The notes under the pieces are model-generated. The model worked only from the letters and a program-made list of their open reading frames with translations. It did not search any database and was not told the DNA's origin. This document shows, in pieces, positions 1 to 64,000 of a stretch of DNA of 64,000 nucleotides. A program made the position numbers and the translations under genes. Source of the DNA: Sphingosinicella sp. BN140058 (GTDB lineage: Bacteria > Pseudomonadota > Alphaproteobacteria > Sphingomonadales > Sphingomonadaceae); NCBI RefSeq assembly GCF_004135585.1, contig NZ_CP035501.1, positions 3,481,501 to 3,545,500 on the forward strand, written 5' to 3'. Position 1 is the stretch's first letter, and every line of letters begins with the position of its first letter.

Positions 1-623
1 TGGGTGGCACTCATCGCCTTCAGAATGGAGGAGTAGGTCTGCAGGGTGATATCGACCATGCCGATCATGAAGAGGCAATTGACGACGCCGAGTATCCAGA
101 GCAGCGGGTTCGCAGTGAGGATCAGGCCGATGGTGAACGGGGCCGAAGCAAGCGTAAGCTGACCAATGGCGATCGCCGGCCGACCTGCATTTCTCCCGCA
201 GATGCCGGCCGCATATCCGGTGGTGATCGTACCCGCCATCAGTTGGTAGACAGCGTTGTCGGTGCGCACCAACGTCGCGAACGTGAGCATTCCGAGCAGA
301 AACGAATAAGCCCAGGCGCCGAGTTCGTAAACCACTTCCGAACGCGTGCTTTCCATGCTGTCGCGCTGCATCTTCGGTTGGAACAGGCTTGCGTGCGCGA
401 TCCTCGTCAAGCCGCAAAGCGTGATCGCCGCCGCAAGCATCTGCAGCCAGGGATCGTTCGAAGCCCACGCGATCGAGATCGACAAGGCGGCGCCGGAAAG
501 CGCACCGGCGGCGAGCGAAGCCGGAGAGATGAACAAGGTGTCGACGAGCGACCGGCGTACCTCATTGGCGACGGTGCGATCGATTTTGCTTATCTCTTTG
601 AATCTGGCGATGATGCCGGCCAC
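1..623 (-). CDS. Membrane N-terminus of a probable GGDEF/EAL-type signalling protein (partial)
   Basis: The open frame runs off the left edge, so only about 207 N-terminal residues are visible. A GTG start is chosen because a stop lies five codons upstream and GGAG sits about 7 nt before it. The visible part is a short charged N-terminus followed by about five or six hydrophobic segments (near residues 32-50, 55-72, 105-125, 128-145, 152-175 and 178-200), with the motif RNAGRPAIAIGQL between the last ones. Alphaproteobacterial diguanylate cyclase/phosphodiesterase proteins often carry this kind of membrane module with a conserved RNAGRP loop. The catalytic domain would lie outside the window, so the signalling role is inference; the membrane character is seen directly. 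Confidence 0.6.
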   Translation of the reverse strand, partial: MAGIIARFKEISKIDRTVANEVRRSLVDTLFISPASLAAGALSGAALSISIAWASNDPWLQMLAAAITLCGLTRIAHASLFQPKMQRDSMESTRSEVVYELGAWAYSFLLGMLTFATLVRTDNAVYQLMAGTITTGYAAGICGRNAGRPAIAIGQLTLASAPFTIGLILTANPLLWILGVVNCLFMIGMVDITLQTYSSILKAMSAT

Positions 624-735
624 ACGTGTCTCCGCTCAGGAACCTTTGTGCCGGAAAGGTCTTTAAGGTCCGTTAAGGGTGCCCCTCCTCCAATTGGCAA
701 CCAATTGTGAAGCTTTGGCTGGCATTGAGTGGCGT

Positions 736-939
736 ATGGATGTGCAATCGAAAACCTTCTTGTTCCAGAGCGCGGCACCCGGTCGCATCGAGCTGGTGCT
801 TCCGACCGCGGAGGGCGGTGCTTGGACACTGACGATGTCCGTGGGCGTTGAAAGGTTCATCGGCCGTTATGCGCGTCTCAACAGGCTGCTGGTCGATGGC
901 CCTTTACTCGATTTGCGCGCCGAGCTTCCCGGAAGCTGA
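736..939 (+). CDS. Small hypothetical protein (doubtful)
   Basis: A 67-residue frame starting at ATG, with alternating hydrophobic and polar residues that would suit a small beta-rich domain. It recalls nothing specific. It is divergent from the membrane sensor gene to its left. The ribosome binding site is weak (only GAGTGG close to the ATG), and a competing antisense frame covers the same stretch, so it may not be translated. It is the best coding candidate in the gap before the desaturase gene. Confidence 0.3.
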   Translation: MDVQSKTFLFQSAAPGRIELVLPTAEGGAWTLTMSVGVERFIGRYARLNRLLVDGPLLDLRAELPGS

Positions 940-1091
940 AGCGACTTGCGGCCAGATGGAATCTTGTGAGCGTTCGAACATCATGGAAATCCGGGAATAT
1001 GGCGTCCGATCGATGAGTTCGGCTCGCCTCGTCCTCACGGCGTGATCCTCGTGACCGCCAACCAACAATGCGCTCCCCTCCCGAATTTCCG

Positions 1092-2048
1092 TCAAAGAGC
1101 GCTTACGTCAACGCCGCGCGCCGCGAGTATCTCTCGCATCTCGTAATAGGCTGCCCTTGTCCGGTGGTTCGGGATCGACGGATAAAGGTGATGGATGATG
1201 TGCGTTTCCATGCACATCGACATCACGTGGCCAAGATTGCTCTTGAAGACCTTGGTATTGCCGTAACGCCCCTGTCCGGTCCGCGGATGATGCGGCGCCC
1301 AGCTCAGGTAAAAGCGGATGTAGGACAGGGCGATATGCCGCGGCAGCCACCAGACGGCAGCGACCGCCAGCGCATGGCCGCTCCACGCTGTCGCGAAGAA
1401 GATCGCCATCGCAGCCAGCTGCAACAATGCCGTATCCCGTTGCGCGCGGCGCGACGCGGGAGAATCCAGCTCGGCCAGGATCTTCTTGTAATGGTGGATT
1501 GACCCGCCATTGCGCGGCTGGCGATTGAGCCAGGTCTTGACGATGGCTTTCCAGGCGCTCGGCGCCGCATCCGGATAGTCAGGATCCCGCTCCGGATCGT
1601 TGCAATGGTAATGATGCTGCAGATGCATCATGCGGGCCATGCTGAATGGGAAAATCAGGGGAATTGTGCTCACCTGACCGACCAATTCATTGAGCCAGCG
1701 CAAGGGGTCTCCCTTGCGCGCGATGTTGCTGTGCATCGCTTCGTGAGAGGTAACGTAGCCGCCGGTTGCGAGCACCGTCGAAGCGACGAAGCCGATCCAC
1801 AATGGGATGATCCCCATCATCGTCAGCGGGAACAGGGCGACCCACAAGGCGAACCCGCCGAGGGCCGCGACGGAATAGCCCCACATTCCACCGCCGGTGT
1901 GACGCGCGGCGATCTCTCGCTCGAGGCGCAACAGCTCTTGGCGTTGCAGCCGGGCGGGATCGATCGCAAGCGGCGCTGCGTCTGCAGGAGCGCCGATGTC
2001 GATGCCGATCGATACGTCGCTTTTGGAAAAGCTTTGGGGTGCGCTCAC
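1092..2048 (-). CDS. Membrane fatty-acid desaturase / carotenoid hydroxylase-like di-iron protein
   Basis: An integral membrane oxygenase of 318 residues. Three histidine boxes are visible: HEAMH (about 102-106), HLQHH (about 142-146) and HIIHH (about 283-287), the eight-His di-iron signature of membrane desaturases and hydroxylases. Hydrophobic spans lie at about 58-105 and 210-235. The family covers acyl-lipid desaturases and carotenoid-ring hydroxylases or ketolases; the sequence alone does not decide, and no carotenoid genes are nearby. The GTG start lies inside a GTGA overlap with the stop of the upstream small membrane gene and is preceded by GGGGAGC, so the two are translationally coupled. 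A longer frame upstream exists but would overlap that gene. Confidence 0.85.
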   Translation of the reverse strand: MSAPQSFSKSDVSIGIDIGAPADAAPLAIDPARLQRQELLRLEREIAARHTGGGMWGYSVAALGGFALWVALFPLTMMGIIPLWIGFVASTVLATGGYVTSHEAMHSNIARKGDPLRWLNELVGQVSTIPLIFPFSMARMMHLQHHYHCNDPERDPDYPDAAPSAWKAIVKTWLNRQPRNGGSIHHYKKILAELDSPASRRAQRDTALLQLAAMAIFFATAWSGHALAVAAVWWLPRHIALSYIRFYLSWAPHHPRTGQGRYGNTKVFKSNLGHVMSMCMETHIIHHLYPSIPNHRTRAAYYEMREILAARGVDVSAL

Positions 2049-2293
2049 AGCCAGCTCCCCTTTGCGGTGGCGTAGAGGCCCCACGCTCCCCCGAATACCA
2101 GGCCGAAGCCAAGCGGTGTCAGCCCAACCGGCGTGGCCATGCCGGTCGCCTCGATCAACTCAGCCGTCACCGGCGCAATAAAGCCGATCCCGAATAGAAA
2201 CGGCATCACGAAGAAGACTGCCTTGAGTGCTTGCTGCACGATTATCCCGCCCGTTGCCACCGGTCTCACCGGCCCACCTGGCTTGATTAGCAT
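2045..2293 (-). CDS. Small two-helix membrane protein coupled to the desaturase gene
   Basis: An 82-residue hypothetical protein with two hydrophobic segments (about residues 20-42 and 55-76) separated by a short polar loop. Its stop overlaps the GTG start of the desaturase-like gene by GTGA, which indicates co-translation and a related job, perhaps as an accessory subunit. A GTG start 38 codons upstream is possible, but the extra residues are basic and look non-coding, so the ATG is preferred. No family recognised. It is divergent from the HAD phosphatase gene, leaving about 140 bp for two promoters. Confidence 0.6.
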   Translation of the reverse strand: MLIKPGGPVRPVATGGIIVQQALKAVFFVMPFLFGIGFIAPVTAELIEATGMATPVGLTPLGFGLVFGGAWGLYATAKGSWL

Positions 2294-2432
2294 GAGCGAG
2301 CGCCTGGCGACAATCTTGGTAACTACGGTGTTTACCACCTTCGCAACAATCTCGCCGGGTTGCGCGTCCTTCCGAGAGCGGGAATCCTCATCCGGCCGCG
2401 GAAACACTCACCGCCCTGTCCGTTGTCGGGAC

Positions 2433-3152
2433 ATGTCCGATCCAAACCTTGCCCCCGCCGCCCCGATCCGCGCGGCTCTGTTCGACGTCGACGGAACCCT
2501 GGTCGACACCAACGATCTCCATGCCGATGCCTGGCAACGGACTCTTCGCCACTTCGGCCACGATTTTCCGATCGAAACGATCCGGGAGCAGATCGGCAAA
2601 GGCGGCGACAATCTCATCCCGGCTCTGCTCGGCGACATGCCCGAAGATCGCAGCGACGCCATCGACGACTATCGCGGCACCTTGTTCAAGCAGGAGTATC
2701 TCGCCCGCGCCGTGCCCTTTCCCGGCGTCCGTGATCTGTTCGAGCGTCTCGTCGCCGACGGCATCAAGATCGTCCTCGCCTCCTCGGCGGGCGCAGAGGA
2801 AGTGGCTTATCATCTCGGCCTGATCGGCTGCGAGGATCTCGTCTTCGCAACCACCAGCCGCGACGATGCGGAAAGCTCCAAACCCGCTCCCGACATCTTC
2901 GCCACCGCGCTCGCCAAAATATCGCCGCTCGGCGCCGCCGATGCGGTGGTGATCGGCGATACGCCCTGGGACGTGATCGCGGCCAACCGCGCGGGGGTGC
3001 GCACGATCGGATTCCTGTCCGGCGGCTTCCCGGCCGAGTCGCTGCGCGATGCCGGCGCGATCGCGATCTTCGACGGTGCACGCGCTCTGCTCGCGCGCTA
3101 TGACGAGAGCCCGTTCGCGGCCGTTCGGGCGGGTGCCGATGTCGACGCTTGA
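2433..3152 (+). CDS. HAD-superfamily phosphatase (CbbY/phosphoglucomutase-like subfamily)
   Basis: A 239-residue haloacid-dehalogenase-fold hydrolase. Motif I is FDVDGTLVD with the nucleophile Asp18 and acid Asp20. Motif II is the serine pair in ASSAG, motif III the lysine in SSKPAPDIF, and motif IV GDTPWDV. A helical cap follows motif I, as in sugar-phosphate phosphatases and beta-phosphoglucomutases of subfamily I. The substrate cannot be read from the sequence. The open frame extends 100 codons upstream, but the ATG next to MSDPN fits the normal family length. The last 14 bp overlap the following PAP2 gene, so the two are probably one operon. Confidence 0.88.
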   Translation: MSDPNLAPAAPIRAALFDVDGTLVDTNDLHADAWQRTLRHFGHDFPIETIREQIGKGGDNLIPALLGDMPEDRSDAIDDYRGTLFKQEYLARAVPFPGVRDLFERLVADGIKIVLASSAGAEEVAYHLGLIGCEDLVFATTSRDDAESSKPAPDIFATALAKISPLGAADAVVIGDTPWDVIAANRAGVRTIGFLSGGFPAESLRDAGAIAIFDGARALLARYDESPFAAVRAGADVDA

Positions 3153-3726
3153 GGCGGCCGTCGAGCCGATCCTGGAGGCGGACGTCCGCACCGTCGCGGC
3201 GGTGCAGCCGGTCAAGGACCATCCGCTGTTCGAACGTCTCGCGGATCTCGGCGACCAGCCGCAGCTTCGCATCCTCTGCGCCGGCGTGATCGCGCTCGGC
3301 GCCGTCCGCCGCGATTCGCGGCTCGCGCTCACCGGCGCGCGCATGTTGGCTGCGCATACCCTCGCCACCTGGGCCAAGGATTTCGTCAAGCACCGCATCG
3401 ATCGCACCCGGCCGCGCTCGCTCGGCGATCCCGAGACCGATCATCGCCTCGCCCCCGGCCGCAGCCACGAGAAAGAGGAGACGAGCTTCCCCTCCGGCCA
3501 CGCCGCCGGCGCGACCGCGGTGGCCCGCGCCTACGCCCGCGCCTATCCCGAGCATCGCGTACCCGCCGGCATCGCCGGCACCATCCTGTCCCTCGCCCAG
3601 ATCCCACGCTGCGCCCATTATCCGAGCGACGTCGGCGCCGGCGTCGCCATCGGCCTCGCCTCGGAAGCGCTGGTGGACGGCGCGGTGAAGCTCGGTGCGC
3701 ATATTCTGTCCTCCCACTCCTCCTAG
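3139..3726 (+). CDS. PAP2-family phosphatase
   Basis: A 195-residue phosphatidic acid phosphatase-fold protein. The three signature motifs are present: K84-x6-RP (KHRIDRTRP), PSGH (118-121) and R157-x2-H160-x3-D164. These form the vanadium-haloperoxidase-type phosphatase site, which acts on lipid or small phosphates. Hydrophobic stretches are short, so membrane attachment is uncertain. The ATG giving MSTLEAA is chosen because it overlaps the end of the HAD gene by 14 bp, a typical coupled arrangement. Two phosphatases in one transcript suggest successive dephosphorylation steps, which is inference. Confidence 0.85.
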   Translation: MSTLEAAVEPILEADVRTVAAVQPVKDHPLFERLADLGDQPQLRILCAGVIALGAVRRDSRLALTGARMLAAHTLATWAKDFVKHRIDRTRPRSLGDPETDHRLAPGRSHEKEETSFPSGHAAGATAVARAYARAYPEHRVPAGIAGTILSLAQIPRCAHYPSDVGAGVAIGLASEALVDGAVKLGAHILSSHSS

Positions 3727-3732
3727 AAAACT

Positions 3733-3754
3733 CCCCTCCCTGACAAGGGAGGGG
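3733..3754. terminator. GC-rich hairpin after the HAD-PAP2 pair
   Basis: CCCCTCCCT, loop GACA, AGGGAGGGG: a perfect 9-bp stem starting just after the PAP2 stop. No run of T follows, so it is either a weak intrinsic terminator or one of the GGGGAG-type intergenic elements seen again near 11.66, 26.9 and 30.43 kb. Nothing else is seen in the roughly 210 bp before the aminopeptidase gene. Confidence 0.45.
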
Positions 3755-3938
3755 CAGGGGGTGGGTAGCCGCGAGGCTGCTCGATGCAGTCTTGCGGCTG
3801 TTGGCCGCACCGCTCGGCTCGCGGACATGCGGCGGCCGACCAGGCCCTTCGAAGAGGCCTCACCACGCGCACGCCCCACTGGCGCGCGCCGCGACGCTGT
3901 CCTAGGTCCTGCGCAACTCAGCGCCCGGGAGACCTGTC

Positions 3939-5834
3939 TTGCGCCCTTCGATCCTCGTTTTGCCGCTGCTCGCGCTCACCGCCTGCAGTCCCACCGTGCA
4001 GACCGCTGCGCCTGAATCCGCCGCAGCGGCCGCGCCCGTGACCGCGCCGATCCTCACCGGCGCCGACGCCGTCGATACGTCCAGCTACGCCCGCCCGGCC
4101 GAGGCGCGGGTGACCCACGTGGCGCTCGATCTCGCCGCCGATTTCGCAGCCAAGCGCCTGTCCGGCACCGCCACCCTCGACATCGATGCGGTCGCCGATG
4201 CGAAGGAGATCGTGCTCGACGCCAAGGGCCTCGACATTCGCGCGGTCACCGATGACCGGGGCAGGGCACTTCCCTTCGCGCTCGGCGCCGCAGACGACGC
4301 CCGCGGTGCGCCGCTCACCGTCCAGCTTCAGGGCGCGCGCCGCATTCGCATCGCTTATGCCAGCGCGCCCGGTGCCGAGGCGCTGCAATGGCTGGCGCCG
4401 GCGCAGACCGCGGGCAAGGTCCACCCCTTCCTGTTCAGCCAGGGCCAGGCGATCCTCAACCGCAGCTGGATCCCGACCCAGGACAGCCCCGGCATCCGCC
4501 AGACCTGGGAAGCCCGCATCGTGGTTCCGGAGCCGTTGAAGGCGGTGATGAGCGGCGAGCGCCTGACGCCGGACGGCGAACCTGCCGGGGCGGGCCGCCG
4601 CGCCTTCCGCTTCCGCATGGACAAGCCGGTCGCCCCCTATCTGATCGCGATCGCGGTGGGGGACATCGCCTTCCAGCCGCTCGGCCCCCGCACCGGCGTC
4701 TATGCCGAACCCGCCACCCTGCCGGCGGCCGCCGCCGAGCTGGTCGACACCGAGAAGATGGTCGCCACCGCGGAGGGCCTCTACGGCCCCTACCGCTGGG
4801 GGCGGTACGACATGATCGTGCTGCCGCCCGCTTTCCCTTATGGCGGCATGGAAAATCCGACCCTCACCTTCCTCACCCCCACCTTCATCGCCGGCGATCG
4901 CAGCTTGAACGGCCTCGTCGCCCACGAGCTCGCGCACAGCTGGTCGGGCAATCTCGTCACCAACGCGGTCTGGGCCGACAGCTGGCTCAATGAAGGCTTC
5001 ACCTCCTATTTCGAGAATCGGATCATGGAGGCGCTCTACGGCCCGCGCCGCGCGGCACAGGAAGCCTGGCTGTCCTGGGCCGACATGGAGGCGTCGCTGA
5101 AGGAGCTCGGCCCCGATGCGCCGGGTACCCGTCTCCACGACGACAGCGGCGCGGATTCGGGCGGCATCGTCTACGACAAGGGCGCGACCTTCCTGCGCAC
5201 GCTCGAACGCACCGTCGGGCGGGAGCGCTTCGACGCGTACCTCACCTCCTATTTCGATCGCCACGCCTTTCAGCCGATGACGTCGGCCCGCTTCCTCGCC
5301 GATCTGCGCGCCAACCTCATCCGCGGCGACGCCGACCTCGAGCGGCGGCTGCTGCTCGATCAGTGGGTCTACCAACCCGGTCTGCCGGCCAATGCCGCGC
5401 GCCCAGACGCGAGCGTGTTCGCGCCGGTCGACCAGGCGGTCGCCGCCTTCAACGCCGGCGGCGCCGCGGCGGCGGTGCCCTACGCCGGCTGGACCACCGC
5501 CGAGCGGCTTCGCTTCCTCAACGCGCTGCCCCGCCAGCTCCCGCAGCCGCGCCTCGCCGAGCTCGATGCCGCGTTCAAACTGTCGGACAGCGGCAATGCC
5601 GAGACCCTGTTCGCCTGGCTCCAGCTCGCCCTCGCCAACCGCTACGAACCTGCAGTCCCCGCAGCCGAGCGCTTCCTGCTCGGCATGGGCCGCCGCAAGT
5701 TCGTCTCGCCGCTGTTCGAGACGCTGATGGGGCAGGGCGACTGGGGCCAGCCCATCGCCCGCCGCCTCTACGCCAAGGCCCGCCCGATGTACCACGCGGT
5801 CACCACCAGCGCGGTCGACAAGGTGGTGAAATAG
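3939..5834 (+). CDS. M1-family metallo-aminopeptidase, lipoprotein (LTA4-hydrolase-like)
   Basis: A 631-residue zinc aminopeptidase of gluzincin family M1. A TTG start preceded by GGGAGACC gives a lipoprotein signal ending in a lipobox (ALTAC), so the enzyme is probably anchored in the cell envelope. The exopeptidase motif GGMEN is at 302-306 and the zinc site is HELAH (329-333) with the third ligand Glu352, exactly the HExxH-x18-E spacing. An N-terminal beta-sandwich precedes the catalytic domain. The last 150 or so residues resemble the helical C-terminal domain of leukotriene-A4-hydrolase-type members. Role: trimming N-terminal residues of imported or periplasmic peptides. The codon use matches the surrounding genes. 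It stands alone, flanked by repeats downstream. Confidence 0.92.
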   Translation: MRPSILVLPLLALTACSPTVQTAAPESAAAAAPVTAPILTGADAVDTSSYARPAEARVTHVALDLAADFAAKRLSGTATLDIDAVADAKEIVLDAKGLDIRAVTDDRGRALPFALGAADDARGAPLTVQLQGARRIRIAYASAPGAEALQWLAPAQTAGKVHPFLFSQGQAILNRSWIPTQDSPGIRQTWEARIVVPEPLKAVMSGERLTPDGEPAGAGRRAFRFRMDKPVAPYLIAIAVGDIAFQPLGPRTGVYAEPATLPAAAAELVDTEKMVATAEGLYGPYRWGRYDMIVLPPAFPYGGMENPTLTFLTPTFIAGDRSLNGLVAHELAHSWSGNLVTNAVWADSWLNEGFTSYFENRIMEALYGPRRAAQEAWLSWADMEASLKELGPDAPGTRLHDDSGADSGGIVYDKGATFLRTLERTVGRERFDAYLTSYFDRHAFQPMTSARFLADLRANLIRGDADLERRLLLDQWVYQPGLPANAARPDASVFAPVDQAVAAFNAGGAAAAVPYAGWTTAERLRFLNALPRQLPQPRLAELDAAFKLSDSGNAETLFAWLQLALANRYEPAVPAAERFLLGMGRRKFVSPLFETLMGQGDWGQPIARRLYAKARPMYHAVTTSAVDKVVK

Positions 5835-5865
5835 GGGGGGCTTGCTCCGCGGCTCCCTCTTCAAT

Positions 5866-6072
5866 CGTCATCCCAGCGAAAGCTGGGATCTCCACGAGAC
5901 GAGGCGCAGGCTCTTCATCCACGCCGGCGCACACTCACCCGGAGATCCCAGCTGAAGTTCATCCTGAGCGTGTCCAAGGGCTGGGATGACGAGAGGAGAA
6001 GAGCATCCCGCTTCCTCCGGTCGGGGATCCCAGCTGAAGTTCATCCTGGGCGTGTCGAATGGCTGGGATGAC
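5866..6072. repeat. Palindromic extragenic repeats with a second repeat nested in one arm
   Basis: The left arm (5866-5893) carries CCCAGCGAAAGCTGGGAT, itself a hairpin. The right arm (5941-5991) returns as GGAGATCCCAGCT, then an inserted GTTCATCCTGAGCGTGTC-type segment, then GGGCTGGGATGACG. A further copy of the right-arm form lies at 6023-6072. The inserted segment resembles another short dispersed repeat found in many proteobacterial genomes, so the element looks composite. Same family as the array at 6.5-7.6 kb and the copy near 9.03-9.16 kb. Confidence 0.8.
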
Positions 6073-6186
6073 GTTAGAGGGAGAGCGGCTCGCCCGTGAC
6101 CCTTGGGCATCCGAACTGCCGCGCCGGCCGCGGGGTGGGGGGGGAAGCCCCTGTTCCCGATCTCCGGCCCGGCGCATAATTGGGGG

Positions 6187-6477
6187 ATGAAGGGCGGCTG
6201 GGTCTACATCATGACAAACAGGCCGGGCGGGACGCTCTACATCGGCGTCACCGCCGATCTGGCCGCGCGCATCGCCCAGCACCGCGCCGGCACCGGCGCG
6301 TCTTACTGCCGCCGCTACAATCTCAAACGTCTCGTCTACGTCGAACCTTACCCCACGATCGACGAAGCCATCGCCCGCGAGAAAGCGATGAAAGCCTGGC
6401 AGCGCGCCTGGAAGGTCCAGGCGATCGAGGCGGTGAACCCGCACTGGGCCGATCTGTGGGACACCATCAACGGGTGA
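6187..6477 (+). CDS. GIY-YIG nuclease family protein (UPF0213/YhbQ type)
   Basis: A 96-residue single-domain protein. The GIY-YIG signature reads WVYIMTN ... LYIGVT, followed by the conserved arginine region (LAARIAQHRAG), the EAIAREKAMK helix with the catalytic-position Glu, and a C-terminal WADLWD typical of the family. Stand-alone members are thought to be small DNA nucleases, with cellular roles poorly defined. The ATG giving MKGGWVYI is chosen over an upstream frame start because family members begin just before the VYI strand. It sits between palindromic repeats on both sides, a setting common for this family and possibly meaningful. Confidence 0.88.
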   Translation: MKGGWVYIMTNRPGGTLYIGVTADLAARIAQHRAGTGASYCRRYNLKRLVYVEPYPTIDEAIAREKAMKAWQRAWKVQAIEAVNPHWADLWDTING

Positions 6478-6523
6478 AAACCGCCGTCCTCTCACTGTGA
6501 TTGCCGTCACTCTCCGCCCATAC

Positions 6524-7621
6524 CGTCATCCCAGCGAAAGCTGGGATCTCCCTGAGGGTAGGCGCCGGCGCGAGTAGAAAGCATCGCGCCTCTTCCGCGC
6601 GGAGATCCCAGCTTCCGCTGGGATGACGGTGAGGAAGCCAGGTCACGTCTTCCTCCTCATCCTCCCGCCATCATTCGTCAGCCCAGCAGCACACGGTCAT
6701 CCCACCACCCCCCAACGTCATCCCAGCGAAAGCTGGGATCTCCCGGAGGGTACGCGCCGGCACGGATGAAAAGCACCGTGCCCTTCCGCGCGGAGATCCC
6801 AGCTTCCGCTGGGATGACGGCAGAAGAGGGCAGGTCACGCTCCCGCAGCCAAGGCGTCCCCCATCCTTCCTCACCCCGGTGCCTCCAACGTCATCCCACC
6901 ACCCCCACCGTCATCCCGGCGAAAGCTGGGATCTCCCCGAGGGTACGCGCCGGCGCGAGTGAAAAGCACCGCGCCTCTTCCGCGCGGAGATCCCAGCTTC
7001 CGCTGGGATGACGGTGAAAAGGGGTAGATTACGCGCCTGCAGCAACGCCGTCCCCTCCATGGTCCCCCACCTTCCTCAGCCCGGCTACTCCAACGTTATC
7101 TCACCCCACCGTCATCCCAGCGAAAGCTGGGATCTCCCGGAGGGTACGCGCCGGCGCGAGTGAAAAGCACCGCGCCTCTTCTGCGCGGAGATCCCAGCTT
7201 CCGCTGGGATGACGGTGGACAGGGGCAGGTCACGTCTCTGCAGCAACGCCGGGCCCCTCCATGCTCCCCCACCTTCCTCACCCCGGCGCCTCCACCTTCA
7301 TCCCACCACCCCCACCGTCATCCCAGCGAAAGCTGGGATCTCCCGGAGGGTACACGCCGGCGCGAGTGAAAAGCACCGCGCCTCTTCTGCGCGGAGACCC
7401 CAGCTTCCGCTGGGATGACGGTGAAAAGGGGTAGACTACGCCCCTGCAGTAACGCCGTCCCCTCCATGGTCCTCCATCCTTCCTCAGCCCGGCTACTCCA
7501 ACGTTATCTCACCCCGTCGTCATCCCAGCGAAAGCTGGGATCTCCCGAAGGGTACGCGCCTGCGCGAGTGAAAAGCACCGCGCCTCTATCGCACCTAAAT
7601 CCAGCTTCCGCCGGGATGACG
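6524..7621. repeat. Tandem array of six nested-palindrome elements, period about 200 bp
   Basis: Left arms start at 6524, 6716, 6909, 7110, 7316 and 7518, giving spacings of 192, 193, 201, 206 and 202 bp. In each unit a left arm (GTCATCCCAGCGAAAGCTGG...) is answered about 60-75 bp later by a right arm (...CCAGCTTCCGCTGGGATGAC) that is its reverse complement except for about one base. Each arm also folds alone through CCCAGC/GCTGGG. The stretch between arms and the 90-100 bp spacers are also repeated. The right arm of the sixth unit is degenerate. Short open frames here (VIPAKAGIS-like peptides) are artefacts of the repeat. Confidence 0.92.
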
Positions 7622-7658
7622 TGTTCAGCCATGCGATCTCCGCGAAGACAAACGAACT

Positions 7659-7678
7659 ATTGCGTAAACACAACAATA
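7659..7678. promoter_or_regulatory. Candidate operator/promoter of the XRE operon
   Basis: An unusually AT-rich island between the repeat array and the XRE start codon holds TATTG, an 11-bp spacer (CGTAAACACAA), then CAATA: a 5-bp inverted repeat. It lies 17 bp before the ATG, well placed for autorepression by the XRE protein. Assignment is inference from position and symmetry. Confidence 0.4.
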
Positions 7679-7694
7679 CGTCTAGCTTACCCGC

Positions 7695-7934
7695 ATGTTC
7701 AATCGAATCGCCCTACTCCGCGCCGACGGCAACGTGTCGCGAAAGGCGCTTGCCGAGGCGGTGGGCGTGAACCCGCAGACGATCGGCTATCTGGAGCGCG
7801 GCGACTACAAGCCGAGCCTTGAGCTCGCGATGAAGATCGCCGCCTTTTTCGGCGTGCCGGTCGAGCTGGTTTTCTCCTTCACTCCCTTCGAATCCGTCAC
7901 CGACGCGCTGCGCCGCGTCCAGGAGGCCTCATGA
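7695..7934 (+). CDS. XRE-family transcriptional regulator (small)
   Basis: A 79-residue protein that is almost entirely one lambda-repressor-like helix-turn-helix: RKALAEAVGVNPQTIGYLERG, with a following KPSLELAMKIAAFFGVPVELVF helix-turn. Such minimal regulators usually sit in front of the genes they control. Its stop overlaps the start of the next gene by ATGA, and that gene overlaps a third by GTGA, so all three form one translationally coupled operon. The short inverted repeat just upstream is a likely binding site. Confidence 0.9.
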   Translation: MFNRIALLRADGNVSRKALAEAVGVNPQTIGYLERGDYKPSLELAMKIAAFFGVPVELVFSFTPFESVTDALRRVQEAS

Positions 7935-8428
7935 CCGATGTGATTGCCCGGCACCGTGCCGCCGCCATTCTCCTTGCGCTCGCCGCGCTGACTGCCCTCG
8001 TCGTCGTTCCGGATCGCACCGCACCAGCGTGGGGCGAGGGGGCCGGGATCGCGGTGAACCTGCTGCTGATCCTCGTCGCGCTCGCCGGCGCCTCAGCCCT
8101 GCTGACCTCGCCCTATCTGTCGATCCTCTACCGCGAGGCGCCGCTCAAACGGGCGATCACCGGCGAGTCCGAACTGGACGAACGCGAGGTCGCGCTCCGC
8201 GATCGCGCGGCCGGCATGACCTATTATCTGTTCGCGACCGTCAATCTGGTCGGGCTCGCGGCCGTCGGCCTGCTGCTCAAGGCGGGCGCGATCGTCCTCG
8301 ATGGCGACCTCCTTCTCCGCTGGATGCCGCCTTATGCCGCCTTCGCCTTCGCTTTGCCGGTGCTGACGCTGGAATGGTTCGAGCCCTCGTCGCTCTGGGC
8401 CCGCTCGGTCGAGGAGGACGTCGCGTGA
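7931..8428 (+). CDS. Four-helix membrane protein, middle gene of the XRE operon
   Basis: A 165-residue membrane protein with hydrophobic segments near residues 11-30, 38-60, 92-117 and 130-150. A conserved acidic-basic patch, ELDEREVALRDRA, lies between the second and third helices. The DERE..RDRA patch before a helix pair recalls DUF2178-type membrane proteins, which are often paired with small XRE regulators; this is resemblance only. The downstream partner has the same layout (RLDEREQMIKARA), so the two are probably distant paralogues that may form a heteromer. Function unknown. Confidence 0.8.
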   Translation: MTDVIARHRAAAILLALAALTALVVVPDRTAPAWGEGAGIAVNLLLILVALAGASALLTSPYLSILYREAPLKRAITGESELDEREVALRDRAAGMTYYLFATVNLVGLAAVGLLLKAGAIVLDGDLLLRWMPPYAAFAFALPVLTLEWFEPSSLWARSVEEDVA

Positions 8429-8937
8429 GCCTGCTGTCCACCCTCGATCGCGTCGTCCACGTCACCCGCCTCGACATCCTCACCCCGCACGCGGAGCGGC
8501 GCAGCCGCAACTTGCGCTGGCTGCCGCTGTTCGTCCTCGCCGCCTTGCCGATCGGTTACGGATTGATGGTGGCGATGCCCCACAAGGCGGTGCCGGTTCG
8601 GGTCGGCTTCTTCGGCGGCCTGCTCTTCTTCGGGGCCTACCTCGCCGCGATGCTGATCCGGCTGTTCGGGCCCCGCCTGGTCGCCGAAGCCGGGGTCCGG
8701 CTCGACGAACGCGAGCAGATGATCAAGGCCCGCGCCGGCAGCATCGCCGGGACGATCGTCACCATCCTGTTCGTCGCCTTCTGCCTTTATGCCGGCTGCG
8801 CCTCGATCTTCGGCGCCTGGATGCCGTCGTCGTCGATCGAGTGGATCTATCTGGGTCTCGGCGTGCAGGGCGTCGCCTTCACCTTGCCGGTTCTCGCCGC
8901 CAGCTGGCTCCAGCCCCGGCTCGACGACGAGGATTAA
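8425..8937 (+). CDS. Four-helix membrane protein, third gene of the XRE operon
   Basis: A 170-residue membrane protein. The GTG start overlaps the stop of the preceding gene (GTGA) and defines a frame whose long upstream extension is only a shadow. Hydrophobic segments lie at about 33-50, 57-77, 105-125 and 135-155. The patch RLDEREQMIKARA between helices two and three matches that of the preceding gene, indicating gene duplication within the operon. No enzyme motif. The XRE plus two membrane proteins pattern suggests a regulated membrane function, not further defined. Confidence 0.8.
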   Translation: MSLLSTLDRVVHVTRLDILTPHAERRSRNLRWLPLFVLAALPIGYGLMVAMPHKAVPVRVGFFGGLLFFGAYLAAMLIRLFGPRLVAEAGVRLDEREQMIKARAGSIAGTIVTILFVAFCLYAGCASIFGAWMPSSSIEWIYLGLGVQGVAFTLPVLAASWLQPRLDDED

Positions 8938-9032
8938 GCGCGGCGCGGCCCTCGTGACTGCGGATACGCCGACAGCATCGCCGCGGAGTTTGTCGATCCG
9001 CCAGCCGCTCTTCCTCTCTCGTCCTCTCCCCC

Positions 9033-9161
9033 CGTCATCCCAGCGAAAGCTGGGATCTCCATCCGGAGGAGGCGTGGACCTCTCCTTGCACTCCGGTGAA
9101 TAGTCTCCGGGAGATCCCGGCTGAAGTTCATCCTGAGCGTATCGGAAGGGCTGGGATGACG
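9033..9161. repeat. Palindromic extragenic repeat, composite form
   Basis: Another copy of the element found at 5.9 kb and 6.5-7.6 kb. The left arm contains CCCAGCGAAAGCTGGGAT. The right arm begins GGAGATCCC, contains the inserted TTCATCCTGAGCGTATCGG-type segment and ends GGGCTGGGATGACG. It lies between the XRE operon and the nrdA promoter region. Confidence 0.75.
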
Positions 9162-9389
9162 GTGAGGCAGAATGGCAAACAAGCCACGAGGCGGAGGAGC
9201 TCCGCCGCCCCGGCGCCACAGCCGAAATCCGCCTCGCTATTCAACCACAATCCTTGGTATCCGCCCATCACTCGACGCCCTGCCGGAGCCCAACCGTTCG
9301 TCGCAAATCGGCGACTCCCGGGCGTCCGCCGTGCCCTTGATTTGCAAGCGAAAAGCGCTTCGATTCACCGCATCCGGCGTCACGAAAAC

Positions 9390-9539
9390 CGTGGATAAGT
9401 CATTAAGCCTCTTGGCGTCGGAATCGAGATGAGGCACTAATGGTTGTGGCGCTGCCACGGGGGCGACGCTACAACTTGTATGAACGTCCGACGGTCACCA
9501 TCTTGGTCCGGAGACGGAAGACTCTTGTCCTGTGGATAT
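9390..9539 (+). promoter_or_regulatory. nrdA upstream region with two near-consensus DnaA boxes
   Basis: CGTGGATAA (9390-9398) and TGTGGATAT (9531-9539) each differ by one base from the DnaA box TGTGGATAA, in the same orientation. They lie 247 and 98 bp before the nrdA start. DnaA is known to act at nrd promoters in Escherichia coli. No clear NrdR box or sigma-70 hexamers could be picked by eye, so the regulatory role is inference. Confidence 0.35.
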
Positions 9540-9636
9540 CGGGGACAAGATCGAACAAGCGCCGCGCCCCCTTCGCAAACGCGCATTGTTTGGGCTAAGG
9601 CCCGGTAGAACGAATTGAGAACGAGGGGTTTGAGCG

Positions 9637-11514
9637 ATGGATCTTAGCGGCAGCAGCGAAGTCGGTTCGAGCGACGTGACGATGACGCTCGATGCGGTCG
9701 ACACCAAGCCGACGAAGCCGGCCATCTACCCGCTTGCCGTGGACCGCAGCCGTGATGCCCTGCTCACCGAATTCGGCAAGGACACTTTGCGCGACCGCTA
9801 TCTGCTGCCCGGCGAATCGTATCAGGATCTGTTCGTCCGCGTCTCCTCGGCTTATGCCGACGACGAGGCCCACGCCCAGCGCATGTACGATTACATGTCG
9901 CAGCTCTGGTTCATGCCGGCGACGCCCGTTTTGTCCAACGGTGGCACCGGCCGCGGCCTGCCTATCTCCTGCTATTTGAACAGCGTCGACGACAGCCTGG
10001 AAGGGATCGTCGGCACCTGGAACGAGAATGTCTGGCTGGCCAGCCGCGGCGGCGGCATCGGCACCTATTGGGGCAGCGTCCGCGGCATCGGCGAGCCGGT
10101 CGGCCTCAACGGTAAGACCTCGGGCATCATCCCGTTCGTGCGGGTCATGGATTCGCTGACCCTGGCGATCAGCCAGGGCTCGCTGCGCCGCGGCTCGGCC
10201 GCCTGCTATCTCGACATCTCGCACCCGGAGATTGAGGAATTCCTCGAAATCCGCAAACCGTCGGGCGATTTCAACCGCAAGGCGCTCAATCTCCACCACG
10301 GCGTGCTCGTCACCGACGCGTTCATGGAAGCGGTGCGCGACGGCGCCGAATGGACCCTGCGCAGCCCCAAGGACGGCTCGGAGCGCAGCAAGGTCGATGC
10401 CCGCGCCCTGTTCCAGAAGCTGGTCGAGACCCGGCTGCAGACCGGCGAGCCCTACATCATCTTCATCGACAAGGTGAATGCGACGATGCCGCGCCACCAG
10501 CGCGAGCTCGGCCTCAAGGTCTCGACCTCCAATCTCTGCTCCGAGATCACGCTGCCGACCGGCATCGACCATCTCGGCAATGCCCGCACCGCGGTCTGCT
10601 GCCTGTCCTCGCTCAATCTCGAAACCTGGGACCAGTGGAACGGCGACAAGCGCTTCATCGAGGACGTGATGCGCTTCCTCGACAACGTGCTCAGCGACTA
10701 TATCGCGCGGGCGCCGGACGAGATGGCGCGCGCCAAGTACAGCGCGGCGCGCGAGCGTTCGGTCGGACTCGGCGTGATGGGCTTCCACTCTTTCCTGCAG
10801 GCGCGCGGCATCCCGTTCGAGGGCGCGATGGCGAAATCGTGGAACATGCGCATCTTCCGCCACATCAGCGCGCAGGTGAACGAAGCCTCGATGATGCTGG
10901 CGCACGAGCGCGGGCCGTGCCCCGACGCCGCCGATGTCGGCGTGATGGAGCGGTTCAGCTCGAAGATGGCGATCGCGCCGACCGCGTCCATCTCGATCAT
11001 CGCCGGCGGCACCTCCGCCTGCATCGAGCCGATCCCGGCCAACATCTACACCCACAAGACGCTGTCCGGCTCCTTCTCCATCCGCAATCCGTATCTGGAA
11101 GAGCTGCTCAAGCAGAAGGCGAAGAATTCGGAAGGCGTGTGGTCGTCGATCCTCGAGCGCGGCGGCTCGGTCCAGCACCTCGATTTCCTGACGCAAGAGG
11201 AAAAGGACGTGTTCAAGACCAGCTTCGAGATCGACCAGCGCTGGCTGATCGAGCTCGCGGCCGATCGCACGCCCTATATCGACCAGGCGACCTCCTTGAA
11301 CCTGTTCATCCCGGCCGACGTCGACAAGTGGGACCTGCTGATGCTCCACTATCGCGCCTGGGAGCTCGGCGTGAAATCGCTTTACTATCTCCGCTCCAAA
11401 TCGGTCCAGCGCGCCGGCTTCGCCGGCGGCGTCGAAGCCGACAACACGCCGGACCTCAAGCAGATCGAGCTCGCGGCGACCACGGATTACGACGAGTGCC
11501 TGGCGTGCCAGTAA
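9637..11514 (+). CDS. nrdA: Class Ia ribonucleoside-diphosphate reductase, alpha subunit
   Basis: The catalytic subunit that reduces ribonucleoside diphosphates to deoxyribonucleotides in the cytoplasm, with NrdB as radical generator. At 625 residues it is shorter than E. coli NrdA (761) and lacks the N-terminal ATP-cone, so overall activity regulation by that domain is absent. Active-site elements are visible: Cys112 (SCYL) and Cys321/322 as the redox pair, N299-x-C301-x-E303 (NLCSE) with the thiyl Cys, Tyr583-Tyr584 for radical transfer, and a C-terminal Cys621-x2-Cys624 shuttle (CLAC). A GAACGAGGGG stretch precedes the ATG. nrdB follows after 220 bp. Confidence 0.97.
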   Translation: MDLSGSSEVGSSDVTMTLDAVDTKPTKPAIYPLAVDRSRDALLTEFGKDTLRDRYLLPGESYQDLFVRVSSAYADDEAHAQRMYDYMSQLWFMPATPVLSNGGTGRGLPISCYLNSVDDSLEGIVGTWNENVWLASRGGGIGTYWGSVRGIGEPVGLNGKTSGIIPFVRVMDSLTLAISQGSLRRGSAACYLDISHPEIEEFLEIRKPSGDFNRKALNLHHGVLVTDAFMEAVRDGAEWTLRSPKDGSERSKVDARALFQKLVETRLQTGEPYIIFIDKVNATMPRHQRELGLKVSTSNLCSEITLPTGIDHLGNARTAVCCLSSLNLETWDQWNGDKRFIEDVMRFLDNVLSDYIARAPDEMARAKYSAARERSVGLGVMGFHSFLQARGIPFEGAMAKSWNMRIFRHISAQVNEASMMLAHERGPCPDAADVGVMERFSSKMAIAPTASISIIAGGTSACIEPIPANIYTHKTLSGSFSIRNPYLEELLKQKAKNSEGVWSSILERGGSVQHLDFLTQEEKDVFKTSFEIDQRWLIELAADRTPYIDQATSLNLFIPADVDKWDLLMLHYRAWELGVKSLYYLRSKSVQRAGFAGGVEADNTPDLKQIELAATTDYDECLACQ

Positions 11515-11537
11515 TTCACTCCTCTCTCCTTCAGGGG

Positions 11538-11683
11538 GTGCAGCGCCCCTTGGGCTTGCTCCGGGGGAGCAAGCCGGCGCTGCACGCCGGGAAGAGGGGG
11601 AGTCTGCCGACTCTCCGCCGCCTCCGGTACGGTCCCTCCCGTCTGCCCCTCTCCCTCTCCCTCTCCCCTGAAGGGGAGAGGGA
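11538..11683. repeat. Strong stem-loops in the nrdA-nrdB spacer
   Basis: First element: outer arms GTGCAGCGCC (11538-11547) and GGCGCTGCAC (11576-11585) enclose inner arms GCTTGCTCC and GGAGCAAGC with a GGG loop, a nested perfect palindrome. Second element: TCCCTCTCCCC (11658-11668), loop TGAA, GGGGAGAGGGA, an 11-bp stem. Neither is followed by a T-run. They may limit read-through or define RNA ends between nrdA and nrdB, or simply be dispersed repeats. Confidence 0.6.
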
Positions 11684-11734
11684 ATCCACGCGCCCCACCG
11701 GCCGCGCCACCTTTTTCTGATCGGGAGTAAACCG

Positions 11735-12805
11735 ATGTCCCTTCTCGAAGCCCGCAAGCAGTACAAGCCGTTTGAATATCCCTGGGCGTTCGAATTCTGG
11801 AAGCGCCAGCAGCAGCTGCACTGGCTTCCCGAAGAGGTGCCGCTCGGCGAGGATTGCCGCGACTGGGCGCAGAAGCTCACCGATCACGAGCGCAACCTGC
11901 TCACCCAGATCTTCCGCTTCTTCACCCAGGCGGACATCGAGGTGCAGGATTGCTACCACGAGAAATACGGCCGGATCTTCAAGCCGGTCGAGGTCAAGAT
12001 GATGCTCGCCGCTTTCTCCAACATGGAGACGGTGCACATCGCCGCTTACTCGCATCTGCTCGACACGATCGGCATGCCCGAGAGCGAATACGGCATGTTC
12101 CTTCAGTATAAGGAAATGAAGGACAAGCACGATTATCTCGCCACCTTCGGCGTCGACAGCGACGAGGATATCGCCAAGACGCTGGCGATGTTCGGCGGCT
12201 TCACGGAAGGGTTGCAGCTCTTCGCCAGCTTCGCGATGCTGATGAATTTCCCGCGCTTCAACAAGATGAAGGGCATGGGCCAGATCGTCTCCTGGTCGGT
12301 GCGCGACGAGAGCCTGCATTGCGAAGGCATCATCAACCTGTTCCACACCTTCACCAAGGAGCGCGACTGCCTGACCGCATCGGTGAAGAAGGATATCAGA
12401 GACGTCTGCCACACCACGGTCGATCTCGAGGACGCGTTCATCGATCTTGCCTTCGAGCAGGGCCCGGTTCCCGGCATGACGCCCAAGGAGATCAAGCGCT
12501 ACATCCGCTACATCGCCGACTGGCGCCTCAGCCAATTGGGCCTGCGCCCGATCTTCATGATCGACGAGCACCCGCTCCCCTGGCTCGCGCCTTTGCTCAA
12601 CGGCGTCGAGCACGCCAACTTCTTCGAAACCCGCGCGACCGAATATTCCAAGGCCGCGACCCGCGGCAATTGGGGCGAAGTCTGGGACAATTTCGACCGC
12701 CGCAAGAGCGCCAAGGCAGCGAACGACGCGGTCATCGCCGCGGCCGAGCCGGCGCCGCAGCCGGAAGGGGACATGTTCTCGCGGGCTGGGGTGGCGGCGG
12801 AGTAG
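11735..12805 (+). CDS. nrdB: Class Ia ribonucleoside-diphosphate reductase, beta subunit
   Basis: The radical-generating subunit of ribonucleotide reductase, 356 residues. The di-iron ligands can be placed by spacing against the E. coli enzyme: Asp67, Glu98, His101, Glu158, Glu192 and His195. The radical tyrosine is Tyr105 (ETVHIAAY), so this is a tyrosyl-radical, not a Mn/Fe phenylalanine type. No ATP-cone is fused at the N-terminus, so this class Ia pair has no visible cone on either subunit. The C-terminal tail after about residue 330 is low-complexity with a final acidic-hydrophobic segment that usually docks to NrdA. GGGAGTAA precedes the ATG. Confidence 0.97.
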   Translation: MSLLEARKQYKPFEYPWAFEFWKRQQQLHWLPEEVPLGEDCRDWAQKLTDHERNLLTQIFRFFTQADIEVQDCYHEKYGRIFKPVEVKMMLAAFSNMETVHIAAYSHLLDTIGMPESEYGMFLQYKEMKDKHDYLATFGVDSDEDIAKTLAMFGGFTEGLQLFASFAMLMNFPRFNKMKGMGQIVSWSVRDESLHCEGIINLFHTFTKERDCLTASVKKDIRDVCHTTVDLEDAFIDLAFEQGPVPGMTPKEIKRYIRYIADWRLSQLGLRPIFMIDEHPLPWLAPLLNGVEHANFFETRATEYSKAATRGNWGEVWDNFDRRKSAKAANDAVIAAAEPAPQPEGDMFSRAGVAAE

Positions 12806-12811
12806 GTCGAG

Positions 12812-14377
12812 ATGGCAATTTCGAAGGAGAGCTTCCTCGGCTCGCGCGGATTCAGCGAAAATCCGTTCATCCTTACCAACGCGGATGAGGAGCAGAATCT
12901 CTCTTCGTACTTCGTGCCGCCACCGTTCTTCGATGCTGTCTTGGGGCGCCCGACCGAGCCGAAAAGCTGCACCGTATTCGCGCCGCGCGGAGGCGGTAAG
13001 ACAGCTCAGAAAGTTATGATTGAGAAAGCTTCAGGTGAAGCGCGTCTCGAAGATCAATTCCTTTGTCTGACTTATGATAGATTTGTGCTGCCGGATCGTT
13101 TTCTATTAAAGAATGCGACAGTCGATTGGCACCTCCTGAACTTGGTTCGGCTGATAACGACCGCGCTCCTGGTGCGTCTGGATGCTCCGGAAGCGAAGCT
13201 CCGATTGGATCAGGCAGACAGAGACTTCTTAGTTAAGGCTGCTCGTACTTTCCTGTATGATATAAATGTTGCCGAGTTCCAAGCCATCGTGGCTGCGCTG
13301 CGTAATTGGCGAGGAAGAACAGAGGATTTGGTGAAAAAATACGGCGGTCAGATTGTAAATCTGATCTCGGCGATTGTTACTAAGTTTGAGATGGGCAAGA
13401 TTGAGCTGATTGCGGGTGAGCGAGAGATAAATAAGCCTACGGTTATGGCGTATTTTGAACGCCTTATTGGAGTGGCTGCAAAGCTTGGATTTGAGTCGGT
13501 GTACGTCCTGGTTGACCGGGTTGATGAAACTCTTGCGACTCAGAACGACGCCAACTCCTCATTCGAGTTTATTGAGAGCTTACTTCTCGACTTGCACATT
13601 CTTGAAACCCGAGGTGTAGCATTCAAATTCTTCTTGTGGGATCAGATCAAGTCTAGGTATCTTTCCTCGGGTGCAAGGACCGACCGGATTCCGATGTACT
13701 CGCTCAACTGGAACCTGGAGGAGATGAGTACGATGCTTCGGGAGCGTTTGAAGGCATATTCTGGGGGGAGCATTGCATCACTGAATGAGCTTCTTCCTGA
13801 AGATTTAGAGTACGATCTTCACAGTCTGGTCTGCGTGCTCGCCGTTGGCTCTCCTCGAGATATGATTAGGTTATGTAAGGCGATCATTGACGAGCAAACC
13901 CGGACGTCGAATGTGGCCGGATCTCTTAGTAGAAACGTCATTTCTCGTGGGATCCGCGCTTTTTCGGAGCAGAGAACCTTGGAGCTTTTTGGTAATAGCT
14001 TAGAGGATTTGCGAAAGGTAAACCTTGCCAGTTTCACAATCTCGAAGCTAGCTAACGACATATTCAGGGTGACTTCGAACGCCATAAGTCGAAAGATCCA
14101 GATCTGGACGGATCAGGGTGCAGTCGTCCGAACTGGTGAGGTTCCAACTCCAGGAGCTCGTCCTCAAAATCTATACTCCTTGGCAGATCCTCGATTGTGC
14201 ATCACGGTTAAGTCGCAATCGCCTGTGGAGTCGGTGTTGGAAAGCAACATATACGTCTGTGGCAGTTGCGGATCCGTCAACGTTTTTGAGGAGGATGATG
14301 CCTCAAGCTGTTCACGGTGCCAGGCCTCAATAGACTCGACTCTATCGTCCTTCAGGATGGTGGCGCCAGGTCTGTAG
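12812..14377 (+). CDS. AT-rich P-loop ATPase with C-terminal zinc ribbon, probably acquired
   Basis: A 521-residue protein. Residues 57-64 read APRGGGKT, a Walker A in which the first Gly is Ala. A hydrophobic strand ending VLVDRVDE (about 230-240) suits Walker B. The C-terminus carries CGSC (483-486) and CSRC (500-503), a four-Cys zinc ribbon. The layout resembles the Sll1717-type P-loop ATPases, some of which occur in defence contexts; this is resemblance, not proof. Base composition is near 48% G+C against about 67% around it, with many A/T-ending codons, indicating transfer. The ATG follows the nrdB stop by 6 bp, with GGAGTAGG spanning that stop as ribosome site, so it may be transcribed with nrdAB. 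Confidence 0.75.
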   Translation: MAISKESFLGSRGFSENPFILTNADEEQNLSSYFVPPPFFDAVLGRPTEPKSCTVFAPRGGGKTAQKVMIEKASGEARLEDQFLCLTYDRFVLPDRFLLKNATVDWHLLNLVRLITTALLVRLDAPEAKLRLDQADRDFLVKAARTFLYDINVAEFQAIVAALRNWRGRTEDLVKKYGGQIVNLISAIVTKFEMGKIELIAGEREINKPTVMAYFERLIGVAAKLGFESVYVLVDRVDETLATQNDANSSFEFIESLLLDLHILETRGVAFKFFLWDQIKSRYLSSGARTDRIPMYSLNWNLEEMSTMLRERLKAYSGGSIASLNELLPEDLEYDLHSLVCVLAVGSPRDMIRLCKAIIDEQTRTSNVAGSLSRNVISRGIRAFSEQRTLELFGNSLEDLRKVNLASFTISKLANDIFRVTSNAISRKIQIWTDQGAVVRTGEVPTPGARPQNLYSLADPRLCITVKSQSPVESVLESNIYVCGSCGSVNVFEEDDASSCSRCQASIDSTLSSFRMVAPGL

Positions 14378-14468
14378 AGCTTTGTGTGATTTCAGCGGGA
14401 GAGTTTTGCAGTTCCGGTGAAAGTGCGCTGATTTAATTGCGCTGATGCTCCACTCAATTCGCCGAACC

Positions 14469-14804
14469 TCAGCGCTCTGCCTGGAAGAGGCGGCGTTGAG
14501 CAGCGTTGATCGAAAGCTCGTCCCAATCGACCTCTCTCCTGGTGACCGGCAGAACGTCCCTGCGATCAATCCAATCGTAGAAGAGCGTGCCGTAAATGCC
14601 TCGCGCGTCCCTCTTCAGAATCGGGCGCTCCCAGATGCGGGAAAGGATGATCCCGGCTTCGCTCTCTCCCAGCCGCGCCACCACATCCTCGATCAGCGCC
14701 ATGTCCTGATCGCCCGGAAAGATCGCGGCGAATTCCGCGTCGGTGGCCTGGAACAGGCTGAAGGTCGCATTGCGCGCGCCATCGATGATCTGGATGTTCC
14801 GCAT
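14469..14804 (-). CDS. Hypothetical protein
   Basis: An 111-residue soluble protein without recognised motifs; acidic in the middle (ATDAEFAAIFPGDQDMALIED) and basic towards the C-terminus. Normal high-GC codon use, unlike the neighbouring ATPase, so the boundary of the foreign segment lies between them. The ATG is chosen because the frame upstream becomes arginine/proline-rich and non-coding in character; the ribosome site is weak. Function unknown. Confidence 0.55.
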   Translation of the reverse strand: MRNIQIIDGARNATFSLFQATDAEFAAIFPGDQDMALIEDVVARLGESEAGIILSRIWERPILKRDARGIYGTLFYDWIDRRDVLPVTRREVDWDELSINAAQRRLFQAER

Positions 14805-14984
14805 GCATCCAGTCTGGCTCGTGCGGACCGAGTCCGCAACGGCTGCGTATTTCCCTTCGGCGGGCCACAGTAACGGCTCTCTTGGCAGTCCCCGGGCCTC
14901 GATGCCCGAGCAGGCCAATCTGGCGGGAATCAGCCCGGACGCATCACCGTTCCTCCGAGGCTCGCTTGCACGCATTCGCTGAAC

Positions 14985-15375
14985 TTTGAGGCGAAGATCG
15001 CGAAGACCTCTCGGAGCCCTTAGGGGTTCCGGTGACGGGTTCGGGTGACAGTGCATCCAATTGCCCTCAAACCTCCTCCCATTCTCCGCTCAGGGCTCAC
15101 GGTCCCAAAGATCGTTGGCGGCTTCGTGGTCCTTCGTGGCTTCGTGTGGAACCAGCGGCGGATGTGCGAGTCAAAGTCGTCCGCGGAGATGCCCCACGGC
15201 GCGCCGATCGACACGCGCTCATGCGGAGCGAACCATTCCGAGTCCCGTGTTCGCTCAACCGTCGCATTTGGACGCGAAGATCGCGAAGGACGCCATGGCG
15301 CGAAGAGGGATGAGAGCGGGCGTCGTCAGTGAAACTCTTCGCGATCATCGCGGTCGTCGCGTCCTTCGCGTCGAA
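14985..15375. repeat. Cluster of CTTCGTGG- and GCGAAGGAC-type micro-repeats
   Basis: The stretch between the hypothetical gene and the truncated GlcG-like copy holds no convincing gene. It contains GCGAAGATCGCGAAGAC (about 14991), TTCGTGGTCCTTCGTGGCTT (15123-15142), GCGAAGATCGCGAAGGACGC (15274-15293) and its inverted form near 15330-15375. The same two micro-repeat families return near 17.13-17.42, 18.69-18.81 and 24.29 kb. Confidence 0.6.
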
Positions 15376-15527
15376 AATTGGGGGCGTGGAACGCGCGTCG
15401 CCCTCGGGGAACATCCACTCTGGCTTGCTCAGTACTTTTAATGAAGACGTGCGCTGCGCGATAGGAGCGCACTCCGATTCCCTCAGGCGTCCTCGCCGAC
15501 CGCCTCCAGCACTGCCACCAACGCGGC

Positions 15528-15803
15528 CTAAGGCCGCGTCGCCCGCAGCCCCGCGGCGCGCACGCCCGCTTCGGCGCAGGCGATGTCGCTTTCGGTCGGC
15601 GATCCGGACACGCCGATCGCGCCGAGCGGTCGGCCCTCGGCGGTGAAGACCGGCACGCCGCCGCCGGCCGTGGCGATGCCGGGCGCGGTGGGCACGTTCC
15701 AGCGGGCGGCGGGTTCTGCGGACGCAATACGCAACGCGCTTTGCATGTGCAGGCTAGGCGGTGCAGGATCGGGCCGTCTGATCCGTCCGGAGTCGTCGCA
15801 GAA
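15528..15803 (-). pseudogene. Truncated GlcG/HbpS-like (DUF336) paralogue
   Basis: The last 59 codons (from ARWNVPTAPG to the stop) encode exactly the same peptide as the end of the intact gene 2 kb downstream, yet about 10 of some 180 bases differ, all silent. Further upstream the frame still shows weak family similarity (CDDSGR, then a DPAPPSLHMQSAL stretch), but the N-terminal half and signal peptide are missing and the next gene begins divergently there. It is therefore the 3' remnant of a second paralogue, not a recent partial copy. Confidence 0.75.
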
Positions 15804-15808
15804 GGGGA

Positions 15809-16459
15809 GTGCCATTGCCCAGCCAGGTTCCTGACGCAGCGCCCGGACCATTCTACGTCGATCCGAATTGCTGCATTCTATGCGGAATCCCGGAAGACAT
15901 CGCGCCGGAGCTATTCAGCACGGGTGAGGCGCATTGCTTCTTCATCAAGCAGCCAATCGCCCCGGCTGAGGTCGACAAGACCATCGAGGTCATGCTGTCC
16001 AGCGAAGTCGATTGTATCCGCTATGGTGGCGACGACGCGGCTATTCTCAAGCGTATGGGACGCGCTGGCGTGGCGGAGTTCGCGGACGATATGCGTGCGG
16101 CTGGATATTCTCCCATTGCCAAGGATCAGGTCGAATTCTCGGCCGATCGGAGTGCAACGGAGATGGCCGTGGCATTCCGCGCCTTTCTCCGTGCGCAGGA
16201 AGGGTTCAAGGTGGCCTTGTCGTTTCGCAAAACCAAGGTACGATTTGCGTGGTGGCGAGGGAACTTCCACACCGTGGCTTTCGAGCTCACGGATGGACGC
16301 CACCGCCTCATCCTGCATCCGGGCCACCCCGATGCTCTCCTCGGTGTTGCGCGCGTCGTAGGGGATTGGCTCCAATCCGATCCCAACGTTGGTGCGATCG
16401 CCTGGAAGACACGGCGCGGCGACGAAGATGCCTCTCCGGAGACCCCGCTGCCATTCTGA
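15809..16459 (+). CDS. Hypothetical protein with degenerate ferredoxin-like N-terminus
   Basis: About 216 residues. The N-terminal 70 residues (YVDPNCCILCGIPEDIAPEL, then a DCIRYGGDD stretch) follow the pattern of single-cluster 4Fe-4S ferredoxins, but only three Cys are present and the usual second and third cluster positions are Ile/Glu and missing, so a cluster is unlikely. The C-terminal 120 residues form an unrecognised domain. Start is uncertain: GTG lies immediately after AAGGGGA, whereas a TTG two codons later (15815) has better spacing. It is divergent from the truncated GlcG-like copy. Confidence 0.65.
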   Translation: MPLPSQVPDAAPGPFYVDPNCCILCGIPEDIAPELFSTGEAHCFFIKQPIAPAEVDKTIEVMLSSEVDCIRYGGDDAAILKRMGRAGVAEFADDMRAAGYSPIAKDQVEFSADRSATEMAVAFRAFLRAQEGFKVALSFRKTKVRFAWWRGNFHTVAFELTDGRHRLILHPGHPDALLGVARVVGDWLQSDPNVGAIAWKTRRGDEDASPETPLPF

Positions 16460-16529
16460 AGGCAACTGCGAGCTCCGCGGACGCAGTGAGGGGCAGGCAA
16501 GGCAAGGTTCAGGCGGCCGTGAATGGCCG

Positions 16530-16925
16530 CTACTCGCCCAGGTCTGAGCGCAAGCCAAGTTGGCCCCACACCACAAACAAGCGTACGATGGATGCCATTC
16601 CACCGATGTGGAAGATGACGGCGAGCGGAAATAGGAGCTTCAGCTGCCATACCAGGTCGGACCAGAATCCGAAGTGGAGAGCGCCATCGCTGTGGCGCTC
16701 GGCGAGATGGCCGAAGAAGATGCGGACGATAAGGAGGTCGATGAAGAAGAGCGGGAAGCCGAGGACCCCGAGATAGGCCTGGCCCAGGCGCCACTCCGTA
16801 TCCTCGTCGATAAAGTGCCGTTCCGTCAGCAGGTAACCATCCGTGCTGCGCCTGTTACCATGGACCTTGCGGGCCGCCCACCGGCCGATCGCGGGCAAGG
16901 GCGGGATTGCGAGCGGAGAGAGCAT
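16530..16925 (-). CDS. Hypothetical membrane protein
   Basis: A 131-residue protein with hydrophobic segments at about 50-72 (AYLGVLGFPLFFIDLLIVRI) and 92-120, a basic N-terminus and an acidic tail. No recognised family. GAAG lies 3-4 nt before the ATG. Convergent with the ferredoxin-like gene. Coding character is supported by hydrophobicity and by the lack of a plausible alternative on the other strand. Confidence 0.55.
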   Translation of the reverse strand: MLSPLAIPPLPAIGRWAARKVHGNRRSTDGYLLTERHFIDEDTEWRLGQAYLGVLGFPLFFIDLLIVRIFFGHLAERHSDGALHFGFWSDLVWQLKLLFPLAVIFHIGGMASIVRLFVVWGQLGLRSDLGE

Positions 16926-17127
16926 TCTTCGTCTAGCTTTCGGCGTCGAGGCTGGGTCACGAGTCTCCGCGGATCATACGAAAGTCGAGAGTTTGCAAGC
17001 GTCACCAGCGGTGCGCCACGCAAGCAGCAATGACGTAAGACGTCATCGCTCGGCACGTGTGCGGCAACCAGCTGGCGGCAAGCCGATCCGCGTCGGCGAA
17101 CCGGGGGGACCCGCACTTCCACATGAG

Positions 17128-17425
17128 CCACGAAACAACGAAGCCACGAAGAAGGGCAAGCGCCTCGCGGCAATCGCTTTGCGGCTCCGTGTGTCTTCGT
17201 GGCTTAGTGTGGAAACGGCGGCAAAAATGCCTTCGCCGGGGAAACCGGAGATGCACGGTCCAGGAGCAATGGCAGCACGAGTACCCGCATTCGATCCGAG
17301 GGCGGAGCCTGGCGCGACGGCCGTACTTGGGCGCGAAGGCGCGAAGGACGCAAAGGCGCGAAAAGGAATCGCAAGCAGTCGACTCCTGAACCCTTTGCGA
17401 TCATCGTGTCCTTCGCGGCACCGCG
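17128..17425. repeat. Second cluster of micro-repeats; no gene in this gap
   Basis: In the roughly 600-bp gap between the membrane protein and the GlcG-like gene, CCACGAAACAACGAAGCCACG (17128) and TGTCTTCGTGGCTTAGTGTG (about 17193) form a loose inverted pair. GCGAAGGCGCGAAGGACGC (about 17332) and TTTGCGATCATCGTGTCCTT (about 17395) form another. These echo the arms of the cluster at 15.0-15.4 kb. No open frame here looks coding. Confidence 0.55.
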
Positions 17426-17522
17426 TCAAAACAGCGGTCTCAAGGCCGGCCGCCGCTCCGGCGGAAGGCACAAGGCGACTGTGCGAGACAGCCAACGGCC
17501 CGCGCCGCCCGCGAACCGCTCG

Positions 17523-17984
17523 CTAAGGCCGCGTCGCCCGCAGCCCCGCCGCGCGTACCCCCGCTTCGGCGCAGGCGATGTCGCTTTCGGTTGGGGAGCC
17601 GGACACGCCGATCGCGCCGAGCGGGCGGCCCTCGGCGGTGAACACCGGCACGCCGCCGCCGGCGGTGGCGATGCCGGGCGCGGTGGGAACGTTCCAGCGG
17701 GCGGTATCGGCGCTGGCATAGGTGTAGGTCGCCGCCGACCGGCTCTTCCACAAAGCGGTGTCCGAGACGGCGGTCGAGGCGTCGTCCATGCGGGCGAAAG
17801 TCAGCAGCCGCCCTGCCTCGTCGTGCACGGCGATCGCGACCGACAACTTGTTTTTCCTGGCGAAGGCCAGGCAGCCGTCGCGCATCTTGGCCGCGCTCTC
17901 ATAGGTCAGCACCGGCCGCGGACTCTGCGCCGGCGCAGCGGTGCCGAGCGCGGCAAGGCAGGCTGCAGCAACGAACGTCTTCAT
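17523..17984 (-). CDS. GlcG/HbpS-like (DUF336) protein, exported
   Basis: A 153-residue protein with a clear signal peptide (MKTFVAAACLAALGTAAPAQ), so it acts in the periplasm or outside. The body has the DUF336 signature: a VAIAVHDEAGRLL strand, then a TAPGIATAGGGVPVF loop and a terminal GAIGVSGSPTESD motif followed by CAEAGV. Members include HbpS, a haem-binding sensor protein, and GlcG of glycolate operons; ligand binding for this copy is not proved. No partner genes adjoin. A truncated paralogue with an identical C-terminal peptide lies 2 kb away. Confidence 0.88.
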   Translation of the reverse strand: MKTFVAAACLAALGTAAPAQSPRPVLTYESAAKMRDGCLAFARKNKLSVAIAVHDEAGRLLTFARMDDASTAVSDTALWKSRSAATYTYASADTARWNVPTAPGIATAGGGVPVFTAEGRPLGAIGVSGSPTESDIACAEAGVRAAGLRATRP

Positions 17985-18244
17985 CTCTTCCCCTCCCGCT
18001 CTCTTCCGCCAAGTAAACCGCCTCTGCGCGCCGGGCGCAAGCGGGTCGTTTCGAGGGTGTAATGACGTGCTTGTCGCGGGAACGCGCGGCGCGCTACGCG
18101 CCTGGCCGGAAATGCTCCGACCATGATTGCACCCGTATCCACGGGTGGCCGCAGCCTTAGCGGGGAAAGAAGGCGTACCGCACGGTGGCGCTTCCCCGCT
18201 CCCGGGATGTAGGCTCGTCCGGCACGAATCAGGGGAGGATCGAG

Positions 18245-18676
18245 ATGGCCACCGGAGGATGCCTGTGCGGCGCCGTGCGCTACCGGATCACCGGTCCGCT
18301 GCGCGCAACCTCGCTCTGCCATTGCGAGTCCTGCCGCCGCGCGACTGGCGGCCCGTCGCTGGCCTGGGCGATCTTCGGCGAAGACGATGTCGAAATCACC
18401 ACCGGCACGCTCGCCGTTTATGAAAGCTCGCCCGGAGTCGAGCGCGGCTTCTGCGCGCGGTGCGGCACGTCGCTCAGCTATCGGCGCGCCAATCGCCCCG
18501 GCCTGTTCGACGTCACCACCGCCTCGCTCGACGATCCGGAGCTCTTTCCGCCCGACAAGGAGATCTGGGTCGAGGAGCGGCTGTCCTTCGTCGCCCCCAA
18601 CCCCGATCTGCCGCAACATGCCCGCTTCAGCACCCCGGCGGCGGCCCCGAGCGCCCGCGCGCTCGATGAGGGATAG
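18245..18676 (+). CDS. GFA (CENP-V/Gfa-type) zinc protein
   Basis: A 143-residue protein of the glutathione-dependent formaldehyde-activating fold. Zinc-ligand motifs are GGCLCGAVRY at the N-terminus, CHCESCRR, and CARCGTSL. The family is named after Gfa, but most members have no demonstrated activity and are simply zinc-binding proteins. GGGGAGGATCGAG precedes the ATG, which decides the start. A second family member lies near 47.5 kb. No operon partner. Confidence 0.88.
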   Translation: MATGGCLCGAVRYRITGPLRATSLCHCESCRRATGGPSLAWAIFGEDDVEITTGTLAVYESSPGVERGFCARCGTSLSYRRANRPGLFDVTTASLDDPELFPPDKEIWVEERLSFVAPNPDLPQHARFSTPAAAPSARALDEG

Positions 18677-18870
18677 AGACGCGTGGCACGCAAAGGCGCG
18701 AAGCCGGGAAGGGGGCGAGACCCTGACCCGCGTCAGCAAAACTCCGTCGGCCAGGGAAACTCGGCAGGAGGGACGACGCTGTCCCCCTTCGCGTCTTTGC
18801 GGGTTCGCGTGACCGAACCTTCCTCCGCTCGCCTTGCGGCTGCCTTGGGCAGGCGGGACGGAGGCAGGAC

Positions 18871-18945
18871 ATGGCCCGCGCAAGACCCCGCACCAAGCTG
18901 CCGCCGTCTTGCCTCAAACGCGTGTGGCGCGACGATGCGCTGAGC
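18871..18945 (+). pseudogene. Fragment of the 5' end of an ATPase gene
   Basis: The translated fragment MARARPRTKLPPSCLKRVW closely matches the start of the ATPase gene at 22.87 kb (MARGRPHTNLPPPYLKRVW), and both are preceded by a similar purine-rich ribosome site. After about 25 codons similarity stops and the sequence continues into the promoter region of the AraC gene. It is a 5' remnant of a duplicated ATPase gene; only this piece is left. Confidence 0.7.
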
Positions 18946-19076
18946 AGGAATGTCCTCCGGGGCCCATGGCGAAGCGCTCCGCCGCGACTCCAGCAACGGT
19001 CCCGCAGTCGCGCCCCACATACGCATGCGATTGCGTTCCGCGACGCTTGTGCCAGTATGATGGGAGGGGGCACAGA

Positions 19077-20075
19077 GTGGCGACGGCAGGCAGAGAAGCG
19101 ACAGGACCGGCGCCGGCGCGTGCGGACGCGGCCTTGGCTCCGACGAGAAGGTTTGCGACCCGCGAGCTGCCCGAACATCGGCGGGACGAACTCATCCGGG
19201 AATTTTACGGCCGGATCGGCATCGGCGTCGATATCGCCCCGATCGAGGTGCCGCTCGATCTCGATATCTCGACGCTGATCCTGCCGAAGATCATGATGAT
19301 CGCGGCGACCACCACGCCGCTCAGATGGGATCGGCGGCCCGATCTGACCGCCGACGGCAACGACGACATCTGCATCACGTGGGCTGCCGGTGGCTATGCC
19401 TTCCGTCAGCACGGCCGCAGCGATGTGGACATTGCGCCCGGCGCCGCCTGCGTCATTCCGGTCGATCGTCCGTGGAGCGCCGCAACGCTGGACGGGTCGT
19501 GGAAGACGAACATTCAGATCGAGCGGCGCCTGCTCCTGGAGCGGGTGCCAGACCTTGAAGACGTGGCGCCGGATTGCATCGAGCGCCGCAGCCCCGAGGC
19601 CGCTTTGCTGTTCGATTATCAATGGTGGATCGCACGCCGGCCGATCACGGAGGCGATGGCGCCGAGGATCGCCGAGCACATTGCGGATCTCCTCGCACTG
19701 GCGCTGGGTGCCTCGGCGGATGCAAGGCAGGCAGCCAGGGAAGGTGGCGTACGTGCGGCGCGGCTGCTCGCCCTTCAGCGCCACATCGCGGCCAATCTTC
19801 ACCGCCCGATGCTTTGCGCGCGGAGTGCCGCCAAAGCCCTGGGGATCAGCGAACGCTATGTTCGAAGCCTCCTCTCGGATGAGGAAACCACCTTTTCCGA
19901 TTACGTGGCGGATCGCAGGCTCGATGCGATCCGAAGCCGGCTTCTGCAGCCGTCCCAAGCCGTCCTGCCGATCGCCGACATCGCGGCGGAGTTCGGCTTC
20001 TTCGAGCCATCCACCTTCTATCGCCGGTTCAAGGCGCGCTTCGGAATGAGCCCCTCGGAGTTCCGCCGGGGATAG
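19077..20075 (+). CDS. AraC-family transcriptional regulator
   Basis: A 332-residue regulator. The N-terminal 220 residues form an AraC-type sensing region with a cupin-like section (PGAACVIPVDRPWSA). The C-terminal 100 residues contain the two AraC helix-turn-helix units, including CARSAAKALGISERYVRSLL and the conserved ADIAAEFGFFEPSTFYRRFK ending in GMSPSEFRRG. A GTG start is chosen because GGGAGGGGG lies 6 nt upstream; the frame extends further but lacks a comparable site. It directly precedes the trimeric autotransporter gene, which it may control. Confidence 0.88.
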   Translation: MATAGREATGPAPARADAALAPTRRFATRELPEHRRDELIREFYGRIGIGVDIAPIEVPLDLDISTLILPKIMMIAATTTPLRWDRRPDLTADGNDDICITWAAGGYAFRQHGRSDVDIAPGAACVIPVDRPWSAATLDGSWKTNIQIERRLLLERVPDLEDVAPDCIERRSPEAALLFDYQWWIARRPITEAMAPRIAEHIADLLALALGASADARQAAREGGVRAARLLALQRHIAANLHRPMLCARSAAKALGISERYVRSLLSDEETTFSDYVADRRLDAIRSRLLQPSQAVLPIADIAAEFGFFEPSTFYRRFKARFGMSPSEFRRG

Positions 20076-20199
20076 TCGGCGCTGTTCCGCCCGCGCACCA
20101 TCCAGTGCCGCCGGTGCCACATCGTTACGGCTGGAACGGCTCTATGCGGTCTCCCGATTGCGCAGCCGATCAGCGCCGCGCGAAAAGGGGGATCCATTC

Positions 20200-22665
20200 A
20201 TGACCAAGACCACGCGCGTGGCGCTCACCGCCGCTGCCTCGATCAGCGCGCTTTCCTGGGCGGTCGCCGCGGCCGCGGACCCGACGCCGCCGTGCAACGC
20301 GGGTGCCGGTGCCGGCAGCACGGAATGCGGCGCCAATTCGACGACCGGTACCGCCGTCGAGGCCACCGCAGTGGGTGCGGGAAGCCAGGCGACCGGCGAT
20401 GGCAGCACCGCCACCGGCAACGGCGCGGTCGCCTCTGCGCCCTCGGCCTTCGCCGGGGGCCAGGGCGCGATCGCCAATGGCCCGAGCGCCACGGCCATCG
20501 GCCTGAACAGCGCTGCGTCGGGCGGCCAGGCCACCGCCCTGGGGGCTTTCAGCGAGGCGAGCGGCGACGATGCCATTGCGCTGGGCAACGGCAGCCTGGC
20601 GACGGGCGACGGCAGCAGCGCGGTCGGCAACGATGCGGTGGGATCGGGCGTGTTCTCGAGCGCGTTCGGCAGCGATGCTGCCGCAACCGGTCTCGACAGC
20701 GTCGCCGTGGCGAAGCTCTCAACGGCAAGCGGCGAGGGGGCGATCGCCATTGGACGGTCGAGCGACGCCGCCGCCGATTACACGATCGGCATCGGGCGCA
20801 GCGCGGCGGCGAGCGACACCGGTGCGATTGCGGTCGGCTATCTGGCCACCTCGTCCGGCGTCCGCTCGATGGCGGTCGGTTTCGAGGCCGGTGCCGCTGG
20901 GGACCAGTCCTCCGCATTCGGGGCGTTCTCCGCGGCTTCGCAGCCCGACGCGACTGCGGTCGGGGCCGGCGCCCAGGCAACGGGTCCGGGCAGCACCGCC
21001 ACCGGCCGCGCCGCATCGGCGCTCGGGGAATTGTCGAGCGCCTTCGGCATGAACGCGTCCGCGTCGGGATCGAGCAGCCTCGCCACGGGCTCGGGAGCCA
21101 GCGCAACCGGCACCGCCTCGATCGCGAGCGGCTTCAATGCAGAAGCGACCGGCTCGAACAGCATTGCCACGGGACAGTTCAGCCGGGCATTGAACAACAG
21201 CGCGGCGGCCTATGGTAATTCCGCTTTCGCGACGGGAGCAGGGAGCCTCGCGATCTCGACCTTGGCGCAAGCGACGGCCGACCTCAGCATCGCCATCGGA
21301 ACACAGAGCGGCGGGTACGGGCGATCGAGCATCGGGATCGGCGCCCTGGCCCAGGGATTGGGCGAGGAGTCGGTCGCTCTCGGGGCGCTGGCGAGTGCAG
21401 GCGCCGACGGCAGCAGCGCAATCGGGGCCAGAGCGCGCGCCGAAGGCGTCAACGCGCTTGCCATCGGCATGGAGAGCAAATCGGAGGGGACGGCGGCGGT
21501 CGCGCTGGGCCGCCAGGCTTTGGCGACCGGCGAGCAGGCAACGGCGCTCGGAACCCAGTCGGTTGCCGTCGGGTCCGGAAGCGTCGGCATCGGCTACAAT
21601 GCGGGGGCCATCGGGAACTTCTCGGTGGCGTTGGGCCAGCAGAGCGCAGCAACCGGCGATTCCTCGCTCGCGCTCGGCGCCGGTTCGACCGGAGGCGCCG
21701 CGGAAGCGACCGCCTTGGGCTGGTTCGCCAAGGCCAATGGGGTGCAGGCCGTCGCTTTGGGCGCCCAGAGCGAGGCGGCAGGTGCGCTCGGCACTGCGCT
21801 TGGCGCCAACAGCAGTGCGACGGGCGAGCAGGCGACCGCTCTCGGCAGCGGCAGCAGCGCGCTCGGCGTGGGGAGCACCGCGATCGGCCGACTGGCGGCG
21901 GCGTCGGCGGACGGCGCCGCCGCGCTCGGCCGCGACAGCCGCGCAGAGGGGGTAAATGCGGCTGCGCTCGGCCCGAACGCGATCGCGGCACACGATGGCT
22001 CCGTGGCGCTTGGCGCCGGAGCCGCGACCACCGCCGCTGGACAGGTGGCGCTCGGCGGCACCGGTAGTTCCGTTCGCGTCGGCGACATCGCGGCAAGCAG
22101 CGCGGCGCAGGCCGGAACCCTCGGCGTGGCGACGGTGGATGCGTCGGGCACGCTGGGGCGCGACACCACGCTCTTCCCCGCGGTCGGTGCCTTGCAGGCG
22201 GGGCAGGCGACACAGGCGGGCCAGATTGCGGCGATCGAAACCGTCAACACCACCCAGAACGGGCAGATCGCTGCCGTCGAGGCGGTCAACTCCAGCCAGG
22301 CAACGCAGATCACCGCGCTGCAGCTCGGCTCGGTAAGCCAGGGCATGGCGATCAGTGCGCTCCAGGCCGGACAGGCTGCGCTGAGCGGACGCGTCGATAC
22401 TCTGTTCGATCTGCGGGAGCTCGATCGCCGCGACATGCAGGAAGGCATCGCAGCGGCGGTGGCCATGGGGCAGGCACCCATGCCCTCTGCGGCGGGGCGG
22501 ACGAGCTACGTGCTGAACGTGTCGACCTTCCGCGGTGAGCAGGCGCTTGGCGGCTCGATCATGCACCGCCTCGGCGGTGACTCTCCGGTCGGGATCGGCG
22601 TGGGCTTCTCGTTCGCCGGGCACAAGAACAATGCGTTCCGCGCCGGGGTTGCGGGAGAGTTCTGA
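20200..22665 (+). CDS. Trimeric autotransporter adhesin (YadA-like head repeats and anchor)
   Basis: An 821-residue surface adhesin (type Vc secretion). Residues 1-27 are a signal peptide (ending SWAVAAAA). From about 50 to 630 the protein is built almost wholly of 14-residue YadA-head repeats of the type xxSxAxGxxAxAxGxx, which stack as trimeric left-handed beta-rolls. A short stretch (about 665-740) holds three imperfect repeats such as TQNGQIAAVEAVN, probably the neck and stalk. The last 75 residues form the YadA anchor barrel, ending in Phe, the usual last residue. Repeats lack Cys. The head is long and the coiled-coil stalk very short. The dense GC repeats leave long antisense open frames that are not genes. 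Confidence 0.92.
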   Translation: MTKTTRVALTAAASISALSWAVAAAADPTPPCNAGAGAGSTECGANSTTGTAVEATAVGAGSQATGDGSTATGNGAVASAPSAFAGGQGAIANGPSATAIGLNSAASGGQATALGAFSEASGDDAIALGNGSLATGDGSSAVGNDAVGSGVFSSAFGSDAAATGLDSVAVAKLSTASGEGAIAIGRSSDAAADYTIGIGRSAAASDTGAIAVGYLATSSGVRSMAVGFEAGAAGDQSSAFGAFSAASQPDATAVGAGAQATGPGSTATGRAASALGELSSAFGMNASASGSSSLATGSGASATGTASIASGFNAEATGSNSIATGQFSRALNNSAAAYGNSAFATGAGSLAISTLAQATADLSIAIGTQSGGYGRSSIGIGALAQGLGEESVALGALASAGADGSSAIGARARAEGVNALAIGMESKSEGTAAVALGRQALATGEQATALGTQSVAVGSGSVGIGYNAGAIGNFSVALGQQSAATGDSSLALGAGSTGGAAEATALGWFAKANGVQAVALGAQSEAAGALGTALGANSSATGEQATALGSGSSALGVGSTAIGRLAAASADGAAALGRDSRAEGVNAAALGPNAIAAHDGSVALGAGAATTAAGQVALGGTGSSVRVGDIAASSAAQAGTLGVATVDASGTLGRDTTLFPAVGALQAGQATQAGQIAAIETVNTTQNGQIAAVEAVNSSQATQITALQLGSVSQGMAISALQAGQAALSGRVDTLFDLRELDRRDMQEGIAAAVAMGQAPMPSAAGRTSYVLNVSTFRGEQALGGSIMHRLGGDSPVGIGVGFSFAGHKNNAFRAGVAGEF

Positions 22666-22866
22666 GGCCGCTCACGCACCAGACGACACCGGGTTGGTGC
22701 GGCAACGGCGAGGGTGCACTGCGGCGGCGGGTAACCGGCGCGTGACGAGGCAGGCAAGCGCGTGCCCACCACCGACGGCGCACCTATCCTCCCTGCTCGG
22801 TCTCGGGGCGAAGCGACTTCCGGTTTCGGGTCCGCGCCCCTAGGCTGTCCCGGAGGAAGGGAGAGC

Positions 22867-23634
22867 ATGGCCCGAGGAAGACCCCACACCAATCTGCCGC
22901 CGCCCTATCTCAAGCGCGTGTGGCTCGACGACGCCTCCGTGCCCGATCGCGACGCTTACCCCTTCTGTCTGCCGTTGTTCCGCGATCCCGGCTTCGAGCT
23001 CGCCTTCGATCGGCCGGTGACAATCATCGTCGGCGAGAACGGCACCGGCAAGTCGACCCTGCTCGAGGGCATCGCCGTGCTCGCCGGCTTCGACGAAGGC
23101 GGCGGCGGGCCCGGTTATCGGACGATCGACAATGAAGGCGCGCTCGCCCGCGGCGGCGGCGATCTCGCCGCGGCGCTGAAGGCGAGCTGGCTGCCCAAGG
23201 TCGGCAAGGGCTGGTTCTTCAAGGCGGAGAGCTTCTTCTCCGTCGCCCGCTACCTGGATGAGGCGGCGAAGGAAGGCTTCGCCCCGCCGCCCGATTATCT
23301 CTCCCATTCCCATGGCGAGGGTTTCATGCGCTTCTTCGAGGAACGGTGCGAGCGCCCGGGCATCTTCCTGTTCGACGAGCCGGAATCGGCGCTTTCGCTG
23401 ACCCGGCAGTTCGAATTCCTGAAGCTGCTCCACCGCATCCACGCGGCCGGCAAGACCCAGGTAATCCTCGCCACCCACGCGCCGATCCTGATGGCGCTGC
23501 CCGGCGCCCGCCTGCTCCGCCTCGGCAAATACGGCCTGGAGCCTGTGGCGTTCGAGGACACCGACCATTACCGGCTGATGCGCGAATTCATCCTCGACTG
23601 GCGCACCACCGTCGAGACCATGCTCGACGGGTGA
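22867..23634 (+). CDS. AAA-family ABC-type ATPase (single domain)
   Basis: A 255-residue soluble ATPase. Walker A is GENGTGKST (about 56-64), the ABC signature-like stretch is LSHSHGEG, Walker B is IFLFDEPESALS and the switch His lies in ATHAPIL. This matches stand-alone AAA_21/AAA_23-type ATPases related to RecF/SMC-like proteins rather than transporters, with no membrane partner nearby. GGAAGGGAGAGC precedes the ATG. Biological role unknown. The 5' fragment at 18.9 kb shows that the gene was once duplicated. Confidence 0.88.
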   Translation: MARGRPHTNLPPPYLKRVWLDDASVPDRDAYPFCLPLFRDPGFELAFDRPVTIIVGENGTGKSTLLEGIAVLAGFDEGGGGPGYRTIDNEGALARGGGDLAAALKASWLPKVGKGWFFKAESFFSVARYLDEAAKEGFAPPPDYLSHSHGEGFMRFFEERCERPGIFLFDEPESALSLTRQFEFLKLLHRIHAAGKTQVILATHAPILMALPGARLLRLGKYGLEPVAFEDTDHYRLMREFILDWRTTVETMLDG

Positions 23635-23661
23635 GGATTGCGGGACGTCACGGCTTACCCC

Positions 23662-24084
23662 TCAGCCGCGGCCGTTGCACGCAATGTACGTGGGTTTTCG
23701 CGTGTGCCGGTCGATCGAAAGCCTGATCACCCCGCAGCCGCCGTCGAAGATGTTCGGCAGGTCCCGGTAATCGTCCAGCCAGCGTCGCTGACCGGCGGCA
23801 AGCGTGCCGGAGGCGGGTTCGGGGCAGGGCACCGCACGTGCGGTGAGGTCCGCGCCCAAGTCCTCGCAGGTCTCGTCCGGCCCGGTCGGTCCGAGCGGCA
23901 CGACATAGGCGGCTATGATGTCGCCTTCGGCGCCAACGGCATAATGACGGGCATAGGCCTCGAGCGGCCTTGCCCCCGCCGGGAGGCGCACCGCCGCTTC
24001 GATCTCCGCCATCAGCGCCTCGGCTGCCGTCGGGGCGAGAGGGGGAGTGGCGAGCAGGGCGAGAAGGAGAAGCGGGCCGGTCAC
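23662..24084 (-). CDS. Exported hypothetical protein
   Basis: About 140 residues from a GTG start that gives a signal peptide (MTGPLLLLALLATPPLAPTAA). The mature part contains four Cys (CEDLG, CPEP, GGCGV, ACNG) that could form disulphides in the periplasm. No known family. Convergent with the ATPase gene, 27 bp from its stop. The open frame continues upstream, but the added residues are arginine-rich and would bury the signal peptide, so the internal start is preferred. Confidence 0.6.
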   Translation of the reverse strand: MTGPLLLLALLATPPLAPTAAEALMAEIEAAVRLPAGARPLEAYARHYAVGAEGDIIAAYVVPLGPTGPDETCEDLGADLTARAVPCPEPASGTLAAGQRRWLDDYRDLPNIFDGGCGVIRLSIDRHTRKPTYIACNGRG

Positions 24085-24290
24085 GCGCCGAGCCTGGCAC
24101 GACGCGCTTCGGCAACGCAAGATGCCCCGCGACCGCATTCCAATGGAAGCCGCGCGCCGGAGCAATACAGGCGTCGTGGCAGCCGATCGCCTTCGGCGGT
24201 GCGGCGAAGCCGATGACGGCAGGCACGACGATCTGTGTCTAAGCTTTTTGTCTCATCACTGGGGCGCATTGCAGTTCGCACGCGACCTTC

Positions 24291-24326
24291 GCCGCTTCGT
24301 GGTCCTTCGTGCCTTCGTGTGGAACC
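24291..24326. repeat. CTTCGTGG micro-repeat copy
   Basis: GCTTCGTGGTCCTTCGTGCC followed by TTCGTGTGGAACC, nearly the same as the copy at 15.12 kb. It lies in the roughly 400-bp gap upstream of the exported hypothetical protein; nothing else is seen in that gap. Confidence 0.55.
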
Positions 24327-24498
24327 GGCAGCCGCTGTGGGTTCGAGGCGGCAGGAGGAGATGCGCGAAGCCCACCCGAGAACGCGCTGACGTGCAGGTC
24401 TGACACCTTCGAAGAGGGTGATCCCGAGCTTGCGGCGCGGAGGCTTGGAGGAAGCAATGCGCGAAGACGGCTGGCGAGAGCGGAGGAACCGAGCACCT

Positions 24499-25101
24499 CT
24501 AGCGCCGCCGCGCCAGCCAGATCGTGCGGCCTCCGGCGTCCAGGTCTTCGGCGACATGCGCCACCACCGCGAAGCTGCTGTCGGCCAGCAAAGCAGTGTA
24601 GTCTGCGGGGGAAAGGCTGGCATGGTATAGCGGCTCGCCTTCGAACGTGCCGATCGCCTCGCCTTCGTCGGGCCCGCTGGTGAACAGCAAGGGCGCGCCC
24701 GCCCGCGTGTGGGCGGCGAAGATCGGGAACATGGTTCGCTGGTCGTCCGGGCAGAGGTGGAAGAAACTGTCCCAGGCGAGCAGGCCGTCGAAAGCGCGGT
24801 CGAGGCGCAGCGTGCGCATGTCGCCGACCAGGCCGCGCTGCTCCGGCAGGTTGTGCTGGAACAGGGCGATCATCTCGGGTGCGGAATCGACGCCGGTGAC
24901 CGCACGGCCGTTGGCGGCCAGGTAGCGGGCGATCGGTTCGCCGGCGCCGCAGCCGAGATCGAGGATCGTGCCGGCGGTCGGAACCAGGGTGAGGAACCGG
25001 TCGAGCCAGCCGCGCTCGGGCAGACGCGTGCCGCGGGCTCGCGTCCAGGCGGCGGCATGGCGCCGGTAAAGGCCGATAATGTCGTCCGCAGCGCTTGGCA
25101 C
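24499..25101 (-). CDS. Class I SAM-dependent methyltransferase
   Basis: A 200-residue Rossmann-fold methyltransferase. Motif I is ILDLGCGAGEP (about 46-56), motif II ends in the acidic GVDSAPEM, and motif III/IV includes FDGLLAWDSFFHL. The compact size and a trailing ESF-like region suggest a small-molecule substrate, which cannot be named. A GTG start is used because no earlier start gives family-like sequence. It stands alone between a gap and a small coiled-coil gene transcribed the same way. Confidence 0.85.
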   Translation of the reverse strand: MPSAADDIIGLYRRHAAAWTRARGTRLPERGWLDRFLTLVPTAGTILDLGCGAGEPIARYLAANGRAVTGVDSAPEMIALFQHNLPEQRGLVGDMRTLRLDRAFDGLLAWDSFFHLCPDDQRTMFPIFAAHTRAGAPLLFTSGPDEGEAIGTFEGEPLYHASLSPADYTALLADSSFAVVAHVAEDLDAGGRTIWLARRR

Positions 25102-25203
25102 CTGCGGATCATGGCGGCTCGCGGGGAGGCTCGCAACACGCGTCGAGGAGAGGGGGCGGGCGGCGGAGGGCCGGATGTGCGGGTGCCCCGCCGCCCGCTG
25201 CGA

Positions 25204-25404
25204 TCAGCTCTTCCGCGCCTGCTCGGCGATCAGCCGGTTCACCTGACCGAGCTGGTCCCGGACGCTCTCGGGACTTTCGGTGACGGGGCCGTCGGCACGC
25301 TCCGACGCGGTCGCCGTGTCGAGCAGCCGAAGCCGCTCCTCCAGCCGCGCTTTCTCGTCCTGCAGCTTGGCCAGCGTGTCGTCCTGAAGGTCGTCTTGCA
25401 TCAT
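25204..25404 (-). CDS. Small coiled-coil protein
   Basis: A 66-residue charged protein; residues 10-30 (LAKLQDEKARLEERLRLLD) and 48-64 form amphipathic helices with Leu/Ile at heptad positions. It could dimerise or act as a small partner. AAGGG lies 4 nt before the ATG, which decides against the long upstream frame. No family recognised; an 102-bp gap follows before the methyltransferase gene. Confidence 0.6.
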   Translation of the reverse strand: MMQDDLQDDTLAKLQDEKARLEERLRLLDTATASERADGPVTESPESVRDQLGQVNRLIAEQARKS

Positions 25405-26078
25405 GCATCCCTTGTGCGCGGCGCACCGACGGGTGCGCCCTGGTGTGAGATACGGATCCGGTGAGGTGCGGTGCGCAAAGATCGACCAGCACCGAGCGAA
25501 CCCGATGCGGTCCGACATCACGATCCCGATGGAGATCGTCAGAGGGGCCCGGCCCGCTCGCTTTGAACGGCACCGCGGGCGGGAAGGTTCCGCCCTGATG
25601 GAACGATTGCGCCACGATCCGGAACCCGCGCCGGCGATGGTCCGGCGGTGCTGCGCCCGGGGAGTTTGACGATTATTGTGCACCGCGTCTCGGATCCGCG
25701 CGGCAATCCTGTTCGACGGGCAATGTCGCTTCTGCTTCCCCGATTATCGATGCGGTCGGCCCGATCGCGGAGCAACCGTCCGGTCGTCCGCGCGCCGTCC
25801 GCCGGGCACGCTTCGTCTCACCGCCACCCCTGCGTCGCAACCCGCCGGCACATGACGGGTTACGCACGGCGTTGCTTTCCTCCCCCCTGATTGCGACACT
25901 GATCTCGGCGCCGGCGTCTCGCATCCTGTGAGACGCCGGCGCTCTTGCTTCGGAGCGCCGAGGCGTTCTCCCGCACGGGCAATCATTGCCTGGTCGAGAC
26001 GCTCGATCTTTTGGCTCGCGTCACCCCGGTCGACGCACCCAAGAAATTGGTCAAGCCTGCCTCGTCGAAGCACTCAGT

Positions 26079-26242
26079 CCTCCCTGTCGCTGCAAGCGAT
26101 GGGGAGGGGGACCGCACAAAGTGCGGTGGAGGGGCTTTGGGCGCCGGAGGGCCCCTCCACCAACTTTCAGCTGGTGATGAGCAAGTGCAGGCTGCACCGC
26201 AGCCTGCAGTCCTGCCGGGGCACAACGGGCTTGCTCATCACC
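26079..26242. ncRNA. Candidate structured element: four consecutive stem-loops
   Basis: No gene covers this stretch. Stem 1 (26079-26107): CCTCCC, TG, TCGCT, loop GCA, AGCGA, TG, GGGAGG. Stem 2 (26111-26127): ACCGCAC, loop AAA, GTGCGGT. Stem 3 (26126-26160): GTGGAGGGGC, 15-nt loop, GCCCCTCCAC. Stem 4: arms GGTGATGAGCAAG (26173-26185) and CTTGCTCATCACC (26230-26242), with an inner TGCAGGCTGC-ACC-GCAGCCTGCA. All stems are perfect and directly adjacent. Strand, promoter and ends are unknown; it could equally be a DNA-level element. Confidence 0.4.
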
Positions 26243-26551
26243 ATCGCCTACGGCGACAGGAAGGATGAGAAGGCCGAATGCAATCGCGTTTCGCACGTCC
26301 CGACATTGACGTTCGTCGATGTTCCCGCTATGTTCCGCATCCTGTCTCCGGCCTGCGAACTCCCTAGGAACCATCGCGTCGCGAGCGAACCCTCCACCAC
26401 GGGGCGAGCCGCCCTTCCTTGAAGGTCGAGGACCGACCAATAATCACGCGCGCCGGACGCCTGCACGCCCTTCGTCACGAGGATTGCAGGCGCGTGCGCG
26501 CAGGCGACGGGTCCGGCGTCGACCGAGCGTCCACTTGGCGATGGCGTGAAA

Positions 26552-26710
26552 ACCACCGTAATAACGGTCAATACGGTGGTCTAAGTTGGCCGATAGCGCG
26601 ACCGCAGCGAGGCAGGCGAGCCGACGTTCGGATTCCTGCCCCGCTGATATCGAGCCTCCTCGCAGCGCAACCGGCGCGCGAAAATCGACCGTATTATCGG
26701 TCAATACGGT
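26552..26710. repeat. Pair of related palindromes of unknown role
   Basis: ACCACCGTA, 11-bp spacer, TACGGTGGT (26552-26580) and ACCGTATT, 7-bp spacer, AATACGGT (26688-26710) share the core CGGTCAATACGGTGG. Both are preceded by GAAAA. They are 131-136 bp apart, as expected for paired operators or the ends of a small element. No coding frame lies between them and the nearest gene start is 450 bp away. Confidence 0.6.
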
Positions 26711-26892
26711 GGCGTCGACGGACTGTGGAGGGTTGCTGCTCCGCCCCTTCGACAGGCGAGGTGGCAGGGGCCGGAGCGCTTTCGCATGCGCACGCGACGG
26801 AGCCCGCACTGGCTTACCCGTGCGCTCCCGATCCTCACGCGGAAAAGGAACCGTCCGCCACTTTCCCTCTCCCATTTGGGGAGAGGGAGGGA

Positions 26893-27078
26893 CCCGCCCG
26901 GCTTTGGCCGGGCGGGAGGGTGAGGGGAGTCCGTAGGGACGCCCCGCCCGGCTTCGGCCGGGTGGGAGGGTGAGGGCAGTCCGTAGGGACGCCCCGCCCG
27001 GCTTTTGGCCGGGCGGGAGGGTGAGGGGAGTCCGTAGGGACGCCCCGCCCGGCTTTGGCCGGGTGGGAGGGTGAGGGC
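26893..27078. repeat. Tandem 50-51 bp repeat, about 3.7 copies
   Basis: Units begin with CCCGCCCGGC at 26893, 26943, 26993 and 27044. Each contains a hairpin (CCCGGC, short loop, GCCGGG) followed by GGGAGGGTGAGGG, then AGTCCGTAGGGACGCC. A preceding CTCTCCC ... GGGAGAG hairpin belongs to the same element type found singly at 30.43 kb. It ends 80 bp before the glycine-rich protein gene. Confidence 0.85.
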
Positions 27079-27160
27079 CGTCTCAAACCGGGACCCGCGC
27101 CATGCAACATCCCGCATGTCCGCTCGTTTCGCTTCCGCCTGCCGCCGAAGGAGAAACAAG

Positions 27161-27769
27161 ATGCGCAAGATCGTGTTCGGAACCGCCTTCCTGCTGGCTG
27201 CGATGGCGTCCGCCGCCTCGCACGCGCCCGAGGCGCAGGCGCGCGGCGCAGGCGTTCGCGGCGTCGTTTCCGGACCCGGTTCCGGCGCCGGGCCGGTGCG
27301 CGGACCTGGGCGGGTCGGCCTGGTCGACAGCGTTCGCAGAGGGCCGGGCGGGTGGAGCGGCGGCGACTGGCGGCCCGGCGGCACGGGTTGGCAGGGCCGC
27401 GGCATCCCGGTCGGCGGGGGTCGTGTGGGCCGCGGCGACGGATATGGTCGCGGCGGGTGGAACGGGCGTGGCGGCTGGGACGGCCGCGGCCGCCGCGGCG
27501 AAGACGGCGGCCGCGGCGAATGGGGCCGGGACGATTGGAGCTGGAACGGCGACCGTGACGGACGGCACCGACGAGACCGGCCCGGCCGCGATCGGCGCGA
27601 TCGTGGCGGGCATGTTTATGCCGACGGCATCGGCATCGGCGATGGCGGCTGGGCGGCCGAGGGCGAGCGGCTGGCGCAGGACGGCGGACCAACCCGGTCG
27701 GAGGCACGCAAGACCTGGCGCAATCCGTGTCGTTCCTACTGGTATGACGGGTTCTCCTGGCGCTGTTGA
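27161..27769 (+). CDS. Glycine/arginine-rich exported protein
   Basis: A 202-residue protein with a signal peptide (MRKIVFGTAFLLAAMASAAS) and AAGGAGAAACAAG before the ATG. The mature part is dominated by Gly, Arg, Asp and Trp (for example GGWNGRGGWDGRGRRGEDG), which suggests an unfolded or wall/surface-associated polyelectrolyte. The C-terminus is different: a short ordered-looking tail with two Cys (CRSYWYDGFSWRC). Function unknown. Composition bias makes homology searches unreliable. Confidence 0.75.
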   Translation: MRKIVFGTAFLLAAMASAASHAPEAQARGAGVRGVVSGPGSGAGPVRGPGRVGLVDSVRRGPGGWSGGDWRPGGTGWQGRGIPVGGGRVGRGDGYGRGGWNGRGGWDGRGRRGEDGGRGEWGRDDWSWNGDRDGRHRRDRPGRDRRDRGGHVYADGIGIGDGGWAAEGERLAQDGGPTRSEARKTWRNPCRSYWYDGFSWRC

Positions 27770-27887
27770 TCGCGCCCGCCGTCCGACCGGGCCTCGTGCC
27801 TTAGTGGGCGTCGTGCCTGCGGCCGAGTTGGCGCCGGGCGCCATTCGCTGGTAGGCTACCGGGGATTGGGGCCGCTCCGGGGGATGG

Positions 27888-28838
27888 ATGAGCCGATTTC
27901 GCGAGGATGTTCTCGACTGGTTCGATGCAGGGCGCGTCGTTCCGGGAGGCGAGGATGCGGTGCTCCGCGCCGCCGGCATGCTGCCGACCCGTGCCGACTG
28001 GCACGCGTTCCTTGGCCGGCTCACCCTCTGGCTCGGCACGGTCGCGCTCGCGGCGGCGCTGATCTTCTTTTTCGCATTCAATTGGGACGATCTCGGCCGC
28101 TTCGGCAAATTCGGCCTGGTCGAGGCGGCGATGGTCGCCGCTTTGTTCGGCGTCTGGCGCGTCGGGCTCGACGGCCTGCCGGGGAAGGCCCTGTTGCTGC
28201 TGCTCGTCCTGCTGACCGGGGCGCTGCTGGCGCTTGCCGGGCAGGTCTATCAGACGGGTGCCGACACGTTCGAACTGTTCGCCTGGTGGGCGGTCCTGAT
28301 TCTCCCCTGGGTGCTGGTCGGCCGCTTCGCCCCCTTGTGGCTGGTCTGGCTCGCCTTGCTCAACCTCGCACTTTATCTCTTTGCCGACCTTTCCCACTCC
28401 GAGGGGCTGCTGCTGTGGGGCCTCTATGGCGTGAACGGGCTCGCTCTGATCCTGTGGGAAACGGCGCAGCGCCGGGGCGTGTCCTGGCTCGATGACGATT
28501 GGCCGCCGCGACTCGTTGCGGTGGCGAGCGGCACGATGGCCACCGCGCTGGCCGTCCGCGCGATCGGCTCTTCGGCCGACGGCAGCGCCCTTGGTGCGCT
28601 TGCTTATGCGGCCTGGCTTGCGGCATTCTATGGCTGGTACCGGCGTGTCCGGCCGGATCTGTTCATGCTCGCCGGCGGGGTGCTCAGCCTGATCGTCGTG
28701 GTGATATTCTTCCTTGCTGAGCATGTCATGGAACGCGCCGACGGCGGCGGTTTCCTGCTCACCGGTCTGGTCGTGCTCGGCATGTCGGCCGGCGGCGCGA
28801 TCTGGTTGAAATCGGTGGCGCGGGAGCAGCGGGCGTGA
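27888..28838 (+). CDS. DUF2157 membrane protein
   Basis: A 316-residue membrane protein. A soluble N-terminus of about 40 residues is followed by the diagnostic DUF2157 pattern: a helix ending ALIFFFAFNWDDLGRFGKF, then a series of about nine hydrophobic helices. It is the first gene of a three-gene operon, with DUF4401 and GDYXXLXY proteins that overlap by 4 and 8 bp. This trio recurs in proteobacteria as a unit, implying a membrane complex, but its biochemical role has not been established. Confidence 0.9.
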   Translation: MSRFREDVLDWFDAGRVVPGGEDAVLRAAGMLPTRADWHAFLGRLTLWLGTVALAAALIFFFAFNWDDLGRFGKFGLVEAAMVAALFGVWRVGLDGLPGKALLLLLVLLTGALLALAGQVYQTGADTFELFAWWAVLILPWVLVGRFAPLWLVWLALLNLALYLFADLSHSEGLLLWGLYGVNGLALILWETAQRRGVSWLDDDWPPRLVAVASGTMATALAVRAIGSSADGSALGALAYAAWLAAFYGWYRRVRPDLFMLAGGVLSLIVVVIFFLAEHVMERADGGGFLLTGLVVLGMSAGGAIWLKSVAREQRA

Positions 28839-29905
28839 GCGCGGCAGAGCTTTGGGAGCGGCTGCAAGCCGAGCATCTCGTCGAGGGTGCGCGGCCGGTC
28901 GCGGAGGCGCGCGCCGCACCGTGGTTCGTCCGGGTGATGCTCGGCATTGCCGGCTGGCTCGGCGCCATCTTCCTGCTGCTGTTCGTCGGCGTGACCTTCG
29001 ATCAGGTGTTCAGGGACGGTTCTGTCGCGCTGATCGCCGGCGGGGCCTGCTGCGCCGGCGCGTTCGGCCTGTTCAGACGCTTCGACGACAATGACTTCGC
29101 CGAACAATTCGCACTCGCCGCCAGCCTGGCCGGACAGATGCTGATCGTTGTCGGGCTGGCCGCCATCCTGTCTCCCGACATGGCGTCTCTTTTCCTCGCG
29201 GTTGCGGGAGCTGAGGCGGCGCTGGCGCTGGCCGTGCCCAATTTCCTGCACCGGGTGCTGGCCGGCAGCGGCGCCGCGATCGCGCTTTCGCTGGCGATCA
29301 ACCAATATGGTCTGCACGGCCTTTCCGCGCCTCTGCTCGGCGCCGGCCTCGTCTGGATCTGGCTGGCGCCGCAGCGTTGGGCCGCAGACGGGCGCTTGTG
29401 GCGGCCGCTCGGCTACGGGCTGGTCCTCGCATTGCTGCTGATCGAAACCTTTCGGCTGTTCGGCGCCGAAGACCTGTTCGGCCTTGCCCGCGAGTCGGTG
29501 CGCTGGATTGAGCTGCAAGGGCCGCTGATCGGCCGCGGCGCGGTTGCTGCCCTGCTCGTCTGGATCGCACTGGCCGAGAGCGGGCGGCAGGCGCTTCCGC
29601 CGGCGCGTCGGCTCGCCGCCGGCGGGGCCGCCCTCCTGTTCGGCCTGCTCGCTCTGGCCGCGCCCGGTCTCGGTTCGGCCATGCTGATCCTGCTGCTCGG
29701 CTTCGCCGCCGGCAATCGCATCCTGCTCACGCTCGGCACCCTCGCCCTGCTCGGCTTCGTCGCCCATTTCTACTACAGCCTGCATCTCACCCTGCTCGGA
29801 AAATCGGGCATGCTCGCGGCGACCGGCCTTTGCCTGCTCGCCGCCCATGCCGTGCTCGTGCGCGGGTGGTTCTCCTCGCCGGCCATGGGAGAGGCCAATG
29901 GCTAA
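28835..29905 (+). CDS. DUF4401 membrane protein
   Basis: A 356-residue polytopic protein, about ten hydrophobic helices after a short polar N-terminus (SAAELWERLQAEHLVEG). The GTG start overlaps the DUF2157 stop (GTGA), so the two are translated together. The middle gene of the DUF2157/DUF4401/GDYXXLXY operon. No catalytic residues stand out; large hydrophobic surfaces fit a partner of the DUF2157 protein. Confidence 0.88.
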   Translation: MSAAELWERLQAEHLVEGARPVAEARAAPWFVRVMLGIAGWLGAIFLLLFVGVTFDQVFRDGSVALIAGGACCAGAFGLFRRFDDNDFAEQFALAASLAGQMLIVVGLAAILSPDMASLFLAVAGAEAALALAVPNFLHRVLAGSGAAIALSLAINQYGLHGLSAPLLGAGLVWIWLAPQRWAADGRLWRPLGYGLVLALLLIETFRLFGAEDLFGLARESVRWIELQGPLIGRGAVAALLVWIALAESGRQALPPARRLAAGGAALLFGLLALAAPGLGSAMLILLLGFAAGNRILLTLGTLALLGFVAHFYYSLHLTLLGKSGMLAATGLCLLAAHAVLVRGWFSSPAMGEANG

Positions 29906-30410
29906 GCGCATCGCGCTCGTCGCCGGGCTCGCCGTGCTCGCGCTGATCAATTTCGGCATCTACCAGCGCGAGCAGCTGGTCCGGCACGGGTCACTGGTCC
30001 TGCTGAAGCTGAGCCCGGTCGATCCGCGCTCGCTGATGCAAGGCGATTACATGCGGCTGAGCTTCGAGGCCGCCGACCAGGCCTTTCCCGGCGCCGGCAG
30101 GTTCGGCGCGCCGCAGCCCGGAAGCGACGGCCACCTGGTGGTCCTGCGCGATGGACAAGGTGTCGGCCACTTTCGCCGGTTCGCCGACGGCCGTCCGCTC
30201 GGCCCCGGAGAAGTCGCGCTGCGCTACCGCATCCGCGCCGGCGAACCGCAATTCGCAACCAACGCCTTCTTCTTCGAAGAAGGCCAGGCGGACGTCTATG
30301 CCAAGGCCGCTTATGGCGAGTTCCGCGTCGCCGAAGACGGCGAGATGATCCTCACCGGCCTCCGCGACGCAAAAGGCGCGCGGCTCGGTCGCAGCCAGGC
30401 ATTGTTCTAG
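29898..30410 (+). CDS. GDYXXLXY-domain protein
   Basis: A 170-residue membrane-anchored protein. One N-terminal helix (residues 5-21) is followed by a periplasmic or outer-leaflet domain containing the family signature GDYMRLSF at about 49-56, preceded by DPRSLMQ. The C-terminal half has the conserved FFFEEGQADVYAKAAYGEFRV region. The start overlaps the DUF4401 gene by 8 bp. The domain is diagnostic of the third member of this operon type; its role is unknown. Confidence 0.92.
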   Translation: MAKRIALVAGLAVLALINFGIYQREQLVRHGSLVLLKLSPVDPRSLMQGDYMRLSFEAADQAFPGAGRFGAPQPGSDGHLVVLRDGQGVGHFRRFADGRPLGPGEVALRYRIRAGEPQFATNAFFFEEGQADVYAKAAYGEFRVAEDGEMILTGLRDAKGARLGRSQALF

Positions 30411-30430
30411 GACACGCAGGCATGCTGTTC

Positions 30431-30487
30431 CCCGCTCCCGTTTCGGGGAGAGGGAGGGGCCCGGCCCGCAGGGGCGGGAGGGTGAGG
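30431..30487. repeat. GGGGAG/GGGAGGGTGAGG intergenic element
   Basis: CTCCC, short loop, GGGAG, then GGGGCCCGGCCC and GCGGGAGGGTGAGGG: a single copy of the element tandemly repeated at 26.9-27.1 kb. It lies just after the GDYXXLXY operon, convergent with the TetR gene, where it may help end transcription. Confidence 0.6.
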
Positions 30488-30523
30488 GCAGCGGGGGGCT
30501 GAGGAAAGATGCGGGACGCCTCG

Positions 30524-31153
30524 CTAAACCCCGTCCTTTGTTCCTGCGCCGCACAGCATCGTCACCGCGGCATCCGCCACTGCCTGCAACTCGGCTTCGC
30601 TGGCGCCGCCGCGGGCGCGGACCGCCAGCGTGTGGAGCATGCCGGTGGCGAGCTTGGCGTGGGCGACGGGATCGGCGCCCGGCGGGAGCTCGGCCAGCGC
30701 TTCGCGGAATTTGGCCTCGAAGGCGCCGTCCAGTTGTTCGAACGAGACCGTGAGCACCGTCCGCACTTCATTCTCGACCGCCGCTTCGGTGACGGCGGTG
30801 CCGACCAGGAAGCAGCCGCGGCCGGCCGGATCGCCGCGCCGGTAAAGCTGGACGGCGCCCGCATAGAGGCGCGTCAGCAGCAGCCGGAGCGGGCCCGGTG
30901 CGGCGAGCGCCCGTTCGAGCGCGGCGAGCATGTCGGCGCGGGTGCGTTCGAGGGTCGCGAGGTAGAGCGCGCGCTTGTCTCCGAACGCGCCGTAGAGGCT
31001 GGGCCGGTTGAGCCCGGTGGCGGCGGCGAGGTCGTCGAGCGAGGTCGCGGCATAGCCGCTGCGCCAGAAGGCATCGCGGGCCTTGAGCAGCACGTCGTCC
31101 CGATCGAAGGCGGGCGGGCGCCCGCGGCGGCGGGTCGACTCATTCTGTACCAT
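30524..31153 (-). CDS. TetR/AcrR-family regulator
   Basis: A 209-residue repressor. The N-terminal helix-turn-helix reads SLDDLAAATGLNRPSLYGAF with the usual preceding helix (DVLLKARDAFWRSGYAAT). The C-terminal ligand domain contains the GRGCFLVGTAV segment seen in a TetR subgroup with a reactive-looking Cys. The ATG giving MVQNESTRRRGRPPAFD is preferred since GRPP-x-FD just before helix 1 is typical. It is divergent from the glutathione transferase gene across 73 bp and very likely represses it. Confidence 0.9.
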   Translation of the reverse strand: MVQNESTRRRGRPPAFDRDDVLLKARDAFWRSGYAATSLDDLAAATGLNRPSLYGAFGDKRALYLATLERTRADMLAALERALAAPGPLRLLLTRLYAGAVQLYRRGDPAGRGCFLVGTAVTEAAVENEVRTVLTVSFEQLDGAFEAKFREALAELPPGADPVAHAKLATGMLHTLAVRARGGASEAELQAVADAAVTMLCGAGTKDGV

Positions 31154-31200
31154 TTCGCAAAGAATCCTTGACGTCATGCATTTTGTACCGGATTGTATGG
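31141..31200 (+). promoter_or_regulatory. Shared TetR/GST control region
   Basis: TTGACG at 31168-31173 could be the -35 of the GST gene, with ATTGTA 18 bp on as a weak -10. CATTCTGTACC (31141) and CATTTTGTACC (31179) form a direct repeat, one overlapping the TetR start codon and one between the -35 and -10. This placement suits a TetR operator that controls both genes; inference from position. Confidence 0.45.
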
Positions 31201-31226
31201 AAATCAACAAGCCGGAAGGACGCGTC

Positions 31227-31841
31227 ATGGATCTCTATTTCTCCCCGCTGGCATGCTCATTGGGTGCCCGCATCGCTCTCTACGAGGCCGGCGCCGAAGC
31301 CGGCTATTACCACGTTGATGCCGCGACCAAGACGACGCAGGGGCACGACTATCGCGAGATCAATCCCAAGGGCCTCGTCCCGGCGATCCGCACGGTGGAC
31401 GGCGACGTGCTCAGCGAGAATGCGGCGGTGCTCCAATATATCGCGGACTGCTTTCCCAAGGCGAGGCTCGCCCCGGCGGCGGGGCCGGAACGCTATCGGT
31501 TGCAGCAATGGCTGAGCTTCGTCGGCAGCGAATTGCACAAGGCCGTGTTCGCGCCCCTGCTCGGGCGCAACTCGAACGACGGCGCGCGCGACTATGCGCG
31601 GTCGCTGGCGCCGGAGCGGTTCGACTATCTCGATGCCCATCTTGCCGGGCGCGACTGGCTGCTCGGCAGCTTCAGCGTCGCGGACGCCTATTTGGCGGCG
31701 GTGCTCAACTGGGCGCCTTACGTGAAGATCGATCTCGGCCGCTGGCCGGCGGTCGCCGCCTATCGCGACCGGCTGGCGGCCCGGCCCAGCGTCGCCCGCG
31801 CCGTGGCCGAGGAGATGGACCTGTTCCGGCAGGCGGCCTGA
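31227..31841 (+). CDS. Glutathione S-transferase (beta-class-like)
   Basis: A 204-residue cytosolic glutathione transferase. The N-terminal thioredoxin fold reads MDLYFSPLACSLGARIALYE with Cys10 at the position of the catalytic Cys of bacterial beta-class enzymes; the cis-Pro motif is GLVPAI and the SENAAVLQYI segment binds the gamma-glutamyl part. The helical C-terminal domain contains the conserved FSVADAYL N-capping box. CGGAAGGAC precedes the ATG. Divergent TetR gene suggests induction by an electrophile or quinone. Confidence 0.92.
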   Translation: MDLYFSPLACSLGARIALYEAGAEAGYYHVDAATKTTQGHDYREINPKGLVPAIRTVDGDVLSENAAVLQYIADCFPKARLAPAAGPERYRLQQWLSFVGSELHKAVFAPLLGRNSNDGARDYARSLAPERFDYLDAHLAGRDWLLGSFSVADAYLAAVLNWAPYVKIDLGRWPAVAAYRDRLAARPSVARAVAEEMDLFRQAA

Positions 31842-31892
31842 CCTGGCGGGTGGGCAGGGACGTCCGACGGGCGCGGCGGGCTCGCCCGGCTT

Positions 31893-32618
31893 CTACTCGA
31901 ACCACCAGTAGAGCAGGACGAGCCCGCCGAGAATCAGGCCGAACGTCCACGTCCGGCGGTTCTCCCGGGCCTTCGCTTCTGGGCTGGTGAGGGCGGCGCT
32001 CCGTGCGGCGTTGAGGCGCTCGAATGCCTCGGCGCTGCCCTCGTCGCGGATGGCGTAAGTGCGTTGGATGGTGGCGAACACCGTGCTGTCGTCGTCGCCG
32101 AAATCGAACGCACGCTGGATGCTGCTGACGGCCGCGACCCGCCGATGCGCGTTGCTGGAGGCTGCGGCGCGAAAGCAGAGCCAGGAGACGAACCCGAGCA
32201 GCGCTGCGAAGGCAATCATCGGCCATTCCCGACCGGGCTCTTCGATGAATTCGCGGAGACTGTCGCCGAGCAGGAACAGGGCGAATGCCGCCGTCAAGAA
32301 GCCGGGCAGAGCGAGCTCGGAAACGACGACACTCTTCACGCGCTCGGCCCGTGTGAGCGGCTGCCATTCGGCCTGGTGTCGGCGAATGCAATCGGTGCAG
32401 AACAGTGGGGCGGCGTGCGCGATCCGGTATTGCCAGGGCCCGTCATCGCCATGGTTGAACTGGAACACCTTGGTGATCGGCAGCGTCTCGGTCGCGCGGT
32501 GGCCGCAATTGGGACAGAGGGGCGGGTAGAGCAGGGTCTCGATCCGACCGGCAAGACGGATTCGATGGGCGTCCTCGGCGAGACCTTCGGTTCCCAATTC
32601 CGGCCGGATCACAGCCAT
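31893..32618 (-). CDS. Zinc-ribbon membrane protein, hypothetical
   Basis: A 241-residue protein. An N-terminal ribbon uses CPNCGH (about 35-40) and CTDC (about 74-77). Two helices follow (LALPGFLTAAFALFLLGDSL and PMIAFAALLGFVSWLCF), then a cytoplasmic stretch and a final C-terminal helix (FGLILGGLVLLYWWF). GGAGAGGCTCGC lies before the ATG, deciding the start. Family not recognised; it may sense or scaffold at the membrane. Convergent with the GST gene. Confidence 0.65.
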   Translation of the reverse strand: MAVIRPELGTEGLAEDAHRIRLAGRIETLLYPPLCPNCGHRATETLPITKVFQFNHGDDGPWQYRIAHAAPLFCTDCIRRHQAEWQPLTRAERVKSVVVSELALPGFLTAAFALFLLGDSLREFIEEPGREWPMIAFAALLGFVSWLCFRAAASSNAHRRVAAVSSIQRAFDFGDDDSTVFATIQRTYAIRDEGSAEAFERLNAARSAALTSPEAKARENRRTWTFGLILGGLVLLYWWFE

Positions 32619-32742
32619 GCGAGCCTCTCCTCCGATGATGGCAGCCGGCAGAGTGTCGCGGACGGGGTGGTTTGTCACGCATCGCCGCTCGAGCCGGCCC
32701 GCCCTCCTTGCCTATTCGGCGCCGCCGCTCGTAAGGCGGGCC

Positions 32743-33207
32743 ATGCCTATGCTCCGCCCGCTCGGGCCCGCCGATTTCGAGACCATCCAGCGCCACCGCG
32801 AAAAGATGTTCCGCGACAGCGGCCGGCCGGAGGCTGTGATCGCGGAACTCAAGGCACCATTTGCAGACTGGCTTGCGCCGCGCCTCGAGGACGGCCGCTA
32901 TTTCGGTTGGATGATCGAGGAGTCGGGGACGGTGGTCGCCGGGCTCGGCATGATGGCGATCGAGTGGCCGCCGCACCCCTCGCATCCGACCAGCGACAGA
33001 AGGGGCTACATCCTCAACGTCTATGTCGAGCCGAGCCACCGCCGCCAGGGGCTCGCCAAACGGCTGATGGCCGCGGCGATGGACGGCGCCAGAGGGCGCG
33101 GCCTCGAATATATCGTCCTCCACGCCACGGAGCAGGGCCGCCCCCTCTACGCGTCGCTCGGCTGGACCTCGTCGCGCGAAATGGCGATCAGCGTGCCGTC
33201 GGCGTGA
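32743..33207 (+). CDS. GNAT-family N-acetyltransferase
   Basis: A 154-residue acetyltransferase. The acetyl-CoA-binding motif A reads LNVYVEPSHRRQGLAKRLM (Q/R-x-x-G-x-G/A pattern), preceded by beta-4 and followed by the EYIVLHATEQGRPLYASLGW motif B. Substrate unknown. GTAAGGCGGG precedes the ATG. The gene is divergent from the zinc-ribbon protein; no operon partner. Confidence 0.88.
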   Translation: MPMLRPLGPADFETIQRHREKMFRDSGRPEAVIAELKAPFADWLAPRLEDGRYFGWMIEESGTVVAGLGMMAIEWPPHPSHPTSDRRGYILNVYVEPSHRRQGLAKRLMAAAMDGARGRGLEYIVLHATEQGRPLYASLGWTSSREMAISVPSA

Positions 33208-33255
33208 GCGACATCCGGATCCTGGCCCGTGCCGATCGCCTTGCGATACACGGGA

Positions 33256-33573
33256 TCAAGCGGAGGGGGGCGGTGCAAGCAAGCCCGCCAGTGCGCCTAT
33301 CGCGGCGGATCCGATGGCGATGATGCCGTCGGGGATCTCCGCCCCACTCGTATCGAGAGTGATCCAGAGCTGGGCCCCGATGACGGTCAGGACGGCGATA
33401 CCCAGTACCGCAACGGTGATCTGGTAGACGAGCGTGTTTGGGATCGTACGCTTCTGTGCCTCTGAGCGTGCATCCTCGACGATCGCCTTCACCGCGGCGG
33501 GCGTGGAGGCTTGAGCTAGCTCGGGTGCGCGAATGCTCAGCGCATCTTCGAAGTTCGACGTGAACGAGGCCAT
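33256..33573 (-). CDS. Small membrane protein, hypothetical
   Basis: A 105-residue protein with an N-terminal amphipathic soluble part and two C-terminal helices (about 50-72 and 80-100), the last rich in Gly/Ala. GAGGAG lies 8 nt before the ATG. No family recognised. Convergent with the acetyltransferase gene, 48 bp apart. Confidence 0.6.
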   Translation of the reverse strand: MASFTSNFEDALSIRAPELAQASTPAAVKAIVEDARSEAQKRTIPNTLVYQITVAVLGIAVLTVIGAQLWITLDTSGAEIPDGIIAIGSAAIGALAGLLAPPPSA

Positions 33574-33645
33574 TGTGCGACTCCTCTGGCGTGGTGAGGA
33601 GGTCAATGTACGATGCCGCCGAACCATAGTTCGTGACCACCGTCA

Positions 33646-34131
33646 CGCATTGGAGGCTGTTTCGTCGAAATATGAGCGTGAAGGACGGAGCGGGCCGCCG
33701 CTTATCAGCACGTTTAAACTCAACACGCGATCGCCCGAATTCGGCGCTGCGAGGCCACGCCCTCCCATTTCGTTTTTAGGTCTGACACGGCGCGGTAGCT
33801 TTGCAAGGAGGCTGTCGAGGCGCGATTTCTGCTGACCCTGGCCGGTCTGTCCAAAGTGATCTGCGAGCGCAAAGAAGGTGTCCAACGGCTTCAGTCGCTC
33901 GGTCCCTTGCTCGTGATCGGCGCGGCTATGCTGACGAGAGTGATCTGCTCGCTCCGCCGATGCGATCGCTTCCGCTCGGGACTGCTTAGACCGTCTGAAC
34001 TGGACTCCGCGCGATCGGCGCCTTTACCAGTCGGCGTAGTCTGGCCGGCGAGGCGGGGAGCCCAAGCCGATGCTCGCCGCTGGCCTGACCATCTCTGGGC
34101 TGGTGCCAGCGAAGACCTCCGCCGGCCAAAC
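33646..34131. other. Gap without recognisable genes
   Basis: About 490 bp between the small membrane protein and the lipoprotein gene. Base composition is slightly lower than around it (stretches such as TTTCGTTTTTAGG), and no frame shows family-like sequence. It may hold a decayed mobile element, but no terminal repeats or transposase motif were found. Confidence 0.5.
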
Positions 34132-34791
34132 TCAATTCGGCCGAGGCTTCAGCGCGGTCGAGGCGATGTGCCATTTGCGCTGCTCGGCGGTCGAGCCATC
34201 GACGTCGTTGACGCGGCGCAGGGTGACGGGGCCGTTCATATGCACTTCGGCGCCGCTCTTGAGGCGGCCGTAGACCACCACCGGAACCTCGACATAAAGC
34301 GATCCCGCCGCCCCCTCGATCGCGCCCGGGGCCCCGATCTGGGCATGGTATTCGGCATATTTGGCGAAGCTCGCGGCGAACGCGTCGCGGGTCATGCCGC
34401 TCGCCTTGCCGCCGTCGGACCAGAGGCGCCAGGCATCGCCATATTTCCCGCCCTCGATCATAGCGAAATAGGTCTGCACCACATTGGCGGCGCCCTGGGC
34501 GCTGGTTTCGGTGAACGGCGCTTCGGAGACAGGCGTCCGGTCGTCCGGGAGCCCGCCGGGCGTGCCGGGGGCAGGGGGCTCCACTGGTGGGAAAGCGGCC
34601 GTATTCGCCTCGGCGACGTAATTGCGGGGTTCGTCCGCCGCCGGTTCGCGCGACCGAGCGGCATCGCCCGCGGCTTCGGCGGACTGGATGTCCGCGGCGT
34701 CGTTGGCGACGTCGTTGCCCGGCGCCGAGGCAGGCGAACAGGCGGAAAGGGCGATCAGGGCAGCGAGCCCGGCAAGCATATCGTTACGCAT
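34132..34791 (-). CDS. Lipoprotein of unknown function
   Basis: A 219-residue protein with a lipoprotein signal (LAGLAALIALSACS), so probably attached to the envelope. A low-complexity Ala/Asp/Pro linker of about 80 residues is followed by a folded C-terminal domain of about 120 residues (from GAANVVQTYFAMIEGGKYGDA), which has an NTF2/SnoaL-like helix-sheet pattern. A second ATG four codons later is an alternative start. Divergent from the 2OG oxygenase gene. Confidence 0.75.
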   Translation of the reverse strand: MRNDMLAGLAALIALSACSPASAPGNDVANDAADIQSAEAAGDAARSREPAADEPRNYVAEANTAAFPPVEPPAPGTPGGLPDDRTPVSEAPFTETSAQGAANVVQTYFAMIEGGKYGDAWRLWSDGGKASGMTRDAFAASFAKYAEYHAQIGAPGAIEGAAGSLYVEVPVVVYGRLKSGAEVHMNGPVTLRRVNDVDGSTAEQRKWHIASTALKPRPN

Positions 34792-34912
34792 GAGGCATGA
34801 ACGTGAGCCCGGCGCGATCCGTTCCCTGTCGGCGGCGGTTCGGCAGCAAGGGACGGAGTGCAATGCCCGCCGAGTCCTGCAATTCCGCAGTTCCTTTCCG
34901 GAGCAAAGACCG

Positions 34913-35659
34913 ATGACGACGAGCGACCGCACCGCGCAACCAGCCCAGACACACACAATGGCATCGCGGGTCGCGCGGCTGGACTGGGGGCGCATCGCCG
35001 CGGACCTTGACGGCAGAGGATGGGCGAACACCGGACCGGTCCTGGACCCCGCCGAATGTTCCCTGCGCGCCTCAAGCTACGACGAGGATCCGCTGTTCCG
35101 CAGCCGCGTCGTGATGGCGCGGCACGGCTTCGGCCAGGGCGAATATCGCTATTTCGCTTACCCACTGCCGGACGACGTCGCCGCCCTCCGGCAGCATCTC
35201 TACGCGCATCTCGCGCCGATCGCGGAGCGCTGGCGGAGCTGGCTCGGCGGCGCCGATCCCTATCCGAGTGAGCATGGCGAGTATCTCGCCCGCTGCCATG
35301 ACGCGGGACAGACCCGGCCGACACCCTTGCTGCTGCGCTACGCTGCGGGCGACCACAATTGTCTCCACCAGGATCTCTATGGCGCGCTGGCTTTTCCGCT
35401 CCAGGTCGCCTTGCTGCTTTCGGAGCCCGGCCGCGACTTCGAGGGCGGCGAGCTCGTGCTGACCGAGCAGCGTCCGCGGATGCAGTCGCGGGTCCATGTC
35501 GTGCCGCTTCGGCAGGGGGAGGCGGTGATCTTCGCGGTCAACCAGCGGCCGGTGCAGGGCACGCGCGGCCGCTATCGGGTGACGATGCGCCACGGCGTCA
35601 GTCCGGTGCGCTCCGGCCTGCGGCACACGATGGGCATCATCTTCCACGATGCGGCCTGA
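34913..35659 (+). CDS. 2OG-Fe(II) oxygenase (DUF2086/PF09859 type)
   Basis: A 248-residue double-stranded beta-helix dioxygenase. The iron facial triad is HxD in CLHQDLYG plus a distal His in MRHGVSPVR, and the 2-oxoglutarate-binding Arg lies in the GLRHTMGIIFHDA tail. The FPLQVALLLSEPGRDFEGGE and QRPRMQSR blocks are diagnostic of this bacterial family, which is often found beside DNA alkylation-repair genes; none is adjacent here. CCGGAGCAAAGACCG precedes the ATG. Substrate unknown. Confidence 0.9.
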   Translation: MTTSDRTAQPAQTHTMASRVARLDWGRIAADLDGRGWANTGPVLDPAECSLRASSYDEDPLFRSRVVMARHGFGQGEYRYFAYPLPDDVAALRQHLYAHLAPIAERWRSWLGGADPYPSEHGEYLARCHDAGQTRPTPLLLRYAAGDHNCLHQDLYGALAFPLQVALLLSEPGRDFEGGELVLTEQRPRMQSRVHVVPLRQGEAVIFAVNQRPVQGTRGRYRVTMRHGVSPVRSGLRHTMGIIFHDAA

Positions 35660-35737
35660 GCCGGCGGCGTGGACCGGCGATTGACGATTGAAGCCGCGCG
35701 TTCGCTCGGTCATCCTCTGCTGAGCAGGGGAGATGTC

Positions 35738-36088
35738 ATGGAGCAGGAACGGGCACGGGAATTTGCAACGACGTGGGTCGACGCCTGGAACCGGCACGAT
35801 CTTGACGCCGTCCTCGATCATTATGGGGACGATGTCCGCTTTCACTCCCCGTTCGCGCGCCTGCTCACCGGCGACGGGCGGGTCGACGGCAAGGCGGCGC
35901 TTCGCGCCTATTGGCGGGAAGGCCTGGCGCGGCGGCCGGCGCTGCGCTTCGAACTGATCGATCTGTTCGAAGGCGACGGCGCGCTTGCGCTCCATCTCTC
36001 AGACGAGCGCGGCAAGCGCGTCGTCGAGACGATGCTGTTCGACGCCGAGGGCAAGGTGACCCTCTCGACCGGATGCTATCTTCGCTGA
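35738..36088 (+). CDS. SnoaL/NTF2-like protein
   Basis: A 116-residue single-domain protein of the cone-shaped NTF2 fold: an N-terminal helix pair (FATTWVDAWNRHDLDAVLDHY), the typical FHSPFARLL segment, DGKAALRAYWREGL helix and four strands. Members can be enzymes, binding proteins or immunity-like proteins; the sequence does not say which. GGGGAG lies before the ATG. 78 bp separate it from the oxygenase gene in the same direction, so co-transcription is possible. Confidence 0.8.
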   Translation: MEQERAREFATTWVDAWNRHDLDAVLDHYGDDVRFHSPFARLLTGDGRVDGKAALRAYWREGLARRPALRFELIDLFEGDGALALHLSDERGKRVVETMLFDAEGKVTLSTGCYLR

Positions 36089-36142
36089 TCGGCGAGGGAC
36101 CGGTGAACGGATCGGAAAACGGGGAATGTTCGTTTCGGTCCG

Positions 36143-36358
36143 ATGCCGTCGACGATCATCCGCCGATTCGATTACCATCCGGAAAGACGGGAACTGGACG
36201 TGCTGTTCACGACCGGGCGCCGCTATCTTTATTGCGAGGTGCCGGCCGAAGCGGCCGTCGCCTTTCGCGCCGCCTTTTCCAAAGGCCGCCACTTCAATGC
36301 CCACATACGCGGCCGCTATCCTTACCGCGAGTGCACCGCCGATGACGAGGCCGCCTGA
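36143..36358 (+). CDS. KTSC-domain protein
   Basis: A 71-residue protein matching the KTSC pattern: IRRFDYHPERRELDVLFTTG, then YLYCEVPAEAAVAFRAAFSK and a GRYPYREC tail where the family has its terminal Lys/Tyr/Ser/Cys signature. Proteins of this size are small RNA-associated or phage-associated domains of unknown role. Weak ribosome site. It lies 54 bp after the NTF2-like gene. Confidence 0.75.
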   Translation: MPSTIIRRFDYHPERRELDVLFTTGRRYLYCEVPAEAAVAFRAAFSKGRHFNAHIRGRYPYRECTADDEAA

Positions 36359-36529
36359 CCTTCCTGCCGAACCGCACCCAAAGGCCGCGGTAACGCACGA
36401 GAAACCTTGCAAATAAGGAAGGCTCGCCGCAGGAGCCCGTCTGCCACGTGTCGCCAGGGGCGGGGGCGCGGGCCGCCGGGCTGATCGCAATCAGCGCGGC
36501 AGGGAACGAATCCGGGGGGTGTACGGCAG

Positions 36530-38197
36530 ATGCGTGAGAGGACTTCCCTGGCGGCCGCCATTCGGACGGCGCTCGCGGCGGAGCCCGAGCGGGTTCGCAT
36601 GCGCTATCTCGCCAATGGCGACGACGAGAGCGCGGTTCTCACCTGCGATGAGATCGACGCGACGGCGCGCCGGGTCGCCGCCGGCCTGCTTGCCGCGGAT
36701 CTGCAGCACAAGCGGGCACTGCTGGTGGTGGAGACCGGGCCCGATTTCCTGCACGCCATGCTCGGCTGCGTTTATGCCGAGGTGATCGCGATCCCCGCCT
36801 CCGAGCCGCGGCCCGGTGCATCGCTCGACCGTTTGAACGAGATCGCCGCCGCTTCCGCCGCGGCCGTGGTGCTGGCTTCGGCCCGGGTGGCGGCCGATCT
36901 CGTCCGCCGGATCGATCCCGAAAGCCCGCTCGCACGCGTGCCGATCGTCGAAGTGCCGGCGCTCGCCGCGGCCGATCCGCTCGCCGCCTGCCCGGGCGAA
37001 GATCGCGATCCGGCGCTGCCAGTACTGGTTCAATATACGTCGGGTTCGACGTCGACCCCGCGCGGCGTCGTGCTGACCAGCGACTGCCTCCTCGCCAACA
37101 TCGCCATGTCCTCGCGCGGCATGGACGTCGGCCAGAGCGAGGCGCCCGAGATGCTGGTCAACTGGATGCCGCATTATCACGACATGGGGCTGATCGGGAA
37201 AATCCTGACGCCGTTGGTCAACGCACTCGAGGTCGTCCACATGCCGCCGCTCGCCTTCGTCCAGCGGCCGGCGCGCTGGCTGAAGGCGATCAGCCGCTAC
37301 CGCGCCACGACCAGCGGCGCGCCGGCCTTCGCGCTCGATCTGTGCACGGCGCGTGTGCCGGATGCGGTGATCGACGAACTCGATCTGTCCTGCTGGCGAA
37401 CCGCCTTCTGCGGGGCCGAGCCGGTTTTCGCCTCGACGCTTGCCGCCTTTCGCCGCCGCTTCGCCCGTGCCGGTTTGCGCCCCGATGCGCTGTTCACCTG
37501 CTATGGCCTCGCCGAGACCACGCTCTACGCCGCCGGCGCGCATCCTCCGGCCGGTGCGCCCGAGCCCGACACGGCCGGCCTGCGCGCACCTTGTTATCTC
37601 GACGATGCGAGCCGGGCGACCCTCCGCATCGTCGACGATGCCGGACGGCCGGTGGCGGATGGCATCGAGGGCGCGATCTGGATCTCCGGAGCGTCGGTCG
37701 CCGCAGGCTATCTCGACGATGCGGCCGGAACGGCGGCGACCTTCCAGGCACGTCTCTCGCCTGACGATGGACGTCCGTATCTGCGCACCGGGGACGTCGG
37801 CCGGATCGAAGGCGATCGCCTCACCATCACCGGGCGCAGCAAGGATGTCCTGATCAGTGGCGGCGCCAACGTCGCGGCGGTGGACGTCGAGCGGTTCGCG
37901 ACCCGAGATCTTCCGCATGTGAACGCCGACGGCGCCGCCGCCTTTCAGAAGGCCGACCTGCCCGGGGCGCCGCTGGTGCTGGTCGTCGAGCGTCAGCGCG
38001 GAGCCGCGCCGACGATGCCGGACGACGAGACGATCGCGACGATGCGCCGCGCCGTGTTCGAGGCGCTCGGCATCGCGCTCGACGAGGTGCTGATCGCCCG
38101 GCCCGGCACCCTCCCGCGCACGACCAGCGGCAAGATCCGCCGCGCCGCGGTGCGCGACGGCTGGACCCCTGCGGATGCGATGACGGCCGCCTCATGA
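36530..38197 (+). CDS. Fatty acyl-AMP ligase (FAAL), first gene of a Dlt-like acylation operon
   Basis: A 555-residue adenylate-forming enzyme. The ATP-binding A3 motif is QYTSGSTSTPRG (Gln168 on). The following NWMPHYHDMGLIG and AFVQRPARWLKAISRYRAT blocks are diagnostic of FAALs rather than acyl-CoA synthetases, as are the FCGAEPV and RTGDVGRIEG stretches. FAALs form acyl-AMP and load it on a carrier protein. The C-terminal SGKIRRAAVRDG carries the catalytic Lys. The stop overlaps the P450 start by ATGA, and an ACP, an MBOAT and an SGNH-like gene follow. The inferred role is to supply acyl groups to that ACP; chain length is unknown. Confidence 0.92.
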   Translation: MRERTSLAAAIRTALAAEPERVRMRYLANGDDESAVLTCDEIDATARRVAAGLLAADLQHKRALLVVETGPDFLHAMLGCVYAEVIAIPASEPRPGASLDRLNEIAAASAAAVVLASARVAADLVRRIDPESPLARVPIVEVPALAAADPLAACPGEDRDPALPVLVQYTSGSTSTPRGVVLTSDCLLANIAMSSRGMDVGQSEAPEMLVNWMPHYHDMGLIGKILTPLVNALEVVHMPPLAFVQRPARWLKAISRYRATTSGAPAFALDLCTARVPDAVIDELDLSCWRTAFCGAEPVFASTLAAFRRRFARAGLRPDALFTCYGLAETTLYAAGAHPPAGAPEPDTAGLRAPCYLDDASRATLRIVDDAGRPVADGIEGAIWISGASVAAGYLDDAAGTAATFQARLSPDDGRPYLRTGDVGRIEGDRLTITGRSKDVLISGGANVAAVDVERFATRDLPHVNADGAAAFQKADLPGAPLVLVVERQRGAAPTMPDDETIATMRRAVFEALGIALDEVLIARPGTLPRTTSGKIRRAAVRDGWTPADAMTAAS

Positions 38198-39249
38198 TCG
38201 AAGCGGATGTCGCGGCATGCTCCAGGATCCTTCACGATCCTGCCTGCTCGGTGGCGGAAACCAACGCCTACTTCGCGGATCTGGAGGCGCAGAGCGGCAT
38301 TGCCATTCCAGGCATCCGGGCGCTGATGGCGCGGCTGCTGTTCGTCAACAACGGGGCCAACCATCTCGCCTTGCGCCGGGCGGCGCTCGGCTTCTTCCGG
38401 ACGAGTCACATCGCCGCGTGGCAGCCGGCCATCGCGGCCCGCGCCGGCGCGGCAGTCTCGGCGCTCGATCCGGCAGCGCCGGTCGATCTCATCGAGGCGC
38501 TGGTTCGGCCGGCGGTCAGCGACATGATCTGCCGCGTGCTCGGCCTGCCGCCCGAGCATCACCGATTGTTCGACCAGCGCACGCAGGAAGCGTTCAACCT
38601 GATCGAGCCGCTGCAATCGCTCCGCGTCCTGCGTGCGATCGAAAGCCGCCTGGGCGAACTCGCCGCCATCGTGGCCGAGGTTCTGCGCACGCCGCCCGGA
38701 GCGGAGCCGGGTCCGCCGACATTCCTTCACCACCCGCTCGACGGGGTCACCGCGGAAGATCGGACCTGGCTCGCGATCACGCTTTACGGCGCAAGCCGGG
38801 TCACCCAGCACACCCTCGCCAACATCCTGCTGCGGGTAGGCGAGGCGCCGGTCGCCGATCGAGGCGTGCTGCGGGGCGGTGCGCTGCGGATGGATGCGGT
38901 CGAACGGCTGATCGCGGCCGGAGGCTCGTTCGATCGGCTCGCCCGCATCCGCAGCGGGCCGGACGGCAAGCCGGCCAGAATCGAGATCCCGATCGGACCG
39001 GCGAGCCGCGCCGCTCTGGCCGGAGCCTGCCCGCTCGGAGGCGCGGCGGAGGGCGCCGTGCCGCACCTCGCCTTCGGCAGCGGCCTCCACCGCTGTATCG
39101 GCACGCAGCTTGCCCGCATCATCATCGCGGAGATCCTGACTTCATTGCTCGATCGCTTCCCCGCTTATGCGATCGCGGGTGCGCCCGCCGGCTTCATCCG
39201 CTCGGCTGCAATCGTCAGCCCCAACGATCTTTTCTGCCACCTGCGCTGA
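38194..39249 (+). CDS. Divergent cytochrome P450, short and lacking ExxR
   Basis: A 351-residue P450 (most bacterial ones are about 400). The heme loop is clear: FGSGLHRCIG with axial Cys301. Other signatures are abnormal. In the K helix the usual E-x-x-R is replaced (AVERLIA), and the I helix has LYGASRVTQHT instead of an acid-alcohol pair. The N-terminal 20-30 residues are also short. ExxR-less P450s are known but rare. It overlaps the FAAL gene by 4 bp and precedes the ACP by 13 bp, so an ACP-bound acyl chain is the likely substrate, as for BioI-type P450s; loss of oxidation activity is also possible. Confidence 0.85.
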   Translation: MIEADVAACSRILHDPACSVAETNAYFADLEAQSGIAIPGIRALMARLLFVNNGANHLALRRAALGFFRTSHIAAWQPAIAARAGAAVSALDPAAPVDLIEALVRPAVSDMICRVLGLPPEHHRLFDQRTQEAFNLIEPLQSLRVLRAIESRLGELAAIVAEVLRTPPGAEPGPPTFLHHPLDGVTAEDRTWLAITLYGASRVTQHTLANILLRVGEAPVADRGVLRGGALRMDAVERLIAAGGSFDRLARIRSGPDGKPARIEIPIGPASRAALAGACPLGGAAEGAVPHLAFGSGLHRCIGTQLARIIIAEILTSLLDRFPAYAIAGAPAGFIRSAAIVSPNDLFCHLR

Positions 39250-39262
39250 GGGAACCCGCCGC

Positions 39263-39514
39263 ATGTCCGACACGCCGACGCGCGACCAATTGATCGCCTT
39301 CATCCTCGATCGCCTCAGCCGGCGGCTCTCCGGTGCGGCCACGATCGATCTCGATCGGGATCTCATCGAACTCGGCCTCAAGTCGGTCGACGCGGTGCTG
39401 ATCAGCGGCGAGATCGAGGATGCGTTCGATCTGGAGATCGAACCCGTTCTGCTGTTCGAAGCGCGCACCGTGAACCGGGTTGCGGACAGCGTGCTGCGCT
39501 CGGCACAGGCCTGA
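39263..39514 (+). CDS. Acyl carrier protein of the FAAL operon
   Basis: An 83-residue carrier protein. The phosphopantetheine attachment site is Ser41 in ELGLKSVDAV, where ordinary ACPs have DSL; helix II continues LISGEIEDAFDLEI as usual. The protein begins MSDTPTRDQL after a GGGAACCCGCC site, 13 bp from the P450 stop. It should be charged by the FAAL and hold the acyl chain during P450 action and handover to the MBOAT protein, by analogy with DltC and FAAL-linked ACPs. Confidence 0.9.
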   Translation: MSDTPTRDQLIAFILDRLSRRLSGAATIDLDRDLIELGLKSVDAVLISGEIEDAFDLEIEPVLLFEARTVNRVADSVLRSAQA

Positions 39515-39559
39515 TGGGCAAGGGCGCACGCGCGGCATCGGCACGCCGGTAGCGCGGCC

Positions 39560-41146
39560 GTGCTGACCCAGGATCCGCGATTCCTTCTCGGCTTCTACCC
39601 GGCCCTGCTGCTGCTGTTCTGGAGCCTGTCCAGGGCCGCGCCGCAGCTCCGGGTCGGCTTCCTGCTCGCCGCATCGATGCTCTTCTACGGGCTGGCCGAC
39701 CCCCGCCATGCACCGCTCGTCGGCGCGATGGTGGTGCTGAACTTCGTGCTCGGGGCCGCGATCACGCGCGTCGGGGCGGGAACGACCCGCCTGCTGATCG
39801 CTGCCGGATGCCTCGCGAACATCGGGGTTCTGGCAGTTTACAAATATGGCATGTCGCCGGCGGACGCTGCGGCGGCAGGCAGCGAGGCGGCGGGCGCCGG
39901 GCTGCTGCAGGCGGGCCTTCCGCTCGGCCTCTCGTTCTTCGCGCTGAAACAGATTTCCTGGCTCGTCGACGTTCGTCCGACGCTCGCCCGTGCGGTGGGC
40001 GTCAGCGATTTTCCACGCTTCGCGCTCTACTCGATCTTCTTTCCGCAGATGATCGCCGGGCCGGTCTTCCGCTACCGCGACGCCGCCGAGGAATATCGGC
40101 TGCTGGAGAGCCGGACCGATCCTGCGATGCTGGCGCTCGGACTCTCGGTCTTCGTCATGGGCCTCGCCAAGAAGCTGCTGATCGCCGATCCGATCGGCGG
40201 CGTCGTCGATCCGATCTTTGCCGCCGTGGCCATCGGCCACGCGCCGACGATCGCCGAAAGCTGGGCAGCCGGATGGGGCTACCTGCTTCAGCTCTATTTC
40301 GATTTCTCGGGCTTCTCGGACATGGCGCTCGGCATCGGGCTCAGCGTCGGGCTGCGCCTGCCGATCAATTTCTACTCGCCGCTCAAGGCCCGCTTCGCCA
40401 GCGAATATTTCGACCGCTGGCACATGTCGCTGGTGGTCTTCATCCGGACCTACATCTTCTCGCCGATCTTCCTGTGGGTGCGCAAGCGGGCACCCGGCAA
40501 CGCCGTGCGGCGCACGATCCTGGCGTCCGCGGCCGCGACCCTGATCAGCCTGTCGCTGATCGGCTGGTGGCACGGCGCCCGGCCGACCTATGTCCTGTCC
40601 GGCTTCCTCACCGGCGTGGTCGCCGTTCTCTTCCAACTCGCGGCCGTGCTTCGCACCGGTCCCGCGCCGCTGCCCAACCGCAGGCGAAGGGCGATCGGCC
40701 ATGTCGTCGTGCTCCTCGGGCTCACCCTGTTTGCGATCCTGTTCCGTGCCGACAGCCTGGATACCGCCTGGTCGGTCTGGACCGGGCTGATCGGCCAGGC
40801 CGCCCCCGATCATCATGCCGGGGCCGCGCTGCTGCCCAACCTTCTCGCCGCGAGCAGCCTCGAATCGGTGCTCCATCTCTCCGCGCCCGCCTCAGCGATC
40901 GGGCTGCTGGCCGCCGCGGCTGGGACGCTGATCGCGCTGGCCGCACCAAACAGCGTCCAGATCTTCGATCTCTACGATCATCCGGGTGCACCGGCCCGGC
41001 CTTCCGGCACCGGAAGCCTCGCCATAACGGCCTGGCGGTGGCGGCGGAGCCCCGGCTGGGCGACGGCAACCGCCCTCATCGCCGCGGCTGCGCTCGCCCA
41101 GGCCTGCAACGGCGCGCTCAGCACGACCATCTATGCCCGCTTCTGA
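39560..41146 (+). CDS. MBOAT acyltransferase (AlgI/DltB-like)
   Basis: A 528-residue membrane O-acyltransferase, about eleven helices. The family core is intact: LQLYFDFSGFSDMALGIG, then DRWHMSL and the catalytic His338 in GWWHGARPTYVLSG. AlgI and DltB use this site to pass acyl groups from the cytoplasmic to the outer face of the membrane. The GTG start lies 45 bp after the ACP. The C-terminal 100 residues add two or three extra helices. Its stop overlaps the SGNH-like gene by 14 bp. Placement after FAAL and ACP makes it the likely acyl exporter/transferase. Confidence 0.92.
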   Translation: MLTQDPRFLLGFYPALLLLFWSLSRAAPQLRVGFLLAASMLFYGLADPRHAPLVGAMVVLNFVLGAAITRVGAGTTRLLIAAGCLANIGVLAVYKYGMSPADAAAAGSEAAGAGLLQAGLPLGLSFFALKQISWLVDVRPTLARAVGVSDFPRFALYSIFFPQMIAGPVFRYRDAAEEYRLLESRTDPAMLALGLSVFVMGLAKKLLIADPIGGVVDPIFAAVAIGHAPTIAESWAAGWGYLLQLYFDFSGFSDMALGIGLSVGLRLPINFYSPLKARFASEYFDRWHMSLVVFIRTYIFSPIFLWVRKRAPGNAVRRTILASAAATLISLSLIGWWHGARPTYVLSGFLTGVVAVLFQLAAVLRTGPAPLPNRRRRAIGHVVVLLGLTLFAILFRADSLDTAWSVWTGLIGQAAPDHHAGAALLPNLLAASSLESVLHLSAPASAIGLLAAAAGTLIALAAPNSVQIFDLYDHPGAPARPSGTGSLAITAWRWRRSPGWATATALIAAAALAQACNGALSTTIYARF

Positions 41147-42161
41147 ACTCTCCCCCGGACGGTACGTCGCAATGCTGGCCGCGGCAGCCGCCTTGCTGGT
41201 CGCCGCCGTCGCTTTGCTGAACCTGACGATGGATCCTTATTCGCTCGCGAGCGGCCGCTGGTACCGGCTCCGCGACGCCGCATTCGACGATGTCGCCGAT
41301 CGCGTCCCGGACGGCGGCAACGCCGCTCGCGCGCACGCCGTCGCGGCTTCGGACAGCCCCATCCTGCTGCTCGGCACGTCGCGCGTGCAGGTCGGCTTCG
41401 AGACACCGCCGGCTGCCTTCAATGCCGGCCAGCCGGCGGCAACGTTGGAAGAGCTGCTCCGGATCATGGCCGCCGCGGGCGCGCGGGCGCAGCCGCCGCG
41501 CCTCTATGCCGTCGAACTGTCGAACCGGCTTAGACTGCCGTTTGCTCGCCGCGCCGCCCTTGCGGCCGATTACCCGGGTCCCGGGGTACGCTTCCTTGCC
41601 ACCTCGACCACGCACGTCTCGGTGCATCTGCTTGGCCACCTCGGCGGGCAGCGCCGGCCAGGGCATGCCCGCAGCGATTTCTTTCTGGCCCTGCCGGCGC
41701 GCAAGCCGCCACCGCGTAAGGTGGTTGCCGATCCGGATGTGCGCACCGCGTTCGAGCAGGTCGGCAGCGAGGTGGAGGCGATGCTCGCCGGTGATCTGCG
41801 CCGGATGATGGCGATCTGCGCGCGAAGCGGCAGCGCTCTGCTGCTGTTCGAAGCGCCGGTGCATCCCGATCTCCTGAGCGATCGTCGCGCCATGGCCGAG
41901 GTCCGCCGCAGGATTGCGCTTTATCGCTCGGTCCGGCGGCGGCTCGCGCCGCTCTTCCCGTCGTGCCGCAGTGCGGTCGCGGATTTTTCCGGTGCGCCGG
42001 GATCGATCCCCGTCGCCGGCGCAGAGCTGCGCGCCAACTGGTTCAATGCGCTCCACTTCCTGCCGCCGGTGGGCGCATCTTTGCTCCAGCGGATCGAGCC
42101 TATGATGTCGCCGGCAGGCGCGGCGCCGGCCGCACCAGGAGGACGAGCAGGAGGACGTTGA
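41133..42161 (+). CDS. Membrane-anchored SGNH/DltD-AlgX-like acyltransferase partner
   Basis: A 342-residue protein. One N-terminal helix (about 12-32) ends in a LNLTMDPYSL motif, the membrane exit seen in DltD- and AlgJ-like proteins, so the body is periplasmic. A GTSRVQVGF stretch places Ser83 as the nucleophile of an SGNH site, and FNALHF places His308, but Asp of the usual DxxH is Asn305, a deviation. It overlaps the MBOAT gene by 14 bp and ends convergently inside the flippase gene. By analogy with DltD and AlgX/J, it could transfer the exported acyl group to its glycan. Confidence 0.8.
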   Translation: MPASELSPGRYVAMLAAAAALLVAAVALLNLTMDPYSLASGRWYRLRDAAFDDVADRVPDGGNAARAHAVAASDSPILLLGTSRVQVGFETPPAAFNAGQPAATLEELLRIMAAAGARAQPPRLYAVELSNRLRLPFARRAALAADYPGPGVRFLATSTTHVSVHLLGHLGGQRRPGHARSDFFLALPARKPPPRKVVADPDVRTAFEQVGSEVEAMLAGDLRRMMAICARSGSALLLFEAPVHPDLLSDRRAMAEVRRRIALYRSVRRRLAPLFPSCRSAVADFSGAPGSIPVAGAELRANWFNALHFLPPVGASLLQRIEPMMSPAGAAPAAPGGRAGGR

Positions 42162-43419
42162 ACACCGCAAGGCCGGCGCTGCTGCCGAGCGCCGCGCCGA
42201 CCGCGTGGAAGCGCGGGATGAGCAGCAGACACGCGCCGGCATTGACGGCAAGCCCGGCGACTTGCGCCCACAACGCCGCCTTTTCCCGGTGGGACGCGAT
42301 CGCCACCGCCATGCCGATGCCGAGGCCGGCATTGATCACCTGGCCTGCCGTCATCACCAGCAACGGCCCGGCCGCGGCGGCAAAGGCCGAGCCGTAAAGC
42401 AGACGAATCAACGGCGCCCCGAGCAGCAGAAAGAGCAAAGCGAGCGGCAGGGCGATGGCAAGGCTTATCAGGCTGGCGCGCACGGCGAGCCGCCGCAGCG
42501 CCGTTTGATCGTCCGCGCGGCGATATTCGGCAAAGCGGGTCGCATAAAGCGAGCTCACCACGGCGAGGCCGAACGGGAGCAGCAGCGACAGTTGCTGGGC
42601 GATCCGGAACAGCGCCACCTCCGGTTCGGGCGACAGGCGCGAGAGGATCAGCGTGCCGATCTGAAGATTGAGCGCGACCAGGCAGCCGACCAGGGCCGTG
42701 CGGAAGAACGAACCCTGCCAGGCGCCGCGCGGCGGGGCTTCCGCCCGACTGCCCCGGTGCGGCGAGAGGGCGGATGAGGTCAGCGCGTAGGTCACCAGGC
42801 TTCCGGCCGCCGCCGCAAGCAGAAAGCTGGCCATGGCAGCGAACGGAGTAGGCGAAATGGCAAACATCCCGGCGGCAATCAGGGCCAGAGCGAGAATCTG
42901 GACTCCGGGCCGTGCGAGATATTCGCCGAGCAGGCTGGCGAGCGGGCGCCCACAGCCCCGAACCACCGCGTCGCCCACGGAGCTCAAAGCGAGGAGCAGG
43001 ATCGCCGGCGTGCCGAGCACCAGCAGAGGAAGGTCAGCCCGGCCGAGCAGCAAGCCGCCGACGATCAGGACGGTGGCCCCCGTCAGCAGCGAGATCGCCG
43101 ACGCTGTCTGTACGGCCGCACGGATCAGACCGATCAGAGCGCCGCTGCGGCCGTCCGCCTGCAGCAGATGCACCTCGCGGACCAGGAACGTATTCCACCC
43201 CGCCTGCGCGAAGGTGGAAGCGATGAGGATCCAGGCGAGCGCGCCGTAATAGCGCCCGAGCGAGGCGGGCCCGAGCAGGCGGGCGAGCAGCACCGACAGC
43301 AGGAAGGCGGATGCCATGTAGGCGAGGCGTATGGCGAAGCCGCCATATTCGTCTCGTTTGGCGAAGATCCGCCTCCGCGAAGTCAATGAAGCCGGCCTCC
43401 CCGCGGCCGACGTGGCCAC
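42100..43419 (-). CDS. Polysaccharide flippase (Wzx/MATE-like)
   Basis: A polytopic membrane protein of about 430 residues, with some twelve to fourteen helices and the FVLARLLGPxxLG-like opening (SVLLARLLGPASLGRYYGAL) of oligosaccharide flippases. Role: moving lipid-linked repeat units across the inner membrane. The start is uncertain: GTG giving VATSAAGRP is used, while a TTG 33 bp further in has a better GGGGAGG site. The open frame extends much further upstream but that part opposes the glycosyltransferase gene and is non-coding. Its 3' end overlaps the SGNH-like gene by 62 bp on the other strand. Confidence 0.85.
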   Translation of the reverse strand: MATSAAGRPASLTSRRRIFAKRDEYGGFAIRLAYMASAFLLSVLLARLLGPASLGRYYGALAWILIASTFAQAGWNTFLVREVHLLQADGRSGALIGLIRAAVQTASAISLLTGATVLIVGGLLLGRADLPLLVLGTPAILLLALSSVGDAVVRGCGRPLASLLGEYLARPGVQILALALIAAGMFAISPTPFAAMASFLLAAAAGSLVTYALTSSALSPHRGSRAEAPPRGAWQGSFFRTALVGCLVALNLQIGTLILSRLSPEPEVALFRIAQQLSLLLPFGLAVVSSLYATRFAEYRRADDQTALRRLAVRASLISLAIALPLALLFLLLGAPLIRLLYGSAFAAAAGPLLVMTAGQVINAGLGIGMAVAIASHREKAALWAQVAGLAVNAGACLLLIPRFHAVGAALGSSAGLAVFNVLLLVLLVRPAPRLPATS

Positions 43420-43569
43420 CGACCGGCCTTGCGTCAAAAACGGGCCCAGCTTCAAGCCTTGCCGGTGATCGGGTGCCTGCGGCCTCGAGCGATCAGCGGC
43501 GCGTGCGATGGTTAAGGTCGAATCGCTCTTCCGCAATGGCCGCAACTCGTACAAGACGCCCGCCGACGT

Positions 43570-44835
43570 ATGCGTGGCGACCAAAAACCTTCCCCTTCGG
43601 TTCTCAAGGACAGTGCGCGCGGTGCATTTGACGGCCGCCCGCGCGTGGCGGGCGAGGCGCAGGCGCCGCGGCGTGGGTTGCAGCGTCGGCCCGGCCTTGA
43701 AACAGGGACGCATGACGCCGCGGCGCAAGCTTCCACTCTGCACGTCATCACCGATTATTCGGCGGGACAGGGTGGCGCCGAGCGAATGCTGACCCGCTAC
43801 CTGCGCCAGACCGACTTCGCCAAGGGCAGGATCGTGTCGCTCAAGGGGGCGGCGCCGCAGCTCTACGCGGAATCGGGCAGCCAGGCGAACGAGGTGACCG
43901 CGCTGGAAGCGCGCGGGCCGTTCGGATTCGCGGCCGGAGTGGTTCGGCTCGCACGTCTGATCGCGCGCGAACAGCCGGCGGCCGTGGTCTGCTGGATGTA
44001 TCACGCCCACCTGGCGGGGACCTTGGCGGCACTGGTCGGCGGCTACCGCGGCCCCGTAATCTGGAACGTGCGCACCAGCCTCGACGAGCCGGCCGCGCTT
44101 GCGCCGGGCACGCGGCTGGCGATCTTCCTTGCCCGCATGTTCCGGTGGCGCTGCGACGGCACCATCTTCAACTCGCGGCGCTCGTGCGAACAGCATGTCG
44201 GGATCGGGTACGGGCGCAATCCGGGGGTGATTTCCAACGGGGTCGAGCCCGTCGCCTCGCTGCCGCCGCCGGCCTGGCCGCCTCGTAGGATCGGCATCGT
44301 CGCCCGTTTTCACCCGCACAAGGATTATCCGACCTTCCTGCGCGCCGCGGCCCGGATCCTCGCGGACAGGCCGGATGCGACCATCGTCGCGGCGGGCGCG
44401 GGCGTGTCGCTCGACAATTCTGCTTTCGCCGAGGCGGTCCGTGCGGCGGGATTGCCGGCCGATCGCCTGGAACTGCATGATGAGCTTCAGGATCTTTCGG
44501 CCCTTTACGAATCGCTCGATCTGATGGTGCTCTCGTCACGCATCGAAGCCTTTCCGAACGTGCTGATCGAGGCGATGAGCCGCGGCGTGCCCTGCGTCAC
44601 CACGGACGTCGGTGACGCCGCAGAGATCGTTCAAGGCTCGGGCTGCGTCGTCGCGCCGCGGGATGCGAATGCTCTGGCCGAAGCCATTCTCCGGATGCTC
44701 CGCCTCAGCCGCGACGAGTATCTACATCGCCGCGCCGCGGCCGCGGAGAAGGTCTCCAGCCAATATTCGATCGGAGCCGCGGCCCGCGAATATGCCCGCT
44801 TCATTCGCGCCTGCGTGGAAATGCGCGCGGCCTGA
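43570..44835 (+). CDS. GT4-family glycosyltransferase
   Basis: About 420 residues, GT-B fold. The N-terminal donor/acceptor part opens with LHVITDYSAGQGGAERML, and the C-terminal nucleotide-sugar site carries EAFPNVLIEAMSRGVPCVTTDVG with the E-x7-E pair. Such enzymes add sugars to lipid-linked repeat units at the cytoplasmic face. The first 57 residues before LHVITDY are basic and low-complexity; the true start may be a TTG at 43678 or nearby. Divergent from the flippase and convergent with the EpsG-like polymerase gene. Confidence 0.9.
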   Translation: MRGDQKPSPSVLKDSARGAFDGRPRVAGEAQAPRRGLQRRPGLETGTHDAAAQASTLHVITDYSAGQGGAERMLTRYLRQTDFAKGRIVSLKGAAPQLYAESGSQANEVTALEARGPFGFAAGVVRLARLIAREQPAAVVCWMYHAHLAGTLAALVGGYRGPVIWNVRTSLDEPAALAPGTRLAIFLARMFRWRCDGTIFNSRRSCEQHVGIGYGRNPGVISNGVEPVASLPPPAWPPRRIGIVARFHPHKDYPTFLRAAARILADRPDATIVAAGAGVSLDNSAFAEAVRAAGLPADRLELHDELQDLSALYESLDLMVLSSRIEAFPNVLIEAMSRGVPCVTTDVGDAAEIVQGSGCVVAPRDANALAEAILRMLRLSRDEYLHRRAAAAEKVSSQYSIGAAAREYARFIRACVEMRAA

Positions 44836-44869
44836 ACGCGGCCGTCGACCGGCCGATCGATGCCGCTCT

Positions 44870-46267
44870 CTACCGGCGGTTTGCCGGCGCGACGCCGACC
44901 AGCGGCCGCATCGCCGCAAGGCAGCGCTCCGCTTCCACAAGCGTCCGGCGTCGCCCCTCCGCCTTGGGAAGCTTGGCGGCGGCGCGCAGGTCCGAGGGAC
45001 GGAACATGCTGTTCGCGCAGGGCTGGCCGGGCAGATCGAGGTCGTAGCGCATGGCGAGCAGCTGGAGGCACATTCGGCGCGCGCGGCGGCTCTCCCCGCT
45101 GAGCGTCCGAGGTTCATGCTCCCCTCTGACCAGCCCGCCATTGGCGACGAAGGGGCGCGGGTCGGCAAGCCATGCGGCACATTGCGCCGTCGGTCGGGGC
45201 AGAGGCCGGCCGGAGGCACGCAGCGACGAAGGCGCAGACAGGAAGTTACGATACGGCACGTAGCAAGCTTTGGCGCTCGTCATCGCGATCCAGCCGCCGA
45301 ACAGGATCAGGACGGGCGCAGCCACGACAAGTTGCGCAATCAGTCGCCTGCGGCCCACGGCAACCGCCAGCGGCAATCGTGCCAGCACCAGCATCTGCAG
45401 GGGCACGATATAGAAGCCGAGCCGATCCGCCGCCGTCTCGCTACTCGGCATCAATGCGAAAGCGAATAGCGCCAGTGCCGAAAGGTAGGCCCCGATCAGC
45501 CGCTCCTCGCCGCTCATCTGGAGGTGCCGACGGCCTGCCACGAAGACGATCAGGGCAAGGCCGTTGAGCGAGGCTCGGAAGATCGCGCCGCCGCTCGCCT
45601 TGTAGGCGGGGATCAGGGCCGACAAGCCGGGGATGAGCCACATCGAAAGTGCGAGCGCCAAACCTGCGCCGAGGCCGAGGAGCACGAGCACTCGATCGAG
45701 CCTGCGATCCGCAAAGGGGACCAGACCTGCGAGCGGGAGCAATACGAAGGCTGTCCAGTGGAACAGACCGGCCGAAAGGAACAACAGCCAGGGCAGTCTG
45801 CGTGCGCCGCCGACAAGCGAGGCGAGCGCCCATAGGCAGAGTCCGAGCGCAACCGACTGCCGCGTCGCCGACAGGCCGGCGACCATGATCAGCACCGGCA
45901 GCGCCATCAGGAAGGCCAGGTGAGGGAGCGGCTGCTTCCGCACGAAGAGCAACAGTCCAGTGACGAACAAGGCTGCGCAGAGAAGATTGACGATGCCGAT
46001 GGCGAAGCCGGTCTTCGCCACCGCGATGTTGAGCAGCATGTATGCCGGATCGGCCTGAACGATCGCCTCCTGGGGCGGCAGGATGGTCGCGATCCGCAGC
46101 AGGACCATGTACGGATCCCAGTCGCAGCCAATTTCGCGCCGCAGGCCGATGAAGAGGATCAGCGCGACGGCCGCGGCCCAGTAGACGAGGCGGCCGAGCC
46201 GCTCGGGCAGGCGCGGCGCGCCCGCGAGCGCGAGGGGCACCAGGAGCAGCCACAAATAGATGAGCAT
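44870..46267 (-). CDS. EpsG-family polysaccharide polymerase-like membrane protein
   Basis: A 465-residue protein with about ten helices in its first 350 residues. IGLRREIGCDWDPYM near residue 40 is the FRxxxGxDxxxY pattern of the EpsG family, and GLSATRQSVALGL near 130 its second signature (R-Q). The family stands in for Wzy O-antigen polymerases. The last 110 residues are soluble, Arg/Pro-rich and contain several Cys; they are not part of the usual family and may be periplasmic. Together with the flippase and glycosyltransferase it outlines a Wzx/Wzy-type glycan pathway. Confidence 0.85.
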   Translation of the reverse strand: MLIYLWLLLVPLALAGAPRLPERLGRLVYWAAAVALILFIGLRREIGCDWDPYMVLLRIATILPPQEAIVQADPAYMLLNIAVAKTGFAIGIVNLLCAALFVTGLLLFVRKQPLPHLAFLMALPVLIMVAGLSATRQSVALGLCLWALASLVGGARRLPWLLFLSAGLFHWTAFVLLPLAGLVPFADRRLDRVLVLLGLGAGLALALSMWLIPGLSALIPAYKASGGAIFRASLNGLALIVFVAGRRHLQMSGEERLIGAYLSALALFAFALMPSSETAADRLGFYIVPLQMLVLARLPLAVAVGRRRLIAQLVVAAPVLILFGGWIAMTSAKACYVPYRNFLSAPSSLRASGRPLPRPTAQCAAWLADPRPFVANGGLVRGEHEPRTLSGESRRARRMCLQLLAMRYDLDLPGQPCANSMFRPSDLRAAAKLPKAEGRRRTLVEAERCLAAMRPLVGVAPANRR

Positions 46268-46373
46268 GGTTGGTAAGTCCGCAGCCCCGGATCAACAGGT
46301 CTGCCGCGTGGTGGCGACGGCACGCCGCTTTGGCCAGCATATTCGTGCGCGATCGGGTCGCCCACGGCGGTTC

Positions 46374-46874
46374 TCAGCCGCGAAGGTACAGATCGCTGTC
46401 CGGGTCGCCGCCATGGCCCTTCGCGGCGAGCGTGAAGCCGTTCCGGGTCAGCAAGGCGATCGATCGCACATTGCGGGGATCGACGGTGGCGCGAACCGGC
46501 GCGATGGCACGGGCTTCTGCGAAGCGGAGCAAAGCCCGGAGCAATTCGCGACCGAGCCCTCGGCCCCAATGGTCCGCAGCGAGGCCGTAGATGAGCTCTT
46601 CGCTGCCGTCGCCGGGACGGGCAAAGCCCGCCCAACCAATCAGCTTCTCGCCGTCTCTGGCTATGACGGCGCCGGTGCCGTAGCCATACCGTGCCAGATT
46701 TTCGCGCGACCGGGTGATCCAGAGTCGCGCGCGCGCGGGCGTGAGCGGCCGACCGTCGTCGACGAAGCGGTGAACCCGGGGGTCGGCGAACAGCGCGATC
46801 AGCGCTGGTCCATCCGCGTCGTGGAAGGGCCGCACGATCAGGCGTGGGGTGGTGAGCTCTGCGCGATCAAGCAT
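46374..46874 (-). CDS. GNAT-family acetyltransferase (RimJ/RimL-like)
   Basis: A 166-residue protein of the RimJ/RimL subgroup: TPRLIVRPFHDAD near the N-terminus, then LIYGLAADHWGRGLGRELL as acetyl-CoA site and ATVDPRNVRSIALLTRNGF as the last motif. Members acetylate ribosomal proteins, antibiotics or small molecules; the substrate cannot be told. The ATG giving MLDRAELTTPRL is chosen over an upstream frame start that overlaps the divergent isochorismatase gene. Confidence 0.88.
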   Translation of the reverse strand: MLDRAELTTPRLIVRPFHDADGPALIALFADPRVHRFVDDGRPLTPARARLWITRSRENLARYGYGTGAVIARDGEKLIGWAGFARPGDGSEELIYGLAADHWGRGLGRELLRALLRFAEARAIAPVRATVDPRNVRSIALLTRNGFTLAAKGHGGDPDSDLYLRG

Positions 46875-46960
46875 AACGAGGCGAGGATCTTGTCGGCTCC
46901 GCGCGCTGTCGGCAATGACCTCGAAGGTCGTGACACGCGACAGTCTGAAGGAATCGATCG

Positions 46961-47515
46961 TTGCCAATTTCCGCCGACACTGCCCTGCTCATCATCGACA
47001 TGCAGCGCTGCATGGCCGATCCGTCGGCTCCGCCGCGCAACAATCCGGATGCCGAGGCGAACATCGCACGTCTGCTCGCCGCCTGGCGCGCGGCCCGGCG
47101 CCCGATCGTTCATGCCCGCCATCTGTCGCTCGACCCATCTTCCGGCTTCAGGCCCGGACAAGCCGGTGCGCTATTCCAGAGTGCGTTCGAACCGGCCACG
47201 GACGAGCATGTGATCGACAAGCACGTGCCGGACGCCTTTGCCGCCTCGTCGCTGGAGCGATACCTGCGGGTGCGATCGATCGGCGATCTTGTCGTGGTCG
47301 GCGTTTCCACCAACAATTCGGTGGAGGCGACGGTGCGATCCGCCGGCTGCCTCGGCTTCAGGGTGACGGTCGCGGCCGATGCGTGCTTCACCTTCGATCG
47401 GCCCGATTTTGATGGTCGTCCCCGGAGCGCCGAAGACATTCACCGAGCGAGCCTTTCGAACCTCAACGGCGAATATGCGGCGGTGCGGACCACCGCCGAG
47501 ATCCTCGGCGGCTGA
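46961..47515 (+). CDS. Isochorismatase-fold hydrolase with Ser at the catalytic Cys position
   Basis: A 184-residue alpha/beta hydrolase of the isochorismatase/nicotinamidase fold. Asp13 (LLIIDMQ) and Lys87 (IDKHVPDAF) of the usual D-K-C triad are present. The third position, normally Cys in a T-x-x-C-V-x-x-T loop, is Ser120 (GVSTNNSVEAT). A TTG start with no strong ribosome site is used, 86 bp from the divergent GNAT gene. It may be a hydrolase with altered mechanism, an isochorismatase-type enzyme that does not need Cys, or an inactive binding protein. Confidence 0.85.
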   Translation: MPISADTALLIIDMQRCMADPSAPPRNNPDAEANIARLLAAWRAARRPIVHARHLSLDPSSGFRPGQAGALFQSAFEPATDEHVIDKHVPDAFAASSLERYLRVRSIGDLVVVGVSTNNSVEATVRSAGCLGFRVTVAADACFTFDRPDFDGRPRSAEDIHRASLSNLNGEYAAVRTTAEILGG

Positions 47516-47533
47516 GCGGAGGGAACGTCGCCC

Positions 47534-47914
47534 TCATTGCGGCTTCTGAGGAACTCCGTCGGCGATCTCGTAATAATCACCTTTGTCGGCGACGAAGATG
47601 TGCATCGCGAGCCGGGTCTGCGTCGGTGTTTCGAACGCGCCCATTGCGACCGCGATCGTGTCCTTGAAGATCGGCTTCCAGAACAGGGCCGCGCCGCAGG
47701 TCGCGCAGAAGCCGCGCCTGACCTTTTCGGACGACTGGAACCAGGTGAGGTTTTCGGCCCCGTCGAGGCGCAGGTCGGCTTCGGCGAGATCGGTCGAGGC
47801 CCAGACGTGGCCCGAGACCTTGCGGCACTGGCTGCAATGACACGCGTCGGGCCCCTTCAGCGGCTTCTCGATCTCGAAGCGTACCGCCCCGCACAGGCAT
47901 GACCCCTTGTGCAT
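47534..47914 (-). CDS. GFA-family zinc protein
   Basis: A 126-residue Gfa-fold protein. Ligand motifs are GSCLCGAVRF, CHCSQCRK and CATCGAALFW, so the zinc site appears complete. The frame extends upstream, but MHKGSCLCG is the normal family start. Convergent with the isochorismatase-fold gene, 18 bp apart. A paralogue is present near 18.2 kb; the two are only moderately alike, so they are not a recent duplication. In the following 300-bp gap nothing else is seen. Confidence 0.88.
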   Translation of the reverse strand: MHKGSCLCGAVRFEIEKPLKGPDACHCSQCRKVSGHVWASTDLAEADLRLDGAENLTWFQSSEKVRRGFCATCGAALFWKPIFKDTIAVAMGAFETPTQTRLAMHIFVADKGDYYEIADGVPQKPQ

Positions 47915-48222
47915 CTCCACTCCCCTTCGCTGACGAGGGACGAGCTCAGCATTGCCGCTCGGGATTGGCAAGGTCGAGCGAGGAGGGAGCGACACCTGCA
48001 TACGCTGTTCCCCCGGAGCGAGCTCCCGCGACCCTTCGAAGGCTCTTGTCCATTTCGGAACGATCCGGAGCGCACGCAGACACTCGCCGCGGAGCGAGAG
48101 AAGGCGCGGTGGAGCACGGGGCTGCTGGTTGAAGGGCACGAGGCACGCTTGGCTTCGCGCGTCGGTCTGTGGCAGGGGCTCGCATCGTTGGTTGCGTACA
48201 CTCCCGTCCAGAAGGAAGGCTT

Positions 48223-49362
48223 GTGCCGCACCGCACCTCGCTCGAAGCTGCTCTCAAGAAACTGCACACCCAGGAGAGGCTGACCGACGAGGCGCAGCGG
48301 ATCGCGTCGATCGGCACCTATATCCACGACTCGGTCAGCGATGAGGGTATCTGGTCGCGTCAGCTTAAACGCATCTTCGGACTGCCGGACGATGATGCGC
48401 CGGTTGCGACCGAATGCTTCATGGGGATGATCCATCCGGAGGATCGTTCCTGGTTCCGCGAAGCGTGGATCCGCGCCTGGCGCAGTGCGGAACGATCGGA
48501 AACGGAGCACCGGATCGTGCGAACCGACGGGGCGGTTCGCCACGTCCACGCCTGGGGGCAATTGCTGCAGCAGGGCGACGGCGAACCCGCGATCATGGTC
48601 GGGACCGTCCAGGACGTTACCGATCGGCTAGTCCGAGAAAAGCTGATCGTCGATCAGGCAGAACAATTGCGCGCCATGGAAGCGGAATTGCTTTACCTGT
48701 CGCGCCAGAGCGCAATGGGAACCATGGCGTCTACCCTCGCGCACGAGCTCAACCAGCCGCTGACCGCAATCACCTTCTACGCGGCGGCGCTCAAGCGGGG
48801 TGAACAGGACCAGCGGCGGCGGGACATGCTCGGGACCCTGGAAGAAAATGCCCTGCGCGCCGGCGAAATCATTCGGCGGCTGCGGCTCTCCGTCGAAACC
48901 GGTGTGGCCAAGAAGGAACGGTTCCGCTGCGACGAGCTCGTCAATGAGGCGATCACATTCTCGACCATCGGCTGCGAAGGGGTTGCCTTCGAACTCGATC
49001 TTGCCGGCGAGGAGATATACGGGGCCGACAGGGTCCAGATCCAGCAGGTGCTGGTCAACCTGATCCGCAATGCCTGTCAGGCGGTGAAAACGCGGTCCGA
49101 TGGGAAGGTACGAATTGCCACCAGCAAGGTCCCGGCTGCCGACTTCATCCGGATCTGCATCTCCGACAATGGTGCCGGCATTCCCGAAGCGCTCTTGCCG
49201 CGGGTCTTCGACAGCGGCGTCTCGACCAAGGAGAGCGGAATGGGGCTCGGCCTTTCCATCTCGAGAACGATCGTCGAGGCTCATGGCGGCCGGATCTGGG
49301 CCGAAAACGGCGCCGAGGGTGCGCGCTTCCTGTTCGACTTGCCATTACGGACGGCGCACTGA
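48223..49362 (+). CDS. PAS-domain sensor histidine kinase (FixL/DctB-type), orphan
   Basis: A 379-residue cytoplasmic kinase. An N-terminal PAS3-like domain (IHPEDR ... EHRIVRTDGAVRHVHAWG) is followed by a short helix and the HisKA phosphoacceptor His174 in AHELNQPLTAI, the HELNQP form typical of FixL-like enzymes. N box NLIRNACQAV, G1 ISDNGAGIP and G2 MGLGLSISR are all present, so it should be active. No transmembrane helix. GTG start with GAAGGAAGGC ahead. No response regulator adjoins it, so its partner is elsewhere. Confidence 0.92.
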   Translation: MPHRTSLEAALKKLHTQERLTDEAQRIASIGTYIHDSVSDEGIWSRQLKRIFGLPDDDAPVATECFMGMIHPEDRSWFREAWIRAWRSAERSETEHRIVRTDGAVRHVHAWGQLLQQGDGEPAIMVGTVQDVTDRLVREKLIVDQAEQLRAMEAELLYLSRQSAMGTMASTLAHELNQPLTAITFYAAALKRGEQDQRRRDMLGTLEENALRAGEIIRRLRLSVETGVAKKERFRCDELVNEAITFSTIGCEGVAFELDLAGEEIYGADRVQIQQVLVNLIRNACQAVKTRSDGKVRIATSKVPAADFIRICISDNGAGIPEALLPRVFDSGVSTKESGMGLGLSISRTIVEAHGGRIWAENGAEGARFLFDLPLRTAH

Positions 49363-49412
49363 CGAGGACGCGGCGAACGCTTCTTCCGGTGCGACATGGC
49401 ACAAAGCGGGTA

Positions 49413-49437
49413 GGAACGACCGCAGGCGCAGCCGGTT
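49413..49437 (+). promoter_or_regulatory. Possible EcfG-type general-stress promoter
   Basis: GGAAC, 16-bp spacer, GGTT, one base from the alphaproteobacterial EcfG consensus GGAAC-N16/17-CGTT. It lies about 60 bp before the start of a flavin-type stress protein gene, where such a promoter would be expected. A single match by eye is weak evidence. Confidence 0.3.
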
Positions 49438-49494
49438 GTTCGGGCATGTGGACGCGTCACGGCGCGCCGAAAATGCAGGAAAGGACCGGAAATC

Positions 49495-50109
49495 ATGGCG
49501 GATGACAGCAAGGCAGACGTGTGGGCAATCGTCGCCGACCAGCGGATAGCGATGCTTACCGTCGAGGAAGACGGCAAACTGACCAGCCGTCCGATGGGCA
49601 GCATCGCCCGTCCGGAAGAAAACAGGATCTATTTCGTTACCCGTCTGGACAGCAAAGTGGGCGAGATCGGCGGCTCGGCTCCGGTCAATCTCGGCTATTC
49701 CGACACCCACAAGAACACCTACCTTTCAATCTCCGGCACCGCGCGGACCAGCCAGGATCGCGACAAATTGCGCGAGCTCTGGTCGATGTGGGTCGAAGCC
49801 TGGCTGCCGCAGGGGCCGGACGGCGAGGACGTCGCGCTGATCACGATCGAACCCGAAGACGCCAAATTGTGGGATTCGACGAGCAGCAATCTCATCTACA
49901 CCGGCAAGGTGTTGAAAGCGGTGGCGACGCAGTCGCCCCCGGACGGCGGCCGGATCGAGGAAGTCGATATGGGCGGAACCGGGCAGGGGTTCATCGGCAG
50001 CGGCACGCGCTCCGCCCCGGATGCCCGCACCGCCGGCGCCTATGACAAGGCGATGCGACAGGACAGCGACGAACTCGAAGCGCCGAGCATGGGCGGCCCG
50101 ACCGCCTGA
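49495..50109 (+). CDS. Pyridoxamine-5'-phosphate-oxidase-fold protein (general-stress type)
   Basis: A 204-residue protein. The split-barrel flavin-binding fold is recognisable in AMLTVEEDGKLTSRPMGS, NRIYFVTRLDSKVGEI and LGYSDTHKNTYLSISGTA, matching the general stress protein 26 group. The last 55 residues are an Ala/Gly/Asp-rich tail, probably disordered. GGAAAGGACC lies before the ATG. The SDR-NTF2 gene begins 11 bp downstream, so the two are one transcript. It probably binds FMN or F420-like cofactor; substrate unknown. Confidence 0.85.
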   Translation: MADDSKADVWAIVADQRIAMLTVEEDGKLTSRPMGSIARPEENRIYFVTRLDSKVGEIGGSAPVNLGYSDTHKNTYLSISGTARTSQDRDKLRELWSMWVEAWLPQGPDGEDVALITIEPEDAKLWDSTSSNLIYTGKVLKAVATQSPPDGGRIEEVDMGGTGQGFIGSGTRSAPDARTAGAYDKAMRQDSDELEAPSMGGPTA

Positions 50110-50120
50110 AAGGAAGCACG

Positions 50121-51542
50121 ATGGCGCCCCGCCTGAAGCCGCTGCGCGAGCAGACAATCGTCATCACGGGCGGCTCGAGCGGCAACGGCCTTGCCACCGC
50201 CCGTGAGGCGGTGGCCCGGGGCGCCGCCGTCGTCCTCGCCGCGCGCAATGGCGAGGCGCTGGAGCGGATCCGGGAGGAGCTTGCCGGCCTTGGCGGGCGG
50301 GTCGCGGTCTGCGCCGCGGACGTCGCCATCGAGGCGGACGTGGAGCGCATTGCAGCCGCTGCGATCGAGCATTTCGGCGGTTTCGATTCCTGGGTGAATT
50401 GCGCGGCTGCCGCGACCTACGGAACGGTCGAGCAGGTGACGATCGAAGATCAGCGCCGGGTCTTCGACGTCAATTATTTCGGACTTCTCAAGGGCTCCCT
50501 CATCGCCGTGCGGCACCTGCGCGAACGGGGCGGCGGCGCAATCATCAACATCGGCTCGGTGTTGTCCGACCGCGCGATGATCTTCCAGGGCCCCTATTCC
50601 GCGTCCAAACACGCGGTGCAGGCGGTCACGGACGCGTTGCGCATGGAATTGGAGCGCGACCGGGCGCCGGTCTCGGTCACGCTGATCAAGCCGGGTTCTA
50701 TCGCAACACCCTATCCCGAGCATGCCCGCAACTACATGGATGCGCCGCCGCGGCTGCCGCCGATGCTCTACGATCCGGTCCTGGTCGCCGACGCGGTCCT
50801 GCACGCTTGCGAGGTCCCGCGGCGCCAGCTGTACGTCGGCGGCAGCGGCTATCTCGTCTCGCTGATGGGCCGCGCGGCGCCGCGCCTCACCGATTTCGCG
50901 ATGGAGGCGTTCGGAGCCTCGGCGCAGCAGAAACCAGGCGATGCCGGCGATCCAGCCAAGCGCGACAATCTCTACGAAGCGCGGTCGGACGGCGAGGTTC
51001 ACGGCGGCCAGGATGTCCAGATTCGCCGCACCAGCTTGCTGCTGGAGGCCCAGAAGAGTCCTTTCCGGCTGCCCTTTGCAGTCGCAGCGGCAGGCCTAGA
51101 ACTGATCGGCGCAGTGGCCGAGCGCGCGGGCGCACTCCGCGCCGACACCGTGACCCCTGACCAGGAGAAGAAGATGAGCCGCTTTGCCGATCGTTTCATC
51201 GAGGCCCTCCGCCATCTCGAAGAGTCCGGGGAAACGAGTGCGATCGTGGATCTGTTCGCCGACGGTGCCGAGATCTCAAACCCGCTGGTCAAGCACGAGG
51301 CTGGCGGCCGGGAGGCCGCGGAGCGCTTCTGGACCAGTTATCGCGCGGCCTTCAGCGCAATCCGCTCGGAGTTTCGCCAGGTCGCCGATGCCGGCGGCAC
51401 GGCCTTCCTGGAGTGGGTGAGCAGCGGCACTGCAGCCAACGGCACTTCGTTCCGCTATGGCGGCGTCAGCGTGATCGAGCATGACGGCCAGCGGATCGGC
51501 AGCTTCCGCACCTATTTCGACACGGCGCAGATCCCGCGATAA
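50121..51542 (+). CDS. SDR oxidoreductase fused to an NTF2/SnoaL-like domain
   Basis: A 473-residue two-domain protein. Residues 8-260 are a classical short-chain dehydrogenase: TGGSSGNGLA nucleotide site, NCAAA, and the YSASK catalytic pair with an upstream NIGS Ser. A linker with a mildly hydrophobic stretch (FRLPFAVAAAGLELIGAV) leads to an NTF2-like domain from about residue 352. An ATG at 51174, seven bases after AGGAG, begins exactly at that domain, so a separate 122-residue product is possible. The gene follows the stress-type flavin protein by 11 bp. Confidence 0.85.
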   Translation: MAPRLKPLREQTIVITGGSSGNGLATAREAVARGAAVVLAARNGEALERIREELAGLGGRVAVCAADVAIEADVERIAAAAIEHFGGFDSWVNCAAAATYGTVEQVTIEDQRRVFDVNYFGLLKGSLIAVRHLRERGGGAIINIGSVLSDRAMIFQGPYSASKHAVQAVTDALRMELERDRAPVSVTLIKPGSIATPYPEHARNYMDAPPRLPPMLYDPVLVADAVLHACEVPRRQLYVGGSGYLVSLMGRAAPRLTDFAMEAFGASAQQKPGDAGDPAKRDNLYEARSDGEVHGGQDVQIRRTSLLLEAQKSPFRLPFAVAAAGLELIGAVAERAGALRADTVTPDQEKKMSRFADRFIEALRHLEESGETSAIVDLFADGAEISNPLVKHEAGGREAAERFWTSYRAAFSAIRSEFRQVADAGGTAFLEWVSSGTAANGTSFRYGGVSVIEHDGQRIGSFRTYFDTAQIPR

Positions 51543-51656
51543 GGCGCCCCCGTGTCGCCAAGAAACGGGAGCGCCACGTGGCAGGCACGTGGCCGGGCGG
51601 TGACCCCATTTCTGCCCGGCGACAATCTGGCCTAAAGACGGTGCCGCCGCCTCGCT

Positions 51657-54600
51657 TCAAAGCATTGCCGGCTGCTTCTCTTCAGGCTCCGTGATGAACC
51701 GGCGCAGCTTCGGCGCGATGCGCTGCTCCACGCGATCGATCACTTCGTAGACGACGGGGACCAGCACGAGCGAGAGCGCCGTCGAGCTGATCAGGCCGCC
51801 GATCACCGCCACCGCCATCGGCTGGCGGAAGGCCGAGCCTTCCCCGAGGCCGATCGCGGTGGGCAGCATTCCGGCGGCCATCGCGAAGGTGGTCATGATG
51901 ATCGGCCGGGCGCGCTCGTGACAGGCGTGCACGATGGCGTCGCGCCGGCTGGCGCCCTCACGCTCGCGCTCGATCGCGAATTCGACCAGCAGGATCGAAT
52001 TCTTGGCGGCGAGCCCCATCAGCATCAGGATACCGATCAGCACCGGCAGGGTGAGGTCGAGCCCGACCAGCAGCAGCGCCAGGAAAGCGCCGCCGATCGA
52101 CAGCGGGAGCGCCGAAAGGATGATCAGCGGCTTGAGGAAACTGCGGAACAGCAGCACCATGACGGCGAGGATCATGAAGACGCCGGCGGCCATCGCAACC
52201 CCGAAGCCGAGGAACAGCTCCTGCATCTGCTCGACGTCGCCGGTCGGCGTCAGGCTGACGCCCGCCGGCAGATGCTTGAGAACGGGGAGGGCATTCACCG
52301 CATCGGTTGCCTGACCGAGCGTCACCCCGAGCGGCAGATCCGCCTGCACGGCCGCTCGGCGGGCGCGGTTGAAACGTTCGATCCGGCCGAGGCCCGGCTG
52401 GAATCCGATGTCGGCCACGGCGCCCAAAGTGGTAGTGCCGCCGGATGCGGTCGGCAGCTGCATCGCCTCGATCTTGCCGAGCTGCTCGCGGGCTTCGAGC
52501 GGAATGCGCACGCGGATCGGCAGGCGGCGCTCGCCCTCGGTGAACATCGCCACGTTGGCATCCATCTCGCCGATCGTCGCCACCCGGGCGGCGGAGGCGA
52601 TGGTCTGCGCGCTTACGCCGAGCCGGGCCGCCTCGGCGAGCCGCGGCCGGATGACCAGCTCGGGGCCGGGCGGCGGGGTCGCCGGCCGCGGATCGGCGAC
52701 CTCGGTCAGGCCGCGCATCTCTTTTTCGAGCTGGAGCAGGGTCCGCTCCAGCAGCGGACCATTCTCCCCCGACAGCACGATCTCGAGGTCGGGCCGGCCC
52801 CACTCGCCCTGGGTGACCACGCGCGCATCGGCGATCCGCCGTAACGATGGGCGGATCTGGCTCTGAAACGCTTCGGTCGTGATGCCCGAATCCTTCTTCA
52901 ACACCACGGTGATCGTTGCGCGACGAAGGTCCGCACCACTGGCGGCGTTGTTGCTTGCGCCGGTCTGCGAGAACACGCGGGCAACCGCAGGATTGGCGCG
53001 CATCAAACGCGTCGTGTCTTCGACGATCCGCTCCATGTCCGCCTGGGTGGCGCCCGGTGCGGCTTGCGCTTCCAGGAAGATGTAGCCGGGATTGCTCGCT
53101 GGCATGAAGCCCGCCGGGATCAGCCCCGCCAGCATGATCGAGCCGGCAAAGAAGAGCCCGCCGAGCAGGACCGAGATCTTGTGGTGATTCAGGGCCCAGC
53201 CGAGGCTCTTCGCGTAGAAGGGCCGCATCGGCCGTTCCTCATGCGCCTTGCGGCTCGGCTTCAGGAAGTAGGCTGCGAGCAACGGAGTGAGGAGGCGCGC
53301 AACCAGGAGCGAGCAGAGCACGGCGGCGGCGACGGTGAGGCCGAACTCCTTGAAGAATTGGCCGACCGTACCGCCGAGGAAGGAGACAGGGGTGAACACG
53401 ACCACGATCGCCATCGTCGTCGCGATCACGGCGAGGCCAATCGCGTCGGCGCCTTCCAGCGCCGCCTGATAAGGGCGCTGTCCACGTTCGATCCTCTTCT
53501 CGATATTTTCGATCTCGACGATTGCATCGTCGACGAGAATGCCGATCACAAGGGTGAGCGAGAGCAGAGTCACGACGTTGAGCGTGAAGCCGCACAGCCA
53601 CATCACGACGAACGTCGGCAGCAGCGACAGCGGCATCGCCAGCGCAGCGATCATCGTCGATCGCCATTCGCGCAGGAACAGGAAGACGATCAGCGCGGCA
53701 AGGAGCATGCCTTCGACGAGGACGTGCACGGTGGCCTTGAAGCTGTTGCGAGTCTCGGTGACGGTGGAAATGATCAGCTCGATCGACACGTTCGGGTGGG
53801 TGGCTCGGAGCTGATCGAGCGCAGCGATGACTTCGTCCTCGACCGCAACGTCGCTCGCGACAGGGCTTTTCATCACCTGGAAGGCGACGACCGGCCTGTC
53901 GTCCAGGCGTGCGAAGCCCTGCTCCTCTCCCGCCCCCGCGCCGATCGAGGCGACGTCGCCGAGCAGCACGATGCGGCCGGCCACCGGGATTTCGACCTTG
54001 CGGATCTGCTCGATCGATTCCGCCGCACCGAGCACCCGGATATTCTGCTGCTGGCCGCCGACCCGGGCCTGGCCGCCGCCGGTATCCACCAAAAACACCC
54101 GTAGCGCGTCGTTGATCTGCGGAGCGGTGACCCCGTAGGCGGCCATCCGGCCAGGATCGAGAACGACGTTGATCTCCCGATCGACCCCGCCGACTCGCGC
54201 CACGCGGGCAACCCCCGGACGTGCCATCAAATCGCGCGCGATGGTGTCCTCGACGAACCAGCTGAGCTCCGTCTCGCTCATGCCCCTGGCCGAAACCGCA
54301 TAGGTCAGAATCGGAGCCGCATCGATCTCGAGCCGCTGGACGATGGGTTCCTCGATCTCGCGCGGCAGCTCGCTTCGGATCTCGTCGACCGCGCGCTGGA
54401 CGTCGTCGGTCGCGCGCTGGGGATCGTCACCGACCTCGAATTCGATCGTGGTCAGGGAAGAGCTCTGTGTGATCGTCGAGGTGACGTTGTCGACGCCGGA
54501 GACGCTGGTCACCGCATCCTCGATGAGACGGGTGACCTGGGTTTCGAGCTCCTGGGGAGCGGCGCCTTCCTGAATGACCGAGACCTGGACGACCGGGAAG

Positions 54601-54743
54601 GAGACATCCGGGAACTGCTTGATTGGGAGGAACAGATAAGCGGCGATGCCGGCGATGCTGAGGCCGAGAAACAGGACGATGACCGGGATCGGGTTCCGGA
54701 TCGCCCAGGAAGAAATGCCGGCAACGCCGTGATGCTCGCTCAT
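51657..54743 (-). CDS. RND efflux permease (HAE1 family)
   Basis: A 1028-residue inner-membrane pump. Twelve helices with two large periplasmic loops can be traced; the first helix follows SWAIRNPIPVIVLFLGLS. TM4 carries the proton-relay pair in GILVDDAIVEIENIEKR, and TM10 has the conserved GLAAKNSILLVEFA. It should export hydrophobic compounds by proton antiport. The start overlaps the adaptor gene stop (ATGA). Third gene of an OMF-MFP-RND operon whose TetR regulator lies divergently at its head. Confidence 0.95.
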   Translation of the reverse strand: MSEHHGVAGISSWAIRNPIPVIVLFLGLSIAGIAAYLFLPIKQFPDVSFPVVQVSVIQEGAAPQELETQVTRLIEDAVTSVSGVDNVTSTITQSSSLTTIEFEVGDDPQRATDDVQRAVDEIRSELPREIEEPIVQRLEIDAAPILTYAVSARGMSETELSWFVEDTIARDLMARPGVARVARVGGVDREINVVLDPGRMAAYGVTAPQINDALRVFLVDTGGGQARVGGQQQNIRVLGAAESIEQIRKVEIPVAGRIVLLGDVASIGAGAGEEQGFARLDDRPVVAFQVMKSPVASDVAVEDEVIAALDQLRATHPNVSIELIISTVTETRNSFKATVHVLVEGMLLAALIVFLFLREWRSTMIAALAMPLSLLPTFVVMWLCGFTLNVVTLLSLTLVIGILVDDAIVEIENIEKRIERGQRPYQAALEGADAIGLAVIATTMAIVVVFTPVSFLGGTVGQFFKEFGLTVAAAVLCSLLVARLLTPLLAAYFLKPSRKAHEERPMRPFYAKSLGWALNHHKISVLLGGLFFAGSIMLAGLIPAGFMPASNPGYIFLEAQAAPGATQADMERIVEDTTRLMRANPAVARVFSQTGASNNAASGADLRRATITVVLKKDSGITTEAFQSQIRPSLRRIADARVVTQGEWGRPDLEIVLSGENGPLLERTLLQLEKEMRGLTEVADPRPATPPPGPELVIRPRLAEAARLGVSAQTIASAARVATIGEMDANVAMFTEGERRLPIRVRIPLEAREQLGKIEAMQLPTASGGTTTLGAVADIGFQPGLGRIERFNRARRAAVQADLPLGVTLGQATDAVNALPVLKHLPAGVSLTPTGDVEQMQELFLGFGVAMAAGVFMILAVMVLLFRSFLKPLIILSALPLSIGGAFLALLLVGLDLTLPVLIGILMLMGLAAKNSILLVEFAIEREREGASRRDAIVHACHERARPIIMTTFAMAAGMLPTAIGLGEGSAFRQPMAVAVIGGLISSTALSLVLVPVVYEVIDRVEQRIAPKLRRFITEPEEKQPAML

Positions 54744-55981
54744 CGGGCGGCGCCTCCGCCGGCTGGCGCCGCGCCAGCCGGGCCCGATCCAGATCCCGGC
54801 TGCTGCGGGGCGAAGGTCGTGCCGCCGCCGCGGGGCGTCGCTGGGGCGTTCGTGACCTCGGCGGGCGGTGGCGGGGCACTCGCGCCACTTCCGTCAGTGC
54901 GGCCGCGGACCGGCCGCACCTGTTCGCCTTCGAGCACGAACGCGCCGCCGCCAAGCAGAACCATCGTTCCGACCGGCGGCCCCGAGAGGATTTCGACCCA
55001 CCCGCCGACCCGCCGACCGGTTCGAACCGGAACGCGATGGGCGCGATTGCCTGGCCGGAGCACCATCACCGATACGCCTTCCGCATCGAAGCGCAGCGCA
55101 TCCTCCGGAAGCGCCGGAGCCTGGGTGGTCGCGCCGGTGAAGTTGGCACGCCCGAAACCGCCCACTCGAAGATCGTTGCGGACCGGAAGCGTGACCAGCA
55201 CCGCGCCGAGGCGCGAGTCGCCGCTGACCTCGGCAGAGAGGGTGCGAATGGTGCCGGTCACCATCTCACCGCTCGGCAGCTGCACTTGCGCCGACTGGCC
55301 GACGCGAATGGTAGCGAGTTCGGCTTCGGGCACATCGGCCCGCAGCTCGACGAGGCCGCCCCTGGCAATGCGGAACATCGGCGTGCCGCCGACGGCGCCG
55401 ATGTCGCCCGGTCTGACCGCACGTGCGAGAATGCGACCGGAGACCGGCGCACGGATGATGAGGCGGCTCAATCGGGTGCGCAGCTCGGCGATTTGCGCCT
55501 CCGCGGCGCGGACCTGCGCCGCCGCCGTTGCCGCCGCGGTGCGGCGCTGCTCGATCTGTTCGGTCGCCACCACGCCTTCGCGGTCGAGACCGCTGACACG
55601 CGCCGCCTCCCTACGTGCCTGCGCCGCTGAAGCACGCTGCTGGGCAAGGTTGGCCTGAAGCTGGGCGATCTGCGCCTCGAGGAGAGTCGGATCCATTCGC
55701 ACCAACGGCTGACCCGCGCGCACAAAATCTCCTTCCTCAGCAAGCACCTGGGTGACCCGGTAGCCTGCGACTTCGGCGCCGACCGCAGCCTCCTCCCGCG
55801 CCACCAGCACGCCCGATGCGGTGATGCCGCCGACCAGCGGCCGTAACTCGATGCGCGTAACCCCGACGTCGCGCGGTGCGCTGTCGGCCTTCTTGGCGGT
55901 CTCCTCGCTTCCGCCGCAGGCGGCGAGAACAAGGCAACTCGCGATCGCCACTGCGCGCAAAATTTCTCTCCCGGTGATCAT
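54740..55981 (-). CDS. RND efflux periplasmic adaptor (MFP/HlyD family)
   Basis: A 413-residue lipoprotein (signal ending LVLAAC). Barrel-sandwich half-motif VGAEVAGYRVTQVLAEEGDFV is followed by an alpha-hairpin (residues about 100-170, rich in Ala/Gln/Arg) and IRAPVSGRILARAVRPGD for the second half. Role: bridging the RND pump and the outer-membrane factor. An extra C-terminal tail of about 60 residues is Gly/Pro/Ala-rich (PPPPAEV ... GSGSGPAGAAP), probably disordered. Overlaps both neighbours (TGATG before, ATGA after), so all three are co-translated. Confidence 0.93.
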   Translation of the reverse strand: MITGREILRAVAIASCLVLAACGGSEETAKKADSAPRDVGVTRIELRPLVGGITASGVLVAREEAAVGAEVAGYRVTQVLAEEGDFVRAGQPLVRMDPTLLEAQIAQLQANLAQQRASAAQARREAARVSGLDREGVVATEQIEQRRTAAATAAAQVRAAEAQIAELRTRLSRLIIRAPVSGRILARAVRPGDIGAVGGTPMFRIARGGLVELRADVPEAELATIRVGQSAQVQLPSGEMVTGTIRTLSAEVSGDSRLGAVLVTLPVRNDLRVGGFGRANFTGATTQAPALPEDALRFDAEGVSVMVLRPGNRAHRVPVRTGRRVGGWVEILSGPPVGTMVLLGGGAFVLEGEQVRPVRGRTDGSGASAPPPPAEVTNAPATPRGGGTTFAPQQPGSGSGPAGAAPAGGGAAR

Positions 55982-57507
55982 CAGCTTAGCCTTCCGGCCG
56001 GCGCAGGTGTCCAGCCCCCGCCGAAGGCGCGGAACGTCTGGACCGAGCGGCGAAGCGCCTGAGCGTGCGCAGCGGCGGCCGCGGACCTGATGGTTCGCCA
56101 GGCCCGCTCCGCGTCCAGAACGGCGGTGAGATTGTCGAGCCCAAGGGCATAGCGCCGACGGGCTGCATCAAAGGCCACCCGCGCCCGGCTCTCCCCCGCA
56201 TCGAGCACGGCGAAGCGGTTTCGGTCGGACTCGAGCAGGGTCATAGCCTGATCGGCCTCCGAATAGGCGGTCTGCACCGCCCGCTCATAGGCAAGGACCG
56301 CCTGCTCGGCGCGGGCGCCCGAGGCGCGCAGCTCGGCAAGCAGGCGCGGACGATCGAGCACGGGGAGGGTGAGGCCCAGTCCAAACGCCCAGAAGGCGGT
56401 GGTGCTCTCGAAGGTGCCGCGCTGGAGTCCGAGGCCCAAGCCCGGCCGGAGCGAGATCCGAGGAAACAACTCGAGCTCCGCCGTGGTCAGATTGCCTGCG
56501 GCGGATTGGATACGCGCTTCCGCCTCGCGGACGTCCGGACGGCGGACGAGCAGGTCGCCGGGAATGAGCGCGGGGGGCGAAGGGATGGCCCCGAGATCGG
56601 CAGTCACCGGAACCGTGTCGAGGCTGGCGCCGGCATTGCCGGTGAGGAGGAGGAGCGAGCGCCGCAGATTACGCAATTGGGCTTCGAGATCGCGCAATTG
56701 GGCTGAGGCTTGCGCGACGTCCGCCTCGATCCGGGCTGCGTCTGCGGTCGGAGCGAGGCCGCGCTGCCCCTGAATTCGGGCGATCCGCAGCAATTCTTCC
56801 TGGATCCTGAGCGTAGCGCGCGCATCCTCGACCTGCACCGCGAGTGCGCGGGCCTGGAACAGAGTGTCCGCGATCTCCGCGGTGACGGCGACTCGCGACG
56901 CTTCGGCATTGAAGCGGGCCGCCGCGAAATCACCCTCGGCGGTGCGCCGGGCGGCGCTGCGCCGGCCAAAGAAATCGAGCTCGTAGCTGACGTTGAAGTT
57001 GAGATTCGCAGTGGCGCTGCGACCGCTTGGGGTCAGCGAGAAGCCCGGCGGGATACCGGGGATGTCGATGCTTTGCTGTCCGCCGAGATCCTCTGTCTGC
57101 CTGACCTCGCGGCTGCCCTCGATATTCCCCTGCGGTCCCAATTGGGCGAGGGTCGCCGCACGCAGCGCGCGGGCTTCGTCGAGACGCGCCAGAGCGGTGC
57201 GGGTATCGAAGCCGGTCGCCAGCGCCTGCTCGACGAGGGCGGTCAGCTGAGGATCGTCATAGACCGTCCACCAGCGGTCGAGCGCGATCGTCGCGCCCGC
57301 GGCCGCTTGCGCGTCGAATGCCTGCGGCAGTCGAACATCCGGAGCACGGGGGCTCCTGCCGGTCGTGCAGCCACCGGCCAGCGCCACCATCAGCAGCATC
57401 GGCATCAGCCGCCACGCACAAACGCATCCGAGCCGCCCCCAGCGCGCCTCGGCAACTTCTACCCCCCCGATGACGTTGGAACCGCCGGAGGCGGGCGCAT
57501 CGGACAT
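55981..57507 (-). CDS. RND efflux outer-membrane factor (NodT/TolC-like)
   Basis: A 508-residue outer-membrane channel of the NodT lipoprotein group. The LAGGC lipobox lies near residue 48, so the true start may be an internal ATG (MPMLLMVALAGGC) about 34 codons in. Two repeats of the OEP domain follow, with the typical DRWWTVYDDPQLTALVEQAL opening, LFPRISLRPGLGLGL and a last helix near DAERAWRTIRSA. First gene of the operon; the divergent TetR gene and a perfect 27-bp operator lie immediately upstream. Confidence 0.93.
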   Translation of the reverse strand: MSDAPASGGSNVIGGVEVAEARWGRLGCVCAWRLMPMLLMVALAGGCTTGRSPRAPDVRLPQAFDAQAAAGATIALDRWWTVYDDPQLTALVEQALATGFDTRTALARLDEARALRAATLAQLGPQGNIEGSREVRQTEDLGGQQSIDIPGIPPGFSLTPSGRSATANLNFNVSYELDFFGRRSAARRTAEGDFAAARFNAEASRVAVTAEIADTLFQARALAVQVEDARATLRIQEELLRIARIQGQRGLAPTADAARIEADVAQASAQLRDLEAQLRNLRRSLLLLTGNAGASLDTVPVTADLGAIPSPPALIPGDLLVRRPDVREAEARIQSAAGNLTTAELELFPRISLRPGLGLGLQRGTFESTTAFWAFGLGLTLPVLDRPRLLAELRASGARAEQAVLAYERAVQTAYSEADQAMTLLESDRNRFAVLDAGESRARVAFDAARRRYALGLDNLTAVLDAERAWRTIRSAAAAAHAQALRRSVQTFRAFGGGWTPAPAGRLS

Positions 57508-57519
57508 GTTCGAACCTTA

Positions 57520-57546
57520 ACTTATGATATAGTCTGTATCATAAGT
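57520..57546. promoter_or_regulatory. Perfect palindromic operator between the efflux operon and its TetR gene
   Basis: ACTTATGATA, 7-bp spacer TAGTCTG, TATCATAAGT: a flawless 10-bp inverted repeat. It starts 12 bp before the efflux operon ATG and ends 44 bp before the TetR start, so a bound dimer would block both promoters. Its AT-rich sequence stands out in the GC-rich surroundings and also provides TATGATA as a likely -10 hexamer. Confidence 0.8.
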
Positions 57547-57590
57547 GAGCGTGATAATGAGCGCAAGCAGCTTGTTGGGAGCGGTTCTGA

Positions 57591-58133
57591 GTGGTGGATG
57601 CGAGGATTGGAAAGACGCGCGCCGCGCTTGCCAAAGCGATGCTCGAGCTGATCGCCGAGCATGATTTCTCGACGATCACCGTCGCCGACATCGCCGCAAG
57701 GGCGGATGTCGGTTATGCCACCTTCTTTCGCCACTATCGGGAGAAGCAGGATCTACTGTTCGATGCCGCCGATCAGCTGATCGATGAGCTCCTGCCCACG
57801 ATGCTGCCGGCACTCCGGGACGAGGACACGCTCAGCGCCTCGGTTGCACTCTGCCGCTTCATTGCCGGCCGCAAGGCGATCTGTCGGGCGCTGTTCGCAG
57901 GCGGTGCCGAGCCGCAAGTCTGTCGCATCCTCACCGAGCGATCGATGGCCCGCGCCCAGACCACGGGCCTGCCCGATCCGCCCGGGCTGCCGTTCGGCCT
58001 CGCCATCACCCATTCGGTGCGGGCAACACTGGGCATCCTTGCCTGGTGGTTCGACGAGGCTCCCGATATGGATTGCGACGCGGTGGGCGCAATCATAGAC
58101 CGCCTCGTCATGGCGCCCGTGCGAAGAGCGTGA
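57591..58133 (+). CDS. TetR-family repressor of the RND efflux operon
   Basis: A 180-residue regulator. The N-terminal DNA-binding domain is FSTITVADIAARADVGYATFFRHY. The C-terminal domain is short and of the TetR_C_33 or similar type (CRFIAGRKAICRALFAGG). A GTG start, followed by a second GTG, opens the frame without a strong ribosome site, so initiation may be weak or leaderless. The divergent position and the palindrome between the genes make it the local repressor of the OMF-MFP-RND operon. Confidence 0.9.
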   Translation: MVDARIGKTRAALAKAMLELIAEHDFSTITVADIAARADVGYATFFRHYREKQDLLFDAADQLIDELLPTMLPALRDEDTLSASVALCRFIAGRKAICRALFAGGAEPQVCRILTERSMARAQTTGLPDPPGLPFGLAITHSVRATLGILAWWFDEAPDMDCDAVGAIIDRLVMAPVRRA

Positions 58134-58251
58134 ACATAGGTGTTCGGACGCCGCTGTCCCGCCACGATCACGCAAAGGTTTGAAGCCACGCCTGATCCTC
58201 GACTATGGGGTCGCAACGCGGTGCGCGCGGCGCGAACAGGGAAGGGTTGGC

Positions 58252-59352
58252 ATGCTGGGGTATTTCAAGGGCGCGTTCCTGTTCACGATCGTCTGCCTGG
58301 CACTGGCCGTATGGCTCGGCTGGGAGATGACCGGCAGCGTGATCGGCACCGCCGGCGTGCTGTGGATCGTGGTCGTGCTCAGCATTCTCGAAGTCTCGCT
58401 TTCCTTCGACAATGCCGTGGTCAACGCATCGGTGCTGAAGGAGATGTCGCCGGTCTGGCGCAAGCGCTTCCTCACCTGGGGCATCGCCATCGCCGTGTTC
58501 GGAATGCGGATCGTCTTCCCGCTGCTGATCGTTGCCATCGCCGCCCATCTGGGTCCAATCGAGGCGTTGAAGCTCGCCGCCGGCAATCCGACCGAATATG
58601 AGCGGATCATCACCAGTGCGCATGTCGGCATCGCCGGCTTCGGAGGCGCCTTTCTGGCGATGGTCGGGCTGAAGTTCTTCTTCGACCGCGACAAGGACAT
58701 CCATTGGATCGGGTTGATCGAGCGCCGTCTCGCCAGCCTCGCGTCGGTGCATGCCATCGAAATCGGCGTGGTGCTGCTCTGCCTGTACGGCGTGTCCCGG
58801 CTGCTGCACAGCGAGGCGGAAGCGCTGACCTTCATCGTCAGCGGCATCTTCGGCATCCTCGCCCACCTTGCCGTCGAAGCGGTCAACTCGCTGCTCGAGC
58901 CCGACGAGCATGCCATTGCCGGCGGCGCCGCCCGCTCGGGACTTGCCGGCTTCCTCTACTTGAACCTGCTCGATTCCGCTTTCTCGTTCGATGGGGTGAT
59001 CGGCGCGTTCGCGTTGTCGAACAACATCTTCGTGATTGCGCTCGGCCTCGGCATCGGCGCCATGTTCGTCCGATCGATGACGATCATGCTCGTCGACAAG
59101 GGCACGCTCGCGCATTACCGCTATCTCGAACATGGCGCCTTCTGGGCGATCATCGCGCTGGCGGTGGTGATGCTGCTCTCGGCACGTTTCCACATCCCCG
59201 AAGTGATCACCGGCGTGGTCGGCGCGGTGTTCATCGGCCTCTCCCTCTACGGATCGGCCCGCTACAATCGGCGTCATCCCTCGGATCCCGCCTTCGGGAC
59301 CCTCGACGATTGCAGTCCGGTGCGGCCGGACGGCACCGAGCTCAAATCCTGA
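58252..59352 (+). CDS. DUF475/TerC-like integral membrane protein
   Basis: A 366-residue polytopic protein, about nine helices, related to TerC. Conserved acidic intramembrane patches are EVSLSFDNAVVNASVL near residue 45 and LDSAFSFDGVIGAFALSNN near 240, both repeating the S-F-D pattern that is thought to bind metal. Members are linked to tellurite resistance, metal (Mn/Ca) homeostasis or membrane-protein insertion. GGGAAGGGTTGGC precedes the ATG. The PhoB-type regulator gene follows by 19 bp, so they are probably one transcript, an unusual link. Confidence 0.9.
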   Translation: MLGYFKGAFLFTIVCLALAVWLGWEMTGSVIGTAGVLWIVVVLSILEVSLSFDNAVVNASVLKEMSPVWRKRFLTWGIAIAVFGMRIVFPLLIVAIAAHLGPIEALKLAAGNPTEYERIITSAHVGIAGFGGAFLAMVGLKFFFDRDKDIHWIGLIERRLASLASVHAIEIGVVLLCLYGVSRLLHSEAEALTFIVSGIFGILAHLAVEAVNSLLEPDEHAIAGGAARSGLAGFLYLNLLDSAFSFDGVIGAFALSNNIFVIALGLGIGAMFVRSMTIMLVDKGTLAHYRYLEHGAFWAIIALAVVMLLSARFHIPEVITGVVGAVFIGLSLYGSARYNRRHPSDPAFGTLDDCSPVRPDGTELKS

Positions 59353-59371
59353 TCGACGCGAAGGATAATCG

Positions 59372-60070
59372 ATGAACCGCGGACGCTTGCTCCTCGTCGA
59401 GGACGACAAGGCCTTGTCGGAACTCCTCCTGTTCAACTTTCGCAAGGAAGGGTTCGAGGTCGAGCATACCAGCGACGGCGACGAGGCGCTGATGCTGGCC
59501 GACGAGCGGCCGCCCGACGTCGTCATCCTCGACTGGATGATCGAGGGCGTGCCCGGAATCGAAGTCTGCCGGCGCCTGCGGCGGCGCGAGGCGACCGCCA
59601 ACGTGCCGATCATCATGCTGACCGCCCGCGGCGAGGAGACCGATCGGATCCGTGGGCTCGAGACCGGCGCCGACGATTATGTGACCAAGCCCTTCAGCCC
59701 GCGCGAACTCATCGCGCGTGTCGGCGCGGTGCTGCGCCGCGTCCGTCCTGCCCTGGCCGGCGGCAGCCTGAGCTTCGCGGATCTCGAAATGGATGTGTCG
59801 GCGCACAAGGTTCGGCGCGGCGGACGCACGGTGGCGCTCGGGCCGACCGAATTTCGTCTGTTGCGCCACTTCATGGAGCATCCGGGCCGGGTCTTCTCCC
59901 GCGAGCGCCTTCTCGACGCTGTGTGGTCGCACGATGCCGATATCGAAGTGCGCACTGTCGACGTCCACATCCGCCGCCTGCGCAAGGCGCTCAACGAAGG
60001 TGGCGAGAAGGACGTGATCCGCACCGTCCGGTCCGCCGGCTATTCGCTCGATGAGGCGGAGAGCGACTGA
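59372..60070 (+). CDS. phoB: PhoB-type OmpR-family response regulator
   Basis: A 232-residue two-domain regulator. The receiver has the acid pocket VEDD (about 9-12), the phosphorylation Asp in VVILDWM, Thr in MLTARG and Lys in VTKPFSP. The C-terminal winged helix reads LGPTEFRLLRHFMEHPGRVF and RTVDVHIRRLRKALNEGG, very PhoB-like throughout. The symbol rests on sequence similarity only: no pst, phoU or phoR gene adjoins, and the neighbour is a DUF475 membrane protein. No kinase is adjacent. Confidence 0.85.
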   Translation: MNRGRLLLVEDDKALSELLLFNFRKEGFEVEHTSDGDEALMLADERPPDVVILDWMIEGVPGIEVCRRLRRREATANVPIIMLTARGEETDRIRGLETGADDYVTKPFSPRELIARVGAVLRRVRPALAGGSLSFADLEMDVSAHKVRRGGRTVALGPTEFRLLRHFMEHPGRVFSRERLLDAVWSHDADIEVRTVDVHIRRLRKALNEGGEKDVIRTVRSAGYSLDEAESD

Positions 60071-60076
60071 GCGCGA

Positions 60077-60640
60077 TTACGACTTGAAGGTGGGCAGCGC
60101 AGGCATCCCGTTGTCACCGTCGGCGATGTAGGGCGCCGCCATACCGGTGATCCCGGCGGTGGCGATGGCACGCTTGACCCGCGCTTCGCAGCGGTCGCGC
60201 ACTTCGAGGGCGATCGCCATGGTCGGCACCCGCACGGTCACCGCCATGCCGATCCGCCGCCGGTTCTTGGTCAACAACGAGCCGACCGCCAGCGTCCCGG
60301 TAAGGTCCATCTTCATGTCGACCTCGGTGACCTGCAGATTGGCCTCGCGACACTGGTTGCGCATCACCGTCGCGCATTGGCGCATCAGCGATCCGACCTG
60401 GTAGCTGGCGGGCACGTCCAGGGTCGCGATCACGACGATTCGCTTGGTGAGCAATTGCGTCTGCGGGATCGGACGATAGAACAAGTTGGCCTCCTGCCGG
60501 GCGTTCCGCACAGCTTGGCGCGCGATGGTTAAGATATCTCCAACACTGGATCGAAAGGGCTCTACCGGATCCCTTCGGCCTGCTTCCTCGCCGGGCGGCG
60601 GGCTGCCGCACCTTTGAGGATGCGGCGAAAGGTGGGACAT
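60077..60640 (-). CDS. Hypothetical protein, start uncertain
   Basis: Up to 187 residues. From about residue 50 the sequence (RPIPQTQLLTKRIVVIATLDVP) reads like a folded domain with alternating strands, two Cys (MRQCATVMRNQCREA) and a GTLAVGSLLT segment. The first 35 residues overlap the MerR gene in another frame and are Pro/Arg-rich, so the real start is probably inside, at a TTG near residue 54 or an ATG further on. No family recognised. Convergent with the PhoB-type gene, 6 bp apart. Confidence 0.55.
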   Translation of the reverse strand: MSHLSPHPQRCGSPPPGEEAGRRDPVEPFRSSVGDILTIARQAVRNARQEANLFYRPIPQTQLLTKRIVVIATLDVPASYQVGSLMRQCATVMRNQCREANLQVTEVDMKMDLTGTLAVGSLLTKNRRRIGMAVTVRVPTMAIALEVRDRCEARVKRAIATAGITGMAAPYIADGDNGMPALPTFKS

Positions 60641-60987
60641 TCCATATGGCTCGGCGCGGGACAGGCGGCGGCATGCCGCAGCCCGTCCCGCAGGATGCCG
60701 AGCTTGCGGATCGTCGCGTCTAGCCTGTCCGCTTTGGCGTTGAGCAGCGTGCGGTCGAGTCGCATCGTTCCGTCCGCGGCAAACATGCCGCCGATCTCGG
60801 CTAGCGAGAATCCGGCGGCGCGTCCGAGGGCAATCAGCGCCAGACGCTCGATCACATCCGGCGCGAAGATCCGCTTCAATCCGCGCCGGCCGATCGACGC
60901 GATCAACCCTTTCTCCTCGTAGAAACGCAGTGCCGAGGCCGGGACGCCGGAGCGTCCCGCGACCTCGGAGATATCCAGAGCCTGCAC
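60562..60987 (-). CDS. MerR-family regulator, SoxR-like operator but no Fe-S cluster motif
   Basis: A 141-residue regulator. The MerR helix-turn-helix reads LDISEVAGRSGVPASALRFYEEKGLI, followed by a wing and the dimer helix. The C-terminus has only two Cys (ACPAPSHMEC), spaced 7 apart, not the CxxCxCx5C of SoxR. It resembles the many uncharacterised alphaproteobacterial MerR proteins with this CPAPSHMEC tail. A GTG start is chosen next to GAGG; the upstream frame is non-coding. Divergent from a methyltransferase gene across a SoxR-box-like palindrome. Confidence 0.88.
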   Translation of the reverse strand: MQALDISEVAGRSGVPASALRFYEEKGLIASIGRRGLKRIFAPDVIERLALIALGRAAGFSLAEIGGMFAADGTMRLDRTLLNAKADRLDATIRKLGILRDGLRHAAACPAPSHMECPTFRRILKGAAARRPARKQAEGIR

Positions 60988-60991
60988 CCTC

Positions 60992-61014
60992 TTGACCTCA
61001 AGTCGACTTGAAGT
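60992..61014. promoter_or_regulatory. SoxR-box-like MerR operator
   Basis: ACCTCAAGTC/GACTTGAAGT: a 10-bp inverted repeat with one mismatch, close to the known SoxR box core CCTCAAGTTAACTTGAGG. TTGACC at its left edge is a good -35 for the methyltransferase gene, with the long spacer typical of MerR-activated promoters. Its place between two divergent genes supports control by the MerR protein. Confidence 0.65.
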
Positions 61015-61061
61015 GGCAGGATGCCGTCTTCGTACGGAAACGACAAGCAAGGGAGACGAAG

Positions 61062-61916
61062 ATGACGCAGGCACACAGCACCGCGGAGGAGCAGGCGGCA
61101 CTCTGGAACGGCGATGCCGGACGATCCTGGGTCGCGGCGCAAAGCGTCCTCGACGGGATGTTTCAGCCGATCGAGGACGATCTGGCTGGCTGGGTGGCAG
61201 AAGCAGAGGTCCGATCGGTGCTGGACGTCGGCTGCGGGACCGGCAGCACGACGATCGCGATGGCACGGAGGCTCGGTGGCGGTGCCGATTGCACCGGCAT
61301 CGACATCTCGGAGCCGATGCTCGCCGCCGCCCGGTCCTCTGCGGCGCAGGAATCCGTAGGTGCTGCCTTCCTTTGTGCAGATGCGCAGTCCCATCCCCTT
61401 CCGGCCGGCGGATATGATGCGATCGTCTCGCGCTTCGGGGTCATGTTCTTTGCCGACCCGGTCCGAGCGTTCGCCAATCTGCGCCGCGCATCGGCGCCGG
61501 GAGCGGCGCTGCGAATGTTCGCGTGGCGGAGCCCGGCGGACAATCCGTTCATGACGACGGCCGAGCGGGCCGCGGCGCCGTTGCTCCCCGAAATGCCCGC
61601 GCGCGATCCTGACGCGCCCGGCCAGTTCGCTTTCGCCGACCGGAACAGGATCCTCTCGATCCTCGAACAAAGCGGCTGGACCGCGGGCGACGTGCGGCCG
61701 TTCGACTTCGATTGTGCGCTCCCGGAGGCGCGCCTGGAAGAATATTTCACCCGCTTCGGGCCAATCGCCCGCTATCTTCGTGGGATAGAGGGTGCGGCAC
61801 TCGCGGAGATCGTCGCTACGGTTCGCGCGGCGTTCGAGCCTTATGTGCGCGGTGAGGACGTCCGCTTCACCGCCGCCTGCTGGCTGATCAGCGCCCGGGC
61901 GCCAGGCGCCGTGTGA
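61062..61916 (+). CDS. Class I SAM-dependent methyltransferase
   Basis: A 284-residue UbiE-like methyltransferase. Motif I is VLDVGCGTGSTTIAM (about 52-66), motif II GIDISEPM, motif III YDAIVSRFGVMFF, followed by LRRASAPGAAL. AAGGGAGACGAAG lies before the ATG. It is divergent from, and probably activated by, the MerR regulator, a combination repeated in alphaproteobacteria. Substrate unknown; a detoxifying methylation is a guess. The last 29 bp overlap the flippase gene on the other strand. Confidence 0.9.
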   Translation: MTQAHSTAEEQAALWNGDAGRSWVAAQSVLDGMFQPIEDDLAGWVAEAEVRSVLDVGCGTGSTTIAMARRLGGGADCTGIDISEPMLAAARSSAAQESVGAAFLCADAQSHPLPAGGYDAIVSRFGVMFFADPVRAFANLRRASAPGAALRMFAWRSPADNPFMTTAERAAAPLLPEMPARDPDAPGQFAFADRNRILSILEQSGWTAGDVRPFDFDCALPEARLEEYFTRFGPIARYLRGIEGAALAEIVATVRAAFEPYVRGEDVRFTAACWLISARAPGAV

Positions 61917-63354
61917 GGCCGCCGATCAGCAGGGCGGCTTCCTGCTCGGCGCCGCCCGGCCGACCCGAGGCGAACCAGAGGAAGAAAAGGGACGTTCCAT
62001 AAACGACAGCGCCCACCGCAACCTCGACCAGGAGATCGGGCAGCGGGTGGCCGGTTTCGACGCTGAGCAGGCGCATCAGCACGAAGGCCATAGCGGCGGC
62101 GGCAAAGAGCGGCCGGAGGAGATTGGCGGCGAGGCTGACCGCACTGGTTTTCGCGTCCATGGCGAGGAGGACGATACCGATCGTCAGCATCGTTGCGTTG
62201 ACGCACAGTGCCGCCACCGCGACCGCCTCCGGGCGCCGGAAGAAGAAGGCTGCGGTGCCGATACCCGCCGCGGACAAAAAGGCGCCGGCGATGTTCAGGG
62301 TCGCCGCGCGCCGCGCCTGGCCGGATGCCTGGAAGACGGAGGCCACCATCAGCGACACGGCCTGCACGCCCGTATAGAGCGCGATGATCCGCATCAGCGG
62401 CGCGGCCGGCAGCCACTTGGCGCCGAGCAGGACGGCGATCGTGTCGGGTGCGGTGGCGACCAGTCCCGCCGCGAGCGGGGCTACGATCGCTGCATAGGCG
62501 CCGATCACCGTTGCGACATTGGTGCTGCCATTGGCTTCGCTGCGGGCGACAGTAACGAACGTGACCCGGTTGAGCGCGGTGGCGATTTCCTGAGTGAAGA
62601 TGCTCGAAAGGTCCTTGGACACCGAATAAAGGCCCACCGTCGCCGGCAGCACGAAGCGGCCAAGCACCAGCCGCTCGATCTGCGACTGCACCCATTCGGA
62701 GAAGGTGCTGACGAACATCCACAGCGAGACCCCGAGGATCTCGGCGCGTCGCGCCAGGCTCAGCCGCGGCCGGTAAGGATGGGCGACGTAGGTGCCGATC
62801 ATCCAGAAAATCGACTGCGCGACCATCCCGATCACCAGCGCCCAATAATTCCGCAATGTGAAGGCGGCGACCAGAGAAACCAGGAGGGAGGCGACGCGAA
62901 CGCCGAGCCGCATTGCCATGTCGCGGCCGAAGGTCATGTCGCGCTCGAAATCGACGATACCGATATTCGAGACGGCGAGGGCCACCATGCGCAGAGACAT
63001 GACGCAGAGAATGCCGGTCACCGCCGGGATCTTGTAGAAGCTCGCCGCGAGCGGCGCGATCGCGAGCATCGCCACCGCCAGCAGCATGAACAGGATCAGC
63101 TGAATCGTCCAGGCGGTGTCGTAATGCGATCGATCCGGATCGGGAACCCTGAGCAGGGCCTGGCGGAGGCCGATCCAGCCGAACAGCTCAACGAACGCCG
63201 CCGCCGAAAGGGCGATCGCGACGACCCCGAAATCGCTCGGCTGGAGCAAACGGGCGAGCGTAATCACCGAGACGAGGCCGATAGCGCGCACGCCCCATTG
63301 CATGGTGACCGCCAGGAAGGCTGAGCGGTAAAGGGTCGCGCGATCGATCGTCAC
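61888..63354 (-). CDS. Oligosaccharide flippase (Wzx-like, MVIN/MATE fold)
   Basis: A 488-residue protein with about fourteen helices and the ITLARLLQPSDFGVVAIALSA opening of the Wzx/RfbX flippase family. It moves lipid-linked oligosaccharides across the inner membrane. The GTG start overlaps the stop of the upstream deacetylase gene (GTGA), so the longer open frame upstream is rejected. Second flippase in the window and only distantly like the first, so it belongs to another glycan pathway that continues beyond the right edge. Confidence 0.9.
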   Translation of the reverse strand: MTIDRATLYRSAFLAVTMQWGVRAIGLVSVITLARLLQPSDFGVVAIALSAAAFVELFGWIGLRQALLRVPDPDRSHYDTAWTIQLILFMLLAVAMLAIAPLAASFYKIPAVTGILCVMSLRMVALAVSNIGIVDFERDMTFGRDMAMRLGVRVASLLVSLVAAFTLRNYWALVIGMVAQSIFWMIGTYVAHPYRPRLSLARRAEILGVSLWMFVSTFSEWVQSQIERLVLGRFVLPATVGLYSVSKDLSSIFTQEIATALNRVTFVTVARSEANGSTNVATVIGAYAAIVAPLAAGLVATAPDTIAVLLGAKWLPAAPLMRIIALYTGVQAVSLMVASVFQASGQARRAATLNIAGAFLSAAGIGTAAFFFRRPEAVAVAALCVNATMLTIGIVLLAMDAKTSAVSLAANLLRPLFAAAAMAFVLMRLLSVETGHPLPDLLVEVAVGAVVYGTSLFFLWFASGRPGGAEQEAALLIGGLTRRLAPGR

Positions 63355-64000
63355 GCTGCCTCCGCGCGCGACGCGAGCAGGCGCTCGCGGTGGCGGGTAA
63401 GGGTGGTGAATTCCCCGCCGAGCATGTCGCGGAAGAAGAGCAGGACATGTTCGATGCGGCCAACGAAGTCGCGCACGTCCTGATCGGAGCGGACATAGGG
63501 CGTGTGGCCCGGCGCCAGGCTCGGAGAATGGTAGGTGAGCGTGAAGAAACGGCGGCCGCCCTTCACCATCGCGCGAACCAACCGGCATTGCTCTTCGGCG
63601 GACACTCCCTCGGGAGACAATCGCGAGCGGGCGAGAAGCCCGCTACGGGCGAGCAGGCCCGGTACCCGCAAGCGCGCCGCGCGGCTGCTGTTCAGCAGCT
63701 GCTGGAAGGTCGGCCCGGCTGCTGCGAGCAGCCCGTAATAGCCGCTGGTCAGCGGCACTTCGAGCAGGGTCTGCGAATCGTCGAGCCAGAATGGCTGATC
63801 TGGTGTGTTGCGGTAATCGGGCCCGCCATCGTCGGCGAAGTTCATCCACGGCACGTAGGAGCAGTCGATCGTGTAGCCGAGGTCGGCCAGCACTTCTGCC
63901 GTATGCGGCCCGAAGCCGTAGCGCCCCGCCTTGAACACGTGCGGGCGGTGTCCGAAGGCGCCTTCGATGAGGTCGGTCAATGTTTCGATCTTGGCGCGCT
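63351..64000 (-). CDS. Polysaccharide deacetylase-like protein (partial)
   Basis: The frame is open to the right edge, so the N-terminus with the catalytic Asp-Asp motif is missing and only about 216 C-terminal residues are visible. These contain FKAGRYGFGPHTAEVLADLGYTID (the middle NodB-fold pattern) and TLTYHSPSLAPG, a late His-containing motif (His in TYHSPS). It resembles the WalW-type deacetylases next to polysaccharide genes. Coupled to the following flippase gene (GTGA), which supports a role in glycan maturation. Confidence 0.8.
   Translation of the reverse strand, partial: RAKIETLTDLIEGAFGHRPHVFKAGRYGFGPHTAEVLADLGYTIDCSYVPWMNFADDGGPDYRNTPDQPFWLDDSQTLLEVPLTSGYYGLLAAAGPTFQQLLNSSRAARLRVPGLLARSGLLARSRLSPEGVSAEEQCRLVRAMVKGGRRFFTLTYHSPSLAPGHTPYVRSDQDVRDFVGRIEHVLLFFRDMLGGEFTTLTRHRERLLASRAEAA

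Follow-up and report, generated by a model that had tools for sequence, protein, structure and literature searches.

The question raised by this locus is whether five adjoining genes of Sphingosinicella sp. BN140058 encode a single pathway and, if so, what that pathway transfers and to which acceptor. The genes lie on the plus strand at positions 36530-42161 of the window, by which we mean the whole 64,000-nucleotide stretch of DNA that was analysed, and encode, in this order, a fatty acyl-AMP ligase (FAAL), a P450, a carrier protein (ACP), an MBOAT and an SGNH-fold protein, with successive intergenic gaps of -4, +13, +45 and -14 bp (Table 1). The coordinates and family assignments bear out the gene set and spacing given in the first-pass annotation, and, in line with its remark that no described system with this set was known, our literature search gave no published description of a FAAL-P450-ACP-MBOAT-SGNH gene set. 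Our reading, to which we assign a probability of roughly 0.7, is that the operon encodes a carrier-protein-dependent, Dlt-like acyl-transfer pathway in which a modified fatty acyl group, carbamoylated in relatives, is passed to an extracytoplasmic acceptor.

Table 1. Genes of the operon, with positions in the window and the role proposed for each product
Gene	Position	Strand	Length	Features	Proposed role
FAAL	36530..38197	+	555 aa	fatty acyl-AMP ligase	fatty acid activation and ACP loading
P450	38194..39249	+	351 aa	non-canonical	ACP-bound acyl chain as substrate
ACP	39263..39514	+	about 83 aa	phosphopantetheine Ser in LGLKS	
MBOAT	39560..41146	+	528 aa	GTG start	acyl transfer from ACP onto the Tyr at its C-terminus
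SGNH-fold protein	41133..42161	+	342 aa	membrane-anchored	acyl transfer to an extracytoplasmic acceptor

Ligase, carrier and conservation of the gene set

The ligase matched Pfam PF00501 (179 bits), and none of the NCBIfam FAAL models scored above its cut-off with it. The top PDB match was 7r7g, named as a polyketide synthase (9e-96); among the named acyl-AMP ligases were FadD23 (5e-69) and 3pbk (3e-58), the named FAALs spanning 5e-69 to 1e-48, against 2e-23 for 4-coumarate-CoA ligase and 8e-16 for the D-Ala ligase DltA. Judged by these matches, the window ligase is much nearer to the named FAALs than to CoA ligases or amino-acid ligases such as DltA, in agreement with its earlier identification as a FAAL rather than a D-Ala ligase. 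The ACP matched PF00550 (PP-binding, 41.1 bits) and, as its top PDB match, the ACP 2n98 (3e-8); the phosphopantetheine Ser, whose lack had been raised as a possible refutation, is present and aligned in 10/10 sequences. FAAL-ACP loading modules occur in lipopeptide and polyketide pathways and share with the window the FAAL fold and the stand-alone ACP partner, but the window has an MBOAT-SGNH pair next instead of a peptide or polyketide synthetase.

We scanned GTDB genomes and retained 80 MBOAT loci. Using the window proteins as tblastn queries, FAAL, P450 and ACP were found in the window's order in nine of these loci, from three phyla, which we call cassettes, and a tenth complete cassette was found on a Rhodobacteraceae plasmid. 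The same queries found P450 and ACP in 0/71 of the remaining loci, 51 of which have at least 6 kb of upstream sequence, and FAAL in 1/71 at 1e-4. An HMM search of the 71 loci for P450 or ACP gave none; that these HMMs recovered 9/9 cassettes is no independent evidence, because they were derived from the cassettes themselves. Because the gene order is kept in the nine loci while P450 and ACP are missing from the 71 others, the five-gene set is more than a chance grouping, and the conservation in relatives on which the first-pass annotation had staked its proposal was indeed found.

A carbamoyltransferase gene lies between ACP and MBOAT in 9/9 cassette loci but is absent from the window operon; domain scans of three of these relatives showed PF02543 and PF16861. 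This gene of the nine relatives had been missed by the first-pass annotation. The sole carbamoyltransferase match in the genome of the window strain is 31% identical and lies about 339 kb from the operon.

A P450 clade with altered motifs

The AlphaFold model (pLDDT 93.7) and the heme Cys motif FGSGLHRCIG indicate that the window protein has a P450 fold with a heme-thiolate Cys. In a Foldseek search with this model, 12 of the 14 best matches were chains of P450BioI (CYP107H1) complexed with acyl-ACP. Identity to P450BioI is about 17% and its operon is a different one; BioI itself has canonical P450 motifs, whereas the window clade is without the I-helix acid and ExxR. The window P450 has R..A in place of E..R and R-V at the I-helix acid-alcohol positions, non-canonical motifs that had gone unremarked earlier, and there is no ferredoxin or reductase gene in the window operon. 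In the P450 tree, 32 rows form a single clade (100/100) separate from 36 other P450s, with the Puniceicoccaceae cassette sister to the window clade (100/99). All fixed residues of FGxGxHxCxG, the heme Cys among them, are retained in 32/32 aligned clade P450s, while the I-helix acid occurs in 0/32 and ExxR in 1/32; the comparison P450s have ExxR in 36/36 and the I-helix acid in 29/36.

Because of these losses, ordinary monooxygenation by the clade P450s appears doubtful. The losses, together with a weak match to NCBIfam TIGR04515, a model of P450-derived glycosyltransferase activators (24.4 bits, cut-off 343), would fit a non-catalytic carrier-docking or scaffold protein, with the acyl chain transferred unoxidised. 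We consider this unlikely, given the complete retention of the heme Cys and its motif across the clade and the presence in all nine relatives of a carbamoyltransferase, whose family is known for acting on hydroxyls. ExxR, moreover, can be lost inside the P450 superfamily and is hence not absolute for membership, as described for CYP157 in the part of PMC3599690 available to us. We prefer a P450 that would oxidise an ACP-bound chain, although it may not be obligatory for the pathway, because for several close MBOAT relatives on contigs >10 kb (P0029, P0030, P0031, P0041 and P0043) our P450 list has no entry on a contig of the same length.

MBOAT, SGNH protein and acceptor

The MBOAT matched Pfam PF03062 (81.1 bits) and has its WH His at residue 338. 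Its profile matched only DltB structures in the PDB at 1e-3, a likeness to Dlt, but it scored 138.2 bits (138.9 in a second scan) against the DltB equivalog TIGR04091, far under the cut-off of 375. In the MBOAT tree (132 rows), a single clade (SH-aLRT 100) unites 25 rows from the window clade, the cassettes and metagenomes, and the Puniceicoccaceae cassette is the sister group of the window clade (SH-aLRT 93). Judged from the sequence trees, the MBOAT and the P450 of the window and of the cassettes share common descent.

MBOATs are common among the relatives (matches in 44/148 genomes, own genome included), which would suit plain O-acetylation of the AlgI/PatA type, with acetyl-CoA as donor and FAAL, P450 and ACP beside the MBOAT only by accident. 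We strongly disfavour this explanation and hold it to be highly improbable: ACP and P450 accompany every cassette MBOAT and none at the 71 other loci (tblastn, window queries), the MBOATs fall in a separate clade, and a segment LGG[NSRK] that is found in 45/92 anchored other MBOATs occurs in 0/25 of this clade. The grouping with AlgI/AlgJ-type proteins that the first-pass annotation had named as a possible objection was accordingly not found, the MBOAT standing apart from the others sampled. According to the available part of PMC12148441, PatA/AlgI-type pathways have no carrier protein and use acyl-CoA; the window operon, by contrast, includes ACP, FAAL and P450 genes.

The MBOAT ends in TIYARF, in which Tyr525 is invariant in 18 sequences and aligned in 10/10. 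Compared with FxYxxF, the Tyr and the final Phe are kept and the first Phe is replaced by Thr; the ending [FYWLIMV]xYxxF occurs in 10/25 clade MBOATs versus 105/107 others, and YxxF in 21/25 versus 105/107, the cassette MBOATs without a terminal YxxF being L076 (SFSYGG) and L084 (LYVYNR). This end resembles the acyl-shuttle motif of the PatA/DltX kind; in the accessible text of PMC12148441, the acetyl group of PatA sits on the C-terminal Tyr, the same is reported for D-Ala on DltX, and a fused C-terminal Tyr MBOAT with an SGNH partner is common to PatA/PatB and AlgI/AlgJ/AlgX O-acetylation. The fused motif had been overlooked in the first-pass annotation.

The SGNH protein has the SGNH fold, the block I Ser and the block V His. 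In the window, Asn replaces the catalytic Asp of DxxH; at this position the eight closest relatives have D, N or Y, and Asp is found in all nine cassette SGNH proteins, of which one is matched by tblastn with the window SGNH and the other eight were assigned by position and aligned residues.

For the acceptor, we regard an envelope glycan or glycolipid as the likeliest candidate. The first-pass annotation had proposed that a fatty acid is loaded on the ACP, possibly oxidised and passed across the membrane; this part is supported overall, oxidation and transfer being putative steps, while a glycan acceptor, proposed from the Wzx and EpsG neighbours, is less supported, because the scanned flanking ORFs (a selection) contain no polysaccharide gene in 6/9 cassette loci. 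Such surroundings would also fit a small-molecule pathway, in which the modified fatty acid is attached by MBOAT/SGNH to a secreted metabolite, or is itself the metabolite, with no envelope decoration. Pointing the same way, three non-cassette carbamoyltransferases that were looked up (38-41% identity) are near polyketide- or peptide-synthetase genes or another natural-product-like set, and a Phaeobacter plasmid locus has the other four genes with no MBOAT or SGNH annotated alongside. Against it, three cassette loci adjoin sugar-nucleotide, glycosyltransferase or sulfotransferase genes, and MBOAT-SGNH pairs with a C-terminal Tyr motif are, in the part of PMC12148441 at hand, machinery for acylation of envelope polymers. 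We give the small-molecule explanation a low probability and keep to an envelope acceptor.

Proposed pathway and known systems

Gene order, family membership, conservation of catalytic residues, the common descent of MBOAT and P450 and the structural similarity are shown by the data; from these we infer the following chemical steps, and with them chain length, oxidation site and acceptor. A free fatty acid would be adenylated by the FAAL and loaded onto the ACP phosphopantetheine, after which the P450 would dock on the acyl-ACP and oxidise the chain. In the relatives, the resulting hydroxyl would then be carbamoylated by the carbamoyltransferase, a step missing in the window. At the cytoplasmic face, the acyl group would pass from the ACP to the Tyr of the MBOAT's own C-terminal motif, from which the membrane-anchored SGNH protein would move it on, esterifying the extracytoplasmic acceptor. 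Points against this scheme are the lost P450 motifs, the missing ferredoxin or reductase gene, the Asn of the window SGNH and its match by tblastn to one cassette SGNH protein of nine, the altered MBOAT endings, the MBOAT relatives with no P450 listed and the Phaeobacter locus.

Dlt (DltA, DltC, DltB, DltX and DltD), which D-alanylates teichoic acids, likewise has a single operon for its ligase, carrier, MBOAT and SGNH protein and uses a carrier-bound acyl group, and its stand-alone carrier with a phosphopantetheine Ser has a counterpart in the window. The window differs in having a FAAL instead of a D-Ala ligase, in the added P450 (and, in relatives, carbamoyltransferase) and in the acyl-shuttle Tyr fused to the MBOAT. 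AlmE-AlmF-AlmG, the lipid A glycinylation system, is alike in its ligase, carrier and membrane-associated acyltransferase modifying an envelope glycolipid, but the activated compound is glycine, the acyltransferase does not belong to the MBOATs and a P450 is lacking. Tentatively, and at somewhat below even odds, we suggest that portable cassettes of six or seven genes encode an MBOAT-SGNH pathway of a third kind, neither Dlt nor acetyl-CoA dependent, in which a fatty acid loaded on a dedicated ACP would be modified there by a P450 of a clade that has lost the acid-alcohol pair and ExxR, carbamoylated in most hosts, and delivered across the membrane by a fused acyl-Tyr shuttle, giving a carbamoyloxy- or hydroxy-fatty acyl envelope ester not yet seen.

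The clade combines, across three phyla, a dedicated carrier with a fused acyl-Tyr motif. Should the proposed steps prove right, a fatty acid would be tailored on its carrier before export, and envelope acyl groups could extend beyond acetyl and D-alanyl, the groups of the described systems. The clade also offers P450s without the usual oxygen-activation residues, whose partner ACP is defined and could serve in assays, and the cassette is small enough for transfer into a laboratory strain, where its product could be found by mass spectrometry.

Conservation and proposed origin of the cassette

The five-gene operon described in the first-pass annotation, which encodes a fatty acyl-AMP ligase (FAAL), a P450, an ACP, an MBOAT and an SGNH protein, stands as an observation, and its gene order is conserved in relatives. 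The inference drawn from it there withstood all three of the refuting conditions set out with it. The MBOAT alignment was run against one genome per GTDB species and gave 85 relatives, with 80 loci retained; tblastn with the window proteins as queries found the FAAL, P450 and ACP genes adjoining the MBOAT gene in the window's order in 9 of the 80 (see the table). A tenth full cassette is found on the Rhodobacteraceae SC52 plasmid, and a Phaeobacter plasmid carries FAAL, double P450, ACP and carbamoyltransferase genes with no adjoining MBOAT or SGNH annotated. With the window queries (tblastn, 1e-4), neither the P450 nor the ACP was found in non-cassette MBOAT loci (0/71 each), at least 6 kb of upstream sequence being present in 51 of these 71; at the same threshold FAAL was found in 1/71 and carbamoyltransferase in 1/71. 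HMMs built from the cassettes, whose matches in the nine cassette loci are circular, also gave 0/71 for both P450 and ACP; 5 of these loci had a match to a FAAL-like ligase and 15 a match to SGNH.

Cassette loci and other features; coordinates in cassette rows are those of the glycine-cleavage genes (L033, L038) or of the tandem P450 gene (L046, L054, L150, L151), elsewhere those of the feature named
Locus	Organism	Coordinates	Feature
L031	Puniceicoccaceae bacterium K14		cassette
L033	Pseudomonas mangiferae	3125-4826	cassette; gcvT directly upstream, gcvH found
L038	Pseudomonas sp. RIT-PI-AD	2979-4298	cassette; gcvT directly upstream
L042	Galbibacter pacificus		cassette
L046	Sphingopyxis witflariensis	5780-7999	cassette; single gene with two tandem P450 domains, both with heme Cys motif
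L054	Brevundimonas MAG	5809-8016	cassette; tandem P450 gene as in L046
L056	Pedobacter polysacchareus		cassette
L076	Hahella sp. HN01		cassette
L084	Stutzerimonas kirkiae		cassette
L150		9552-11738	cassette; tandem P450 gene as in L046
L151	Rhodobacteraceae SC52 plasmid	9580-11757	cassette; tandem P450 gene as in L046
L151	Rhodobacteraceae SC52 plasmid	13761-19161	two successive MBOAT-SGNH pairs, first in cassette clade, second (ends FIYFQF) outside
Window	Sphingosinicella sp. BN140058	27888-30410, plus	adjacent genes for DUF2157, DUF4401 and GDYXXLXY proteins
Window	Sphingosinicella sp. BN140058	51657-57507, minus	RND efflux system (AcrB-type pump, HlyD-type adaptor, outer membrane factor)
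Window	Sphingosinicella sp. BN140058	61888-63588, minus	second Wzx-like polysaccharide flippase, ~20 kb from operon
Own genome, outside window	Sphingosinicella sp. BN140058	G000:C1:4121527-4123050	a further FAAL-like ligase (37% identity to that of the operon)

By homology, a carbamoyltransferase gene lies between the ACP and MBOAT genes in 9/9 cassette loci, with PF02543 and PF16861 in the three scanned for domains. The ACP-MBOAT gap in the window is 45 bp and holds no such gene, and the sole match in the window's genome (31% identity) lies ~339 kb downstream; this absence is established for the window itself only.

The MBOAT tree, built by a quick method from 132 selected rows (28 proteins from the database list and most of the loci retrieved, excluding near-copies and odd-length frames), contains one clade of 25, made up of 12 rows of the window clade, 10 cassette rows and 3 metagenomic rows (SH-aLRT 100). 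This separate, carrier-linked clade, together with the ACP result in the non-cassette loci, counters the grouping with carrier-free AlgI/AlgJ proteins that had been named as a possible objection. The Puniceicoccaceae cassette is sister to the window clade (SH-aLRT 93, not starred), and the rows L151 and P0107 have long branches. The P450 tree has 68 rows, of which 32 make up a single clade (100/100); the Puniceicoccaceae cassette is again sister to the window clade (100/99), and the first P450 of L076 has a long branch. Both trees are compatible with a single origin of the cassette, from which the carbamoyltransferase would later have been lost. The glycine-cleavage genes upstream of the two Pseudomonas cassettes may mark a common insertion site.

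The P450 has 13 close relatives (at least 47% identity) and the MBOAT 17 (at least 45%). Contigs of five sizes (552639, 36957, 11684, 10543 and 8520) are common to both lists, which give only the longest contig per cluster, and the size 8520 recurs in the SGNH list, which fits linkage. Five MBOAT relatives on contigs >10 kb (P0029, P0030, P0031, P0041 and P0043) have no P450 on a contig of the same size, so an operon form without this P450 may exist. Among 397 sampled genomes of the same family, the window's own included, only the latter has an orthologous P450, which makes the operon rare and patchy.

Ligase, carrier and P450

In the PDB the ligase is matched best by 7r7g, an entry annotated as a polyketide synthase (9e-96), and next by the named acyl-AMP ligases FadD23 (5e-69), 3pbk (3e-58) and FadD28 (1e-48), ahead of a 4-coumarate-CoA ligase (2e-23) and a D-alanine ligase (8e-16). 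The NCBIfam ranking agrees, with no model above its cut-off. The phosphopantetheine Ser is kept in 10/10 aligned ACPs, the window's among them, and of the solved structures the small carriers 2n98 and 4hkg match the window ACP best.

The P450 model is confident (pLDDT 93.7), and 12 of its 14 top Foldseek matches are P450BioI chains bound to acyl-ACP, with many other P450s scoring nearly equally. When the 32 clade members were aligned with 36 other P450s, the heme Cys was kept in 32/32, which also share a one-residue gap at the I-helix acid region; the acid itself is present in 0/32 versus 29/36 others, and ExxR with its E as well as its R in 1/32 versus 36/36, counts that depend on the alignment (L033, for example, has E one place off). 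CYP157 is a known case of ExxR loss (PMC3599690). Because of these motif losses, an ordinary monooxygenase mechanism should not be assumed. Two separate P450 genes are present in cassettes L042 and L076.

Proposed transfer and acceptor

The WH His of the MBOAT is kept in 10/10, as is the aligned Tyr of the window's C-terminus, TIYARF; the cassette MBOATs of L076 and L084 have a C-terminus without YxxF. As reported in PMC12148441, the C-terminal Tyr of PatA is acetylated from acetyl-CoA and an acetylated peptide feeds the SGNH partner, DltX has the equivalent role for D-alanine from the carrier DltC, and other MBOAT-SGNH pathways have no carrier. From its sequences, the cassette clade is predicted to combine a carrier with a fused Tyr motif. 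LGG[NSRK] follows the RWH anchor in 0/25 clade MBOATs versus 45/92 anchored others. In our reading of the profile alignment, the post-RWH segment would correspond to the region that in DltB houses helix HC, which binds DltC (PMC11035591). An SGNH-like gene, identified from its position and from Ser and His residues that align, lies 3' of the MBOAT gene in 9/9 cassette loci; the window SGNH, in which Asn replaces the catalytic Asp, matched only L076 among these nine when used as a tblastn query. This Asn and the two MBOAT C-termini lacking YxxF weaken the case.

Glycosyltransferase, sulfotransferase or sugar-nucleotide genes occur among the scanned neighbours of L031, L042 and L056, and none among the selected ORFs scanned at the other six cassette loci; in the window, Wzx, GT4 and EpsG genes are among those near the operon. 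Our best guess is that the acceptor is an envelope glycan or glycolipid, the main rival being a secreted small molecule as acceptor or product, which draws on three non-cassette carbamoyltransferases (38-41% identity) whose surrounding genes are of polyketide, peptide or another natural-product-like type.

The operon resembles Dlt in its proposed functions; however, the window ligase is not of the D-alanine type and the MBOAT falls below the DltB cut-off, and it is therefore not a Dlt member. Since a carrier is present and the MBOAT clade is separate, it is not a PatA/AlgI pathway either. No earlier description of the system was found in the open-licence literature. Judged from sequence, the operon is Dlt-like in its predicted working and lies outside both Dlt and PatA/AlgI.
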